Virus record (IMG/VR): IMGVR_UViG_3300043256_000189
Span: 1 to 44,040 of that record
DNA length: 44,040 nt
Reading direction: 5' to 3' (one strand)
From: a virus
This document shows, in pieces, positions 1-44,040 of this stretch (its first letter is position 1; the number at the start of each line of letters is the position of its first letter). A program made the translations under genes and the position numbers. The notes under the pieces are model-generated. The model did no database searches. It worked only from the letters and a program-made list of their open reading frames with translations, and was not told the origin of the DNA.

Positions 1-279
1 TTCGATGTTCCGTTGCTTTCGCACAAAGAGGGACTTGTGTGGACTCTCTGTGAAGAATCCCTCAAGATGGTCAAGGCATTCTAAGCTAACTCCCGCTGCT
101 AGCTCGTAGAGTTCCCCTTTTACTTCTCCCTCCCCCTGCACCAATCCCGGAAAGGCTCCCAAGTTGTAAAGTTGTCCCTCTACCGCTCCTTCGCCTATGA
201 AGCGGGAGTCTTGGAGGACCTCATGGAAGTGCCCACCCTTCTTCAGCGTTCCGTACACAAAGACTTTGGTTTTGGTCAT
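1..279 (-). CDS. gamma-glutamylcyclotransferase-like protein (AIG2/GGCT fold), cut by window edge
   Basis: The reading frame starts at ATG 279 and runs off position 1 with 93 codons visible. Residues 6-15 read VFVYGTLKKG, the YGTL nucleotide-binding-like loop that defines the GGCT/AIG2 family, and LDHLEG around residues 69-74 carries the family's catalytic-type glutamate (E73). The family cyclises gamma-glutamyl amines; in phages the substrate is unknown. The start overlaps the stop of the upstream gene (ATGA), so translation is coupled. If the window is circular, the frame continues through 44040-43999 for 13 more codons, with a proline-rich tail, to a TGA, giving 106 residues. That is a little short for the family (usually about 110-150). 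Confidence 0.8.
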   Translation of the reverse strand, partial: MTKTKVFVYGTLKKGGHFHEVLQDSRFIGEGAVEGQLYNLGAFPGLVQGEGEVKGELYELAAGVSLECLDHLEGFFTESPHKSLFVRKQRNIE

Positions 280-629
280 CCCTTCCCCTCAGTGGCACAG
301 GCCTTCTCTAGCTCGTTGACGCGCCTACAGGCTAGGCACAGACATTTGGAAAGCTCGTGATAAGGATAGCCGTCATTGTGCCACCACTTTGCTTCATCCA
401 GCCGATTCTTCCGCAGCAACTCTTCCAGGTCAGCGGCGGCGGGTTGGAGTTTCTGGACGATGCGACCACAATCTCTAACCGCCCGATTATATGTAGCATC
501 CCAATTATCATCGTGTAATTCTGATTCGTCCTCACGTTTCATTCCTTGGATGGCCTTGATACACGCCGCCAACACTTCCGCCCGCACACGCTTGTCGTGC
601 TTTCTTTGCTCTCTTCCGGCTAGTGTCAT
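276..629 (-). CDS. hypothetical 117-aa protein of the leftward operon
   Basis: Start chosen at ATG 629, just after GGGAGGAGGA and overlapping the upstream stop (ATGA). An earlier start 15 codons upstream lies inside the neighbouring gene. The protein is charged and mostly helical, with a C-terminal CLCLAC cysteine cluster that might bind metal. The family is not recognised. Its stop overlaps the start of the cyclotransferase-like gene. Confidence 0.65.
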   Translation of the reverse strand: MTLAGREQRKHDKRVRAEVLAACIKAIQGMKREDESELHDDNWDATYNRAVRDCGRIVQKLQPAAADLEELLRKNRLDEAKWWHNDGYPYHELSKCLCLACRRVNELEKACATEGKG

Positions 630-1240
630 TCCTCCTCCCAAGCCTCCGGCTCCATAAACTGCACCCTGGGACAAATCTTCGTGTGGAACGTCTGGTAGTA
701 TTTGTAGAGGAGGCGCGCAAAACCCACTGTTGGAACGGTAACTGGCTTTGCAAGAATCTTAGTTGCTCTCCTAACCACTCGTGCGTCTCTATAGACGCCC
801 TGCTTACCCCCATACATATCTACTAGGTGCATGATGGGTATTAGTAGTAGTACAAGGATACCAGCTACGGAAAGAATTAGTAGAAGAAGGACGTACATGG
901 TTCCGAACCCCCAAGCCACATCCGACCACCACGCCCAACCGTCCTGGTATTGCCAAGTGGGGGGAATCAAGAGTGGTGCTCCAATCAGCAGGCCCAACCC
1001 GACCCAACGCGGTCTGAAATGCCAATCCGCTTTTCCCCAAAACGTGACGTACAACGCCCAAAAGGTGAATCTGAGGGGCAGCCCCAGAACTATGAAGAGT
1101 GGGAGCCAGATTAGTAGCGTCCTCATGTACGGACACAGGTAAGTCCCCTGCAACGCCCGACGAGCGCGCATACTGCCGCTCTCCTTCAGATACCAAAGGT
1201 ACAGTCTTGCGTGCCACGATTTCGGGTCAATGTTAATCAT
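626..1240 (-). CDS. multi-pass membrane protein with CPY motif
   Basis: 204 residues. The N-terminus is amphipathic with SWHARLYLWYL near residues 8-18. CPYMR at 36-40 leads into a hydrophobic segment (about 39-66), followed by a second (about 79-95) and a third (about 112-140). The basic C-terminus carries a second Cys-Pro (C190-P191). Small phage membrane proteins with paired Cys-Pro motifs occur in several siphophages, but their role is not known to me. The start overlaps the end of the upstream gene by 8 bases and the stop overlaps the next start, consistent with coupled translation. Confidence 0.75.
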   Translation of the reverse strand: MINIDPKSWHARLYLWYLKESGSMRARRALQGTYLCPYMRTLLIWLPLFIVLGLPLRFTFWALYVTFWGKADWHFRPRWVGLGLLIGAPLLIPPTWQYQDGWAWWSDVAWGFGTMYVLLLLILSVAGILVLLLIPIMHLVDMYGGKQGVYRDARVVRRATKILAKPVTVPTVGFARLLYKYYQTFHTKICPRVQFMEPEAWEEE

Positions 1241-1496
1241 GATTTCTCCCTTGCTCGACTATCTCCTCCGTCAAGTACAAGAACTCCTTTTGAACTCCCA
1301 GCACCTTCGCTCTAGTTTGTACAAGTGTTGGGGTAAAGAACGCATTAGCCGCATCTAAACCATCTGTTTCAACCATTCTGGAGAAGTCTTTTAAGATGGC
1401 TCTTCCCATCCATCGTGCATAGTTAGCTTTGTCTTTCCTCTCCCTCTCCGCCACCGCTAGGGCGTGCTCCGCGACGCTTTGCTTGTGGTTTATCAT
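1233..1496 (-). CDS. hypothetical 87-aa protein
   Basis: Start chosen at ATG 1496, which overlaps the stop of the membrane-protein gene upstream (ATGA). A longer frame from 1532 would run through that gene. The protein is charged and helical (NHKQSVAEHALAVAERER near the start), with no recognised domain. It is probably translationally coupled, since there is no strong ribosome binding site of its own. Confidence 0.65.
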   Translation of the reverse strand: MINHKQSVAEHALAVAERERKDKANYARWMGRAILKDFSRMVETDGLDAANAFFTPTLVQTRAKVLGVQKEFLYLTEEIVEQGRNHD

Positions 1497-1852
1497 CCCA
1501 GGAGTCGGAGAATCTCTCGAATCGCCCACCACTCTGGGTTGATTAGGAGCGTTGGAAGTCGAAAAAGGTTTGTTAGGGTGGCTATATAGCCGACTATGGA
1601 TAATCCCATCCCCGTCATCCAGCGGGCAAACTCATGGTCGTCGCCCGTCTCCCAGCACGTCATGTTCTTGATGAACAAACGCCCTCCAATTGTTAGTGCT
1701 GCTGTTCCTATCAGCAGCCAGATTCCCACCTCAACTGCCTCCACCTTCGCCTGCAACAGCAACACTTCCCAAAGATGCTCAAGCGTCGTTCCCAGCTTCT
1801 CAGCTAGCGCCTCCAGCATCTCCATCGCTTTCTTCTGCACTTCTTCGTTCAT
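1493..1852 (-). CDS. two-pass membrane protein, holin-like candidate
   Basis: 119 residues. The N-terminal part is a helix (EMLEALAEKLGTTLEHLWEV, about 11-30), followed by a membrane segment at about 42-61 and a second at about 78-97, linked by a short polar loop with one cysteine. The LAEKLG...LW..L arrangement before two membrane spans recurs in small membrane proteins of many phages. A holin role is possible but unproven, because a better holin candidate sits beside the M15 peptidase in the rightward arm. Confidence 0.7.
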   Translation of the reverse strand: MNEEVQKKAMEMLEALAEKLGTTLEHLWEVLLLQAKVEAVEVGIWLLIGTAALTIGGRLFIKNMTCWETGDDHEFARWMTGMGLSIVGYIATLTNLFRLPTLLINPEWWAIREILRLLG

Positions 1853-1854
1853 AG

Positions 1855-1911
1855 TTATCCTCCTAAAGTGTGAAGCATCTCAAGCCAATCCCAGGTTTGT
1901 TGCTCGTTCAT
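1855..1911 (-). CDS. 18-aa micro-ORF, possible leader peptide
   Basis: A frame of 18 codons (start ATG 1911, protein MNEQQTWDWLEMLHTLGG) lies between the macro-domain gene and the two-pass membrane gene. A GAGGGAG ribosome-binding-like stretch overlaps the end of the macro-domain gene upstream. The frame ends in the GGAGGATAA that serves as ribosome binding site for the next gene, so even if the peptide has no function its translation could control the downstream start. It could also be chance. Confidence 0.4.
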   Translation of the reverse strand: MNEQQTWDWLEMLHTLGG

Positions 1912-1929
1912 GTTAGTACCCCGGCTCCC

Positions 1930-2367
1930 TCACCACGTAATCACCCACACGTTGTCCGGCAACCCATCAAGTAAGGGCTTTACCTCTTCCCAAGTCCGAT
2001 GTCCATTCCCGCACCCTGGACGGGGAAGAATGTAGGTTGTATCCTTCTTGTGTGCCTTCGCAAACGCCTCTAGGAAATGCGCTGACTCCCTAATGAGTGC
2101 TAAATCCGCCTTCCGATGCCACTCGTGCTTGACAGGAAAGGCCATGAGCCTCCCGTCGTCGAGCGGCCAGCAGAACCGTCTCGTCCCCCTAGCCATGAGT
2201 TGCCCAAGCTGCTTGTCAATCCCTGGGATGCGCTTCTTAGCTTCGAGGGCGCAGCCTCTCCCCATCACAGCACAGCCATTTCGCTTGACGGTGCCGTTCG
2301 TAGTAAGCATCACGACAAAGCCGTCCTTGCCGTAGTAGTCCCAGAGGTTGCCGTTGATTTCTTTCAC
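1930..2367 (-). CDS. macro-domain protein (ADP-ribose phosphatase/hydrolase-like)
   Basis: 145 residues, GTG start at 2367 overlapping the upstream stop (GTGA). The frame shows macro-domain signatures: an N-terminal GN-x-W stretch, NGTVKRNGCAVMGRGCA at residues 24-40 corresponding to the ligand-binding N-G and G-x-G-x-A loops, and LPRPGCGNGHRTWEEV at about 114-129 corresponding to the G-C-G-N-G phosphate loop. Relatives bind ADP-ribose or ADP-ribose 1''-phosphate. In a phage this may reverse ADP-ribosylation or blunt NAD-linked defence, which is inference. The domain makes up the whole protein, as in stand-alone phage macro proteins. Confidence 0.82.
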   Translation of the reverse strand: MKEINGNLWDYYGKDGFVVMLTTNGTVKRNGCAVMGRGCALEAKKRIPGIDKQLGQLMARGTRRFCWPLDDGRLMAFPVKHEWHRKADLALIRESAHFLEAFAKAHKKDTTYILPRPGCGNGHRTWEEVKPLLDGLPDNVWVITW

Positions 2368-2507
2368 TTTTTGCCCCGCCTCTTACGTTTAGGCATGGGG
2401 GTAAAGCGAGCGAACTGCATCTTAGAAGTGTCTAGGCTCCCATCCTTCCGTCGGGGGACTAGCTTACATCGAAGGCCGTTCACTAGAATTGTTTTCTGTT
2501 TCTCCAC
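2364..2507 (-). CDS. small basic protein, 47 aa
   Basis: Start taken at GTG 2507, a few bases after GGAGGG and just downstream of the preceding gene's stop. A longer frame back to 2642 lies entirely over that gene. The C-terminus is strongly basic (KRKRRGKK), suggesting nucleic-acid contact. No family recognised. Its stop overlaps the macro-domain gene start. Confidence 0.55.
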   Translation of the reverse strand: MEKQKTILVNGLRCKLVPRRKDGSLDTSKMQFARFTPMPKRKRRGKK

Positions 2508-2509
2508 CT

Positions 2510-2740
2510 CTATCTCCCTCCCAAGTGCTTTACATGGTTGCCAGTAAACACACAACCTACACAGAGCATCTCGCCGCACCCACAGTGATAGGCAGGCGTG
2601 CTCCGATTCTTCTTCGGCCACTTGTACCCGCATAGAGAGCATCCAGACATTTCCCTGACCTTGCGGGCGCGTGCAATAAAACCCCTACGGTAGAGCTTCA
2701 GCTCTCTGGCCTCCCTACTCCCGCAAACAAGAACGCGCAT
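2510..2740 (-). CDS. zinc-ribbon-like protein with a Rossmann-like N-terminal start
   Basis: 76 residues from ATG 2740, preceded by GGAG with 6-base spacing. Residues 1-9 (MRVLVCGSR) match the opening strand and loop of SLOG/DUF2493 Rossmann proteins, common in phages, but the fold is not continued. From residue 31 a cysteine-rich region (C34, C37, C53, C55, C60, C63) looks like a zinc ribbon. A second possible start is Met31, which would give the zinc ribbon alone. It may be a truncated SLOG gene joined to a zinc finger. Confidence 0.6.
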   Translation of the reverse strand: MRVLVCGSREARELKLYRRGFIARARKVREMSGCSLCGYKWPKKNRSTPAYHCGCGEMLCVGCVFTGNHVKHLGGR

Positions 2741-2743
2741 AGT

Positions 2744-2947
2744 TTACTCCAAGATGATGTACTTACCGTCTTGATCGACCGTTATCTTATCGTCGTAGAG
2801 AGGTCGAATTGGAATCCCGAAGCACTTTCGGGCTATCGCCCGCACAAGATCGCCGAGCCGCGTACCCGCTTCGCGGTAGCGCTTCTGCTGATCCCGCAAG
2901 TCCCGAATCGTGTCTTGCTCTTCGATTGTTAGTTGTGCAACCCTCAT
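2744..2947 (-). CDS. hypothetical 67-aa protein
   Basis: ATG 2947 overlaps the upstream stop (ATGA) and is preceded by GGGGAGG. The first 40 residues are charged and helical (possible coiled coil), followed by a short beta-rich tail ending in KYIILE. No family recognised. The gene sits in an unbroken run of coupled leftward genes. Confidence 0.65.
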   Translation of the reverse strand: MRVAQLTIEEQDTIRDLRDQQKRYREAGTRLGDLVRAIARKCFGIPIRPLYDDKITVDQDGKYIILE

Positions 2948-3330
2948 ATCGTGTCCTCCCCAAACAACGCTCGGATGGACTTCACCGCGCCCTCTACATG
3001 CGACTCGAAGTGTGAGAAGCCCTCTTCGTTCCTAAGCTTTAGTAAATCCACTTTCGCACCACGGACTACAAAGCCTGTTCCATCGTTAGGGCGGAAACCC
3101 AGCGCCCAACGCACGCGGGACACTGTTCTCTGCTTCAGCTCGCAAATTTGGTCTAAGCTCTCTTGAGTCCTTTCGCTGCCATCAGGCCCACGTAGCGTCG
3201 TCACGATGGCGCGGAAGCAGGGATACCTTTGAGTCAGAGATACAAGCTGCCTCAAGCCCGCTTTTATCTCCGCTACTTCCTCTGGTGTAAGTTCGCGTGA
3301 TGTGATAGGGCAAATTACCTGTTTTTCCAT
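2944..3330 (-). CDS. hypothetical 128-aa protein
   Basis: Start set at ATG 3330 after GGAGG at 5-base spacing, rather than 6 codons upstream. The predicted product is mixed helical and basic, with MEKQVICPITSRELTPEEV at the N-terminus and no recognised domain. The start overlaps the stop of the upstream 39-aa membrane peptide (TGATG), pointing to coupled translation. Confidence 0.65.
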   Translation of the reverse strand: MEKQVICPITSRELTPEEVAEIKAGLRQLVSLTQRYPCFRAIVTTLRGPDGSERTQESLDQICELKQRTVSRVRWALGFRPNDGTGFVVRGAKVDLLKLRNEEGFSHFESHVEGAVKSIRALFGEDTI

Positions 3331-3449
3331 CAAAGCCTCCGTGTCCAACTAAAGAAGTTCATTATCCACTCAGCAATCGAGAACGCTACGATGAACAGCG
3401 CGCCTCCTCCAACTGCTATCAGCATGACCAGTAGAATGTCTCCCAGCAT
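3330..3449 (-). CDS. 39-aa single-pass membrane peptide
   Basis: ATG 3449 begins two bases after the stop of the preceding membrane peptide. Residues 4-24 form one hydrophobic span (ILLVMLIAVGGGALFIVAF), followed by a short tail ending TRRL. The stop overlaps the next start. It is one of a pair of adjacent one-span peptides. Function unknown. Confidence 0.55.
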   Translation of the reverse strand: MLGDILLVMLIAVGGGALFIVAFSIAEWIMNFFSWTRRL

Positions 3450-3451
3450 CG

Positions 3452-3568
3452 TTAGTCCCGAAAGAGCCTCATAAACGCCGAAAGCCCAAGCCCCATGAGG
3501 ATTCCCATAGCCATCCCCAAGACGAAAGACGCTTGCAACATCCCACTAACTGCTTGTTCGATAGTCAT
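3452..3568 (-). CDS. 38-aa single-pass membrane peptide
   Basis: ATG 3568 overlaps the stop of the upstream gene (ATGA). Residues 10-33 are hydrophobic (MLQASFVLGMAMGILMGLG), ending in a basic RLFRD. It lies next to a second one-span peptide, so the two may act as a pair. No family recognised. Confidence 0.55.
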   Translation of the reverse strand: MTIEQAVSGMLQASFVLGMAMGILMGLGLSAFMRLFRD

Positions 3569-3768
3569 GGTTTCTTCCTCCGTTGCGTCCAATGTGTCCC
3601 GGCTTTGTACTTAACTCTTTGCTTGGGTGGTCGGAGAGGCACGGTTCCACTTCCGTAAAGCGCACCGAGCCTTTGACACCCTTCCAACCCTAGTAGGCCC
3701 ATCACGTAGTCTCTCCACCGCTGCGTGTTGCTGCACTCGATTGCGGAGCCGCCGTGCTTAACTGACAT
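3565..3768 (-). CDS. hypothetical 67-aa basic protein
   Basis: ATG 3768 overlaps the upstream stop as TAATG. The C-terminal half is basic and proline-containing (RPPKQRVKYKAGTHWTQRRK). No domain recognised. The gene contains one copy of the dispersed GCCGGGACA word (3595-3603, reverse orientation). Confidence 0.6.
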   Translation of the reverse strand: MSVKHGGSAIECSNTQRWRDYVMGLLGLEGCQRLGALYGSGTVPLRPPKQRVKYKAGTHWTQRRKKP

Positions 3769-4007
3769 TAGATGTTTTGTGGGCGGTCGTCAACCTTGCT
3801 TGGGTCTATGACTGTCCCATCTCGCAATCTCAGGGCCTTTACCCGGATGCGAGGCTCAATCCACTCCCTCCACTTGATAACCCCTCCTTGCTCTACAAGC
3901 TCCTTTATTCCTGCGTCGTAGTCAATTAGGAGCACCTCTACTCCCTCTGGCACGACGCACTCCTGCATCAGCCCACTCTTGATTTCGATGATGACTCGTT
4001 TGGTCAT
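3768..4007 (-). CDS. hypothetical 79-aa protein
   Basis: Start set at ATG 4007 because it overlaps the stop of the upstream membrane peptide (ATGA); a longer frame to 4061 overlaps that gene extensively. The product reads MTKRVIIEIKSGLMQECVV with alternating hydrophobic residues, suggesting a small alpha/beta fold. The ending DPSKVDDRPQNI follows a beta-like RVKALRLRDGTVI. No family recognised. Confidence 0.6.
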   Translation of the reverse strand: MTKRVIIEIKSGLMQECVVPEGVEVLLIDYDAGIKELVEQGGVIKWREWIEPRIRVKALRLRDGTVIDPSKVDDRPQNI

Positions 4008-4156
4008 AAGCGCGTTAGGAACGAAACTATGATTACTGCACAGAAAGCCACGATGCCCCAAGCGAAGCTACCCATTGCAAAGCCAAAGGCGATACTACCA
4101 ACTACGACTAGCAGGAGAAATGCTCCTGTGATATTCCTTTCCTCAGTTAGCGCCAC
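4004..4156 (-). CDS. 50-aa two-pass membrane peptide
   Basis: GTG 4156 lies 8 bases after GGAGG and inside the last codons of the zinc-ribbon gene. Residues 10-29 and 31-47 are hydrophobic spans separated by a short GS-containing turn, and the C-terminus is TRL. The stop overlaps the next start. Function unknown. Confidence 0.5.
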   Translation of the reverse strand: MALTEERNITGAFLLLVVVGSIAFGFAMGSFAWGIVAFCAVIIVSFLTRL

Positions 4157-4272
4157 TGTCTCCGCCTCCCACAACTCCCGCAGTAGTACCGATTCTTCCT
4201 CTGCTTTGTGCGCCGCTTAATCCAACCCGAACCACATGACGAACAACGTCCTTTGTACTTCCTGTACGACAT
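4147..4272 (-). CDS. 41-aa zinc-ribbon protein
   Basis: ATG 4272 is preceded by GGAGGCAAGGT. The protein has two CxxC knuckles (C10/C13 and C31/C34) separated by a basic stretch and ends in RRRQWR, a minimal treble-clef or ribbon that could bind nucleic acid. The first 56 bases overlap, in another frame, the end of the upstream membrane-protein gene. The ribosome binding site and the canonical cysteine pairs support it being real. Confidence 0.65.
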   Translation of the reverse strand: MSYRKYKGRCSSCGSGWIKRRTKQRKNRYYCGSCGRRRQWR

Positions 4273-4390
4273 ACCTTGCCTCCGTTGCGAGCCAGACGGC
4301 TCCGTAGATTATTAGCGTCCACAAGCCTATTGCCGGGACAGCTATGTTCCGTAAGCCAATCCAGAAGTTTAGACAGTCTGGGCAGAGCAT
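4217..4390 (-). CDS. 57-aa membrane protein with N-terminal CxxC
   Basis: ATG 4390 follows AGGAG at good spacing. MLCPDC at the N-terminus (C3, C6) is followed by a hydrophobic span at about 17-36 and an amphipathic tail. The last 56 bases also encode the start of the zinc-ribbon gene in a different frame. No family recognised. It contains one copy of the dispersed word (4332-4340). Confidence 0.55.
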   Translation of the reverse strand: MLCPDCLNFWIGLRNIAVPAIGLWTLIIYGAVWLATEARYVVQEVQRTLFVMWFGLD

Positions 4391-4398
4391 GGGTTCTC

Positions 4399-4644
4399 CT
4401 AGTTGTAGCCCACTGCTAGGTACTGAAGGTCGTCGTGGAGCTTTGAGAATTTCTTCATCTTCTCCTCATACCGAGCGCCTACTCTCTGCGCTCGATACTG
4501 AGCGCGTTGCGCTTTGCGCTGCTCTCTGCCTATTTCTCCGTTGTGGTTGGCCATGATGCGGTTAATCGCCTTAGCCTGCCGCCTTAGCCGCTCCAACGTC
4601 GTCTCCCGCTTTGGTTGTGGGGCCGGCTTGAATCTACAAGTCAT
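4399..4644 (-). CDS. basic, coiled-coil-like 81-aa protein
   Basis: ATG 4644 sits directly after the repeated initiation sequence AGAGAGGTGAGACA. The product is very basic and helical (RETTLERLRRQAKAINRIM; REQRKAQRAQYRAQRV), consistent with a nucleic-acid-binding or coiled-coil protein. No known domain. Confidence 0.65.
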   Translation of the reverse strand: MTCRFKPAPQPKRETTLERLRRQAKAINRIMANHNGEIGREQRKAQRAQYRAQRVGARYEEKMKKFSKLHDDLQYLAVGYN

Positions 4645-4648
4645 TGTC

Positions 4649-4840
4649 TCACCTCTCTTGTCCTTCTCCTTCGTAGTTCCTTTGCTCCTCTCTTATGAAC
4701 GCAGCTAGACGCTCAACCTCCTGCCAGCTCAGCCGGATACCAAGCTGCTCTCCCTCAAGCGTCCCTATCTTTAGCGTAGCATCGCTCAGGTTGTGAGTAG
4801 CAAAGTGCTTGTCTGAAAGGTTTGTGCTGTTCTTGCTCAC
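4649..4840 (-). CDS. hypothetical 63-aa protein, first gene after the structured gap
   Basis: GTG 4840 is preceded by GAGAGGTGAGACG, the same initiation sequence used at 4644 and 5924. The N-terminal half is polar; the C-terminal half (SWQEVERLAAFIREEQRNYE) is a charged helix. It is the first gene downstream of the 347-base non-coding gap, so any attenuation or RNA control in the gap would act on it first. Confidence 0.6.
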   Translation of the reverse strand: MSKNSTNLSDKHFATHNLSDATLKIGTLEGEQLGIRLSWQEVERLAAFIREEQRNYEGEGQER

Positions 4841-4883
4841 CGTCTCACCTCTCTAAGTTAATTGGCGACCCGCACCGGATTGA

Positions 4884-5123
4884 CCTAGTATTGTGCCGAT
4901 GCTAGGCTACTTTTTACGGGTGTTACCCCTAAGTAGCCGTTCCCTAACTCGCTGCCACCGCTGCTAGGTCAGTAGGGTGGCTATAGTCGTTAGTACACTA
5001 AGCCGCCAAACAATGGAGAGCACAGGGGCGACTTACAGCCGCATTTACGAACCGGAACTAGCATAGGTTCTACCGTATGCCCTCTCCCCTAGCTACTCGC
5101 GGCTCGCGCCGCTCAAGCGCTAG
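4884..5123 (-). ncRNA. candidate structured RNA in a 347-base gene-free gap
   Basis: The gap 4841-5187 has no convincing gene. Read on the minus strand it shows consecutive hairpins: 5123-5119/5093-5089 enclosing 5112-5108/5103-5099 with a GCGA (GNRA) tetraloop; 5080-5061, eight pairs with one bulge; 5035-5027/5007-4999, nine pairs with one U-G; 4981-4976/4959-4954, six pairs with three inner pairs; and 4938-4931/4912-4905, eight perfect pairs enclosing GGGT/ACCC. A weaker 4906-4902/4888-4884 stem competes with the last one. The class is not recognised. It could be a small RNA, an attenuator or leader of the next gene, or a DNA-level site. This rests on manual folding only. Confidence 0.5.
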
Positions 5124-5187
5124 GAGGCAAGGCACTTTGTGCTTTGCTTGGCGGTGGACAAAACCGCGTTGTTGTCTATTGTGGTGG

Positions 5188-5523
5188 TCAGGTTATGCTG
5201 TCGCAGCTATCCTCTCGGTGGCATGGCCTCTCTCCTTTCTCTGGAATCATCGCTAATGTGAGTTGCTCGCACTCTGCCCGCGCTCGCTCTGCTGTGACAC
5301 CTGCCCTGAGGGCGTAGGCTACAACGTGTGCCATGCCCACACCGCTAACGGGGGCAATCTGGTTTGCGATGTGGAATGCCGATGCTGCTGCGTCAGCAAC
5401 CCGCTTGAACTCTGGTGAGCTTTGGTAGAGCGCCTCAGCAATCTCCTTGTCGCTTGGCCCTATGTCCATCCGCTGCCCGAAGAGCGTAGCCTCAATCGTC
5501 TCCATCTTAGGAAACTTGTCCAT
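5188..5523 (-). CDS. hypothetical 111-aa protein
   Basis: ATG 5523 follows GGGGGAGGTGAGTG; a GTG one codon upstream is an alternative. The protein is mostly helical and alanine-rich in the middle (SPEFKRVADAAASAFHIAN), with a cysteine-containing acidic tail. No family recognised. It is the last gene before the structured gap. Confidence 0.65.
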   Translation of the reverse strand: MDKFPKMETIEATLFGQRMDIGPSDKEIAEALYQSSPEFKRVADAAASAFHIANQIAPVSGVGMAHVVAYALRAGVTAERARAECEQLTLAMIPEKGERPCHREDSCDSIT

Positions 5524-5526
5524 CAC

Positions 5527-5694
5527 TCACCTCCCCCGGCCATAGCCTTTGAGGTCTATGGCGAGCTTGCCCGCTTCTATCTGCTTAACTGCTCGTTCTA
5601 GAGTGCGCAAGAGCGCGTTAGAGAGCAGATAGGCAGACGGGTCATTAAGCAACCTACAGATGCGGTTCCTTAAGCGCTTCGTGTTAGTTATCAC
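5527..5694 (-). CDS. hypothetical 55-aa basic protein
   Basis: GTG 5694 overlaps the upstream stop (GTGA) and is preceded by a G-rich GGGGGAGA. The protein is helical and basic, with leucine and basic residues alternating (RICRLLNDPSAYLLSNALLR) and a GRGR end. Possibly DNA- or RNA-binding, but no domain is recognised. Confidence 0.55.
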   Translation of the reverse strand: MITNTKRLRNRICRLLNDPSAYLLSNALLRTLERAVKQIEAGKLAIDLKGYGRGR

Positions 5695-5924
5695 TCTCCC
5701 CCTCCCCCAATGACCAGGACTGGCTGTTGCTTGCGCCCGTTCTCGAACCCGTCGAGCCAGTTGGCAAGCTCCCCTGTCCCAAGCACGGGCGATAGCGCCG
5801 CGTTCTGCCTTTTGTTGTGAATCTGCTGCTTCCCGCTCCCCATTGAGACAAGGGAAACATCTGCTCCCCCTGCCTTCAGGTTGCGAACTCTCGCCGCCAC
5901 TCTCTTCAGTGATGTTCTCTGCAT
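5691..5924 (-). CDS. hypothetical 77-aa basic protein
   Basis: Start set at ATG 5924, preceded by GAGGTGAGACA, an initiation sequence shared with 4644 and 4840. A longer frame to 6065 would overlap the next gene. The N-terminus is basic (MQRTSLKRVAARVRNLKAGG) and the C-terminus hydrophobic and glycine-rich. No family recognised. Confidence 0.6.
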   Translation of the reverse strand: MQRTSLKRVAARVRNLKAGGADVSLVSMGSGKQQIHNKRQNAALSPVLGTGELANWLDGFENGRKQQPVLVIGGGGE

Positions 5925-5928
5925 TGTC

Positions 5929-6114
5929 TCACCTCTTCGCTTTCTTGCCCTTCTTGCTCCACGCCTGAATATAATTGCAACAGTGGCACCGCTCGATGCA
6001 AGACTTGGGCGTGTGTGTTGTCTCAAGCATCTCCCTGCCACACTTGGGGCACTCCCCGAAGTCAATCTTGCCGATGCGAAGCGTCTGCCCGCCGATGACT
6101 ACGGTTGCGCTCAT
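5929..6114 (-). CDS. 61-aa cysteine-rich zinc-finger protein
   Basis: ATG 6114 overlaps the upstream stop (ATGA). After a short beta-like N-terminus come CPKC (C22, C25) and CIERCHCC (C39, C43, C45, C46), a plausible four-cysteine zinc site with extra cysteines, and a lysine-rich tail. Likely a small nucleic-acid or protein-binding zinc ribbon. Its stop lies in the ribosome binding site of the next gene. Confidence 0.65.
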   Translation of the reverse strand: MSATVVIGGQTLRIGKIDFGECPKCGREMLETTHTPKSCIERCHCCNYIQAWSKKGKKAKR

Positions 6115-6338
6115 GACCACTTGCTCGCCCTTGCGTCCTCTATCCACTCTAGCCTGAATACCTCTCGCCACGCCTGCTCGCAGAGGGGGGCCAGACAGTG
6201 TACAATCCGCCACGCTTCAACCCCTTCGGTCAGAAAGGCCCCAGCTGCGATGTTTGTTGCCCCGCAGAATGGACAACACGCACCGTGTGCGTCAACATAC
6301 GCCTTCTTCTGGTGGTGAGTTAAATACCTAACTCTCAT
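6111..6338 (-). CDS. 75-aa zinc-finger protein
   Basis: Start set at ATG 6338 (overlaps the upstream stop; GGAAGGCGGGGG before it). The sequence contains CCPFC (C21, C22, C25) and a second pair C48/C53 in HCLAPLC, a CxxC...CxxxxC arrangement of a small zinc ribbon. A WREVFRLEWIEDA helix follows. Similar HHxKKxYV...CPxCG micro-proteins are common in phage early operons. Confidence 0.65.
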   Translation of the reverse strand: MRVRYLTHHQKKAYVDAHGACCPFCGATNIAAGAFLTEGVEAWRIVHCLAPLCEQAWREVFRLEWIEDARASKWS

Positions 6339-6532
6339 ACCCCCGCCTTCCTCTGACAAGCACACCCCAAGACGTACTTGCTGTTGTCCACAGTCTTCCA
6401 CGGGTGGCGGGCGCTCTTCCTCACGCGCTCTGTGTTGTGTACGATGTAGTACACCCTCTGCACTCCGTGTCCCTTGTTGCTCAGGCACATGAGCGAGAGC
6501 GCCTTACCTGGATACGACTGGAGTCTTTGCAT
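6335..6532 (-). CDS. hypothetical 65-aa protein
   Basis: ATG 6532 follows GGAGGTGGACG at ideal spacing, inside the end of the upstream gene (29-base overlap in another frame). The product is basic and contains a C-terminal YVLGCACQRK. No family recognised. Confidence 0.6.
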   Translation of the reverse strand: MQRLQSYPGKALSLMCLSNKGHGVQRVYYIVHNTERVRKSARHPWKTVDNSKYVLGCACQRKAGV

Positions 6533-6692
6533 CGTCCACCTCCAACGTGACGCCCATCTGGTTCGCGGCGTCCTTTGCCATGTTCAGATACTCTTGACGC
6601 GGTACTGCCTTGAACAAGTCAGCTACCTCTCGGATGCCGACAGGCTTGTCCGGCGTGCTGAAATACTGCTTGATAACCATTGCTGCTCTCAT
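6504..6692 (-). CDS. hypothetical 62-aa protein
   Basis: ATG 6692 follows GGGGTGGACG and overlaps the upstream stop (ATGA). The sequence MRAAMVIKQYFSTPDKPVGI...VADLFKAVPRQEYLNMAKD is helical and somewhat like a small regulatory winged-helix or bromodomain-sized domain, but this is not secure. The GTGGACGATG initiation sequence recurs at 6532 and 7183. Confidence 0.6.
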   Translation of the reverse strand: MRAAMVIKQYFSTPDKPVGIREVADLFKAVPRQEYLNMAKDAANQMGVTLEVDDAKTPVVSR

Positions 6693-6793
6693 CGTCCACC
6701 CCAAATGACAACTAACATACACGCACAAAAAATCACGGTCAGACAGATGACGAGTACAGCCGCGAACGCCCCTTCATCTAGCTCAATCCTCAT
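6689..6793 (-). CDS. 34-aa single-pass membrane peptide
   Basis: ATG 6793 follows AAGGAC just after the stop of the upstream gene. Residues 8-30 form one hydrophobic span (FAAVLVICLTVIFCACMLVV) with two cysteines, preceded by an acidic N-terminus and ending WGGR. The stop overlaps the next start. Function unknown. Confidence 0.5.
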   Translation of the reverse strand: MRIELDEGAFAAVLVICLTVIFCACMLVVIWGGR

Positions 6794-6797
6794 GTCC

Positions 6798-7034
6798 TTA
6801 GCCCTCACACCAGCACGGCTGGTGATGCTTCCTATGTCCACAATCTTCGCCCACTTGCTCTTCCTTGCTCTGCTGTGCTCTCATGCCCCGCCTTGCTGCT
6901 GCTCGCTTGCGCCTCAACTCCAGGGCGTCTTCCATGTCCAGCGACGCCAGCCCCGTCAGGGTGCCATCAGCTATCGCTTGCGAGTTAGCTTGCGACTCGC
7001 GCTCGATGCTGTCTATCGTGGTCCGGTAGCTCAT
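6798..7034 (-). CDS. hypothetical 78-aa protein with Cys/His tail
   Basis: Start set at ATG 7034, preceded by GGGGAG and overlapping the stop of the upstream gene. The first 50 residues are charged and helical (RRKRAAARRGMRAQQSKEEQ). The C-terminus carries a cysteine/histidine cluster, EDCGHRKHHQPCWCEG, that could coordinate metal. No family recognised. Confidence 0.6.
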   Translation of the reverse strand: MSYRTTIDSIERESQANSQAIADGTLTGLASLDMEDALELRRKRAAARRGMRAQQSKEEQVGEDCGHRKHHQPCWCEG

Positions 7035-7183
7035 CGCCCACTCCCCGTGGGCTTCCACGTCACCATCCCACCAGCGTTCAGCTCACACTCAATAGCCTCA
7101 CGGCTGATAGGCTCCCACCGGCCCTCGTAGTTGAGCACTTCGTAGCCGCTGTCCGGCCTCTCTGTTTTCCACCGTACTGTCAT
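7031..7183 (-). CDS. hypothetical 50-aa protein
   Basis: ATG 7183 follows GAGAGGTGGACG. The short protein is tryptophan-containing and beta-like (MTVRWKTERPDSGYEVLNYE...GRWEPI), and its stop overlaps the next start. No family recognised. The strong initiation site and coupled ending support it. Confidence 0.55.
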   Translation of the reverse strand: MTVRWKTERPDSGYEVLNYEGRWEPISREAIECELNAGGMVTWKPTGSGR

Positions 7184-7204
7184 CGTCCACCTCTCAACTA
7201 AGTC

Positions 7205-7303
7205 TCAGAGGCGACGGACTATCGCCTGACTTGCAAGCTCTTTGGCAGCACGTTCCATCTGGCCTGATCTTACGTTTGGGCCGCCAGTGAGCGCATCGTC
7301 CAT
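7205..7303 (-). CDS. 32-aa micro-protein
   Basis: ATG 7303 follows GGTGAGGCG. The product is MDDALTGGPNVRSGQMERAA followed by a helical KELASQAIVRRL. A nearby ATG 6 bases downstream and upstream alternatives make the start uncertain. No family recognised; it may be a chance frame within an otherwise dense operon. Confidence 0.4.
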   Translation of the reverse strand: MDDALTGGPNVRSGQMERAAKELASQAIVRRL

Positions 7304-7351
7304 CGCCTCACCATCGCCCCCCGTAAGAGGCGAGTATCAAGCGACGAGCGA

Positions 7352-7370
7352 ACGGGGGAGTAACCCCCGT
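7352..7370. repeat. 7-bp inverted repeat (hairpin) between leftward genes
   Basis: ACGGGGG at 7352-7358 pairs with CCCCCGT at 7364-7370 around a 5-base loop. It lies just after the first gene of the leftward operon. There is no T-run, so it is more likely an RNA-processing, stability or attenuation element than a simple terminator. Confidence 0.5.
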
Positions 7371-7384
7371 CCACCGCCAGTTGC

Positions 7385-7564
7385 CTACTCCGGTCGGATG
7401 TAGGCGTTCAGACTCACGATCACGGGCTTGTCGTTCACCGTGACCGCAGTTGCCACAGCTCCGTGAGTCGTGGCTACCAGGAGAGTCTTTCCCGACTTAC
7501 TCTCCGATGGTGTCTGCAAGGGAATTGTGATAACCAGGTTCTTGTTCTCAATCTTGACCTTCAT
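7385..7564 (-). CDS. 59-aa protein, first gene of the leftward operon
   Basis: Start set at ATG 7564 after AGGAGAGTGCC; a longer frame to 7645 has no such site. The product (MKVKIENKNLVITIPLQTPS... GKTLLVATTHGAVATAVTVN) alternates hydrophobic and polar residues, suggesting a small beta-barrel or sheet. Short beta-rich proteins of this kind often open phage early operons. No specific family is assigned. Confidence 0.65.
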   Translation of the reverse strand: MKVKIENKNLVITIPLQTPSESKSGKTLLVATTHGAVATAVTVNDKPVIVSLNAYIRPE

Positions 7565-7679
7565 GGCACTCTCCTGTACTCGAAATCCGACTGCGAAAAA
7601 CTTTCGCCGAATTTGCGTCTCGACCTCACAACTCGCTGAAACCAAAGCACTTGCGAGCTGCCACGCCTCACGCGTTTCA

Positions 7680-7707
7680 TTTATATATGCATCGCGTCTG
7701 CGTGCAA
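7680..7707 (-). promoter_or_regulatory. sigma70-like promoter of the leftward operon
   Basis: On the minus strand TTGCAC (7707-7702), a 16-base spacer and TATAAA (7685-7680) give a good match to TTGACA/TATAAT. It points toward the first leftward gene at 7564 with a leader of roughly 110 bases. No better candidate is visible for this operon. Confidence 0.55.
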
Positions 7708-7711
7708 CTCT

Positions 7712-7762
7712 TTTGTTTTCAACGACTTACGCAATCGGCCATCCTAACTCATTGAAAACAAA
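7712..7762. repeat. TTGAAAACAAA operator-like repeats
   Basis: TTGAAAACAAA occurs inverted at 7712-7722 (minus) and 7752-7762 (plus), and again in direct orientation as TTGAAAACAAAG at 7923-7934. The first copy lies five bases upstream of the leftward -35 box. The spacing and location suggest sites for a regulator or an initiator protein. Confidence 0.5.
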
Positions 7763-8022
7763 GGACGCCGCGTGACGTGCCAATTCACGCCTAAATCAAT
7801 GTAACGCGCACGTAAAGCCTTTAGGATCAATACTTTAGGCTTCAGCCACCCCCCACCCCCCTATCACCTATAAAACGGGGCCACTCAGCCAGCTTTGGGG
7901 AATTTGGAATTCTAGTAACTTGTTGAAAACAAAGCTCTAGGCGTGTACGTGAGAGGGGAGGGAGAGATTTGGGGGGAAATATATGAGAAATATGGGGGTT
8001 AGGGCAACTTTTGCGACGATTT

Positions 8023-8058
8023 TGTCGTAATTTTCGATTTTCCAGGGTCTAACATAGT
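8023..8058 (+). promoter_or_regulatory. phage-type promoter element, copy 1 (structural operon)
   Basis: TGTCGTAAT (8023-8031), 12 variable bases, then AGGGTCTAACATAGT (8044-8058), followed by a G/A-rich leader and GGAGGG before the ATG at 8096. The same two blocks at the same spacing occur before the integrase (42973-43008) and were not found elsewhere. Position and conservation point to a promoter that is not a standard sigma70 type; TAACAT could serve as a -10. Confidence 0.65.
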
Positions 8059-8095
8059 AGAGGGGAAGAGTGTCTAAAGCAGAGGAGGGAGAAAA

Positions 8096-8356
8096 ATGAC
8101 CAAAGAACGTAGAATAGAAATCGAACTTGAAGGCTTTAAGCTTATCTCAAAGGCTCAGAACATACTTTTAGAGGCCCAAATTACGCAATTAAAGCCTTGC
8201 AACCTTGTTGACGGGGAACTACACCTTTCCCAATCGGTTATGAACACAACAATGGTTATAGCAGATCAAGTTATGCAGCAGGCAAAGTTGCTCACTTCAC
8301 TTTTAGTAGAACAAAAGAACGGCCAAACACCCAATGCCCCGGAAAGGAAGACCTAA
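8096..8356 (+). CDS. hypothetical 86-aa protein, first gene of the rightward operon
   Basis: ATG 8096 follows GAGGAGGGAGAAAA. The protein is helical and charged, without a recognised domain. It lies between the phage-type promoter and the small terminase gene and overlaps that gene by 23 bases, so it may be a terminase accessory or an early rightward regulator. This is inference from position. Confidence 0.65.
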   Translation: MTKERRIEIELEGFKLISKAQNILLEAQITQLKPCNLVDGELHLSQSVMNTTMVIADQVMQQAKLLTSLLVEQKNGQTPNAPERKT

Positions 8357-8801
8357 GCCCGAAGCGCCCTGGTTCCAAGAAGCCGCAAGGCTGATGGTAC
8401 AGAAGGGCCATAATCTGAGGCAGGCGGCCTTAGAGCTGGAGATTCCACTCACTTCGGCGGACGCAGAGAAGATTCAGCGGCGGAAGAGCTTCCAAAGTGT
8501 GATTTGGACGGAGCGGCAAAGATTCTTTCAAGAGATTGGGCGGGACCCAATGCGGACGAAAGAGGCCGTTTTGGGTCGGCAGGAGTTCCTCATTCAGAAA
8601 TTGATCGAATCTGGGGACTACGACAAGGCGGCGCAAGCCAATTTGAAGCTTGCACAGATGGAAGGCTGGACCGGAGCGGACAGTCAGGTGACGATTTTCG
8701 CCGGATTGAGCGCCAAAGACATCGAGGAGGCGAAGAAATTTCTAAATGAGCAAGCAAAAGGACCAGTTGCTCGAACATCTGGCACGACTGCCGTCCAATA
8801 A
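8334..8801 (+). CDS. terS: terminase small subunit (probable)
   Basis: 155 residues immediately before and overlapping the large terminase. The N-terminal part contains a helix-turn-helix-like stretch (ARLMVQKGHNLRQAALELEI, about 18-37), typical of the DNA-recognition domain of small terminases. The middle is helical (oligomerisation), and GWTGADSQVTIFAGLS resembles the C-terminal tail of such proteins. There is no strong ribosome binding site, so translation is probably coupled to the preceding gene. It would recognise the packaging site and hand DNA to the large subunit. Confidence 0.75.
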   Translation: MPRKGRPKPEAPWFQEAARLMVQKGHNLRQAALELEIPLTSADAEKIQRRKSFQSVIWTERQRFFQEIGRDPMRTKEAVLGRQEFLIQKLIESGDYDKAAQANLKLAQMEGWTGADSQVTIFAGLSAKDIEEAKKFLNEQAKGPVARTSGTTAVQ

Positions 8802-10260
8802 GGAGGCATTGGTATTACTGGAGGCGCTCGACCAGAAACGGCGCAAAGAGCATTACGTCAAGTATTGGGAGCCGTATGAGAAGCAGAAGCCACTTTTCAA
8901 GAGATTTACCAAGGATAAGAAGGTTTTTGGGGTACTAGGGGGCAATCGGAGTGGAAAAACCGAGTTTGGAGCATTTGTTGCAACTGCGTGGGCGCTTGGA
9001 AAAGAATATTTCCGGAATGAGCCTGCTTGGGAGTATGTCAAGGACTTACCGATCCCCGAGCCCCCCAATAACATTTGGGTCGTCGGCTTGGATTTTAGCG
9101 TCCTACGTGACGTTATTTGGCGAGAAAAATTACTTTTTGGTAGAAATCACCCTAGATTCCTCCCCAGCGAGCCTGGATGGATCATCCGGCAGGTAGATAG
9201 GGACTTCCAACTCTTCCTAAAGAACGGAAGCGTCATCACTGGGAAGTCGGCGGACTCGGGTAGAGAGAAGTTTCAGGGGGCTTCGGTTGACCTTGTTTGG
9301 ATTGACGAGGAGCCGGAGGTAGAGATTTTCGATGAATGCTTCCAACGCACGGCAGATTGTGCAGGAAAGCTGCTCCTGACGCTCACTCCGTTGACGGATA
9401 AGGGCTCAGGCGTCAAGACGCCGTGGGTTTTCGATCTCTACGAGGAAATGAAGGCCGGGAAGGACGACGTTGAGTTTGTGCAGTTGTCGGTTTTAGATAA
9501 TCCCTATGTCCCGGCGGAGGAGAAAGATAGGTTACTTATCAAGTGGTCGGGGCACTTTGAGGAGAAAGCGAGGCTTTATGGAGAGTTTATTCAGCGTTCG
9601 GGACTTGTCTACAATATGTGGGACCCAGCTAAGCACCTTGTCAAGCCATTCCGGATTCCCCGAGACTGGACCAGAATCGTATCTCTTGACCCTGCCTCTA
9701 CAGGAGTTACCGCAGCGCTTTGGGGGGCAGTTGACGATAAGGGAAATATCTACCTCTACCGGGAATATTACGAACGGGACAAAGTAATCAGTGAGCACGC
9801 AAAGAGCATCAAGATCTTTACTGCTGGAGAGCCGGTAGATATTTGGTTGATAGACCCGAAGTGGGGTTCGCAGAGGAATGCAGAGACCCACAAGACGAAT
9901 ATGCAACTCTATCGAGAGGCGGGAATCCCAGTGAGGTTGGCGGTGGTTGGAGAGGATTTCGGGCTTAACGCAAGTCGAGAGTATATGCATTCGACGATTA
10001 CACCTGGGAGTCGGCATCCTTGGGTGAGGGTATTTCAGGATTTGGAGCACTTCAAGAGCGAAATATCTCATTACACGTGGGACTTTTTTGCGAAGGGTGA
10101 ATTGAAGGGCTTGGGAAAGGATAAGCCGAAGAAGCGGAATGATCACCTTATGAACAGTTTCCAGTACCTTTCGGCTATGCGGCCAAAGGGGAGACGTACA
10201 AGGGAGGGAATAAGCGACGATGAAAGAAGAAAGTTTGCGAGACTCAACAGCTACACCTAA
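8746..10260 (+). CDS. terL: terminase large subunit (ATPase/nuclease)
   Basis: 504 residues. Walker A GVLGGNRSGKT is at 62-72, Walker B VDLVWIDEE at 181-189, and the C-terminal RNase-H-like nuclease has acidic residues D315 (VSLDPAST), D370 (WLIDPKWG) and D466 (RNDHLMNSF). It powers DNA translocation into the prohead and cuts the concatemer. ATG 8746 overlaps the small subunit gene by 56 bases without a clear ribosome site. A TAAGGAGG right after the small-subunit stop (8799) suggests a possible internal start near residue 22-25. The gene contains one GCCGGGACA word (9507-9515). Confidence 0.95.
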   Translation: MSKQKDQLLEHLARLPSNKEALVLLEALDQKRRKEHYVKYWEPYEKQKPLFKRFTKDKKVFGVLGGNRSGKTEFGAFVATAWALGKEYFRNEPAWEYVKDLPIPEPPNNIWVVGLDFSVLRDVIWREKLLFGRNHPRFLPSEPGWIIRQVDRDFQLFLKNGSVITGKSADSGREKFQGASVDLVWIDEEPEVEIFDECFQRTADCAGKLLLTLTPLTDKGSGVKTPWVFDLYEEMKAGKDDVEFVQLSVLDNPYVPAEEKDRLLIKWSGHFEEKARLYGEFIQRSGLVYNMWDPAKHLVKPFRIPRDWTRIVSLDPASTGVTAALWGAVDDKGNIYLYREYYERDKVISEHAKSIKIFTAGEPVDIWLIDPKWGSQRNAETHKTNMQLYREAGIPVRLAVVGEDFGLNASREYMHSTITPGSRHPWVRVFQDLEHFKSEISHYTWDFFAKGELKGLGKDKPKKRNDHLMNSFQYLSAMRPKGRRTREGISDDERRKFARLNSYT

Positions 10261-10426
10261 TGAGAGTTGCACCGGAACGCACAGATATTTTGTCGCAACC
10301 GAATTCGGAGTCGAGGGAGAGGGAGCCGTCGGAATTGTTGTTGTCTGTACTGCTTGCGGGGACTGCTTTGTCAAAAAGTTCTCTGTAGCGAACAGCAATA
10401 GTCCACTAAAACTAAAAGAAAAATAA
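10220..10426 (+). CDS. 68-aa protein with a three-cysteine cluster
   Basis: ATG 10220 follows GAGGGAATAAGC and overlaps the terminase end by 41 bases in another frame. The centre is hydrophobic, and VVCTACGDCF (C43, C46, C49) could bind metal. No family recognised. The overlap and short length lower confidence. Confidence 0.5.
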   Translation: MKEESLRDSTATPNESCTGTHRYFVATEFGVEGEGAVGIVVVCTACGDCFVKKFSVANSNSPLKLKEK

Positions 10427-10437
10427 GGAGTACATAA

Positions 10438-10773
10438 ATGGCCTTTCTATTCACTGATCCCCAATTCGATTTCTACGACTTTGACGCAAGCTTGCGGACT
10501 ACCATTAAGGGAATCCACGTATTTACGGCTAACGTTGATCCATCCAGCTTGACTACTGTTACCGACGAAGATGTTTCGGTAACACGAGCTGGAATTAAGG
10601 TAGGCGATGTCGTGGTTGGCTTTCCGCCTGCTTCCCTTGAAGCTGGGCTTACCTATGACGGTTGCCGCGTCGCCTCTGCAGATGCATTCTTAGTGCGAAT
10701 TGGCAACCCGACTGCCGGGACAATCGACGGCGCGGACTTGACCTGGACTTTCATGTGGTTCCAGCTGAGTTAA
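10438..10773 (+). CDS. small virion protein, probably capsid decoration or neck-associated
   Basis: 111 residues, ATG 10438 after AAGGAGTACATAA. The protein is beta-rich. The segment GIKVGDVVVGFPPASLEAGL and the following VASADAFLVRIGNPTAGTID have the vGD-V...rVsa...l.vri.N.t pattern seen in small trimeric phage virion proteins located near terminase and portal genes. The exact role is not assigned. It contains one GCCGGGACA word (10714-10722). Confidence 0.6.
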   Translation: MAFLFTDPQFDFYDFDASLRTTIKGIHVFTANVDPSSLTTVTDEDVSVTRAGIKVGDVVVGFPPASLEAGLTYDGCRVASADAFLVRIGNPTAGTIDGADLTWTFMWFQLS

Positions 10774-10777
10774 GGAC

Positions 10778-10861
10778 ATGGAAACACTTATCGTAGCAAT
10801 CTTTGTGCTTGTTACAGTAATATGTCTCCCTGCCTTCTTAGGTCGGAACAAAGACTTTTGA
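10778..10861 (+). CDS. 27-aa membrane peptide
   Basis: ATG 10778 directly follows TAAGGAC after the preceding gene. Residues 3-21 form one hydrophobic span (TLIVAIFVLVTVICLPAF), with the short tail LGRNKDF. Such micro-peptides are common between phage structural genes. It could also be a chance frame. Confidence 0.45.
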   Translation: METLIVAIFVLVTVICLPAFLGRNKDF

Positions 10862-10901
10862 GCCTCTGCGACGCGACAACGCCCTCCCGTCGCCCGCCCT
10901 C

Positions 10902-10916
10902 CCCGGATCCTCCGGG
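10902..10916 (+). terminator. short GC-rich hairpin, possible weak terminator
   Basis: CCCGGA (10902-10907) pairs with TCCGGG (10911-10916) around TCC and is followed only by TTTG. It lies in the 68-base gap after the membrane peptide. The lack of a longer T-run makes termination uncertain. Confidence 0.35.
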
Positions 10917-10929
10917 TTTGTAGGACTAA

Positions 10930-11232
10930 GTGGAGGCTCAATTCTTAAAAGGCAGCTGTAATTGCTGTGGTGCCTGCTGCTTTTCCGCAGACGGACAAGC
11001 GTGGTGCGAATACCTCAACATACACGGTTCGCCGGGACAACCTGACGCAACTTCCTGCTCAATATGGGAAACCCTCGAACCCAACAGGCCGATTAGAATG
11101 TGTCGGATGGACGGTTCAGTTGCTTACTACAGCAAGTGTCTTAACCACTGGAAAGAGTATATAGCAGCGGGCGGCGAAATAAAACTGCCCCAAGGGTGTT
11201 CTTATGAGCTTGTACAGATAAATGGCGTATAG
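10930..11232 (+). CDS. YkgJ-like zinc/iron-chelating cluster protein
   Basis: 100 residues from GTG 10930. CNCCGACC at residues 10-17, followed by WCEYL, then CSIWETLEP and a later MCRMDG and KCLNHW, matches the cysteine arrangement of the YkgJ family (CxxCGxCC), which binds metal, probably an Fe-S cluster or zinc. Its role in a phage is unknown. It overlaps the next gene by 11 bases. One GCCGGGACA word is at 11031-11039. Confidence 0.65.
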   Translation: MEAQFLKGSCNCCGACCFSADGQAWCEYLNIHGSPGQPDATSCSIWETLEPNRPIRMCRMDGSVAYYSKCLNHWKEYIAAGGEIKLPQGCSYELVQINGV

Positions 11233-11542
11233 TGAAGCAGCTAAGGCGGCAATCGCCGCAGAGGTACTCGACCCGAACAAGGTCGCACTCGTCTGTGGAA
11301 TTCATGCCTATACCCCTATTGGGTCAAATGGCATGCCCATTCCACCGACTACGAGTGGATGCAAGAACTGCTGGCAAGCCTATTTTACGGCTTCGTTGGC
11401 CCAAACGCCTCCACACTTGAGGGAACAACGCCTTGGGGAGTGGGAAGAAACGATTAGGAACGCGGTTCAATACATTGAGAGTGGCAAGGAATGGGATTTC
11501 GTGCCCTACGCGCGCCCGCATATTAAGACAGAGAAGGGATAA
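11222..11542 (+). CDS. 106-aa protein with a Cys/His cluster
   Basis: ATG 11222 lies inside the end of the previous gene. Cysteines C25, C47 and C50 (GCKNCW) together with H28 could form a zinc site; the remainder is helical (EWEETIRNAVQYIESGK). Proteins with a CGIHAY...GCKNCW arrangement occur beside virion genes, but no named family is claimed. Confidence 0.6.
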   Translation: MAYSEAAKAAIAAEVLDPNKVALVCGIHAYTPIGSNGMPIPPTTSGCKNCWQAYFTASLAQTPPHLREQRLGEWEETIRNAVQYIESGKEWDFVPYARPHIKTEKG

Positions 11543-12742
11543 GTGGCTAGACTCTTCACCTGCGGCTTCGAGGAAAACAACTTCATTGAGACGATGTGGT
11601 TCCAGGCCAATGGCGCGGTTAGTTTTGTAACCTCGCCTGTTCACAGTGGAACTTATGCGCTTCGTACCAATCCAACTGCATCGTCTGGCAACGTTCGTAA
11701 GGATATACCTACCCAGATAACTACTGGGTCTGCATTTCTCCGTACCTACTTTCGTTTGGGTGCTATACCGGCTAGCGACACCAACCGCGTAATCCGCCTT
11801 CTCAACAGTAGTGTTGCTGTAACACAGCATGTACGCCAGCTTTCCAGCGGGAAGCTTCAATTATGGAACGATGTAAGTAGTGGCAGCGCGACCAGTACGA
11901 CCGTTCTGAGCATTGATACTTGGTATCGGCTTCAACTTCGAGTCTTGCTGAGCGACACGGTCGGCGTGGTTGAGCTGAAAATCTTTTTGGAAGATGCGAC
12001 GACAGCCCTTGAGACGTTGACAGTTAACGGAGGCGTGGACACGCTCAATGTGGGCATAAAAAGCTTCCTCTTGGGCCCTAGTGCCGGGAGCACCGCTGAT
12101 TTCTTTTTCGATGACGTGGCGTTCAACGATGACTCTGGTAGCTTTCAGAACACTATGCCCGGCCCCGCCAAGGTTTTCCTGCTAGAACCGAGCGGCGATA
12201 ACACCGTCACTTGGACAATAGATGGTGGCACTCCTGCCGCGACTCGGTGGGAGGGTGTGGACGATTTGCCTGGAGCACCCGATGATGGTGATACCTATAA
12301 CTCCTCCACCACCAATCAAACCGACAAGTTAGACCTGAGCAATCTGGGCGCGGAGGTAACGTCCGACGCCGATATCATCTTGGTGGATGTGTACGGTCGG
12401 CAAGGCTCGGATGGTACAGCAGGTACAAGAGTCATCGACTTCGAGCTTTGGGATGAGGCAGACAGCCAAAGTAGCCAGATGAGTATATCAGCAGACATCA
12501 ACGGCTGGCGGATTTGCGATACCGACGAACATCTGGTCTTTGACGCCGGCTCCCGCACCAAAGCGAATATCGACTCTTTCCGCGTGGGCTACAGTCGAAG
12601 TATAGGTGGTAGCAACGAAATCAGGATTACCGCGCAGTGGGTGAATGTAGAATGGATTGAAATGGCGGCTGCAGCCGGGCAGCCTTACTACATCCGAGAC
12701 AGTTACACAATGCCGGACTTTCTAGGGAATCAACAAGGGTAA
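11543..12742 (+). CDS. virion appendage protein with jelly-roll (concanavalin/LamG-like) domain
   Basis: 399 residues from GTG 11543, just after the preceding TAA. Residues 1-200 show a lectin-like jelly-roll pattern: LFTCGFEENNF at the start, HSGTYALRT, LRTYFRLG, WYRLQLRVLL and ADFFFDDVAF at the end, typical of LamG-like domains in phage capsid or tail appendages. The C-terminal half is a second beta-rich region. A probable carbohydrate-binding or adhesion role is inferred. It is the first gene of the receptor-binding module. Confidence 0.65.
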   Translation: MARLFTCGFEENNFIETMWFQANGAVSFVTSPVHSGTYALRTNPTASSGNVRKDIPTQITTGSAFLRTYFRLGAIPASDTNRVIRLLNSSVAVTQHVRQLSSGKLQLWNDVSSGSATSTTVLSIDTWYRLQLRVLLSDTVGVVELKIFLEDATTALETLTVNGGVDTLNVGIKSFLLGPSAGSTADFFFDDVAFNDDSGSFQNTMPGPAKVFLLEPSGDNTVTWTIDGGTPAATRWEGVDDLPGAPDDGDTYNSSTTNQTDKLDLSNLGAEVTSDADIILVDVYGRQGSDGTAGTRVIDFELWDEADSQSSQMSISADINGWRICDTDEHLVFDAGSRTKANIDSFRVGYSRSIGGSNEIRITAQWVNVEWIEMAAAAGQPYYIRDSYTMPDFLGNQQG

Positions 12743-12745
12743 ATA

Positions 12746-14155
12746 ATGGCAGGTTTTCCACCAAAAAAAGGCGGCGCTTTCATTTGGTACTTCTTCATCC
12801 GTGACGCGGATGGAGACCTCGTAACGGGCGCTACAGCACTCGACGTAGAATCTTCCGGCGATGGCGCAGCGTTCGGCGATGTCGCAGGTACGGAAGTGGA
12901 TGAGGGTGAGGGTTTATACAGTTGTCCTATCTCTACGGGCGAAATGAACTTTGATGTTGTAGCCCTGATTTGCAAAACTTCTACGGCTGATGCCAAGACC
13001 GCTGCACAGGTTATTTATACCAGCACTCGCCAACTGGACGACTTGGCCTTTCCAACCTCTAGCGGCAATAGCATTGATGTGACTGCTACAGGGGCGGTAG
13101 GCATCGACTGGGCCAATGTGGAAAGCCAGGCCACAGCAGTTGACCTTTCCGCCACGGATTTTCAATTAGTTGACACCACAACCACTAATACCGATATGGT
13201 CGGCACCGATTCAGCTTTGTTGGCTGCATCTGCCCCAACCAACTTCGGTGATTTGTCCATTACAGTCACAACCGGGTTGGTGGATGTTACCCAAACCGCT
13301 GCCGACAAAGTGTGGGGCACCGCAACTCGCGCTCTCACAGACAAAGTGGGCTTTACTGCTCTCTTAGAGGATGGTGCATCGGGTGGAACCTCAGCTGTCT
13401 TGACGCTAGAGCGGCTCATTATCGCTTCGGCTACGGCTACTGAGCCTGCTGTAAAATTGACGGGAAATACGTCGGGCGCGGGTTTGGTATCGACAGGTGG
13501 GGTGACAGGCGCGGGGATCAGCGCGGTAGGCGGCGCGACCTCCGGCGCAGCGGTTCTTACTACCGTTGTCTCTGGTAACAAGTTCGACGGTGATTTGTCC
13601 GGTTCAGTTGGTTCGGTTGTAGGGCATACGGCCCAAACTGGAGACAGCTTTGCAATCGTCAACAGCGGCACATTCGGCAATGCCCAACTTGTCCGTTCCA
13701 CCACTCCGGCCAATACGTTGGATGTCAACGCCACTGGAGAAGCTGGACTTGACCTCGACAACACTTCTGGGACGATTGCCGCTGCCCAGATTGCCACCGA
13801 TGCTATCACTGCGGCTAAGTTGGCCTCTGATGTCGCTGTGGAGATCAGAGATGCTATTCTGCCAGTACAGAACGTAGCGTTGAGCAACATCGAGTTCTTA
13901 TGGGTAGCTGCCAGCGACCACGTTACCCCTGTGACAGGGGCGAGCACGACATCTGTGAACCGCTCTATCGACGGTGGCGCGTTCGGTGCAGGTACAGGAA
14001 CGTTGGCAGAGGTGGGCAACGGGATCTATCAGTACGATGCTAGCCAAGCTGACATGAATGGTGGAATTATTACTTTCCGGTTCTCTGCTACTGGAGGGAC
14101 TCCGGGCGCGCCAGATGACGCTTTTGTAACCATCGTAACGGGTGCGGGCGTCTAA
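12746..14155 (+). CDS. fibre-like protein with beta-sandwich modules
   Basis: 469 residues. The N-terminal module (about 1-90) and the C-terminal module (about 380-469) share a pattern, G-x-Y-x-x-x-x-x-x-x-DMN...-F, of beta-sandwich units in baseplate or fibre proteins. In between are low-complexity beta-strand repeats, including VRSTTPANTLDVNATG and IDVTATGAVGIDWANVE, which recur in the 857-residue fibre at 16040. It probably forms a trimeric fibre shaft or adaptor. The stop overlaps the next start (TAATG). Confidence 0.6.
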   Translation: MAGFPPKKGGAFIWYFFIRDADGDLVTGATALDVESSGDGAAFGDVAGTEVDEGEGLYSCPISTGEMNFDVVALICKTSTADAKTAAQVIYTSTRQLDDLAFPTSSGNSIDVTATGAVGIDWANVESQATAVDLSATDFQLVDTTTTNTDMVGTDSALLAASAPTNFGDLSITVTTGLVDVTQTAADKVWGTATRALTDKVGFTALLEDGASGGTSAVLTLERLIIASATATEPAVKLTGNTSGAGLVSTGGVTGAGISAVGGATSGAAVLTTVVSGNKFDGDLSGSVGSVVGHTAQTGDSFAIVNSGTFGNAQLVRSTTPANTLDVNATGEAGLDLDNTSGTIAAAQIATDAITAAKLASDVAVEIRDAILPVQNVALSNIEFLWVAASDHVTPVTGASTTSVNRSIDGGAFGAGTGTLAEVGNGIYQYDASQADMNGGIITFRFSATGGTPGAPDDAFVTIVTGAGV

Positions 14156-14346
14156 TGACCATCTACCACCAGAACAATATCGCTGCCTTCGCGGGCAACC
14201 ACATCTTCTATTGGGTAGGCCAGCCGCTCTTTCACCAACGAATTTCGATAACTTCAGCAGCCGCTCCAGGCGGGCTTTTTCCCTTCCTATCGCGTAAGGT
14301 CTTGGTGGGTGGCATGTATGATCTAGGTGGGGATAGGATGGGCTAG
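14155..14346 (+). CDS. hypothetical 63-aa protein
   Basis: ATG 14155 overlaps the previous stop (TAATG). The protein is short, aromatic and glycine-rich (AAFAGNHIFYWVGQPLF) with no family recognised. It may be a small cap or assembly protein for the neighbouring fibre, or not functional. Confidence 0.45.
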   Translation: MTIYHQNNIAAFAGNHIFYWVGQPLFHQRISITSAAAPGGLFPFLSRKVLVGGMYDLGGDRMG

Positions 14347-14350
14347 ACTT

Positions 14351-14632
14351 ATGGAGACCTTCCCTATAGAACAAATTAGTTTTCTTTACACAAAACCAGC
14401 GTGTCCTGCTTGTGTTGCTGCAAGGGAACTTTTAACTAAAAATGACGAACTTTTTAGGGAAGTTCTAGTCGATAATCCCGCTACAGCTCTCGGAATCTCT
14501 ACACTTTTACAGAAGAATGGCGAATATTTTGTGCCGCTCCTTATTAGACCAAGAGTGGGTATCTTCCATTTAGCTAAGTTAACAAAGAATGGAGATTTTC
14601 AGTTCGTTAAACTGAAGATAGACCATGAGTGA
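14351..14632 (+). CDS. glutaredoxin/thioredoxin-like protein
   Basis: 93 residues from ATG 14351; an in-frame GTG at 14327 would add 8 residues. QISFLYTKPACPACVAARELL has the beta-strand plus CxxC active site (C18-P-A-C21) of glutaredoxins, and YFVPLLI carries the family's cis-proline position. It would exchange disulfides, perhaps in cysteine-containing fibre proteins or ribonucleotide reduction. Its A/T-rich codon use differs from the flanking fibre genes, hinting at separate acquisition. The stop overlaps the tailspike gene start. Confidence 0.65.
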   Translation: METFPIEQISFLYTKPACPACVAARELLTKNDELFREVLVDNPATALGISTLLQKNGEYFVPLLIRPRVGIFHLAKLTKNGDFQFVKLKIDHE

Positions 14633-16040
14633 TATTAATCCCTCTACCTGCTCCCAAGCCGATGTCCAGTCAGCCATAAACTCGGCTGTGGATGGCGACC
14701 GTGTGTTAGTACCGGCAGGAAATTGCACTTGGAGTTCACAAGTGAGCGTTCCCAATACCAAAGGGATTACTATCCAGGGCGCAGGCATTGACGTAACAAC
14801 AATCACCGATGACTTTACTGGTGACGCTGTCTTACGGATTAACATAGCTGGTGGTAATTCACTCTCACGGGTAACTGGTTTCAGTTGGGACGGGAGCGAC
14901 ATAAGTAAATCCGACCTTGGAGTCGTCAGGTTCAAAGGTGATGGGCTGAACAGCTTCCGCATGGATAACAACAAGTTCTTCAATTATCTACCACATGCTT
15001 TCACCGTCAACACGAGCACGGGCGAAGCTACCAGCGGCCTCGCTGACCACAATATCTTCAACGACAGTGGGAACAATGTCCAGAGCTATGTGGTAATCGG
15101 CCCGATGGTGCGGTCGGGAGAAGAGACCGACCCAGACACTAATTTCAACAAACCTTTCAGCCGCCCGATTGGAAAAGGCACCGCCGACAATGTATTTATC
15201 GAGGACAACACCTTCAACTATACCACCCAACTTGACCATGCTGGCACTACCCAAGGCGGGCAGCGCCTCGTGTTCCGTTTTAACACGTTGAATGGAATAG
15301 ACTATAACAATCACGGCGCTGACTCTGCGGCAACGCGCGGTGCCATCAATATAGAAGTATATGGGAACACCGGAGATAATACGTCGGGAGGCTTTCTCCG
15401 CACAGGTATTCTCCGCTCGGGTGTAGTAACAATGTTCAACAACGCATATACGGGCAACTATGGGAACTTGGTAGTTGCTACCTATCGTAGTTGTGTAAAT
15501 TCAAACGCCATCTGGGGAGGCCAATGTGACGGCACTAATTCTTGGGATCAGAATACAGGAGGCAGTGAGGGTTGGCGCTGCGTAGATCAGGTCGGAAGTT
15601 TCCTTGATGGTGGTCAAGGAGCCAACTTCTCGACCGTGCCCGCCTACTTCTGGAATAATACAGTAGATGGGACCCGCAAGGATGCTGTTGTTATAAACGC
15701 ACCCCCTTTCGACTGTGCTCGTCTGCTCCTGCATCTGATAGAGGATCGAGATTTCTACAATGAGAACCCGAGTTTTGATGGGACTAGCGGCATCGGCGTC
15801 GGGCCAATTGCAAGCCGACCGTCAACCTGCACGCCTGAAGTTGGTTATTGGGCAACCGACGAGGGAGAGTGGAACAGTGAACAGGCGGGTGCTGATGGGC
15901 GGCTCTACAAATGCACAGCTACCGATACATGGACGCTCTACTACACCCCCTACACCTATCCACACCCATTGCAAGGCGCGGGAAATGGAAATGGTGCATC
16001 CTGGCCTTGGCATGAAGCAGCCGGAGGCGATGAAATCTAA
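14625..16040 (+). CDS. parallel beta-helix tailspike, pectate-lyase-like
   Basis: 471 residues. The N-terminus STCSQADVQSAINSAVDGDR followed by VLVPAGNCTW is the usual cap of pectate-lyase-like right-handed beta-helices. Repeated short strands with N and G turns follow (DNNKFFNY, DHNIFND, EDNTFNY, RFNTLNG, YGNTGDN, FNNAYTGN), each a helix rung. The C-terminus (SWPWHEA) is unlike the helix. Such proteins bind and often cut surface polysaccharide. Catalytic residues cannot be assigned by eye. Confidence 0.75.
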   Translation: MSDINPSTCSQADVQSAINSAVDGDRVLVPAGNCTWSSQVSVPNTKGITIQGAGIDVTTITDDFTGDAVLRINIAGGNSLSRVTGFSWDGSDISKSDLGVVRFKGDGLNSFRMDNNKFFNYLPHAFTVNTSTGEATSGLADHNIFNDSGNNVQSYVVIGPMVRSGEETDPDTNFNKPFSRPIGKGTADNVFIEDNTFNYTTQLDHAGTTQGGQRLVFRFNTLNGIDYNNHGADSAATRGAINIEVYGNTGDNTSGGFLRTGILRSGVVTMFNNAYTGNYGNLVVATYRSCVNSNAIWGGQCDGTNSWDQNTGGSEGWRCVDQVGSFLDGGQGANFSTVPAYFWNNTVDGTRKDAVVINAPPFDCARLLLHLIEDRDFYNENPSFDGTSGIGVGPIASRPSTCTPEVGYWATDEGEWNSEQAGADGRLYKCTATDTWTLYYTPYTYPHPLQGAGNGNGASWPWHEAAGGDEI

Positions 16041-18613
16041 TGGCGAAACAAGCTCTTAAAAAGGGTACTACTTCAAAGCGACTGGCTATCTTTATCCAAG
16101 ATAGTTCCCAAACTACAGGTGAGGGCCTAACGGGTTTATTGTTTAGTAGTTCAGGTTTATCTTGGTATTATTGGCGCGAAGATGAAGGAAATGCAGATGG
16201 CACTGCGGTTACACTTGTTACTGCTACACGAGGTACTTTTGCATCTGGGGGTTTCATTGAGAAAGACGCCACAAATCTACCAGGATTCTATGAAATTGGT
16301 ATTCCAAACGCTGCAATAGCAACGGGAGCTAGTTGGGTCGTTATGCAGCTCAAGGGAGCCACCAATATGGCCGAATTGACCCTTGAAGTCCAGCTTACCG
16401 ACAATACAGTTAAAGATGTCTTTGATGAAGTAGCACACGCGGATTACGGGCTTGCGCAGCTTGTCCGATCAACAACTCCGGCTAATACACTTGACGTAAC
16501 AGCTACCGGCGCGGCGGGCATTGACTGGGCTAATGTTGAGGGTCAAGGAACGGCGGTTGACCTGTCGGCCACAGACATCCAACTCGCTGACACCACTACA
16601 ACCCTGACCAATAAAACTGGATTCTCCCTCGCCTCAACTGGGCTTGACGCGATAAGCCAAGCAGCAACAGGCATGGTTGAGATTGCCAAAGCTGTTTGGG
16701 ACAGGGTTCTCTCTGGAGCCACCCACAACATCGCTACCTCTGCTGGCCGTCGCCTACGAGGAATCCAGGAGTTCCAAGGTTATGAGAATGGTGCGGTCTG
16801 GATTGACACAGTTGACGGTACGGCAGGGACGACCAATTTCGAGAACGGAACGGTTGAAAACCCTGTAAATAGTATCGCCGATGCGAATATACTGGCCGCT
16901 TCACTCAAAATCGAGCGGTTTGAAATCGCCCCAGGTAGTTCCATAACGTTCGGGGCTTCACAGAACAATCAAACATTCAGTGGGCACAACTGGACACTCG
17001 CACTAGGCGGACGAGACATTGCGGGCAGCGGGTTCTTCGGTGCGACGGTTTCTGGTATTGCGTCCGGTACTGGTACGCTTCAGATATTTGACAAGTGTAT
17101 CCTAAACGCTATGTCACACATTAAAGGAACCCATCTTATTGAGTGTGGTATTGCAGGAACGCAAACGATTGTTGAAGCAGGTGACTACTTCGCAGACCGC
17201 TGCCACTCCGCTATTGCGGGAACAGCTACACCAACATGGGACTTCGGTGGGGCATTAGCTGCGTCCAACCTTAGTTTCCGAAACTATAGTGGAGGGATTG
17301 AAATCCAGAACATGGGGGCCGGAGCTGGCTCCTACACTATGTCGCTTGAAGGAAGGGGGCAGCTCATCATCAACGCAAACTGTTCTGCGACCTCTACCGT
17401 GGCGATTCGTGGCCTCTTCACTATCACTGATAACGCTGGTGGTGCAGTTACATTGTCGGACGATGCCCGATTTACCCTCTCCGGAACTGCTGATGCTAAT
17501 TGGGATGAAGTCCTCACTATCGGCACTCACGATGTCGCTGAGTCCACTGGACGCAGGCTACGCAACCTACAAGAATTTGAAGGTTACGAGGACGGGGCAA
17601 TTTGGATTGACACCGCGAACGGTGTAGGAGGGACTACCGACTTTGAGAATGGCACTGTCGGGAATCCCACCAACTCAATCGGAGACGCAAACACACTGGC
17701 TACCAACCTTGGGCTTAAACGGTTTCGTGTCGCTCCGGGCAGCTCCATCACCTTTGTCGCCGCTCAAAGTAACCAAGTATTCATCGGCGATGCTTGGACT
17801 CTGGCGCTTGGGGGTCAGTCTCTCGTTGGAACCACAATCATAGGCGCGACTGTAAGTGGTGTTGCCAGTGGCGCTGGTACCACTCAAGCCTTTGAGAAGT
17901 GTCACCTGATGGCTACCTCTCACATCAAGGGAACTTACCTCATCGAGTCCGCTATTGAGGGGACGCTGACCATTGTCGAAGCAGGGGACTTCTTTATAGA
18001 CCGTTGTTACTCAGCAATAGCAGGAACCGCCACGCCAACATGGGACTTCGGTGGAGCACTAAATGCTTCCAACGTCAGCTTTAGGAACTACAGCGGCGGC
18101 ATCGAGATTCAAAACATGGGTGCTGGCACTGGCAGTTATAATATGTCCCTTGAGGGGCGTGGGCAACTTATCATTAACGCAAACTGCTCCGCGACTTCCA
18201 CTGTAGCAATTCGCGGTCTCTTCACTGTGACCGACAATGCGGGCGGTGCAGTCACGCTATCCGACGCCGCCCGGTTTGCAGAAGACCAGAGCATCACAAC
18301 CGTCACGGGGAATGTGGATGGTTCTGTAGCTTCCATAGGCGCAGGCGGGATTGGTTCAGGCGTTATTGCGGCTGCCGAACTCATCAACATCGCAGACGGC
18401 TGCCTAGATCGACGCCTCGATCTCGGTACCGACTCTGGCGGAAACACCACCACTAGTCGCACATGGCGTCAGGCCCTTCGCACGGCTCGAAACCGCGTGG
18501 CTATCTCAGGCGGCACAATGACCGTGTACGAAGAGGACGATACAACTTCTGACTTTACTGCCGCCATTACCACCACAGCAGGCGATCCTATCACTGAGTT
18601 GAACCCCGCATAA
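16040..18613 (+). CDS. 857-aa fibre protein with a 268-residue tandem duplication
   Basis: ATG 16040 overlaps the tailspike stop. The N-terminal beta-sandwich module (1-130) resembles modules of the 12746 gene, and VRSTTPANTLDVTATGAAGI follows at about 143. Residues 220-487 and 488-755 are two tandem copies of one beta-helix-like domain, each starting W-D-x-V-L and containing TATPTWDFGGAL and SLEGRGQLIINANCSATST. A short C-terminal domain (about 790-857) ends the chain. It is probably a receptor-binding fibre. Confidence 0.7.
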   Translation: MAKQALKKGTTSKRLAIFIQDSSQTTGEGLTGLLFSSSGLSWYYWREDEGNADGTAVTLVTATRGTFASGGFIEKDATNLPGFYEIGIPNAAIATGASWVVMQLKGATNMAELTLEVQLTDNTVKDVFDEVAHADYGLAQLVRSTTPANTLDVTATGAAGIDWANVEGQGTAVDLSATDIQLADTTTTLTNKTGFSLASTGLDAISQAATGMVEIAKAVWDRVLSGATHNIATSAGRRLRGIQEFQGYENGAVWIDTVDGTAGTTNFENGTVENPVNSIADANILAASLKIERFEIAPGSSITFGASQNNQTFSGHNWTLALGGRDIAGSGFFGATVSGIASGTGTLQIFDKCILNAMSHIKGTHLIECGIAGTQTIVEAGDYFADRCHSAIAGTATPTWDFGGALAASNLSFRNYSGGIEIQNMGAGAGSYTMSLEGRGQLIINANCSATSTVAIRGLFTITDNAGGAVTLSDDARFTLSGTADANWDEVLTIGTHDVAESTGRRLRNLQEFEGYEDGAIWIDTANGVGGTTDFENGTVGNPTNSIGDANTLATNLGLKRFRVAPGSSITFVAAQSNQVFIGDAWTLALGGQSLVGTTIIGATVSGVASGAGTTQAFEKCHLMATSHIKGTYLIESAIEGTLTIVEAGDFFIDRCYSAIAGTATPTWDFGGALNASNVSFRNYSGGIEIQNMGAGTGSYNMSLEGRGQLIINANCSATSTVAIRGLFTVTDNAGGAVTLSDAARFAEDQSITTVTGNVDGSVASIGAGGIGSGVIAAAELINIADGCLDRRLDLGTDSGGNTTTSRTWRQALRTARNRVAISGGTMTVYEEDDTTSDFTAAITTTAGDPITELNPA
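16697..18304 (+). repeat. exact-length tandem duplication, two units of 804 bp
   Basis: Unit 1 is 16697-17500 and unit 2 is 17501-18304; both begin TGGGA and align without a net length change. Long identical protein runs in the second half of each unit are encoded largely with different synonymous codons, so the duplication is old and the protein has been held constant by selection. Confidence 0.85.
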
Positions 18614-18615
18614 CA

Positions 18616-18915
18616 ATGAAAAACTATCTAATCAATATTCTGTTGCGGCTTCTAGAATGGTTGGGACACAAAACAGTCGTCCAACCTCCGGCAATCGTGC
18701 ATGTAACAGAAGAAATCGTAGTCGATTCGAAGCACGGATTATCAGATGGCCTATTCGAGCACACACAGTTCGCAGTAGAGCATGTCGCAAAGAAGTTCCC
18801 AAACACATCAGGTGAGTTAAAGCGAGCACAGGCTTTTCGGGTCCTGCTAAACCTAGAGCCCGAAGTAAGTCATCGTGACTTGGGATTGGCAATTGAACTA
18901 TGCCTACGCCCATAA
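18616..18915 (+). CDS. hypothetical 99-aa protein
   Basis: ATG 18616 follows the fibre stop. The first 16 residues form an amphipathic or membrane-associated helix (MKNYLINILLRLLEWLG). The C-terminal half (FAVEHVAKKFPNTSGELKRA...HRDLGLAIELCL) is helical and reads like a conserved domain. No family recognised. The stop region overlaps the next start. Confidence 0.6.
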   Translation: MKNYLINILLRLLEWLGHKTVVQPPAIVHVTEEIVVDSKHGLSDGLFEHTQFAVEHVAKKFPNTSGELKRAQAFRVLLNLEPEVSHRDLGLAIELCLRP

Positions 18916-19073
18916 TTCACGTGTGGAGTTTTGGGGATGTTACCGTTGCACCATCCATCCCGGCCCTAGTATCAGGAGGGAGAATATACAGACTTCAGAG
19001 ACTCAGTAGACTCAGTAAATTAGTAGTAGCATTCGGATTTTTATTGGAGGCATTTAGACAATGGTACAGATAA
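18900..19073 (+). CDS. hypothetical 57-aa protein
   Basis: ATG 18900 overlaps the end of the preceding gene. The C-terminal half is a basic amphipathic helix followed by a hydrophobic patch (LSKLVVAFGFLLEAFRQWYR), possibly membrane-associated. No ribosome site of its own is evident. Confidence is limited by size. Confidence 0.45.
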   Translation: MPTPIIHVWSFGDVTVAPSIPALVSGGRIYRLQRLSRLSKLVVAFGFLLEAFRQWYR

Positions 19074-19237
19074 CAGTTGAAGATATTCTAGGGGCGTTAG
19101 ACGAAGCAAATGTGAAGCTAGGAAGGCTGCAATTGCAGCGCGACGGGCTTCTACGAGAGATAGTTGATTTGTCCCGGCGAATAGAACAACTTACCCCTGA
19201 GAAGGGTAAAGACAAGAAAGAAACAAAGGATAAATAG
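19061..19237 (+). CDS. 58-aa coiled-coil protein
   Basis: ATG 19061 lies 10 bases after GGAGG. The protein is a heptad-like helix (VEDILGALDEANVKLGRLQL...LLREIVDLSRRIEQL) with a lysine-rich tail. It is probably a small oligomerising virion or assembly protein. One GCCGGGACA word occurs at 19170-19178 (reverse). Confidence 0.6.
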   Translation: MVQITVEDILGALDEANVKLGRLQLQRDGLLREIVDLSRRIEQLTPEKGKDKKETKDK

Positions 19238-19239
19238 TC

Positions 19240-19548
19240 ATGGCAGTTCAAGATGCGGTTTTGGTTCCAAGTCAGGAAGCGGTACTAAAGTTAACAGCGC
19301 TCGGCGCTGCTGCCTCTAGTACAGAGCAATTGCTCGGGAAGAATCAATTATTCGCTATCAACGCTACTGATGATTGTCACATCGCGTTCGGAGTAACAAG
19401 TATGGGTGTAGCTTCAGCCACGGATTTTCGACTTCCACAAGACGCAGTCGTAGTCTACGATACTGGACAGGCGTTTACTCATATCCGCGTATTCAACAAC
19501 ACAGGCGCAGCAATCGACGTTTACATTCAACCCCTTTCGAGGTTCTAA
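19240..19548 (+). CDS. small beta-rich virion protein
   Basis: 102 residues, ATG 19240 shortly after the preceding stop. The pattern (GKNQLFAINATDDCHIAFG...VVYDTGQAFTHIRVFNNTGA...DVYIQPLSRF) is that of a compact beta-sandwich, common in capsid decoration or fibre-head proteins. No exact family claimed. Confidence 0.55.
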   Translation: MAVQDAVLVPSQEAVLKLTALGAAASSTEQLLGKNQLFAINATDDCHIAFGVTSMGVASATDFRLPQDAVVVYDTGQAFTHIRVFNNTGAAIDVYIQPLSRF

Positions 19549-19550
19549 GA

Positions 19551-20117
19551 ATGTCTATTCTCATGTCGGCGGGAGGTCGTGGTTCTGTAGCGACGGTGGA
19601 AACGGCTGACGAGGGATATTTCTTTGCCGTCGGTATTCATCAACCATTGACTATCAACGCCGCTGCGCTAGTGGGCGTTGCCGATAATGTCGGTGCTTAT
19701 CAGTTCGTTCTCCCATTTCGTATAGTAGTGAGGAGAATCACATGGGAATTGACAACCGGGGTAAATGGGTCGTTTTCTTCGGTTGGACTCTACAATGCTG
19801 ACGGCAGTGTTCGCCTTGTCCATGTCGGGGCACTCGCTTCCGAAATAGCAGACCAAGGGATTATAGATACTGCCGTTACAGCAGTCACGATAGAGCCAGG
19901 GATTTACTACTTCGCTCAGACTAGCACCAGCGCAAGCGTAATAGGCCGAAAGCTTTTTGTGGACAACTTTGGCGAGTTAATTCTAAACGAAGGTTCTACA
20001 AATGCTCCCGCTGGCATAGCCGCAAATAGTGGTTCAAGTGGAGTTTTGCCAGCAACTCTCGGAGCCATAACTGCTAGTACGTCACGCGACCCTCTTGTTT
20101 GTGTCTTCAAACCCTAA
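19551..20117 (+). CDS. beta-rich virion protein, 188 aa
   Basis: Start chosen at ATG 19551 after the previous stop; the upstream frame overlaps the preceding gene. The sequence is rich in beta strands (VLPFRIVVRRITWELTTG; SVGLYNADGSVRLVHVG; GIYYFAQTSTSASV), and the GIYYFA stretch is typical of fibre or appendage jelly-rolls. It is probably a virion appendage. The stop overlaps the next start (TAATG). Confidence 0.55.
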   Translation: MSILMSAGGRGSVATVETADEGYFFAVGIHQPLTINAAALVGVADNVGAYQFVLPFRIVVRRITWELTTGVNGSFSSVGLYNADGSVRLVHVGALASEIADQGIIDTAVTAVTIEPGIYYFAQTSTSASVIGRKLFVDNFGELILNEGSTNAPAGIAANSGSSGVLPATLGAITASTSRDPLVCVFKP

Positions 20118-20425
20118 TGTCCACACTCTGCCTCATCCTCGCAAGTGGTTTTTGGTTGCTGACCGGAGCGACCATAGCGACTACTGTGGCCGATGTAGAA
20201 CTGACGCAGCACTGCATTCGAGCGGGAACCTGTCACGAAGGAAATCCATTGTTGTCAGCCGACCGCAAGAGAGCCTACGCCGTCCAGATTCCCCTAGCTA
20301 TTGGAGCCAGTTACTTGGGCCATCGCTGGCGTAAGGATGGGTTCAAGTATTGGTGGGTTCCCCAGACAGCTATTGTTGCTGGTCACGGAGTTGGAATTGG
20401 ATTTGGACTGAGGTTTGTATGGTAA
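20117..20425 (+). CDS. 102-aa membrane protein with ADVE...EGNPLL motif
   Basis: ATG 20117 overlaps the preceding stop. A hydrophobic N-terminus (about 3-27) acts as signal or anchor, followed by TVADVELTQHCIRAGTCHEG and NPLL, then further membrane segments near 60-75 and 82-102. The D-x-E-x-T...E-x-NPL pattern also occurs in bacterial DUF5658-like membrane proteins, so transfer from a host is possible. Function unknown. Confidence 0.6.
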   Translation: MSTLCLILASGFWLLTGATIATTVADVELTQHCIRAGTCHEGNPLLSADRKRAYAVQIPLAIGASYLGHRWRKDGFKYWWVPQTAIVAGHGVGIGFGLRFVW

Positions 20426-20640
20426 ACATGAAAACTTGGTTTAGCAAGCAGCGTTGGCACTTCATCTACGGGTTAGTTATCCTGTGCCTCCTCGCCGGGA
20501 CAACTTGGCAACGTTGGACGATAGAGACGCAGAAAAAGGATCTTAAGGTACTAAGTCAGTATATTGTTAAGGAGCACATGGCTGCGGTTGAGCATATGTA
20601 TCGGGTTCACGGAGTAGCGCCTCAACAAAGGCGATTCTAA
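20419..20640 (+). CDS. 73-aa single-pass membrane protein
   Basis: ATG 20419 (or 20428) overlaps the preceding gene. One membrane span is at about 14-30 (FIYGLVILCLLAGTTW), followed by a charged helical tail (ETQKKDLKVLSQYIVKEHMA) facing one side. This spanin-like or anchor layout gives no specific function. One GCCGGGACA word lies at 20494-20502. Confidence 0.55.
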   Translation: MVNMKTWFSKQRWHFIYGLVILCLLAGTTWQRWTIETQKKDLKVLSQYIVKEHMAAVEHMYRVHGVAPQQRRF

Positions 20641-22655
20641 TGCCTGAATTCTTCACTACAGCTGAGGGTGGTGCGACTGCCACAACTCCTGAACAGGAAA
20701 TTATTGATACCACTGCTCGCCACCTGCGGCGAATGCGTTATTTCAGAAAACAGTACGATCAGAGACGCGCACATTTCTACCGGATGTACCTTGGTCAGAA
20801 GGATCAGAAGCACTACCCGGACAACATAACCCCACGTTCAAACACATTCATCCCCTATCCCCTCTCGAACGTAGAAACTATCGTCAGCCGGGTGATGGAC
20901 GCTTTCTTTAGTTTTACTCCTTGGTTCGAGGCGCGCGGGAGAGGAGTTGCAGACGAACCGAAAGCCGAGAAGATGCAGCAGGTCTTGGCCTATCTACTTC
21001 GAAAGTCAAACTTCATGGCGGCTTTCGAGGATCTGGTTAGGAACCTCGCTATCTATGGACACTCCGGTTTCAAGGCTGATTGGGATTGGGGGACGGACCG
21101 GGTAAACTATCAAGAGCCGATTCTCGTTACTGACCCAAATACGGGGGAACCAGTAATAGACCCGCAATCGGGGATGCCCGCAATTCAAGGCGTGAAACCC
21201 GCAGTTAAAGACATTCCGCGAGCGCGCCCGCGATTCACGGCCATAGACATTTACGATCTGATGGTCGATCCGGATGGAGGGTTAACTGCCCACATCGTCG
21301 AAAAGACCTTCGGAGAGCTAAAGCGTGAGGCAGCAGGAAACCCAGAGTTGTACATGCAAGAGGGCATTGAGCTTCTAGCAACGAGGTTGAGGGACGACAA
21401 AGACCCCGATGCAGTAGTCCTACGCATCGCAGAGCTTTGGAACGAATTTACGAACACCGTAACAATCATGACCTTCGGAGAGGACTCCGAGGCTGTTAGT
21501 TGGAAAGACCTACGAGCGTCGTTTCGAGCGGCCCACTACACGGCTTGGAAGCGAAAGGTCTACGCGGGGCAGCCGATTCTGCTGCAACACGGAGATAACC
21601 CCTTCCTCCACCGGCACTCAGCGATTCTCCACACCAGCTTCATCAAGTTGCCAAACGAGGTCTACGGGCTCGGGGCTGTTGAAATCATCTCCGACCTGAC
21701 GAACGCGCTTAACAACTTCGTCAACATGATTACCGACAACTGGAATCTTGGCATTAACCGTCGGTATGCATACGACATCAACGCAGATATTGACCACGAA
21801 TCGCTGAACAGTTTCAACGTCCCTGGAGGGAAGGTAGGAGTTAGCGGAGATCCTAATACCGTTCTTAAGGAACTGCCGTTCTTCACGCCCCAGGCACAAG
21901 ACTACCAGATTATCGGCCTCTATAAGGGCATGATCGAGATGGGTTCTGGCATCTCGGATTTCTACGGTAAGGGAGTTGGTTCTCCAACAGGCAACCGAAC
22001 TGCAACAGGCATAAACCAAGTTATCAGCGAATCGAACCACCGTTTCAGGTTGTTCATTCGAAACCTAGAAGTGGACATCCTCCAGCCTGTTTTGGAGATG
22101 TGCGCTTCGATGGTTATGCAGTTCGTTACAGACGACATCGAAGTACAGATAACTGACGCCCCTCCAGGGTTCCCGAAGTATCCTCTTGTCCCGGTGGAGG
22201 AGCTTATTGGGACGTTCAACTTCGAGTTGGTCGCTGCCAACTACGTTGAAAACAAGGTTATTCGACAGCGGAACTTGCTAGCATGGGCGAACTGGGCCTC
22301 TCAATCCCCCTATTGGAACTGGCGTGGGGGCTTGGAAGAGATGGGTAAGGCTTTTGAATTGCGAAATCTCCACAAGATGCTGAAGTCGGAGGAACAGGTT
22401 GCAGCTGAGCAGCAAGCGCAGCAGCAGCAACAGATTCAGATGATGATTCTTGAGTCTATGCTGGGGACGGAATCAAAGGCGCGGATAGCGCAAGCCAAGC
22501 CAACCACTTCTAAGGACAAGCAGGGTCGGCCTAGAACCGTACAGTTTGAAGGAAAGATTCCTGGAGCAGGGCTCTCTAGCGAGATTAGAGAACTCGCGCA
22601 GTCAATGGGAGCTAATGCTTTAGGGCTAGGAGGTAACACAGAGGGGGGCAAATGA
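20640..22655 (+). CDS. portal protein
   Basis: 671 residues, ATG 20640 overlapping the previous stop. The N-terminal helices (DTTARHLRRMRYFRKQYDQR), the RSNTFIPYPLSNVETIVSRV stretch, the central IYDLMVDPDGG, the long helix region (LTNALNNFVNMITDNWNLGI) and MGSGISDFYGKGVGS followed by TATGINQVISESNHRF are the hallmarks of podovirus-like portal proteins. The glutamine-rich C-terminus (EQVAAEQQAQQQQQ) is typical of the barrel extension. It forms the dodecameric DNA channel at one capsid vertex. Scaffold and capsid genes follow. Confidence 0.88.
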   Translation: MPEFFTTAEGGATATTPEQEIIDTTARHLRRMRYFRKQYDQRRAHFYRMYLGQKDQKHYPDNITPRSNTFIPYPLSNVETIVSRVMDAFFSFTPWFEARGRGVADEPKAEKMQQVLAYLLRKSNFMAAFEDLVRNLAIYGHSGFKADWDWGTDRVNYQEPILVTDPNTGEPVIDPQSGMPAIQGVKPAVKDIPRARPRFTAIDIYDLMVDPDGGLTAHIVEKTFGELKREAAGNPELYMQEGIELLATRLRDDKDPDAVVLRIAELWNEFTNTVTIMTFGEDSEAVSWKDLRASFRAAHYTAWKRKVYAGQPILLQHGDNPFLHRHSAILHTSFIKLPNEVYGLGAVEIISDLTNALNNFVNMITDNWNLGINRRYAYDINADIDHESLNSFNVPGGKVGVSGDPNTVLKELPFFTPQAQDYQIIGLYKGMIEMGSGISDFYGKGVGSPTGNRTATGINQVISESNHRFRLFIRNLEVDILQPVLEMCASMVMQFVTDDIEVQITDAPPGFPKYPLVPVEELIGTFNFELVAANYVENKVIRQRNLLAWANWASQSPYWNWRGGLEEMGKAFELRNLHKMLKSEEQVAAEQQAQQQQQIQMMILESMLGTESKARIAQAKPTTSKDKQGRPRTVQFEGKIPGAGLSSEIRELAQSMGANALGLGGNTEGGK

Positions 22656-23038
22656 AGAAGCTACTAAGATGGTTGGGATTTGGTGCTCAGCTATCGTTTA
22701 AGATAGTTGAGGTCGAAAAGCCGCGTCCCATAAAAGTCAACGAAGACTCGGCGGGCGCTGTGATGACACTGAGCGCACATCCCGGATTTCTATACCTTAC
22801 TGCTAAGATGCGGTTGCAGCGCTCCTTACTTGAAACGACACTAAAGAAGTCTCGACACGCCAGTATGGAAGATGTCCAGATGTTGCAGAGCGGAATCTTC
22901 TGGCTTTCATGGTTAGAGGAGCAAGTAAACCAAAACGTGCATAAAGCATCGGCACCCAAGGCACAACCAACGTTCGAGGCAGAAGAAAATGCCTTTAGAG
23001 AAGTACAGAAGCAACTTGAATTGATTGAGGGAGAATAA
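22652..23038 (+). CDS. hypothetical 128-aa protein next to the portal
   Basis: ATG 22652 overlaps the portal stop. After a short membrane-like N-terminus, the core (LSAHPGFLYLTAKMRLQRSL; MEDVQMLQSGIFWLSWLEEQ) is helical, a pattern often seen downstream of portals in podophages. A possible head-completion or assembly role is inferred. Name not assigned. Confidence 0.6.
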   Translation: MKKLLRWLGFGAQLSFKIVEVEKPRPIKVNEDSAGAVMTLSAHPGFLYLTAKMRLQRSLLETTLKKSRHASMEDVQMLQSGIFWLSWLEEQVNQNVHKASAPKAQPTFEAEENAFREVQKQLELIEGE

Positions 23039-23039
23039 G

Positions 23040-23264
23040 ATGTTACCTGAGCCGAAGCAGATGACAAGCGTTGTCTTAGAGGGTGTTTGTCCTATAGCTG
23101 ACAAAGGACTTCTACTGGATAGCATGCTAAGAACAGTAGACAGATTAACAGAGGGCAAGCCCAACCGACAAGCGAATTCTTGGGCTTCAATCACAGAAGA
23201 CAGAGGGCAGGCGCAGATAATTGTTGAGCGCCTATACGAGTTAGAGGCCACAAAACCTCTATAA
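23040..23264 (+). CDS. hypothetical 74-aa protein
   Basis: Start chosen at ATG 23040, two bases after the preceding stop; the upstream start lies within that gene. The helical protein (GLLLDSMLRTVDRLTEGK) has no recognised domain. It sits between portal and scaffold genes and may be an assembly cofactor. Confidence 0.6.
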   Translation: MLPEPKQMTSVVLEGVCPIADKGLLLDSMLRTVDRLTEGKPNRQANSWASITEDRGQAQIIVERLYELEATKPL

Positions 23265-23291
23265 TCCTGGATAACTCACACAAGGAGTATT

Positions 23292-24194
23292 ATGCCAGAC
23301 AATGAACCAAAAGTCCCCCAAGCTGGAGCCCAAACCGAGGGTTTCCTCGATGAAGCCCCAGGTGGGGACCTCCTCTTCGATGAGCTATTTCCTGCCACCG
23401 ATGGGACTGATGCGGCGACAACGCCACAAACGGAAAAACCCGCAGCTGCACCTGTAACTGAGCCACAAGCCACCCCTAAAGATGAAATATTCTTAAAGGG
23501 TGAAAAATCAGTCTACAAGACTTCAGAAGCGGCAGTAGAGGGTCTTAACAAGAAAGACGCTCTAATCGATCAACTCCGCCAGCGCTACATTAGCGAGCAC
23601 GGGATTGATCCTGTTACCAACGAACGCGTGCCAACTCAGCAAGACCAAGTTGGCGAAAGCTACCTCCAGAAGCCACAACGCTACTTTGAGGACTTGGTAA
23701 AGAACGTGAATGAGCAGAATGCACAAGGGTACATGGAGACCCAGCAAAAGCTTATTGAAGATACACTCGCGCCTTACGGCCCACTACTTTCATCGCTAGG
23801 TCGTCAGCAAGCTCTTCAAGTTGCTGAAGAAAAAGCAGTTGGAGTTGGTAAGTTCGTAGGGAGCGAGGAGTATACTACCGTTCTACAGGACAGCCCTAAA
23901 CTGAAACAAGCGATTGAGATCTCTGAGGCCGATCCAAGAACGCCTCCGAACGATCTCGCAGAGCTTTACAGTATCGCTTATTGGTCTTCGTTAGGACGGA
24001 GAACCCCGGAGCTTCTAAAGGCGCAAGCCGATAAAGCTCCAGCATCAACGCCTCAAACTGTACGACCAACACTCTCGTCTAGCACCCAGACGCCTCCTAC
24101 TCCGGGGGCGACACCTTCAATTAGCTCCAGCGAGGGCCGAAAGGCCATCATCGCGGAAGCTGAACGAAGGGGTGTAGACAAGTTGCAGTGGTAG
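23292..24194 (+). CDS. capsid scaffold-like protein
   Basis: 300 residues from ATG 23292 after AAGGAG. It is acidic and low in complexity at the N-terminus (PDNEPKVPQAGAQTEGF...), with a charged helical core (LNKKDALIDQLRQRYI; YMETQQKLIEDTLAPYGPLL) and a proline/threonine-rich linker ending in EGRKAIIAEAERRGVDKLQW. This composition and its place between portal and capsid match podovirus scaffolding proteins, which template the prohead and leave before packaging. Confidence 0.72.
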   Translation: MPDNEPKVPQAGAQTEGFLDEAPGGDLLFDELFPATDGTDAATTPQTEKPAAAPVTEPQATPKDEIFLKGEKSVYKTSEAAVEGLNKKDALIDQLRQRYISEHGIDPVTNERVPTQQDQVGESYLQKPQRYFEDLVKNVNEQNAQGYMETQQKLIEDTLAPYGPLLSSLGRQQALQVAEEKAVGVGKFVGSEEYTTVLQDSPKLKQAIEISEADPRTPPNDLAELYSIAYWSSLGRRTPELLKAQADKAPASTPQTVRPTLSSSTQTPPTPGATPSISSSEGRKAIIAEAERRGVDKLQW

Positions 24195-24229
24195 TAGTTG
24201 AGGCAAACCCCAAATAAGGAGTAACGCTA

Positions 24230-25195
24230 GTGGCAGATGTAATTACAGTCACTACCGGGACTGTTGGGAACGCAGGCAACGTCGTAGCATCGCTTATCAC
24301 TTACTTGAGTGCTAAGCTACTCGAAGTTGCAGAGTTGAACACCATCTTGGATCAGTTCGGGGACAAGCACCCGCTTCCAAGTAACAACTCGAAGACTATT
24401 CGCTTCGTCCGCGAGGAAAAGCTTACAGTCTCTTCGACCCCCTCACAGTTAACCGAAGGTGTTGCACCGGATTCGGTGGGCATTACGCTGAATCAATTCG
24501 AAGCCACGGCAGAGCAGTATGGATCTTTGGTCCGTATCTCTGACCTAGCCGAGTTGACCGCTAAACATAACATCGTTGAGCGGACCATTTACGTCCTTGG
24601 CCTAGAAGCCGCAGAAACTTATGACCAGCTCATTTTCACCGTGCTGGACGCTGCTTCTAACAACTATCGGCCCAACAGCAAGGCTGCAGACACTAACTTG
24701 GTCGGAAGCGACCACGTTGGCTATGTGGACTTGATTGAGCTAGATGCGTTGCTACAAGACCAAGGTGCGCGGCCTATGGAAGGCGGAGAGTACGTTTTTG
24801 CGACTCCTCCGCAAGTCTACGCCGCGCTTCTGAAGGACCCAGATTTCAAGGCAGCCGCGCAGTTCGGCGATCCTGCCCGGATCTGGCGTGGTGAGATGAA
24901 GATGTTGGGAGGTTTCCGCATCGTTCGCACCAACGCTCCAGGGTTTGCTGCAACCGCACAAACGCCTGCAGGTCAAGCAGACAAGGTCTATTCATCGTTT
25001 GCCATCGCTCGTTTCGCCTATCAGATTACCGACCTCCAAAACCTTCGGGTTTACGTGGTCGCCCCTGGTGGACAAAGCGATCCGTTGCAACAGAACCGGA
25101 AGATCGGTTGGAAGTTCGCTTTCAAGTCGATCATCACGAATCAAACTTGGATTCGCCGGGTTCGGTCTGCCGGTCTGGATTCCGTTACCAACTAG
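24230..25195 (+). CDS. major capsid protein, N4-gp56 family
   Basis: 321 residues from GTG 24230 after AAGGAGTAACGCTA. The N-terminal YLSAKLLEVAELNTILDQFG and KHPLPSNNSKTIRFVREEKL, followed by TEGVAPDS, and the later YDQLIFTVLDAAS, HVGYVDLIELDALLQ and GGEYVFATPPQVYAALLKDP, match the N4-gp56 major capsid family (HK97 fold). It builds the icosahedral shell. A hairpin follows (25220-25239), likely limiting readthrough after this highly expressed gene. Confidence 0.9.
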   Translation: MADVITVTTGTVGNAGNVVASLITYLSAKLLEVAELNTILDQFGDKHPLPSNNSKTIRFVREEKLTVSSTPSQLTEGVAPDSVGITLNQFEATAEQYGSLVRISDLAELTAKHNIVERTIYVLGLEAAETYDQLIFTVLDAASNNYRPNSKAADTNLVGSDHVGYVDLIELDALLQDQGARPMEGGEYVFATPPQVYAALLKDPDFKAAAQFGDPARIWRGEMKMLGGFRIVRTNAPGFAATAQTPAGQADKVYSSFAIARFAYQITDLQNLRVYVVAPGGQSDPLQQNRKIGWKFAFKSIITNQTWIRRVRSAGLDSVTN

Positions 25196-25219
25196 GTAGC
25201 CGAGTCCCCATAACACCTA

Positions 25220-25239
25220 GCGACTTGGTATAAAGTCGC
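25220..25239 (+). terminator. hairpin after the capsid gene
   Basis: GCGACTT (25220-25226) pairs perfectly with AAGTCGC (25233-25239) around a 6-base loop, 25 bases after the capsid stop. It is followed by CTCTGTC, not a T-run. It may attenuate transcription or stabilise the capsid mRNA end. Confidence 0.5.
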
Positions 25240-25275
25240 CTCTGTCGAAGTGGAGGGCAGAGATTAGGAGAAAGA

Positions 25276-25392
25276 ATGAAAGTAAAGGAGAAGCGAATCT
25301 GCTTTCTGTGCGACGGCGAACTGGAGGCACGGACACCGTGTACTTGGGTTTGCAAAAGGTGCGGACAGAAGGTTGAGAGTTGTAGTGATTGA
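25276..25392 (+). CDS. 38-aa zinc-ribbon micro-protein
   Basis: ATG 25276 follows TTAGGAGAAAGA. Cysteines C9/C12 (CFLC), C22/C26/C29 (CTWVCKRC) and C36 form two candidate metal sites in a very short chain, with a basic N-terminus. It overlaps the glycosyltransferase start. Likely a zinc-binding accessory protein, function unknown. Confidence 0.6.
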   Translation: MKVKEKRICFLCDGELEARTPCTWVCKRCGQKVESCSD

Positions 25393-26014
25393 CTGCTTCG
25401 TTGCCACGCTAGACCTAACGCCAGGACGAATAGCTATGTCCCGGCGAGTGATTAAGAGATTAAGGGAAGAGCCGGGGTTGAGACTAACACTGATGGATGC
25501 GGGTTCCACGCCGGGACAACTCGCACATTTCAGGGAGTTGGGCCTCAACCTCGTGCCTCACCCCCGCGCGGGCAGCACACACAGGCGGTATCTCCTAGCG
25601 GAGACCCTCGCTACCAGCGAATACTACTTTCTAGTTGACGACGACTGCATACCCAAGACCGAGAACTGGTTGCGGGCATCCACGGATGCAATGCAGGGAC
25701 ATCCACAGTTCGGCATTCTAGGGCTGCGGAAAGAGAGTTGCGATTACGCATATTCTCATGGATTTCAAGACAACGAAGTGCGGGCAGTACAGGGAGTTGG
25801 AGGCTTTCTACTTATCAGAAAGGGCTGTCGGACCTCTCCCTTCCGCGTGCCAGTAGTTGTAGACCACAAGTACAACCGACAGAACGATTGGGATTACTGT
25901 CAGGCTGTTAAGAATGGGGGCTATGAGGTAGGGCAATTGCAGAAGGTCTACTTCGAGCACCTGGATGCAGGGGGCCAGGAAACGTGTTATATTCCGGAGA
26001 TTGTAAATGACTAG
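25373..26014 (+). CDS. glycosyltransferase (GT-A/GT2-like)
   Basis: 213 residues; starts at TTG 25373 or GTG 25385. YYFLVDDDCIPKTENWL carries the DDD (89-91) metal/nucleotide-sugar motif of GT-A enzymes, and NDWDYCQAVKNGGYEV matches the acceptor-side helix of GT2 enzymes. It transfers a sugar from an activated donor. With the neighbouring nucleotidyltransferase and second glycosyltransferase it may modify the capsid, the DNA or host surface glycans. Two GCCGGGACA words face opposite ways inside it (25437 and 25510). Confidence 0.7.
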   Translation: MRVVVIDCFVATLDLTPGRIAMSRRVIKRLREEPGLRLTLMDAGSTPGQLAHFRELGLNLVPHPRAGSTHRRYLLAETLATSEYYFLVDDDCIPKTENWLRASTDAMQGHPQFGILGLRKESCDYAYSHGFQDNEVRAVQGVGGFLLIRKGCRTSPFRVPVVVDHKYNRQNDWDYCQAVKNGGYEVGQLQKVYFEHLDAGGQETCYIPEIVND

Positions 26015-26438
26015 AGCCTACATCGGGGGCACTTTCGACCTCTTCCACATAGGCCATGTGTTCTTGCTCTCACGTGCCAAATCTGAGTTTGATGAAGTAG
26101 TTGTAGCGTTGAACACCGATGAGTTCTGCGAGAGGTACAAGGGCGAGCGACCTATTATGGAGTTATCGGAGAGGGCAGCAGTAATGGCTGCTTGTCGGTA
26201 TGTGGATATGGTGGAGGTGAATGATGGCTGTGAAGATTCGACTCTAGCCATACTTCGTGTCGCCCCAACCCATATCATCCACGGCGACGACTGGAAGGGG
26301 GAGAGTTTGAAGAGGCAGATGGGCCTAACAGACGCCTTCCTTGTGGACAACGGAATTGAGCTGGTTTACTTTCCTTATTCAAAGCGGGCTTCAACGAAGA
26401 ACATAAAAGAGAGGGTATGCCGACTTACGACATCCTGA
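26007..26438 (+). CDS. nucleotidyltransferase of the cytidylyltransferase family
   Basis: 143 residues. The N-terminal AYIGGTFDLFHIGH has the H-x-G-H active site (H14-H17) of the glycerol-3-phosphate/cholinephosphate cytidylyltransferase superfamily; RYVD and HGDDW are at the usual positions. The ISTT-like C-terminal loop is ASTKNIKER (128-136). It would make a CDP-activated alcohol or sugar phosphate. It overlaps both glycosyltransferases, forming one cassette. Confidence 0.8.
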   Translation: MTRAYIGGTFDLFHIGHVFLLSRAKSEFDEVVVALNTDEFCERYKGERPIMELSERAAVMAACRYVDMVEVNDGCEDSTLAILRVAPTHIIHGDDWKGESLKRQMGLTDAFLVDNGIELVYFPYSKRASTKNIKERVCRLTTS

Positions 26439-27100
26439 TCCCCACAGCAGGGCCGATAGAAGACATAATTAAGTGCCTAGAATCTGTAAAAAGGAACAGC
26501 CAGTCTTATAGAATCATTTGGCTGAGTAACGGGGCACCCTACGAACTGAAGTGTGCAGCCAAGGCAGCACTTCAAGGAATGCCCCATATCGCACTAGAGG
26601 TTGACAAGAATCTCGGTCCAGCTAAGGGACACAACATTCTCTTAGCCTACAGTACCGCACCCTACGTCGTCATTCTAAACGACGATACAGAAGTTGTACC
26701 GGCATGGCTGGAAGGTATGCGAAGGCTCTTCGATAAAGAGAGGGTGGGTATTGCCGCATCCTGTGTGGACAACGGAGGGGGCTGGCAGCTAGCAAGGTCG
26801 GCAGGCGCGCCCAAGAACGGCGAATTGTTTGACGTTCCAATGATTTTCCCATACTGCGCTATGTTCTCACGAGACTGTTTAGAGAAGGTGGGCTACTTCT
26901 CAGAAGAGTATTTTTCAGGATGGGATCAAGACTACTGCTTTCGTGCTAGAAAGCTGGGCTTCCGCTTAGCGGTAGACCTCAGAACCGTTATCAAGCACCG
27001 TTGGCACGGAACCATCAACACTTTCTCCGGCAGCGACCGCGACGCCTCTTACAAGAAGGACGTTGCTTTGCTAAAGAAATACCACGGAGAATTCTACTAG
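26417..27100 (+). CDS. glycosyltransferase family 2
   Basis: 227 residues. YDILIPTAGPIEDIIKCLES is the Rossmann-like N-terminus of GT2 enzymes; YVVILNDDTEVVPAWL holds the DxD-type metal site (D89-D90). GWDQDYCFRARKLGFRL and HRWHGT (194-199) are the catalytic ED/Q-like and C-terminal motifs. It probably adds a sugar using a nucleotide-sugar donor. It overlaps the nucleotidyltransferase by 22 bases, so the three genes are probably co-translated. Confidence 0.82.
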   Translation: MPTYDILIPTAGPIEDIIKCLESVKRNSQSYRIIWLSNGAPYELKCAAKAALQGMPHIALEVDKNLGPAKGHNILLAYSTAPYVVILNDDTEVVPAWLEGMRRLFDKERVGIAASCVDNGGGWQLARSAGAPKNGELFDVPMIFPYCAMFSRDCLEKVGYFSEEYFSGWDQDYCFRARKLGFRLAVDLRTVIKHRWHGTINTFSGSDRDASYKKDVALLKKYHGEFY

Positions 27101-27108
27101 GAGTAAAA

Positions 27109-27303
27109 ATGAAAGCAATCCCCTACACCGATTACCAGGGAGCGGACGACAGAAACCCGCAACTGACCTTCGAGTTCGTTCACGAAGCGCCAGAACCGGC
27201 AACCTCTAGTCCGACTCCGTTTGACCCTGCACAGGGACCAAATGCGCGCTTCCAAGCGGGCGTTGACAGTATCCCCCAGGGTTCATTCAATCCAGAAGGC
27301 TAG
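27109..27303 (+). CDS. hypothetical 64-aa protein
   Basis: ATG 27109 follows TAGGAGTAAAA. It is proline/alanine-rich and mostly disordered (FVHEAPEPATSSPTPFDPAQ...), with no domain recognised. It lies between the sugar cassette and the virion/lysis genes. Confidence 0.55.
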   Translation: MKAIPYTDYQGADDRNPQLTFEFVHEAPEPATSSPTPFDPAQGPNARFQAGVDSIPQGSFNPEG

Positions 27304-27356
27304 GCGACCTACCGCCTCCGTCCACAAGACGAGCTTAATCCTCACAAGGGAGAAAC

Positions 27357-27680
27357 ATGCCAGAAGCAGGAGAAGTTAACATACTAAAAGAACAGCTTAA
27401 GGATAAGTCAAATTGGGAGTACGTCGAGATCCCGGAGAAAGATGTTCTAGACTTTGAGTATCCATCTGTTGCGATCAATCGAGACCGCTTTTACGCCGGT
27501 AAGAAGTATTTCGTTCCCCCCATTATCGCTGAAGAGATTCGGAGGATAATTAAGGTGAATGACTATCAGACTCGCCGGATCCTCTCGCCGAGGATCGATA
27601 AGAAAGCACTTCAGGATCTCGCAGACAACTCAGCGATTAAGAAGCAACTCGGTAGCAAGTACGAAGTGCCTGTTGGCTAA
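27357..27680 (+). CDS. hypothetical 107-aa protein
   Basis: ATG 27357 follows AAGGGAGAAAC. The sequence shows an N-terminal charged segment, then FYAGKKYFVPPIIAEEIRRI, which resembles the small virion proteins that precede lysis genes in podophages. No family named. Its stop overlaps the M15 peptidase start region. Confidence 0.6.
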   Translation: MPEAGEVNILKEQLKDKSNWEYVEIPEKDVLDFEYPSVAINRDRFYAGKKYFVPPIIAEEIRRIIKVNDYQTRRILSPRIDKKALQDLADNSAIKKQLGSKYEVPVG

Positions 27681-28146
27681 ACTATCACCACATTTCAATC
27701 TCGAAGAGTTCACTCGGAACAGTCGGGGCGTGGAGAATAGGCCCGCCCCTGCGGTTGTTGAGCGGCTGAGGTGGTTGTGTATCTTCGTGCTTGAGCCCTT
27801 ACGGGCTGCGTTCTCAGGCAAACCTATCAAGGTTACAAGTGGCTATCGAGGCCCGGAATTGAACGCGCTTGTAGGCGGAGCGCCCAAGAGCGCACACATG
27901 GCTGAGGATGGTCGTTGTGCAGTGGACATTCAGATGGAGGGACCTCTCAAAGAGGCTTTCAACTGGCTAGCTTTCGACTCCAACATCCCATTTGACACTG
28001 TCATCCTCGAAAGAGGCCGAGAAGAGCGCCACGAGTGGGACGACTGCATTCACATTCAAATCTCCCCTACTGCGCGTAGGCGCAAGATGGTAGGGGCGAC
28101 GCACGGAGCGACAGGCTATACACACGTTATTAAGAGGATAGCATAA
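27673..28146 (+). CDS. peptidase M15-like endolysin
   Basis: 157 residues from TTG 27673 (start uncertain; upstream sequence overlaps the previous gene). VTSGYRGPELNALVGGAPKS then AH at 74-75, VD at 84-85 (zinc ligands H75 and D85) and the downstream CIHIQI (H127) match the M15 D-Ala-D-Ala/L,D-endopeptidase zinc site. It would cut peptidoglycan crosslinks for lysis. It stands directly before the holin-like gene, the classical lysis pair. Confidence 0.8.
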   Translation: MAKLSPHFNLEEFTRNSRGVENRPAPAVVERLRWLCIFVLEPLRAAFSGKPIKVTSGYRGPELNALVGGAPKSAHMAEDGRCAVDIQMEGPLKEAFNWLAFDSNIPFDTVILERGREERHEWDDCIHIQISPTARRRKMVGATHGATGYTHVIKRIA

Positions 28147-28610
28147 TGGGAGCTAAGAATCTATTCGGGAAGCTTGGCAAATTTGCACTAAATGTTGCAG
28201 GTGTTGCGGGAGTTCCAGGCGTCGGAGTTTTAGACAAAGCATTCAACTTGCTTGAGGGTAAGGGGATGTCTCCCGAGACAAAGGCTGAGTTGTCCCGGCT
28301 GAGGGAGGCAAATAAGCAGGAACTCGCAGTTGTTCAAGCTAACGCAGATGCGAAGCGCATTGCAGAGGTAAATGCAACTATTCGTATGGAGCTTAAGGAG
28401 GGAAACTGGCTACAGAAAGGCTGGCGACCCCTCTTAGGTTACAGTTTAGCTGGGTACGTGATCAACAATTTCATTCTCCTACCTTGGTTCCCCGAATTCA
28501 AACCAATCCTCATGGACACTCAAACAATCACCATGCTTGGTGCAGCTACGGGCTTGGCAGTTTGGAGTCGTGGTAAAGAGAAGCTAGCGAAGTACATGAA
28601 CGGAAAGTAA
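28146..28610 (+). CDS. holin-like protein (3TM/GTA holin type)
   Basis: 154 residues. A hydrophobic/glycine N-terminus is followed by a charged helix (43-85) and a membrane-embedded C-terminal half: GWRPLLGYSLAGYVINNF at 92-109 and a second span near 127-142. The W-R-P-L motif and layout match the three-TM holin family found in gene-transfer-agent-like phages. It would permeabilise the inner membrane so the M15 enzyme can act. It overlaps the peptidase stop by one base. One dispersed word is at 28291-28299. Confidence 0.72.
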   Translation: MGAKNLFGKLGKFALNVAGVAGVPGVGVLDKAFNLLEGKGMSPETKAELSRLREANKQELAVVQANADAKRIAEVNATIRMELKEGNWLQKGWRPLLGYSLAGYVINNFILLPWFPEFKPILMDTQTITMLGAATGLAVWSRGKEKLAKYMNGK

Positions 28611-29753
28611 ATGGCAGCCACTACTACAGTCCAGAATATCCTAGACGGAGTCGCGCAAGATATACGAAACATCCTGACTTCTCCTGCCGATGATGCAATC
28701 CTAATTGACTACACCAACCGAATCAACCAAACACTCCTTCGAGCCTCACGTTGGCAATTCCTCCTCGCCCCTGTCAAGCGTTTTATTACTCTTAGAGAGC
28801 AAACTGATTACTGGTTGGGTGCGGCTGGCTCCAATCCAGCAGGGACAGTAGATACTGGACTTAATCTTACGGATTTAGATGTCATAAAACAGGGAAGCGT
28901 TTTTGATCGCTCAAATTTTCGCTCTCTCTTGAGAGTAACTGAATCTCCACTTATTACAACTCTCTCTTTGCGAGACGCAACTTCTAGGCCAGCTCGACTT
29001 GCTTTGTGGAGGCACGATCCCGACACACCAGACGTTATCAATCTTTACCCTGCACCAGACAACCAGAATAGTTTTCAGCCAGAGCCTCCCACCCCCATAC
29101 TTGAGTCCGTGACCTCTGGAGCACTTTCACAACGAACCTATTTCGTTAAGACAACTTTTGTAGATACAGAGGGAAATGAATCGACGCCTTCGGTTCCTGC
29201 AGCTACGAGGCTGTTTGCCGCAAGCGACGTTGCATTAGTGAAGGCACCGCAACCTGGAATCACGACTAACGATAAAAGCATAAGCTACGACCGCTTCAAT
29301 GTTTATGCCTCTGAAACTGAGGGCTCAGAAACCAAGCAAACACCTTCTCCTCTTGATATCACAGGGGATTGGCAAGAACCAGATACAGGATTAATCTCCG
29401 GGGCCGCGCTTCCAACAACTAACAGTTTGTCAACTCTTGGCGGATACGTCATCGAGTTCCGGTACTACGAAAGTCCGAAGCAACTCGCACTGGTTGCAGA
29501 CGTTCTCCAAATCCCGGACCGCTACAAAGATATAGTTATTGCAGGAGTCAACTACCTAGCTTCTCAGTACCTAAAAAGGAAGGAAGATGCTGGAGAGTGG
29601 TTTAGCACCTTCTCTGCCGGTATCCGCCAAATGATCCACAACAAGCACCTCTTTCCAAGAGGCGCAGATTATGTTCGGCCTGATTCGGCTACATTGGGTA
29701 ACATGCTACCTTCGATTGAGAGCTTTGACTTCTCTCTTCTCCCTGGGTCCTAA
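28611..29753 (+). CDS. head-tail adaptor / tail-tube-A-like protein
   Basis: 380 residues. The N-terminal helical part (NILDGVAQDIRNILTS; INQTLLRASRWQFLLAPVKR) and the C-terminal YKDIVIAGVNYLASQYLKRK match the adaptor proteins (T7 gp11/P22 gp4-like) that join portal and tail. A central 100-residue beta-sandwich insertion (about 170-270, SQRTYFVKTTFVDTEGNEST) is a fibronectin-like addition. The stop overlaps the next start. Confidence 0.68.
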   Translation: MAATTTVQNILDGVAQDIRNILTSPADDAILIDYTNRINQTLLRASRWQFLLAPVKRFITLREQTDYWLGAAGSNPAGTVDTGLNLTDLDVIKQGSVFDRSNFRSLLRVTESPLITTLSLRDATSRPARLALWRHDPDTPDVINLYPAPDNQNSFQPEPPTPILESVTSGALSQRTYFVKTTFVDTEGNESTPSVPAATRLFAASDVALVKAPQPGITTNDKSISYDRFNVYASETEGSETKQTPSPLDITGDWQEPDTGLISGAALPTTNSLSTLGGYVIEFRYYESPKQLALVADVLQIPDRYKDIVIAGVNYLASQYLKRKEDAGEWFSTFSAGIRQMIHNKHLFPRGADYVRPDSATLGNMLPSIESFDFSLLPGS

Positions 29754-31702
29754 TGCCTGAGTCTCGACTTATTCAAAGTCAAGCGTCCTTCCAGTGGCTC
29801 CGACAGTCCTTTAATGGCGCATATCAGGATAGTTTCGTCGATCCGCCTTCACAAAACCCCGACAGTTTTGAGCTGTTGACGAATGTACATCCTCCCGCCT
29901 CGGAGGGCGTGCTTCGTAGGCGATGGGGCTATACTCTCTGGGGTAACGCATCGAACCTACTCATAGCACGACGAGCGTTTGAGTACCAAGATGATGCAAA
30001 CGGGACTCGGCGTATAGTATACACCGCTGGAGATGCTTCTGGGTCAGGAGGAATTAATAATCGAGTTGCAGTTTATCAAGAAGATGGAACCTTCATCCAG
30101 AACCTCTTTACTCCCTCTGCTAGTGCAGTCAGTCCTAGAATGGTCGCATCCAGAGACTTTGGCTATTTTCTTGACGAAGTAGCAGCAGACGCTCAAAAAT
30201 GGGACGGCTCGGATAGCGGGGGGCTTACCAAGTGGGGTATAACCGCTCCTACCACAGCAATCTCAGTCGGAGCACCTGTTGGTGGGGCAGTCACGCTAGT
30301 AAGTGGCCGCAACTACTTTGTCGTCTTCAAGAATGCAACTACAGGGCACCACAGCGGATTGAACCCAGTTAGCGCGACCACCGGGCCTATCACAGCACAG
30401 GACATTCCTCTGAGCAATATCGAGGTTTCGGGTGACTCGCAAGTAGATAGGAAGATTATTCTAGCGACGGCGGACGGAGGCAACCAAACCATTCTCTACT
30501 TCTTGGGTGATATACCCAACGCGCAGACAACTCTCACAGACAACGTCACAGAACTTGCTCTGCTAGCAAACAACGTCTTTTTAGAAACCGACAGCTTCGG
30601 AGTAGAGCATGGAGTAGCGGATAACGATCCTCCGCCAGATGGCACACACGTCATAAAACATCGGGGACGGTTGGTCATGGCTAACGGCCAGTTTATCAAC
30701 GTTTCTAAGAGCATTGGAGAGCTTACAACCTCAACCGGGACAATTACAGGACGCTATGAGGAGGCGTGGCCTGCAACCTTCCAATTGGATATTTCCGAGG
30801 GTGCTGAGTCCATATCGGGGCTCCTATCTAATGGTTCCTCACTCTATGTCGGCACGGAGCGGCACGTTCGAGTAATTTTGGGAGATAGCCCACAAAATTT
30901 CTCAAAGCCTGAAATCAAGTTCAACGAAGTCGGCGTTCTGAATCAAGAAGTATGGCGATCCGTATTTAGGGAGGGAACCCCTGCTGGAGTGATTTGGTTA
31001 GCTCCCGACCATCGTGTTGTCTATAGCGACTTCAACACCTATAAAGACATCGGGACGCCAATTCAAGATGTGCTTGATTCGATCAACGATTCTCAGGCTT
31101 CAAAAGCACATGCTACTTTCTATGCAGAAGGGCCATACGATTTTTATGTTCTAGCCATACCTACCGGCGCGAATACAGAGCCCGAAACCTTATGCGTCTA
31201 TGATCTCCGGAATCAGACGTGGTATGTCTGGCAACCTACCGACAAGGTAACGGCTATGCTACACAATATCAACTCAAGTGGAACTCCACAATGGCTGTGG
31301 ACAGCGGGAACTAACGGAAAAAAATACCACTTCCGCTCTACAGACACTAAAGATCGAGTAGCAGATACACCAGTAGATTTTACCGCAACTATTAGAACCC
31401 CTTGGTTGGCATTAAGTGATCCTACAGCACGTAAGCTGCTTAATGAACTGGAAGTCTTAACCGGGGACAGCACCATGACCGTAACAGTCGAAAGTGCATC
31501 AACTCAAGCGGAATTCGCTTCTCCGACCACGGTAGTCTCAGGTGCGAGCTTAGTTACCAGCCCTCTTGGTGATTTCAAGGTCTATCTAGCAGGCAAGGTC
31601 ACGAAAGACAAGTTCTATCGGTTCACCTTTATATCAACTGCCGTTGGAGACCCACTCCTAAATTACTTTGCGTTAGATTTCACTCCATTACACAGGTTCT
31701 AG
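29753..31702 (+). CDS. tail stabilisation/nozzle-like protein
   Basis: 649 residues. The N-terminal QWLRQSFNGAYQDSFVDPPS followed by ELLTNVHP, then repeated beta-propeller-like strands (GRNYFVVFKNATTGHHSG; GTPAGVIWLAPDHRVVYSDF) and YDFYVLAIPTGAN...CVYDLRNQTWYVW, is the usual pattern of P22 gp10/T7 gp12-type tail proteins that follow the adaptor. It probably forms the hexameric nozzle. Confidence 0.68.
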   Translation: MPESRLIQSQASFQWLRQSFNGAYQDSFVDPPSQNPDSFELLTNVHPPASEGVLRRRWGYTLWGNASNLLIARRAFEYQDDANGTRRIVYTAGDASGSGGINNRVAVYQEDGTFIQNLFTPSASAVSPRMVASRDFGYFLDEVAADAQKWDGSDSGGLTKWGITAPTTAISVGAPVGGAVTLVSGRNYFVVFKNATTGHHSGLNPVSATTGPITAQDIPLSNIEVSGDSQVDRKIILATADGGNQTILYFLGDIPNAQTTLTDNVTELALLANNVFLETDSFGVEHGVADNDPPPDGTHVIKHRGRLVMANGQFINVSKSIGELTTSTGTITGRYEEAWPATFQLDISEGAESISGLLSNGSSLYVGTERHVRVILGDSPQNFSKPEIKFNEVGVLNQEVWRSVFREGTPAGVIWLAPDHRVVYSDFNTYKDIGTPIQDVLDSINDSQASKAHATFYAEGPYDFYVLAIPTGANTEPETLCVYDLRNQTWYVWQPTDKVTAMLHNINSSGTPQWLWTAGTNGKKYHFRSTDTKDRVADTPVDFTATIRTPWLALSDPTARKLLNELEVLTGDSTMTVTVESASTQAEFASPTTVVSGASLVTSPLGDFKVYLAGKVTKDKFYRFTFISTAVGDPLLNYFALDFTPLHRF

Positions 31703-33394
31703 ATGCCTTTAAGACTGTCGAAGTTCGAGGATACAAAGGTAGGCGTACTTAACGAATGGGCAGATGGAATTGAAAATCACGAAGAGGAGCTTCGGCAAAG
31801 AATAGAACAAAGCCGAGAAGCTGCCGCCGCCGCCCAAACTACCGCAGACGAAAGCGCTACGGATGTTGGTGTCCCGGCGGAGATAACAAGTCCTTCAATT
31901 TCGGAGAGTGGATTCACTGTTGACGGAGTTGTGTGGAGTGAGGTTACTGCTACATACACCGCACCAAGTCCTCTCGGGAATTTTGCTGGAGTTTTTTTAG
32001 TCGCTGAAGATTATCGAGGGTCAGCAGAACTCGTCAAAGTAGCGGAACATAACTTTGCTGGTGCGGCAGGAGGATCAGCTAGCTTTAATGTTCAACTTCA
32101 ACGAACCGGAGAAACGGTTACTTTCTACTTCATTGCAAAGAACACACTTGGAGGAACGCGAGAAGATTGGAGTTTGGCCCCAAATCAGACAGGTGTTCTG
32201 GACGGGAATGCTAGCGCCCCCACCGCCCCGAGTGGACTCGGCGCAAATCAAGAAGAGTTAGGAGTGCAGCTCAGTTGGACCCTTGGCACTGAAACAAACC
32301 TTGCTGGTTACAACGTACACCGCCACACGGCAGATATTTTTGGGAGTTCTAGTGCTATAGCCAACGTAGGCGTGACAAAAACAGGCAATCCTGGCTACTT
32401 TGATAAGACAGCCGGACGTGGCACAACTTTTTTCTACTGGGTTACGGCGTTAAACACAGCGAATCAAGAGAGCACACAAAGTTCCTCCGCGAGTAATTCG
32501 GGGACGGGCGTAGACTTCGCTGATGTAGATGGAGCTACAAAACCTGAAGATAATGCCGACATTACTAGTCTAGAAAATCTAGGTCCTGGTCATGGTAGTT
32601 ACCGCCCAACGAGTAACCCGCTGACGGCGACCGATGCTGGAGCTACCGCAACAGTTAGCATAGCCGCTTTCACAATGAGAGTGGGTGCTACCGATGTCAG
32701 TATCAATTCTGGTAGTGTTACCAGTCTATCATTTGCTACTCTGCACTACATTTACTACGACGATGCAACTTTGGCAGGAGGATCTGTAACCTTTAACGCC
32801 GCAACCATCAAAGAAACTGCGCTTAATGACGATGATCGATTCTTTGTCGGCTCCATTCTTACTCCTCCAAATGGGGGCGGAGACACAATAGGGAATGATG
32901 ACGGTGGAGTAGGAGCACAATTTGGGCAGTCTCTTAGGCTGAGTCCGGCAACTGATACCCCAACCACAGTGGGGAATGGGTCCGTTAGTAATTCGACTAA
33001 TGCCAGAGACGGGGATACCTCCACGAGTACAACCCAAGGGCTAAACGGCGACTCAGGGACTAATGAGGCAACTGTCGAGGTTTTAGATTTTCCCTCTGCC
33101 TTCCTTTCATGGAAATCTTTAACATTAAAAGTTAGAAATGAAGTTCAAACGAATTCGATCAACACCGGCGGTGGCATCGCCCGGTTGATTTGGAATGACG
33201 GCACCTCAGATACCGATATATATACACTTAGTGCCGGAACAACTCGCAGTTTACAAACCGATTCAGTTACTTTGCCACTAAGCACAAATACTTCTCAAAT
33301 CACAGTCCGGCTGAGGCTCCGTGTTGGCCCAACCGCCACTTCAGGGAGTCTTGACGGAAGAATTTATGAGGTTTGGATAGAGGGAGTAAGTTAA
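31703..33394 (+). CDS. tail-associated protein with fibronectin-type-III domain
   Basis: 563 residues. An N-terminal coiled coil (HEEELRQRIEQSREAAAAAQ) is followed by a beta domain and then a fibronectin-III domain at about 175-270 (APTAPSGLGANQEELGVQLS...NLAGYNVHR...FYWVTALNTANQES). The C-terminal region is beta-rich (galactose-binding-like). It is probably a tail fibre or tail-tip adhesin. The stop overlaps the next gene start. One dispersed word lies at 31870-31878 (reverse). Confidence 0.62.
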   Translation: MPLRLSKFEDTKVGVLNEWADGIENHEEELRQRIEQSREAAAAAQTTADESATDVGVPAEITSPSISESGFTVDGVVWSEVTATYTAPSPLGNFAGVFLVAEDYRGSAELVKVAEHNFAGAAGGSASFNVQLQRTGETVTFYFIAKNTLGGTREDWSLAPNQTGVLDGNASAPTAPSGLGANQEELGVQLSWTLGTETNLAGYNVHRHTADIFGSSSAIANVGVTKTGNPGYFDKTAGRGTTFFYWVTALNTANQESTQSSSASNSGTGVDFADVDGATKPEDNADITSLENLGPGHGSYRPTSNPLTATDAGATATVSIAAFTMRVGATDVSINSGSVTSLSFATLHYIYYDDATLAGGSVTFNAATIKETALNDDDRFFVGSILTPPNGGGDTIGNDDGGVGAQFGQSLRLSPATDTPTTVGNGSVSNSTNARDGDTSTSTTQGLNGDSGTNEATVEVLDFPSAFLSWKSLTLKVRNEVQTNSINTGGGIARLIWNDGTSDTDIYTLSAGTTRSLQTDSVTLPLSTNTSQITVRLRLRVGPTATSGSLDGRIYEVWIEGVS

Positions 33395-33666
33395 TGCCGA
33401 CGATGACAATCACAGTGCGCGGCAAAGCAGTACAAGTTACGGATACAGATGGAATAACAACTAGCGCACCGCCATTCAAGCTACTAGAAGCAATTATCGG
33501 GAGCGTGTCAGTTAAGAAGACTGTGACCTTCGGCGCGGTTGACGGATCGCGGCTTCCAATCACTTTATCACAATTACAACAGGATTTAGATACCGCACGT
33601 CAACAAGTAGCAGACGAAGCCGCTTGGCGAGAAGAATTAAAAGAAACGTTAAAACAGGTCAGTTAA
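33394..33666 (+). CDS. hypothetical 90-aa virion-region protein
   Basis: ATG 33394 overlaps the stop of the previous gene (TAATG). MTITVRGKAVQVTDTDGIT is beta-like; the C-terminal half (TLSQLQQDLDTARQQVADEA) is a coiled coil, a layout seen in chaperones or connectors of tail fibres. No family recognised. Confidence 0.58.
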   Translation: MPTMTITVRGKAVQVTDTDGITTSAPPFKLLEAIIGSVSVKKTVTFGAVDGSRLPITLSQLQQDLDTARQQVADEAAWREELKETLKQVS

Positions 33667-33678
33667 AGGGAGCACTGT

Positions 33679-34026
33679 TTGATTCCAGCAATCCGACTAG
33701 CAACTCCAGAAGAGATTGAGAATATCAAGGACGGCGCGAATCTCAACAACGCCTCTACCGTAGTTGCCTTCCCCGGCGCTACTACAGAGTTCGCAGTTAT
33801 CAAGACCGTCACTGAGGTAGACCCAGTTATCTTTGAAGAAAAAACCCCGAAGCAGAAGAAGATGATGTTCCTATTTGGAATTGAAACTGCCTTACGAATG
33901 ATGGGAGTTCCAGAGTATTACTTCAACATACTTGAGGAGGATGCGGAGTGGCGAACGACAGCAGAAAAGTGGGGGGCGGAGACAATATCCAAAGGCCCCG
34001 AGCGGCGCTTTAAGAAGGTACTATAG
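33679..34026 (+). CDS. hypothetical 115-aa protein preceding internal virion genes
   Basis: Starts at TTG 33679 after AAAGGGAGCACTG. MIPAIRLATPEEIENIKDGA resembles small proteins located before the ejection proteins of podophages and has an acyltransferase-like opening, but the core catalytic features are absent. A helix follows (FLFGIETALRMMGVPEYYFN). Function not assigned. Confidence 0.58.
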   Translation: MIPAIRLATPEEIENIKDGANLNNASTVVAFPGATTEFAVIKTVTEVDPVIFEEKTPKQKKMMFLFGIETALRMMGVPEYYFNILEEDAEWRTTAEKWGAETISKGPERRFKKVL

Positions 34027-34683
34027 ATGTCAACTAAACAAGAAACAAAAACTAATGTCTTAACTAGCGGTTCACAGAGTATTCAGTACGATCCGGCCTC
34101 CTTTCAAGCTTACAAAGGTCTTCAGCCGTTAGTGGCCAACCTTCTCAAGGAATACATGAAGGATCCCTTACAGGCGACATACTTCAATCAACTTATCCAA
34201 CAAAGCAACCAGCAAGCAGGACGACTCGGCCAGAGCATGAACCAAAATCTCTTTCAGAATCAATTAGCAGGTGGATTCTCTGGAAATGCTCAGAATGCCA
34301 TGCAGCAATCCATACTAGCTTCCAATCAACGTGCTGTAAGTGCGTTCAAACAAGGAAGCTTTACCAATTCTTTGCTCTACGCACAGCAGGCCCGTGAGCG
34401 CGCACGCAGAGACGCACAAAGTTTCCGGCCACTTCAGACTGGCACCAAGACAAGTAGCGTGCAAAGTGGAAGCGGAACAACTACAACTTCCGGCCTCGGA
34501 ACGTGGCTACCGCAGGTCGCTGGGGCGGCTATCGGAGCAGCCGCCAATTACGCTACTGGCGGTGCTAGTGGCGCAGTTGGTGGTGGATTCACAGGTACCG
34601 GTCAAATGACCTCTAACCCTGCAAGTTGGCCCGGAGGTTTCGGCGGACAACCCGCTCCACCTTACCCCGGTTTTAGAGGATAA
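34027..34683 (+). CDS. possible internal virion protein with glycine-rich tail
   Basis: 218 residues from ATG 34027, one base after the preceding stop. The body is glutamine/asparagine/alanine-rich helix (FNQLIQQSNQQAGRLGQSMN; NQRAVSAFKQGSFTNSLLYA), and the C-terminus is glycine- and alanine-rich with a hydrophobic stretch. This composition and its place resemble ejection (internal core) proteins of P22/T7-like phages. No named family. Confidence 0.55.
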   Translation: MSTKQETKTNVLTSGSQSIQYDPASFQAYKGLQPLVANLLKEYMKDPLQATYFNQLIQQSNQQAGRLGQSMNQNLFQNQLAGGFSGNAQNAMQQSILASNQRAVSAFKQGSFTNSLLYAQQARERARRDAQSFRPLQTGTKTSSVQSGSGTTTTSGLGTWLPQVAGAAIGAAANYATGGASGAVGGGFTGTGQMTSNPASWPGGFGGQPAPPYPGFRG

Positions 34684-34685
34684 CA

Positions 34686-35627
34686 ATGCCCAGAGACCTA
34701 ATGGAAATGCTCGCTCCCCTCTTCGATCAAGCAACCAGGATGAATGACATCGAAGGCTCAGATAACCTGCTCTTCCCGAAACGCTTCTCAAAGAAGCACC
34801 CACGAATCGCCTCGATGGTCGAGGGAGCTGTTCTTGGTGCCGCCTTGACTAAGCCCAGTTCCACCCCCGGAGAGGCTATCTCCAACGTCGCGCAAGCTGT
34901 CCTCGGCATCCCTGGATTCAAGAAGAACAAGCAGATGCAGAAGATTCTTGCCCCGCTGGGGATGATGAAGCAGGGATTGGAGATGCAGAAGCTAGAGTCT
35001 GGAATAGGGTTGGATATTGCGCGAGCTGAGAAACTCGGTCGCCCTGACGTTCCAGAGGACGAAGACCCCTTTGTCAAATACTTCGAGCGACCCGGTGGTG
35101 TTTTTGGGGTAACACCAGAAGGTGAAGGACAGCAAGTTCCGGGTATTCCTGGCAAACCTCCTACGACATCCGCCGGGACAGACATAGAACGTTTCATAGC
35201 GAAAAGGAATGCGGAACGTGCGGCAGAGACTCCTCCTCGCGGCCCTATGAACACGACCGAAGAGGCAGCTTATCGAGCCCAGCTTCGTGGTCAAGGTGCG
35301 TATGTCTCTGGACTTGAGGGTGCCCGAGGCCGAGAAATCATCACAGGCCCAATCAGAGACCGTAACGAACTCCTTCGGACTGAGCAGGGTTTAGCCAACA
35401 AGGAAGTCGGAATTCTCGAAAAGATGGATGACTTCGACTATATGATGGAGAATCCCGAAGCAAATGAAGGGGACCGGGCAGAGGCTCTTGAACGGCTTAG
35501 AGAGCTCCGCGCGAATTATTTTGTCCATCTAAGGATGGGAGGAACCCTGTCGTGGGAGGACTTTAAGTTCCAACGACCAAGTACAGGTGGCGGAGGAAAT
35601 CCGTTTAGACCCGATCAACCGAGGTAA
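34686..35627 (+). CDS. possible internal virion/ejection protein
   Basis: 313 residues. A short alanine-rich hydrophobic stretch (MVEGAVLGAALTKPSSTPGE, about 40-59) sits in an otherwise charged helical protein with a proline-containing linker and a glycine-rich end. It directly precedes the 2370-residue protein, so it is inferred to be an ejection-complex partner. One dispersed word is at 35172-35180. Confidence 0.55.
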   Translation: MPRDLMEMLAPLFDQATRMNDIEGSDNLLFPKRFSKKHPRIASMVEGAVLGAALTKPSSTPGEAISNVAQAVLGIPGFKKNKQMQKILAPLGMMKQGLEMQKLESGIGLDIARAEKLGRPDVPEDEDPFVKYFERPGGVFGVTPEGEGQQVPGIPGKPPTTSAGTDIERFIAKRNAERAAETPPRGPMNTTEEAAYRAQLRGQGAYVSGLEGARGREIITGPIRDRNELLRTEQGLANKEVGILEKMDDFDYMMENPEANEGDRAEALERLRELRANYFVHLRMGGTLSWEDFKFQRPSTGGGGNPFRPDQPR

Positions 35628-35635
35628 GGTTATCC

Positions 35636-38600
35636 GTGCCCCAGGAGCCCCTACAAGATTACTTAGAAAAACTCGCGATTCCTCGTGAGCTGAAGGCGCA
35701 AGCTTGGGATGCATATAATGCGTCTAAGACATCTGAAGACTTTCAAAAAGCATTTAAAGATTTAGGTATCCCACAGGAGAGTAAGGCGGATCTCTGGGAT
35801 ATGAAGTTCCGTCCCGTCCCCCAACCTACTACCATCCCCCCTCCCGCTCCCCCAAGCGGCCCACCTGCCCAACCGGGCGCACCCACAACCAAACCATCCC
35901 TTATACCTACCCGACTCCCTGGCTTCCCTGAAATCAGGCAGGCTGGACGTGTGCCTGTTACCGTTGGTGGGCCACGCTTCGGACCTCCAGGAGAGATTGA
36001 GAAAGTACGCAAAGGTTTCCAGAAGGCATTTGAAACTCCAGCCATCCCCGCAGGGAAGTTCGTTCGAGATATGCGGGCCAAGGTGCCTTTCTACAATGCA
36101 GAGGAGGATATGATTATCTTGCCCGGAAATCAACATCCTCATTTAGAAGCGTTTCTTAACACTGTTTTCGACACCGCCCAAGTCGGGGGGGACGTGTTTG
36201 CGGGTTTGACAACATTGACGAACGCAGGACTAATCGGAGCCTTGATCGTTGCTCCAACGCTGGGGATTCCAGCTGCAATAACAAAATTCGGTCTAGCGGG
36301 ACTTTCCGCATCTATGATTGATTCAACCTCTAAAGAGTTGGGACACTCTTATGAGATTTACAGACGGGAGATAGATGCTGGTAGAAACCCCTTAGCATCT
36401 AGAGAATTTGGTCAGTCATTAGCGAATGCGACAACTACTGCCACTTTTGCAACCTTAGCCGGTAGAGGTGCGTTTCATCCCCGTGCAGGAGAGTTGGGAA
36501 TTAAAGCGGCTTGGGAGCGTTATAAGGTAGAGCGGCCCGATGTGCCGAGAACCAAGGCGCAGCTTGAGGCAGAACTTAAGGCCGAGCAAGCTGGAATTCC
36601 TCCTCCACAAGTCGTGCCTGCTCCTGCGATTCGCGCTATGGAAGCGGCAAGCCGAGAGGGGGTTAAGATACCTACCCCTATTGACATTAGTCAGGTGTCT
36701 GTCCCGAAAGCACCACCAGAAGAGAAGCCGCCAGCCGTCGATCTAACTCCCCCTAAAATCGATCTTACTCCTCCCTCCTTCCCTACAACTACCCCTACCA
36801 TTCAAAAGATGCAGGCCGAACTCCATCGCCTAAAGGCAGCACAGAAGCGGCTACCCACGCCCGGTGAGCGTAAGGTAATCGACCGTTGGATAAGTGAAGT
36901 CCAAGAGATGATGGAGCAGCGAAGAGCGGGGACGTTAGGACTTGTCTCCCGGCGCGGAACCGTTGCACCAGACATCAACGCCCGAGAGGTTCGTGAGGCT
37001 CGCGGGGCCATGCCCGCCCGACTTCCTACTACAGGAGAAGTAACCCAAGTCAGCGACATCCCAAGCCCCAATGAATTCGTCCCACGGAAAGCTGCGAAAG
37101 TTGTCCCGGCGAAGAGTAAGCAAGCTCAGGCTAGGGAGGCGGAAACTCGAAAGCTTAGTGAAGCACTCGCTGCAGACTTCGCAAGGTGGCGCAACCCCGC
37201 TATTTCCGAGAAGGTCAAGAATGAGACTATCGCAGGGCCGCTTCATAAGAAGTTCCTATCCTACGCAAAGGCAGTCATCCGCAAGTCCTATACGAAGAAG
37301 GTATCAGACTACCTGATCGACGAGGGAATTGCAGAACTCGCTGTTAGTAAGGCGATGCTAAAGGCCAAGACTTTCAAGGGCAAGGGCAAGGTGACTACTT
37401 GGTTTTGGGGATTCGTTAGGAATGAAGTAGCGAACGCCCGACGCAAGGCCGAGAGGCAACAGAAGCGAGAGGTAGGTATCCGTGGACCCGAAGAAGAGTT
37501 CACAGTAGGCACGGTTGCTGAAGAGAAGGTTGCAGTACGGGGTCGAGCGGAAATCCAAGACGAGTACCTCCGAGTCATCAAGGGAATGGAAGATGAGTTG
37601 GCAGAAGTGGCGGGCCCCGAAGCTCTTGAACAGGTTCGTGGCGTAGCGAAGCAATTTGATAAGGCAGAGGATATTGGGACTCGCCTGGGCAAGCACGAGC
37701 AGAACCTCCGCAACGCTATCCTTGAGGCTAAGCGTAAGAAGGCCGTAGCCCCAATAGAGATTCCGCCCGAGGAAGCGCCCGTAACTGACATCAAGCTCCC
37801 AATGCCCTCAAGAGCGGAGCTGGGTACTAAGCGGATTGATGCTCTCGTCAAGAAGATGGAGCGACTCGGCTTCGGGAAGGCAGTAAAGGAGATTCAAGCT
37901 GCCCTTCCCATGGATGTCTCAGTTGAGTTTTGGACTGACAATTTCCGAGCGGCGCTTGCCAGATACGTAGAACTAAAGGCACAGCAGGATCCGAGGGCGC
38001 TAGAGCACGCGAAGTTCGCCGCAGCTAAGAAGCCAGGACAACGACGTAGGGAGGGGGGATTTATCACCCTCGGAGAGATGCTCCCTCAGCGCATCAAGGA
38101 GTTCATCAACAAGCGAGCTGCTGCTGTAGAGGAGAAGAAGGCTAAGCTCAAGGCGTTCCAGGACCGCGTAGCTGAGCTAGCTACGAAGGGGCCGACCTTC
38201 TATAGCCACCTAGAGCGAGTAGTAGAGGCTAGGATGCCCAACAGGGCTGCTCCTGAGCAGATAGGGGCCTTGGTCCGCAAGGCGGGAGTTACGCTCGCTG
38301 AGGCCAAGTGGAGTGGCTTAGACGACCTCCTAGCGCTAGCTAGGAAGGAGAAGCGTCCTGTTACCAAGCAAGAGGTTCTGGATACGCTCAGGAAGAATCA
38401 GATTACCATTGAGGAGGTCGAACTAGGGCAGCGAAAGTTAGAGCCTAGATTTAGTACGGTAATTCGGGAGCAAACAACCTATTCCGACCAAACTTCCACC
38501 AAATATCGTGCTATATCAAACGAGTTGATTCGCGCGGTGAGAGAAGAACTACGTGAACGCGGAGAACCTACTGATGAGGCTTTTGAAATTGTTGAAGAAG

Positions 38601-41600
38601 GGCTTAGCTATAAAGCGGGAACTGGACCGGGAGATGCGTTAATAGGCTTGGTCGGCAAGAAAGCACAAAGCTTTGGGCATGCCGCATTACTCGCTAAGAA
38701 AGCAGCTGAAGCACAGCTGGCCCGTACTATTGAGTCGGCCAAAGTAGGAAGAGACCCTGAGTATTCCAAGTACCAACTCCCCGGAGGCGAAAACTACAAG
38801 GAGCTGTTGCTGAAGCTTCCTGAGAGAGAGCCACAGGGAGCGGTGGCTGCGGAAGCGGCAAGAGCGGCTGGTAGGGAACTTACGCAGTTCGAACACATTC
38901 TCAGAGAGAAATATCCCGAAGGACGTAGAATATTCCAGGCTCAAGATTTAGAAATTCTTGACAACCCTACAATAAAAAGGCTCCTTTCTCCAGAGGATCT
39001 CACTACCTATGGGAGGTTAATAGAACGCTTCGAGACGGCTGAAGATCTTGTGGATATGGGTGGCGACTTCCGAGGAGGCCACTTCGAGGGCGAGTCCAAC
39101 ATTCTAGCCCACATCCGCTTCAATGAGCGGGTGGACGTTCAGGGAAAGCGGGTGTTGTTTGTTGAGGAGATGCAGAGTGATTGGGCACAAGCAGAACGGC
39201 GGCCCGGTATTGCTGTAGATGCTCCTCCAACCCCCTTCCTAAAAGACTGGCACGAACTCTCCCTCAAGCGCATGCTCCGCTACGCAGCAGAGAAGGGCTT
39301 CGACAAGTTGGCTTGGACTACTGGGAAGCAGCAAGTAGCGAGGTACGATCTCGCTAAGGTCCTGTCCACTATTGAGTACAAAGAGAATCCTCTCAAACCG
39401 GGACAATACAAGATCACTCCGATGGACTTGAAAGGGAATCCTATACCCAATCTAGACCACACGTTTGCTAAAGAAGATCTCGCACCTACCTTCGGAAAGG
39501 AAATCGCAGAAGCGATCACACAGAAAAAGGGAGCGCCTATTCGCGGTCTTGAAGCTGAAGGTCTTCCTATTGCAAGTTCCGGCTGGCGAGAACTCGACGT
39601 AAAAGGCATCGAAGTAGGAGGTAAGTCTCTTCGAGCACTCTACGACAACATCATCCCGAACTACTTGAACAAGTATGGGAAGAAGTGGGGAGCTAGAGTT
39701 CGGACTATCAGAATCCCTGTCCCGCCTGAACCAAACTTTCCGGATACCCGCCCCGTCCATGCCATAGACATCACCCCCGAAATGAAGCGCTCTGTTCTCA
39801 AGGGCCAACGCCTCATGGGAGGGTTCGGGCCAACCATCCGTGGTAAGCTGAACCTCGGGGAGAAGATCAAGGAAGCCGTCTCAAGACTCCAAAACCGGCA
39901 ACTCCCAGTAGTCTCCAAGCGCTACCAAGAAATCCTCCAGGCCCGGAAGGACGCTAAGGGGCCTACCGCCCGCTTCTCAGAGCGGCTGGCGATGCTTCCT
40001 AGAGCGTTCGTCCGCCGATTCTACGACCGTTTCATCAACATACGAATAGCAGAGAGGGCAATAGAGAAGTCCATCGGTCGCAAGCTCGATCCAGAGACCG
40101 AAGCCGCCTACCTCGAAGCCCGCCTCGTCTTTGGTGGAGAGGGCGGACCTATGGAAGCGGCGGCAATTCGTTATGGAAACGCTGCAACTGTTGTCAATCG
40201 GTTGGGCCTCGGAGACTACTTCACTCAATATCTTGATCTATTTGCCTACCGCCGAGGGATTGCGAACATCGTGCGAAAGCGTACCGAAGCTCTTCGTCTG
40301 GCAACCGAAGCTAAGGGGAACTACGACGAAGTTGCGCGACAAGTTACTGAGGGAGAGATTACAGTTAAACAGGGTGCAGCTAAACTTGGTAGATTCCGAA
40401 AGGAGGCAGCAAGGTATCGTCGTCAAGCCAAAGAATTCGGCACCATGCTAAAGAAGCGCGAAGTCGTCCCCAAGAAGTACGACCTCATGACGATTTCGAA
40501 AGAGCTGAAGGATATTGAGGGCAACCTAAGTAAACAGCAGTTCGCAGAGGTCAAGAAGGCAGCTGACGCTGTCTGGGCGCTAAACCGAAAGGCGTGGGAC
40601 TTGGCCCACAGAGAAGGAATTATCAGTAACGAGGCACACGCAACGGGTATCGCTCTTGGTAAAGAGTACGTTCCACTTTGGCGAATCATAGAGAAGGCTA
40701 AGGAGGCAGGGCACTTCGGCGATACCAACTTACAGTTACGTCAGCAAAAGATCCTCCGGGCGTTTAAAGGATCTGCATTGGAGAATCTTGACCCACTAGA
40801 GACATCCCTCTTACAGCACATTGAGACAATTCGAGAAGCGGGTCGAAATCGTGCAGCTAAACGTCTTATCCAACTTCGAGATATTGATCCCGAAGGTTTC
40901 GGTCGAGATGTCCGTGAATTAAAATTCAGGGAACAACCCCCACCCAATATGGGCCAAATCTCCTACTTCGAGAACGGTAGGGTCAGAAGCTTCGCGGTTC
41001 CTAAGAGTCTAGCACAGGCACTAAATGAACTCAATGCGACGGATGTTGGGTTCATCGCAGACACCCTTCTTAAAATTCCTAAGCGCTGGTTTCAACTGGG
41101 CGCAACTCAAGCTAACCTCGCGTTTGCTATCCCGAACGTAGCACGAGACGTACAGCGGATGGCGATGATCTCCGAAGCCCGAGTCCGAAACCCTAAAGAT
41201 GTAGCTCTCCTCGCTAAAGACTGGTCTGAAGCATTTTTTAGCGTAGTTATAAAGAATGAACGGTACCTTGAGTTCCTCGAAAGCCGTGCAGCCTACTCCA
41301 CACTTCAAAGAAACATTACTCCAAAGACGTTTCTATTTGGAGGGATAGAGAAAGTGGCTCCCCGAGATCCCTTTAGTAGAGCAATTCGTGCTCCATTCCG
41401 TCCTCTCTCCTTCACTATAGATAAGATAGAAAAACTCAACAGCGCCTTTGAAGAGGCGACTAAAATGACAACCTACCGAGAACTTCGAGCGAAGGGTGTA
41501 GGAGTCAAAGAGGCCGCCTTCGAAACACGGCGGTTTGGAGGTTCTCCAGACTTCGCAAGCGGAGGTGCTTACTCCCGAGAATTAAACCTCCTCTGGATGT

Positions 41601-42748
41601 TCTTCAACGCTAATATTCAAGGAACGGTGGGGAATATCTCTCGCCTTGCTACTAACCCAAAACTCTTGGGAACCATGATGACTACCGTAACGGCTCTAGC
41701 CCTAACCCTTCACAAATGGAACATGCAATTCCTAGACGACGAGGGAAACCCTGAGATATATCGTGTCTCTCAAACAGAGCGTGATCACAACTGGGTTATC
41801 CTCCGTAACTCAAGAAAGCCAACTAGCGCAGGAGCCACTCGAAATCGCTACTTTAAGATCCCTAAGCCCCACGTCGTTCGAATGCTAGTTAACCCTATTC
41901 AAGAAGGACTTGTACAACACAGCAAGGGGCAAATGCAGAAAGGAAAACTCGCGCTAAGGGCTATCTCTGACCTAATCCCAGGGCAGTTTGATTTGGAGAA
42001 GCACGGAATAGGACCAGGATTAGGCTACGGCGCACTGAGCAGCCTGAATCCTCTCCCTCGGACCATTATAGAAGTAGGTGGCAATATAAGCGGCTTCCGA
42101 GGTGGCGCTCCTATCGAATCTCGTGCTATGGAAGGCATAGAGGCTAGGGAACGTTACACCTATACAACTAGCGAATTTGCAAAGTGGCTAGGGAACGTTA
42201 CGAATAAGTCTCCTGTCAAAATCCAGTACACAATAGAAAGCTTCCTCGGTGGTTTGGGACAGATGGGGCTCGACGTAGCTGACTTGGCAATGGGCCGGGA
42301 TTTCTCCCCACTACCCCTAGAGGGAGATGAAGCAATAGCTAGGACTCCTGTAGTAGGCCGGATCGCCAAGCGCTTCGTAGGCTCGACAATGGACGAGGTT
42401 GTACAGGACCTTGAGCGAGCCTTCTACGAGGTATCAGATAAGGCCAACGAGGTCAAGAAAACTACAGACTGGAAGAAGAAAAAGTATGCAGAGACGCCGG
42501 AAGTAGCTATCGACTACGCTATAAAAGATCCTGAGAAGCGACTTCTTTACCGTATGCAACCCAAACTCGCTGAGATTAGAGTGGAGTTGTCGGAGATTCG
42601 GGCTCGTCGAGAGCGAGTAATTATGAGCAAGAAATTGTCCATCGAGCACAAGCGAAGGCTTCTCTCAATGCTATACAAGGAGCGCGTTCGAACCTTAACC
42701 AATGCAATTAGAGTTCTTACGTTAAAGCTAGACGGACAAGGACAATAA
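35636..42748 (+). CDS. 2370-aa polyvalent internal virion protein with sigma-70-like module
   Basis: Starts at GTG 35636. Regions by residue: helical N-terminus 1-60; Pro-rich linker 60-90; hydrophobic 182-228; Pro-rich 300-390; sigma-70-like region 2 at 540-612 (FLSYAKAVIRK, DEGIAELAVS, TTWFWGFVRNEVANARR) and region-4-like 643-703 (DIGTRLGKHEQNLRNAILEA); phage polyvalent-type domain with FYSHLERVVEARMPN near 852-932; HFEGESNILAHIRFNERV to YLNKYGKKWG, 1143-1356; LPD38-like part around 1455-2122 (LAFAIPNVARDVQRM at 1825, a hydrophobic helix at 2010). Likely ejected with DNA. Polyvalent proteins of other phages carry such domain strings; an embedded sigma module is unusual. Confidence 0.72.
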   Translation: MPQEPLQDYLEKLAIPRELKAQAWDAYNASKTSEDFQKAFKDLGIPQESKADLWDMKFRPVPQPTTIPPPAPPSGPPAQPGAPTTKPSLIPTRLPGFPEIRQAGRVPVTVGGPRFGPPGEIEKVRKGFQKAFETPAIPAGKFVRDMRAKVPFYNAEEDMIILPGNQHPHLEAFLNTVFDTAQVGGDVFAGLTTLTNAGLIGALIVAPTLGIPAAITKFGLAGLSASMIDSTSKELGHSYEIYRREIDAGRNPLASREFGQSLANATTTATFATLAGRGAFHPRAGELGIKAAWERYKVERPDVPRTKAQLEAELKAEQAGIPPPQVVPAPAIRAMEAASREGVKIPTPIDISQVSVPKAPPEEKPPAVDLTPPKIDLTPPSFPTTTPTIQKMQAELHRLKAAQKRLPTPGERKVIDRWISEVQEMMEQRRAGTLGLVSRRGTVAPDINAREVREARGAMPARLPTTGEVTQVSDIPSPNEFVPRKAAKVVPAKSKQAQAREAETRKLSEALAADFARWRNPAISEKVKNETIAGPLHKKFLSYAKAVIRKSYTKKVSDYLIDEGIAELAVSKAMLKAKTFKGKGKVTTWFWGFVRNEVANARRKAERQQKREVGIRGPEEEFTVGTVAEEKVAVRGRAEIQDEYLRVIKGMEDELAEVAGPEALEQVRGVAKQFDKAEDIGTRLGKHEQNLRNAILEAKRKKAVAPIEIPPEEAPVTDIKLPMPSRAELGTKRIDALVKKMERLGFGKAVKEIQAALPMDVSVEFWTDNFRAALARYVELKAQQDPRALEHAKFAAAKKPGQRRREGGFITLGEMLPQRIKEFINKRAAAVEEKKAKLKAFQDRVAELATKGPTFYSHLERVVEARMPNRAAPEQIGALVRKAGVTLAEAKWSGLDDLLALARKEKRPVTKQEVLDTLRKNQITIEEVELGQRKLEPRFSTVIREQTTYSDQTSTKYRAISNELIRAVREELRERGEPTDEAFEIVEEGLSYKAGTGPGDALIGLVGKKAQSFGHAALLAKKAAEAQLARTIESAKVGRDPEYSKYQLPGGENYKELLLKLPEREPQGAVAAEAARAAGRELTQFEHILREKYPEGRRIFQAQDLEILDNPTIKRLLSPEDLTTYGRLIERFETAEDLVDMGGDFRGGHFEGESNILAHIRFNERVDVQGKRVLFVEEMQSDWAQAERRPGIAVDAPPTPFLKDWHELSLKRMLRYAAEKGFDKLAWTTGKQQVARYDLAKVLSTIEYKENPLKPGQYKITPMDLKGNPIPNLDHTFAKEDLAPTFGKEIAEAITQKKGAPIRGLEAEGLPIASSGWRELDVKGIEVGGKSLRALYDNIIPNYLNKYGKKWGARVRTIRIPVPPEPNFPDTRPVHAIDITPEMKRSVLKGQRLMGGFGPTIRGKLNLGEKIKEAVSRLQNRQLPVVSKRYQEILQARKDAKGPTARFSERLAMLPRAFVRRFYDRFINIRIAERAIEKSIGRKLDPETEAAYLEARLVFGGEGGPMEAAAIRYGNAATVVNRLGLGDYFTQYLDLFAYRRGIANIVRKRTEALRLATEAKGNYDEVARQVTEGEITVKQGAAKLGRFRKEAARYRRQAKEFGTMLKKREVVPKKYDLMTISKELKDIEGNLSKQQFAEVKKAADAVWALNRKAWDLAHREGIISNEAHATGIALGKEYVPLWRIIEKAKEAGHFGDTNLQLRQQKILRAFKGSALENLDPLETSLLQHIETIREAGRNRAAKRLIQLRDIDPEGFGRDVRELKFREQPPPNMGQISYFENGRVRSFAVPKSLAQALNELNATDVGFIADTLLKIPKRWFQLGATQANLAFAIPNVARDVQRMAMISEARVRNPKDVALLAKDWSEAFFSVVIKNERYLEFLESRAAYSTLQRNITPKTFLFGGIEKVAPRDPFSRAIRAPFRPLSFTIDKIEKLNSAFEEATKMTTYRELRAKGVGVKEAAFETRRFGGSPDFASGGAYSRELNLLWMFFNANIQGTVGNISRLATNPKLLGTMMTTVTALALTLHKWNMQFLDDEGNPEIYRVSQTERDHNWVILRNSRKPTSAGATRNRYFKIPKPHVVRMLVNPIQEGLVQHSKGQMQKGKLALRAISDLIPGQFDLEKHGIGPGLGYGALSSLNPLPRTIIEVGGNISGFRGGAPIESRAMEGIEARERYTYTTSEFAKWLGNVTNKSPVKIQYTIESFLGGLGQMGLDVADLAMGRDFSPLPLEGDEAIARTPVVGRIAKRFVGSTMDEVVQDLERAFYEVSDKANEVKKTTDWKKKKYAETPEVAIDYAIKDPEKRLLYRMQPKLAEIRVELSEIRARRERVIMSKKLSIEHKRRLLSMLYKERVRTLTNAIRVLTLKLDGQGQ

Positions 42749-42749
42749 A

Positions 42750-42980
42750 ATGACTCACCCTCTACTAGAACCAGAAACTCTTACGACCCTCGCCGGGACA
42801 GCTATAACCCTTCTATCCCTCTTTGGCCTCGCGTGGCGGGCAGGTATCCGCTTCGGACGCATTGAGGGAAAGGTGGATTACATGAAGAAGAACGATCTCC
42901 CCCACTTACAAGCGGGCATTGACAATGTAGGCAAGCGCCTCGACACGCACCTTGAAAATAAGTCAAAGAAAGTGTCGTAA
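42750..42980 (+). CDS. 76-aa single-pass membrane protein
   Basis: ATG 42750 immediately follows the preceding stop. A hydrophobic span at about 13-30 (LAGTAITLLSLFGLAWRAGI) is followed by a coiled-coil-like tail (IEGKVDYMKKNDLPHLQAGI) that resembles XhlA/holin-associated proteins. It could be a second holin or membrane anchor. The stop codon is part of the second promoter copy. One dispersed word is at 42792-42800. Confidence 0.6.
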   Translation: MTHPLLEPETLTTLAGTAITLLSLFGLAWRAGIRFGRIEGKVDYMKKNDLPHLQAGIDNVGKRLDTHLENKSKKVS

Positions 42981-43008
42981 TCTTGGTGATTCTAGGGTCT
43001 AACATAGT
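42973..43008 (+). promoter_or_regulatory. phage-type promoter element, copy 2 (integrase)
   Basis: TGTCGTAAT (42973-42981, overlapping the stop of the membrane-protein gene), 12 variable bases and AGGGTCTAACATAGT (42994-43008), identical in both blocks and in spacing to copy 1 at 8023-8058. A GAGGG-AAAGAG stretch follows in both copies. It ends 22 bases before the integrase ATG. Confidence 0.65.
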
Positions 43009-43030
43009 GAGGGCAAAGAGATAGGAGGGA

Positions 43031-43903
43031 ATGTTGCGAAGAGAAAAGCGGATTACACTCCGACACTACGCCGGTAAGTATCTGAATTATATGCGGTTAA
43101 CGGCGAGTAAGGCCACGGTGATCAGGTACTCTAAGGGCCTGCAGAGCTTCCTCGATAGGTTTCAGGACAAAATCTACCTAGAGGATGTCATGAGAGCCGA
43201 TGTTGAGGACTTCAAGCTCATCCGTCTTAGAGAGGGCAAGGCTCCTCGAACCGTCAACTTCGAACTTGCCGTCCTTCGGGCTATGTTCAACTGGCTCATA
43301 GACATACACGACCTTCCTATCTTTAACCCAGCTAGCAAGATTAAGCACCTTAAGGAACCCGAACAGGTTCGTAAGGCCATTAGGGAAGAGGCACTCGTAG
43401 CGCTTTTCGAGGCGTGCGAGTGTGACCATGAGGCCCTACTCTTGCGGCTGGGCTTAACGACGGGACTGCGCGGGCAGACGATGCTCCTCCTGGAGTGGAG
43501 CGACATCAACCTAGCCGAAAAGCAAATAGAAATTCCCGCAGAGAAGCTCAAGTCCAACCGAGGACAGGTGCTCCCCCTGCGGGATGACGTGGTTGAGTTG
43601 TTAGAGAAGTTTGAGACTAAGGAAGGTAGGGTATTTGAGGGTTACGCGGGTGCGATGAGCACCTTGCGGGAGAAATGGAACTCCTTGGTTCGAAGGGCGG
43701 GGCTGCAGGGGATTACACTCCATCAACTTCGACACACATTCGGTACGATGCTTCTAAGAGCCGGTGGAGACCTCCGAACTGTACAAGAAATGATGGGACA
43801 TAAGTCCATGAAAACAACAGCCTTGTACATCAACCCCGCTGGGAACGAACGTTGCCGAGAACTTATTGCGGCTCTGCCAGGAGCGCCACGTGAAGGTGAT
43901 TAG
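43031..43903 (+). CDS. int: tyrosine recombinase (integrase)
   Basis: 290 residues, ATG 43031 after ATAGGAGGGA. The N-terminal core-binding (SAM-like) domain is about 8-105. The catalytic domain has R147 (GLTTGLRGQ), K174 (beta-hairpin), H231-x-x-R234 (HQLRHTFG), H257 (MMGHKS) and nucleophile Y266 (ALYIN), the complete set of tyrosine recombinases. XerC-like length, no arm-binding N-terminal domain. It would integrate the phage or resolve circular dimers. It is followed by three hairpins. Confidence 0.93.
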   Translation: MLRREKRITLRHYAGKYLNYMRLTASKATVIRYSKGLQSFLDRFQDKIYLEDVMRADVEDFKLIRLREGKAPRTVNFELAVLRAMFNWLIDIHDLPIFNPASKIKHLKEPEQVRKAIREEALVALFEACECDHEALLLRLGLTTGLRGQTMLLLEWSDINLAEKQIEIPAEKLKSNRGQVLPLRDDVVELLEKFETKEGRVFEGYAGAMSTLREKWNSLVRRAGLQGITLHQLRHTFGTMLLRAGGDLRTVQEMMGHKSMKTTALYINPAGNERCRELIAALPGAPREGD

Positions 43904-43923
43904 ACTCTAACTTAACAAAATAG

Positions 43924-43943
43924 CTGTCCCCTAAGACAGTTTT
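43924..43943. terminator. terminator-like hairpin 1 after the integrase
   Basis: CTGTC (43924-43928) pairs with GACAG (43935-43939) around CCCTAA and is followed by TTTT on the plus strand. A-rich sequence on the other side (AACAAAATAG) means that on the minus strand it also has a T-run, so it could be bidirectional. Confidence 0.5.
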
Positions 43944-43945
43944 AA

Positions 43946-43977
43946 CGCACCCTGAAAACTGGGTGCGCTCTTTTTTT
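43946..43977 (+). terminator. Rho-independent terminator 2
   Basis: CGCACCC (43946-43952) pairs with GGGTGCG (43961-43967) around an 8-base loop, followed by CTC and seven Ts (43971-43977). This is the clearest terminator in the window and ends the rightward operon after the integrase. Confidence 0.75.
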
Positions 43978-43981
43978 GTCA

Positions 43982-44013
43982 GGTGCTTGGTTCGGAAGTC
44001 AAGCGCCCTTTTT
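43982..44013 (+). terminator. Rho-independent terminator 3, convergent with the leftward operon
   Basis: GGTGCTTG (43982-43989) pairs with CAAGCGCC (44000-44007; one U-G pair) around a 10-base loop, followed by five Ts (44009-44013). If the genome is circular, the stop of the cyclotransferase-like gene lies at 44001-43999 inside this hairpin, so it would also terminate the leftward operon. Confidence 0.6.
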
Positions 44014-44040
44014 CGGTAGTGTTGGCTGTTCTGGCGGTGG

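Follow-up and report, generated by a model that had tools for sequence, protein, structure and literature searches.

The DNA analysed here, referred to below as the window, comprises all 44,040 bases of a virus record (IMGVR_UViG_3300043256_000189) and has a leftward and a rightward block of genes. The leftward block (about 200-7600) consists of small genes, mostly without an assigned function, and the rightward block includes the genes for the terminase and the major head protein. A tyrosine integrase is encoded close to the right end, so that the phage is probably temperate, with an attachment site more likely to lie there than at 4.9 kb. The key genes and signals are the following.

1930-2367, leftward block: PHROG-335-like gene ("phosphatase")
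4649-4840, minus strand: downstream ORF, 63 aa, GTG start, without a family match
4815-4821, minus strand: segment in codons 7-9 of this ORF that is able to pair with the Shine-Dalgarno (SD) region
4845-4851, minus strand: SD core GAGGTGA of the same ORF, whose GTG start is at 4840
4841-5187, minus strand: gap without a gene, 5-9 stops per frame, full-gap folding z about -3
5188-5526, minus strand: upstream ORF, 111-112 aa, without a family match
8746-10257, rightward block: terminase large subunit
20640-22652, rightward block: portal/head-tail adaptor
24230-25192, rightward block: major head protein
29753-31699, rightward block: match to an internal virion protein
43031-43903, right end of the record: tyrosine integrase

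The PHROG-335-like gene is the leftward-block gene most common to the relatives of this phage (loci L038, L033, L040, L050 and L003). Elsewhere in the record, a 2370-aa ORF (35636-42748) matches, in its C-terminal third, just one PHROG, of unknown function, and the ORF that follows the major head gene (25373-26014) shows weak glycosyltransferase matches (E 3e-5).

A preliminary description of this DNA drew attention to a 347-base gap in the leftward block, and the gap is real: the minus-strand ORF 5188-5526 ends at 5188, and the next gene starts with GTG at 4840 behind its SD. As also claimed there, this is the sole large gap inside the leftward block, which is otherwise tightly packed; apart from it, 1-171 at the contig end, 3349-3451 and the divergent region (about 7776-8333) are left uncovered. 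The gap holds no ORF, with between 5 and 9 stops in each of the six frames, and a PHROG search with its read-through frames yielded nothing better than E 0.11. The coding call itself uses stop counts only, because codon-usage scoring failed to separate the known leftward genes from noise. On the minus strand of the gap, a consensus scan detected no sigma-70-type promoter, and no intrinsic terminator (a GC-rich hairpin followed by a U run) was found; the two terminator-like matches in the gap are both on the plus strand (4884-4906 and 5151-5167), and their total number does not exceed the level in shuffled sequences.

The whole gap folds better than expected by chance. On the minus strand, its minimum energy is -132.6 kcal/mol (z -2.97, with none of 100 shuffles as good), and further shuffle sets gave z -3.0 (1/200) and z -3.6 (0/80). 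Among 126 minus-strand tiles of 347 nt, including two that overlap the gap, the mean z is -0.29 (sd 1.18) and two reach z -3, so that the folding excess of the whole gap, though real, is not extreme. The plus strand folds about equally well (-132.5 kcal/mol; z -3.2, 0/80 shuffles), and energy alone therefore picks no strand. In ensemble diversity and in its share of confident pairs the gap is unremarkable, with 20 and 28 of 150 shuffles, respectively, as extreme. The segment originally proposed as a structured RNA, 4884-5123 on the minus strand, folds no better than its shuffles (z -0.37, 72/200; in a repeat, z -0.32, 42/120) because its edges cut helices; the proposal of unusual folding energy thus holds for the full gap and fails for the segment as delimited. 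The best-defined part of the gap is a domain at 4862-5009 which, folded as the 156-nt region 4858-5013, reaches z -3.0 (2/200 shuffles as good).

In transcript order, the predicted fold of the gap comprises two weaker hairpins, a hairpin capped by a GCGA tetraloop, a region of context-dependent pairing (5084-5016) and the domain (5009-4862), with the following elements (P, pairing probability).

5127-5167, minus strand: weaker hairpins at 5167-5151 and at 5147-5127, whose mean P in the isolated gap is 0.72-0.77
5086-5126, minus strand: strong hairpin with the GCGA tetraloop
5016-5084, minus strand: context-dependent region, including a nine-pair stem of the preliminary description
4862-5009, minus strand: predicted four-way junction domain, 148 nt
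5009-5000/4871-4862, minus strand: closing helix P1, 10 pairs (three G-U)
4998-4939, minus strand: arm A, with a 16-nt loop (4975-4960)
4964-4971, minus strand: first strand of a possible kissing helix, UGACCUAG, in the arm A loop, part of inverted repeat I3
4905-4938, minus strand: arm B, hairpin GGCTACT...AGTAGCC with GGGT/ACCC inside, P 0.90-0.97 in five contexts
4902-4872, minus strand: arm C, with a 17-nt loop (4895-4879)
4881-4888, minus strand: partner strand of the possible kissing helix, CUAGGUCA, within the arm C loop

The hairpins initially read from the sequence fared unequally when they were folded in longer contexts. The GCGA-capped hairpin, with 8+4+5 pairs and P 0.83-0.99, is strong and is kept in every context that contains it (P 0.95-1.0); it ranks third in stability among the 44-nt loci of the window on either strand, behind 34541-34584 (-29.2, plus strand) and 7335-7378 (-28.0, minus strand). 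Arm B is likewise robust, with P of at least 0.90 in every context tried. The stem formed by CTCCTAGC and GCTAGGGG has the eight pairs ascribed to it, one of which is G-U, so that it is not perfect, and the nine-pair stem 5084-5076/5024-5016 does not persist, its P falling from 0.75 in the isolated gap to 0-0.07 when it is folded within any of three longer contexts. The four-way junction had been missed, because the edge chosen for the segment cut its closing helix. It is predicted to be compact, with three unpaired bases in all (1, 0, 2 and 0 between successive helices). The upper stem of arm A is stable (P 0.95-1.0 in all contexts containing it), and across five contexts P ranges from 0.18 to 0.95 for P1 and from 0.2 to 1.0 for arm C; the lowest values, 0.18 and 0.2, come from one long context with the kissing contact left out and count against the fold.

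Arms A and C, the first and third, carry in their loops a perfect 8-base complement, UGACCUAG and CUAGGUCA. The duplex between them would yield -10.9 kcal/mol, against a cost of 4.2-5.2 kcal/mol for keeping both strands free in the four-way fold, and since the gain exceeds the cost, a kissing contact between arms A and C is plausible by this energy estimate unless the penalty for it exceeds about 6 kcal/mol. A rival fold with the same eight pairs arranged as a nested helix reaches -52.2 kcal/mol, against -58.5 kcal/mol.

To gauge how unusual this arrangement is, we used a criterion (a four-way junction plus a kissing match) that was set after the motif had been seen, which applies to all the junction and loop statistics that follow; for both the real sequence and the controls, short helices at the loop tips (fewer than 4 pairs) were opened ahead of the loop comparison. 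For the 156-nt region, a compact four-way junction occurs in 36 of 3000 dinucleotide shuffles and in 18 of 1688 window tiles (about 1%), a loop-loop match of at least 8 in one of the shuffles and none of the tiles, and the two combined, with the match of at least 8 joining the first and third arms, in neither (0/3000 and 0/1688). These 1688 tiles include some that overlap the gap. Because the palindrome CTAG could itself create loop-loop matches, the shuffles were repeated with CTAG kept whole: 2 of 4000 then had a loop-loop match of at least 8, 39 a compact four-way junction and none a first-third arm match of even 6 or more, and the energy was as good in 7. When whole-gap shuffles were scored, which allows for the motif anywhere in the gap, any loop-loop match of at least 8 appeared in 6 of 2000 and one inside a compact four-way junction in a single one; of 742 tiles taken elsewhere in the window, clear of the gap, none showed either. 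The arrangement is unusual, and the plus strand of the gap contains neither a loop-loop match of at least 8 nor a four-way junction carrying one.

The energy and geometry of this single sequence suggest that the gap probably encodes some functional RNA, acting in cis or in trans. Its position is next to a translation start: P1 ends at 4862 and the SD region begins at 4853, so that the domain stops 8 bases short of it. Like cis-acting structured leaders in general, the gap thus has a stable predicted structure (z -3.0 for the domain) beside the SD. In the prediction, the SD region (4853-4847) pairs with a stretch of the gene itself, 4821-4815 (P about 0.82). The accessibility of the SD, 0.21, is just the third lowest among 18 leftward starts, and occlusion alone is therefore not special. 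An alternative in which the SD is held by the CACC beside the upstream stop (5186-5183/4849-4846) was discarded, its P being 0.87 in the isolated gap and 0 in longer contexts. We tentatively favour the reading that the gap specifies a structured, untranslated, cis-acting leader RNA, which would make up about 310-347 nt of the leftward transcript ahead of ORF 4649-4840. Among the roles put forward earlier, that of a leader for the next gene is accordingly the best, given a domain predicted to lie directly before its SD; a packaging RNA has no support, and an origin is weakly disfavoured, the GC content of the gap being 55% and its repeats being short two-copy families only.

Under the leader reading, we infer the following course of events. 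The leftward transcript would carry the structured RNA between ORF 5188-5526 and ORF 4649-4840, and the 3' half of this RNA would form the compact four-way junction, possibly with the 8-pair contact between its first and third arms. The junction would form or melt, perhaps when a protein, a small ligand or a tRNA binds to it, and its state would determine if the SD is accessible or sequestered in the hairpin with codons 7-9. In one of these states, the domain would alter the access of the 30S subunit to the SD, in cis.

The strongest competitor, although somewhat unlikely in our view, is that the gap is a spacer without any RNA function, for instance the remains of a lost gene or of an inserted piece, in which the fold and the loop match arose by chance. 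One argument for it is the outcome of the search for homologues. Terminase searches returned three relatives at 64-69% identity from the single sequence and 80 loci from an alignment, and none in bacterial genome contigs. The gap itself matched nothing better than E 3.2 in blastn against the 80 related loci, and in phages and plasmids the best matches were short stretches at E 1 and 0.09, respectively. Neither the neighbouring ORFs as queries nor DNA patterns revealed a copy of the gap, and a covariance model of the domain, run on the window together with 61 loci and on 25 whole records (the window's own and 24 others), recovers the domain itself and nothing else. With no copy among the relatives, the element is an orphan. 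Moreover, spacers of 200-540 nt occur in this arm of several relatives and share no meaningful sequence with the gap, two of 126 tiles equal its folding excess, and the motif was chosen post hoc. The loop-loop and junction statistics speak otherwise, however, as does the tight packing of the rest of the gene block, and no frame shows a trace of a protein family. One of the relatives' spacers, 376 nt long (L050:7222-7597), occupies a comparable place in the leftward block and has strong hairpins of its own, without shared sequence; the minus strand of its 7300-7520 part folds with z -2.2 (2/100).

The RNA might instead act in trans, as a host-directed small RNA, a protein decoy or a scaffold that is processed from the leftward transcript or started within it. 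Several stable hairpins, a compact domain and little coding constraint would suit such a molecule, and the length lies within the range covered by phage non-coding RNAs. The minus strand of the gap, however, shows neither a consensus sigma-70-type promoter nor a terminator-like site, and the abutment of the domain on the SD is better explained by a role in cis, so that we regard a trans-acting RNA as distinctly unlikely.

A role of the gap at the DNA level, as an origin, a recombination site or a protein-binding site in which the inverted repeats act in DNA, appears improbable. The plus strand folds about as well as the minus strand, the gap folded as single-stranded DNA reaches z -2.0 (4/100), the phage has a tyrosine integrase, and CTAG palindromes are moderately enriched, with 6 in the gap against a shuffle mean of 3.1 (105 of 2000 shuffles reach 6). 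Yet the four-way fold with the loop contact does not form on the plus strand, there are no iterated direct repeats beyond short pairs, the GC content is 55%, and the integrase, at 43 kb, would be near the gap only if the record were a permuted circle. Nor does TGCTAGG qualify as an operator, with 3 copies in the window against 5.7 expected. CTAG, which had been noted as a tetramer usually rare in bacteria that recurs in the stems, occurs 144 times in the window against 181 copies expected from trinucleotides, so that it is not rare here, and the predicted fold has just one CTAG:CTAG pair in a stem. A denser CTAG cluster than that in the gap (7 per 240 nt) starts at 38210; the densest, with 8 copies in about 270 nt (38177-38445), lies inside the 2370-aa ORF.

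Repeats of another kind are found in the divergent region (7636-7934), where TTGAAAACAAAG recurs at 7711 (minus strand), 7752 and 7923 (both plus strand) and, with 2 mismatches, at 7636. Its longer form, TTGAAAACAAAGGACTTA, is present twice with at most 3 mismatches, against 0.04 expected, and AACAAAGNNCTTA is present in 11 of 84 loci, including L010, L018 and L064. These repeats may serve the phage group as operators, promoters or iterons. Two repeats of the relatives, AAAGGACTTATTT and TTTGAGGCTCC, are not enriched in the window.

With respect to known RNA classes, an Rfam scan of the whole window, riboswitch models included, gave nothing at gathering score, ARAGORN found no tRNA genes, and within the gap, up to E 10, Rfam returned no riboswitch and no tRNA, the sole match being GP20-b (RF03003). 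The match is full length (model positions 1-62; 4982-4903, minus strand), with 21.3 bits against a gathering score of 36.2 and E-values of 0.023 (gap against 4227 families), 6.9e-4 (this family alone against the window) and 2.9 (whole window); the other three entries of the whole-window list are human lncRNA fragments. GP20-b is classed as cis-regulatory in Rfam and shares with the gap the letters GGAACGG, GUAAC/GCAAC and UAAAAA...AGC.UA, but its first helix competes in the gap with a much more stable stem, and its two helices, written out by hand, amount to -7.4 kcal/mol against -30.8 kcal/mol for the minimum fold. None of 50 related records (50 of the 61 closest loci) matches the family at E 1 or better, and a scan of Synechococcus phage S-PM2, chosen because the family may occur in cyanophages, gave at best 11.7 bits. 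A literature search on GP20-b found nothing, and the available text of PMC9964418 concerns other RNA families. A relative illustrates how convincing a nonsense Rfam match may appear: beside its terminase region (L003:8704-8776), a nematode snoRNA family scores 29.9 bits (gathering score 50), higher than GP20-b does in the gap. With a score 15 bits below the gathering score, a competing stable fold and no matching relatives, GP20-b identity was rejected, and the reading of the gap as a divergent member of that family is hardly credible. An unclassified structured RNA is plausible from the modelled fold, and the original proposal of a structured minus-strand RNA without a known class stands once it is corrected to the full gap and the four-way junction, not in the limits first given.

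Should the fold be true, the leader would be an orphan that belongs to no Rfam family, arranged like a tRNA and with a loop-loop helix of unusual length, and single phages would carry private structured regulators that are invisible to comparative screens needing many homologues; the present phage group was reached in this analysis only via IMG/VR virus records. Should it not be real, the case would be one for caution, in that a gap picked out by eye, together with a motif defined after the fact, can convince without homologues.

The comparison with known systems starts from tRNA, in which the arms of the cloverleaf abut and the D and T loops are in contact. The predicted domain is likewise a four-way junction with few linkers, in which the first and second arms abut, as do the third arm and the closing helix, and the possible loop contact between its first and third arms would resemble the D-T contact. 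At 148 nt, however, the domain is twice the size of a tRNA and has an 8-pair kissing complement instead of the D-T contacts. A more ambitious version of the leader reading, which we consider unlikely, would make it a new class of phage RNA: an oversized tRNA-shaped domain of 148 nt before an SD, its first and third arms locked by an 8-pair kiss, that could serve as a switch (through the rival nested fold) or as a tRNA mimic recruiting a tRNA-binding or ribosomal factor. Cobalamin riboswitches, as described in the available text of PMC10907184, combine, as predicted here, a junction domain before the SD with a loop-loop helix and an SD-holding hairpin, and junction aptamers with kissing loops ahead of the SD are a known route of control in that account. 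Kissing loops typically have 5-7 pairs according to the same text, compared with the 8 of the possible helix here, and the cobalamin kiss joins the aptamer to the SD hairpin, whereas the predicted kiss in the phage RNA would join two arms of the junction.

What the first reader, a model, noticed from the sequence alone, without database searches (positions are those of the whole stretch)
37253..37746. Sigma-70-like region 2 and region 4 embedded in the giant polyvalent protein
Residues 540-612 (FLSYAKAVIRK, DEGIAELAVSKAMLKA, TTWFWGFVRNEVANARRK) follow the sigma-70/ECF region 2 pattern, including the F/TW...RNE-x-x-x-RR end. Residues 643-703 end in DIGTRLGKHEQNLRNAILEA, matching the region-4 helix-turn-helix. 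Together they look like a complete small sigma factor spliced into a protein likely injected with the DNA. If functional it would be a virion-delivered transcription specificity factor, analogous in logic to the N4 virion RNA polymerase. I know of no described example of this arrangement.
Basis: partly seen in the sequence, partly recalled or inferred. Interest (0 to 1): 0.85.

Follow-up and report, generated by a model that had tools for sequence, protein, structure and literature searches.

The report
Sigma-factor region 2 inside virion protein
A giant phage protein that is probably injected into the host carries a divergent piece of a sigma factor, the bacterial part that tells RNA polymerase where to start; relatives of this phage keep that factor as a separate small gene, so the phage may deliver a transcription-takeover module with its DNA, although only half of the factor is clearly there.

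Summary
Residues ~511-615 of the 2370-aa protein (window 35636-42748, +) are a real, divergent sigma-70 region 2. Pfam gives E=3.3e-4 for that stretch. The best evidence comes from relatives: 10 of 36 records of phages related by portal or terminase encode a separate 170-245 aa ECF-like sigma factor. A profile of these 10, window excluded, picks the giant protein out of 8708 ORFs at E=1e-9 (region 2 only; hhalign 95%, P=3.9e-8). Shuffles never come near the score. The region-4 half is not supported: no family or profile match, and about 1-2% of shuffles score as well. The core-binding D-x-x-Q motif is altered too. Of 132 ORFs >=1000 aa examined, only this one has the domain. The protein has LPD38, is the last gene of the virion cassette before the integrase, and keeps a conserved C-terminal half in related podo-like phages; virion location is inferred. 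Best reading: a region-2 module of the group's own phage sigma became fused into an ejection protein and meets host RNA polymerase at entry. A virion-delivered sigma-like factor is plausible but unproven; a repurposed helical domain is the main rival. I found no described precedent; it is a new variant of the polyvalent ejected-protein theme.

The parts
35636..42748 (+). Giant multidomain (polyvalent) protein, 2370 aa, last gene of the virion cassette before the integrase; probably an ejected internal virion protein
   Evidence: LPD38 E=1.1e-16; phrog_9854; same gene order in related phages
37166..37480 (+). Sigma-70/ECF region 2 domain (aa 511-615), homologous to the N-terminal half of separate phage sigma factors of related phages
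37319..37345 (+). Region 2.2 equivalent, DEGIAELAV (aa 562-570), where ECF sigmas have AED-x-x-QE: core-binding residues altered
   Evidence: alignment; position
37394..37426 (+). Region 2.3/2.4 motif TTWFWGFVRNE (aa 587-597), the best-conserved sigma signature
37562..37744 (+). Stretch proposed as region 4 (aa 643-703), HTH-like by eye at AEDIGTRLGKHEQNLRNAILEA; not supported by any profile
36998..37105 (+). Proline-rich linker (aa 455-490) in front of the module
37745..37825 (+). Proline-rich linker (aa 704-730) after the module
38183..39835 (+). Middle domain (aa 850-1400, motif VEEMQSDW) shared with many large phage proteins
39944..42601 (+). Conserved C-terminal half (aa 1437-2322) with LPD38 (aa 2043-2220), shared with the syntenic giant protein of related phages

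Best explanation
Shown by sequence: aa ~511-615 of the giant protein descend from region 2 of a sigma-70/ECF-like sigma factor, and the nearest kin found are small sigma factors that related podo-like phages encode as separate genes. Inferred: the module became fused into the variable N-terminal half of the phage's large ejection protein, between proline-rich linkers; the protein is packaged, enters the cell with the DNA, and the module docks on the clamp of host RNA polymerase in the manner of sigma region 2, biasing the polymerase towards the incoming genome or displacing host sigma before any phage gene is expressed. Because region 4 cannot be shown and the region-2.2 motif is altered, it is more likely a partial, sigma-like RNA-polymerase-binding module than a complete promoter-recognition factor.
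For: Homology. Blind search of 398 Pseudomonadota genomes with the segment: 8 hits, and all 6 that match the region-2 part are sigma factors by an ECF profile. Phage sigma profile without the window: E=1e-9 among 8708 ORFs. hhalign 95%, P=3.9e-8 over aa 511-613. Phmmer with aa 1-860 brings up the relatives' separate sigma genes as the only matches in this stretch. Those genes are sigma factors: three of five tested exceed the curated cut-off of TIGR02937. The tree puts the window domain with the phage sigmas at 94/94, just under the usual threshold. AlphaFold without an alignment gives four helices with pLDDT 79; in PDB the two best Foldseek matches of the longer model, and the best TM-scores of the short one, are sigma factors, all non-significant. 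Ejection role: LPD38, position after an internal-virion-protein homologue (phrog_511), conserved C-terminal half and gene order.
Against: No region 4. AED-x-x-QE reads DEGIAEL, although several separate phage sigmas have also lost parts of it. Only one record shows the fusion: 131 other ORFs >=1000 aa lack it, so conservation under selection cannot be tested. Virion location is inferred only. The record is incomplete at its right end, where relatives carry the separate sigma, so a normal sigma may exist as well.
Confidence: 0.5

Rival explanations
1. A former sigma region 2 has been repurposed or is decaying inside the ejection protein: a helical spacer or DNA-binding element without RNA-polymerase activity.
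For: Missing region 4 and altered core-binding motif; long branch in the tree; N-terminal halves of the related giants vary and lack the domain.
Against: The region 2.3/2.4 signature (F-x-G-x-x-x-x-T-T-W-F ... R-N) is well kept, the frame is open, and the stretch still scores 31-37 bits against sigma profiles.
Confidence: 0.33
2. A complete and active virion-delivered sigma factor; its region 4 has diverged beyond detection.
For: An HTH-like stretch lies where region 4 would be, and it is the best region-4 score within the protein; the TIGR02937 match runs through both halves.
Against: The region-4 score is reached by about 1-2% of shuffles; hhalign 0.3%; AlphaFold without an alignment shows no clear HTH there.
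Confidence: 0.12
3. Chance or convergent resemblance of a helical segment to sigma region 2.
For: Foldseek matches are not significant; the Pfam score is below the curated cut-off.
Against: Independent profile tests at E=1e-9 and P=3.9e-8, a shuffle test, and the blind genome search all point to sigma factors.
Confidence: 0.05

Closest known systems
Separate ECF-like sigma factors of related podo-like phages (L233-L242)
   Same: Region 2 homologous over its whole length, also divergent in region 2.2; same phage group by portal, terminase and capsid
   Different: They are separate 170-245 aa genes, and those that could be placed lie well away from the giant gene on the opposite strand (in three records, about 12-33 kb); most keep region 4; the window domain is inside a 2370-aa protein and lacks a recognisable region 4
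phiEco32 gp36 / SU10 gp32 ECF sigma factor of C3 podophages (PMC4281155)
   Same: Phage-encoded ECF-type sigma factor in a podovirus
   Different: Separate gene made during infection for middle and late promoters; not part of an ejection protein
Polyvalent proteins with LPD domains (Iyer et al. 2017, PMC5512222)
   Same: Giant multidomain protein with an LPD domain, encoded with virion genes, predicted to enter with the DNA; carries varied modules that help to establish transcription
   Different: The paper describes N4-type RNA polymerase and ADP-ribosyltransferase modules; the word sigma does not occur in its main text
N4 virion RNA polymerase
   Same: Same logic: a transcription component delivered in a giant virion protein
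   Different: N4 delivers a complete single-subunit polymerase; here at most a sigma fragment that would need the host enzyme

Membership tests
Sigma-70 / ECF sigma factors | Region 2 homology | tested here: met
Sigma-70 / ECF sigma factors | Region 4 helix-turn-helix | tested here: not met
   only an HTH-like stretch by eye
Sigma-70 / ECF sigma factors | Core-binding region 2.2 motif (AED-x-x-QE) | tested here: not met
   DEGIAEL at aa 562-568; separate phage sigmas are variable here too
Sigma-70 / ECF sigma factors | Three-dimensional fold of sigma region 2 | tested here: inconclusive
   four helices, best TM-scores to sigma factors (0.52), E-values 7-9
Sigma-70 / ECF sigma factors | Binds RNA polymerase core and directs promoter-specific initiation | not testable with these tools
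   -
Polyvalent proteins (LPD family) | Very large multidomain protein with an LPD domain | tested here: met
   LPD38 E=1.1e-16, aa 2043-2220
Polyvalent proteins (LPD family) | Encoded in the virion gene cassette | tested here: met
Polyvalent proteins (LPD family) | Packaged and injected | not testable with these tools
N4-type virion RNA polymerase proteins | Single-subunit RNA polymerase module | tested here: not met
   Pfam, PHROG and NCBIfam scans of the whole protein show none

The most novel reading that the evidence does not exclude
A temperate podo-like phage delivers a sigma-type RNA-polymerase specificity or hijack module inside its ejection protein, so that host RNA polymerase is redirected at the moment of DNA entry, before any phage gene is expressed.
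Probability: 0.35. Interest if true: 0.85.

Novelty: new variant of a known kind. Interest (0 to 1): 0.57.

Why it matters
Phages are known to inject whole polymerases (N4) or enzymes that modify host polymerase (T4 Alt), but I found no described case of an injected sigma-type module. If it works, transcription takeover could begin with a host-polymerase adaptor carried in the virion, and phage sigma factors would have a second, pre-expression role. The fusion also gives a testable function to one of the many unassigned parts of giant ejection proteins.

Tried and rejected
Homologues of the segment by exact-peptide scans of IMG/VR and by DNA patterns for TTWF[WYF]G..RN(E): none real; the pattern hits lay in unrelated frames. 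Related giants from viral and bacterial contigs share only aa ~850-1400 and parts of the C-terminal half, no sigma part. tblastn against named phages found one weak hit, a sigma factor on a bacterial-looking contig. Separate sigmas in two more distant phages (L082, L083) do not group with the window domain. Foldseek was not significant for either model. An insert of odd base composition: none seen.

Full report
Observation. The giant ORF at 35636-42748 (+) is open over 2370 codons and holds the quoted peptides at the quoted places. The two halves of the claim behave differently.

Region 2 is real. Pfam's Sigma70_r2 is the only match in this part of the protein, at 17.5 bits (E=0.0035, below the curated cut-off), and rises to E=3.3e-4 when aa 519-620 are scanned alone. 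Among NCBIfam matches of the segment, all but one are sigma factors. A genome-wide search with the family gives E=3.5e-5. Used blindly against 398 Pseudomonadota genomes, the segment gave eight hits; the six that align to the region-2 part are all sigma factors by an ECF profile, and the other two hit the linker part only.

The strongest evidence came from relatives. Portal and terminase searches brought in phages with 43-69% identity in these proteins and the same order of virion genes, giant gene and integrase. Ten of 36 such records carry a small separate gene of 170-245 codons that matches sigma region 2. Of five tested, three exceed NCBIfam's curated cut-off for sigma70-ECF, and an alignment of nine of these proteins together with the window segment finds solved ECF sigma structures at E down to 7e-11. 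A profile of the ten proteins, without the window sequence, detects the giant protein at 37.2 bits, E=1e-9 among 8708 ORFs, aa 515-615. hhalign with nine of them gives 95% and P=3.9e-8 over aa 511-613. A region-2 profile scores 35.8 bits while 2000 shuffles reach at most 7.5. In a tree the window domain falls with the phage sigmas and one odd bacterial sequence (94/94, just under the usual threshold; its branch is long, so its exact place is unsure). A single-sequence AlphaFold model of aa 525-614 has four helices and pLDDT 79; its best TM-scores in PDB are to sigma factors (0.52; 2.9 A for Thermus sigma-A), but the E-values are not significant.

Region 4 is not supported. Sigma70_r4_2 has no match at E<=10, the stretch alone matches no sigma family, a region-4 profile gives 2.4-3.2 bits with 19-37 of 2000 shuffles as good, and hhalign finds nothing. 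The peptide AEDIGTRLGKHEQNLRNAILEA does resemble the helix-turn-helix by eye and lies roughly where region 4 would be, so a decayed or very divergent region 4 is possible. In region 2.2 the bacterial AED-x-x-QE reads DEGIAEL. That D and Q contact the beta' clamp is my own knowledge of sigma-70, not tested here. Several separate phage sigmas also depart from this motif.

Setting. The protein has LPD38 near its C-terminus, lies behind an internal-virion-protein homologue, and its C-terminal half is conserved in the syntenic giant of related phages while the N-terminal half varies. The sigma module (aa 491-703, 2.3% proline) sits between proline-rich linkers (14% and 22%). None of 131 other ORFs of at least 1000 aa in the collected loci has the domain. 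In relatives the separate sigma gene lies on the opposite strand, about 12-15 kb beyond the giant gene where both were placed on one side (G454, G484) and farther away in G463. This record ends 137 bp after the integrase gene, so a separate sigma gene may exist in the missing part.

Mechanism. The fusion is shown at the level of sequence homology. Packaging, ejection, docking on host RNA polymerase and redirection of transcription are inferred. Iyer et al. 2017 argue that phage polyvalent proteins serve to establish transcription at entry, and describe N4-type polymerases and protein-modifying enzymes for it (PMC5512222); sigma is not mentioned in the main text. Full-text searches found no virion-packaged or injected sigma factor, but most subscription literature is not held. 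I therefore rate it a new variant of a known kind, with one known instance and a functional claim that remains open.

Noticed in passing
window 7636-7934: Repeated element TTGAAAACAAAG: two exact copies (7752, 7923), one inverted copy with 1 mismatch (7711) and one with 2 mismatches (7636), all in the divergent intergenic region; looks like operator sites of a temperate-phage switch.
   Followed up: partly
L233-L242: Related podo-like phages carry a family of divergent ECF-like sigma factors as separate genes, several below standard annotation cut-offs.
   Followed up: partly
window 38183-39835: Middle domain of the giant (motif VEEMQSDW) occurs in very large proteins (up to 6817 aa) of many viral contigs and a few bacterial genomes; no Pfam name.
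   Followed up: no
window 11543-18613: Four large ORFs (399, 469, 471, 857 aa) between terminase and portal with no Pfam match; only the first has PHROG matches, of unknown function.
   Followed up: no
window 25373-27100: Two ORFs with weak matches to phage glycosyltransferase families between the major head protein and the lysis genes.
   Followed up: no
BFVD A0A6J5T7D3: A 1414-aa LPD-containing phage protein is the seventh Foldseek match of the 251-aa model (E=0.29); possibly another giant with a similar segment, or just helices.
   Followed up: no
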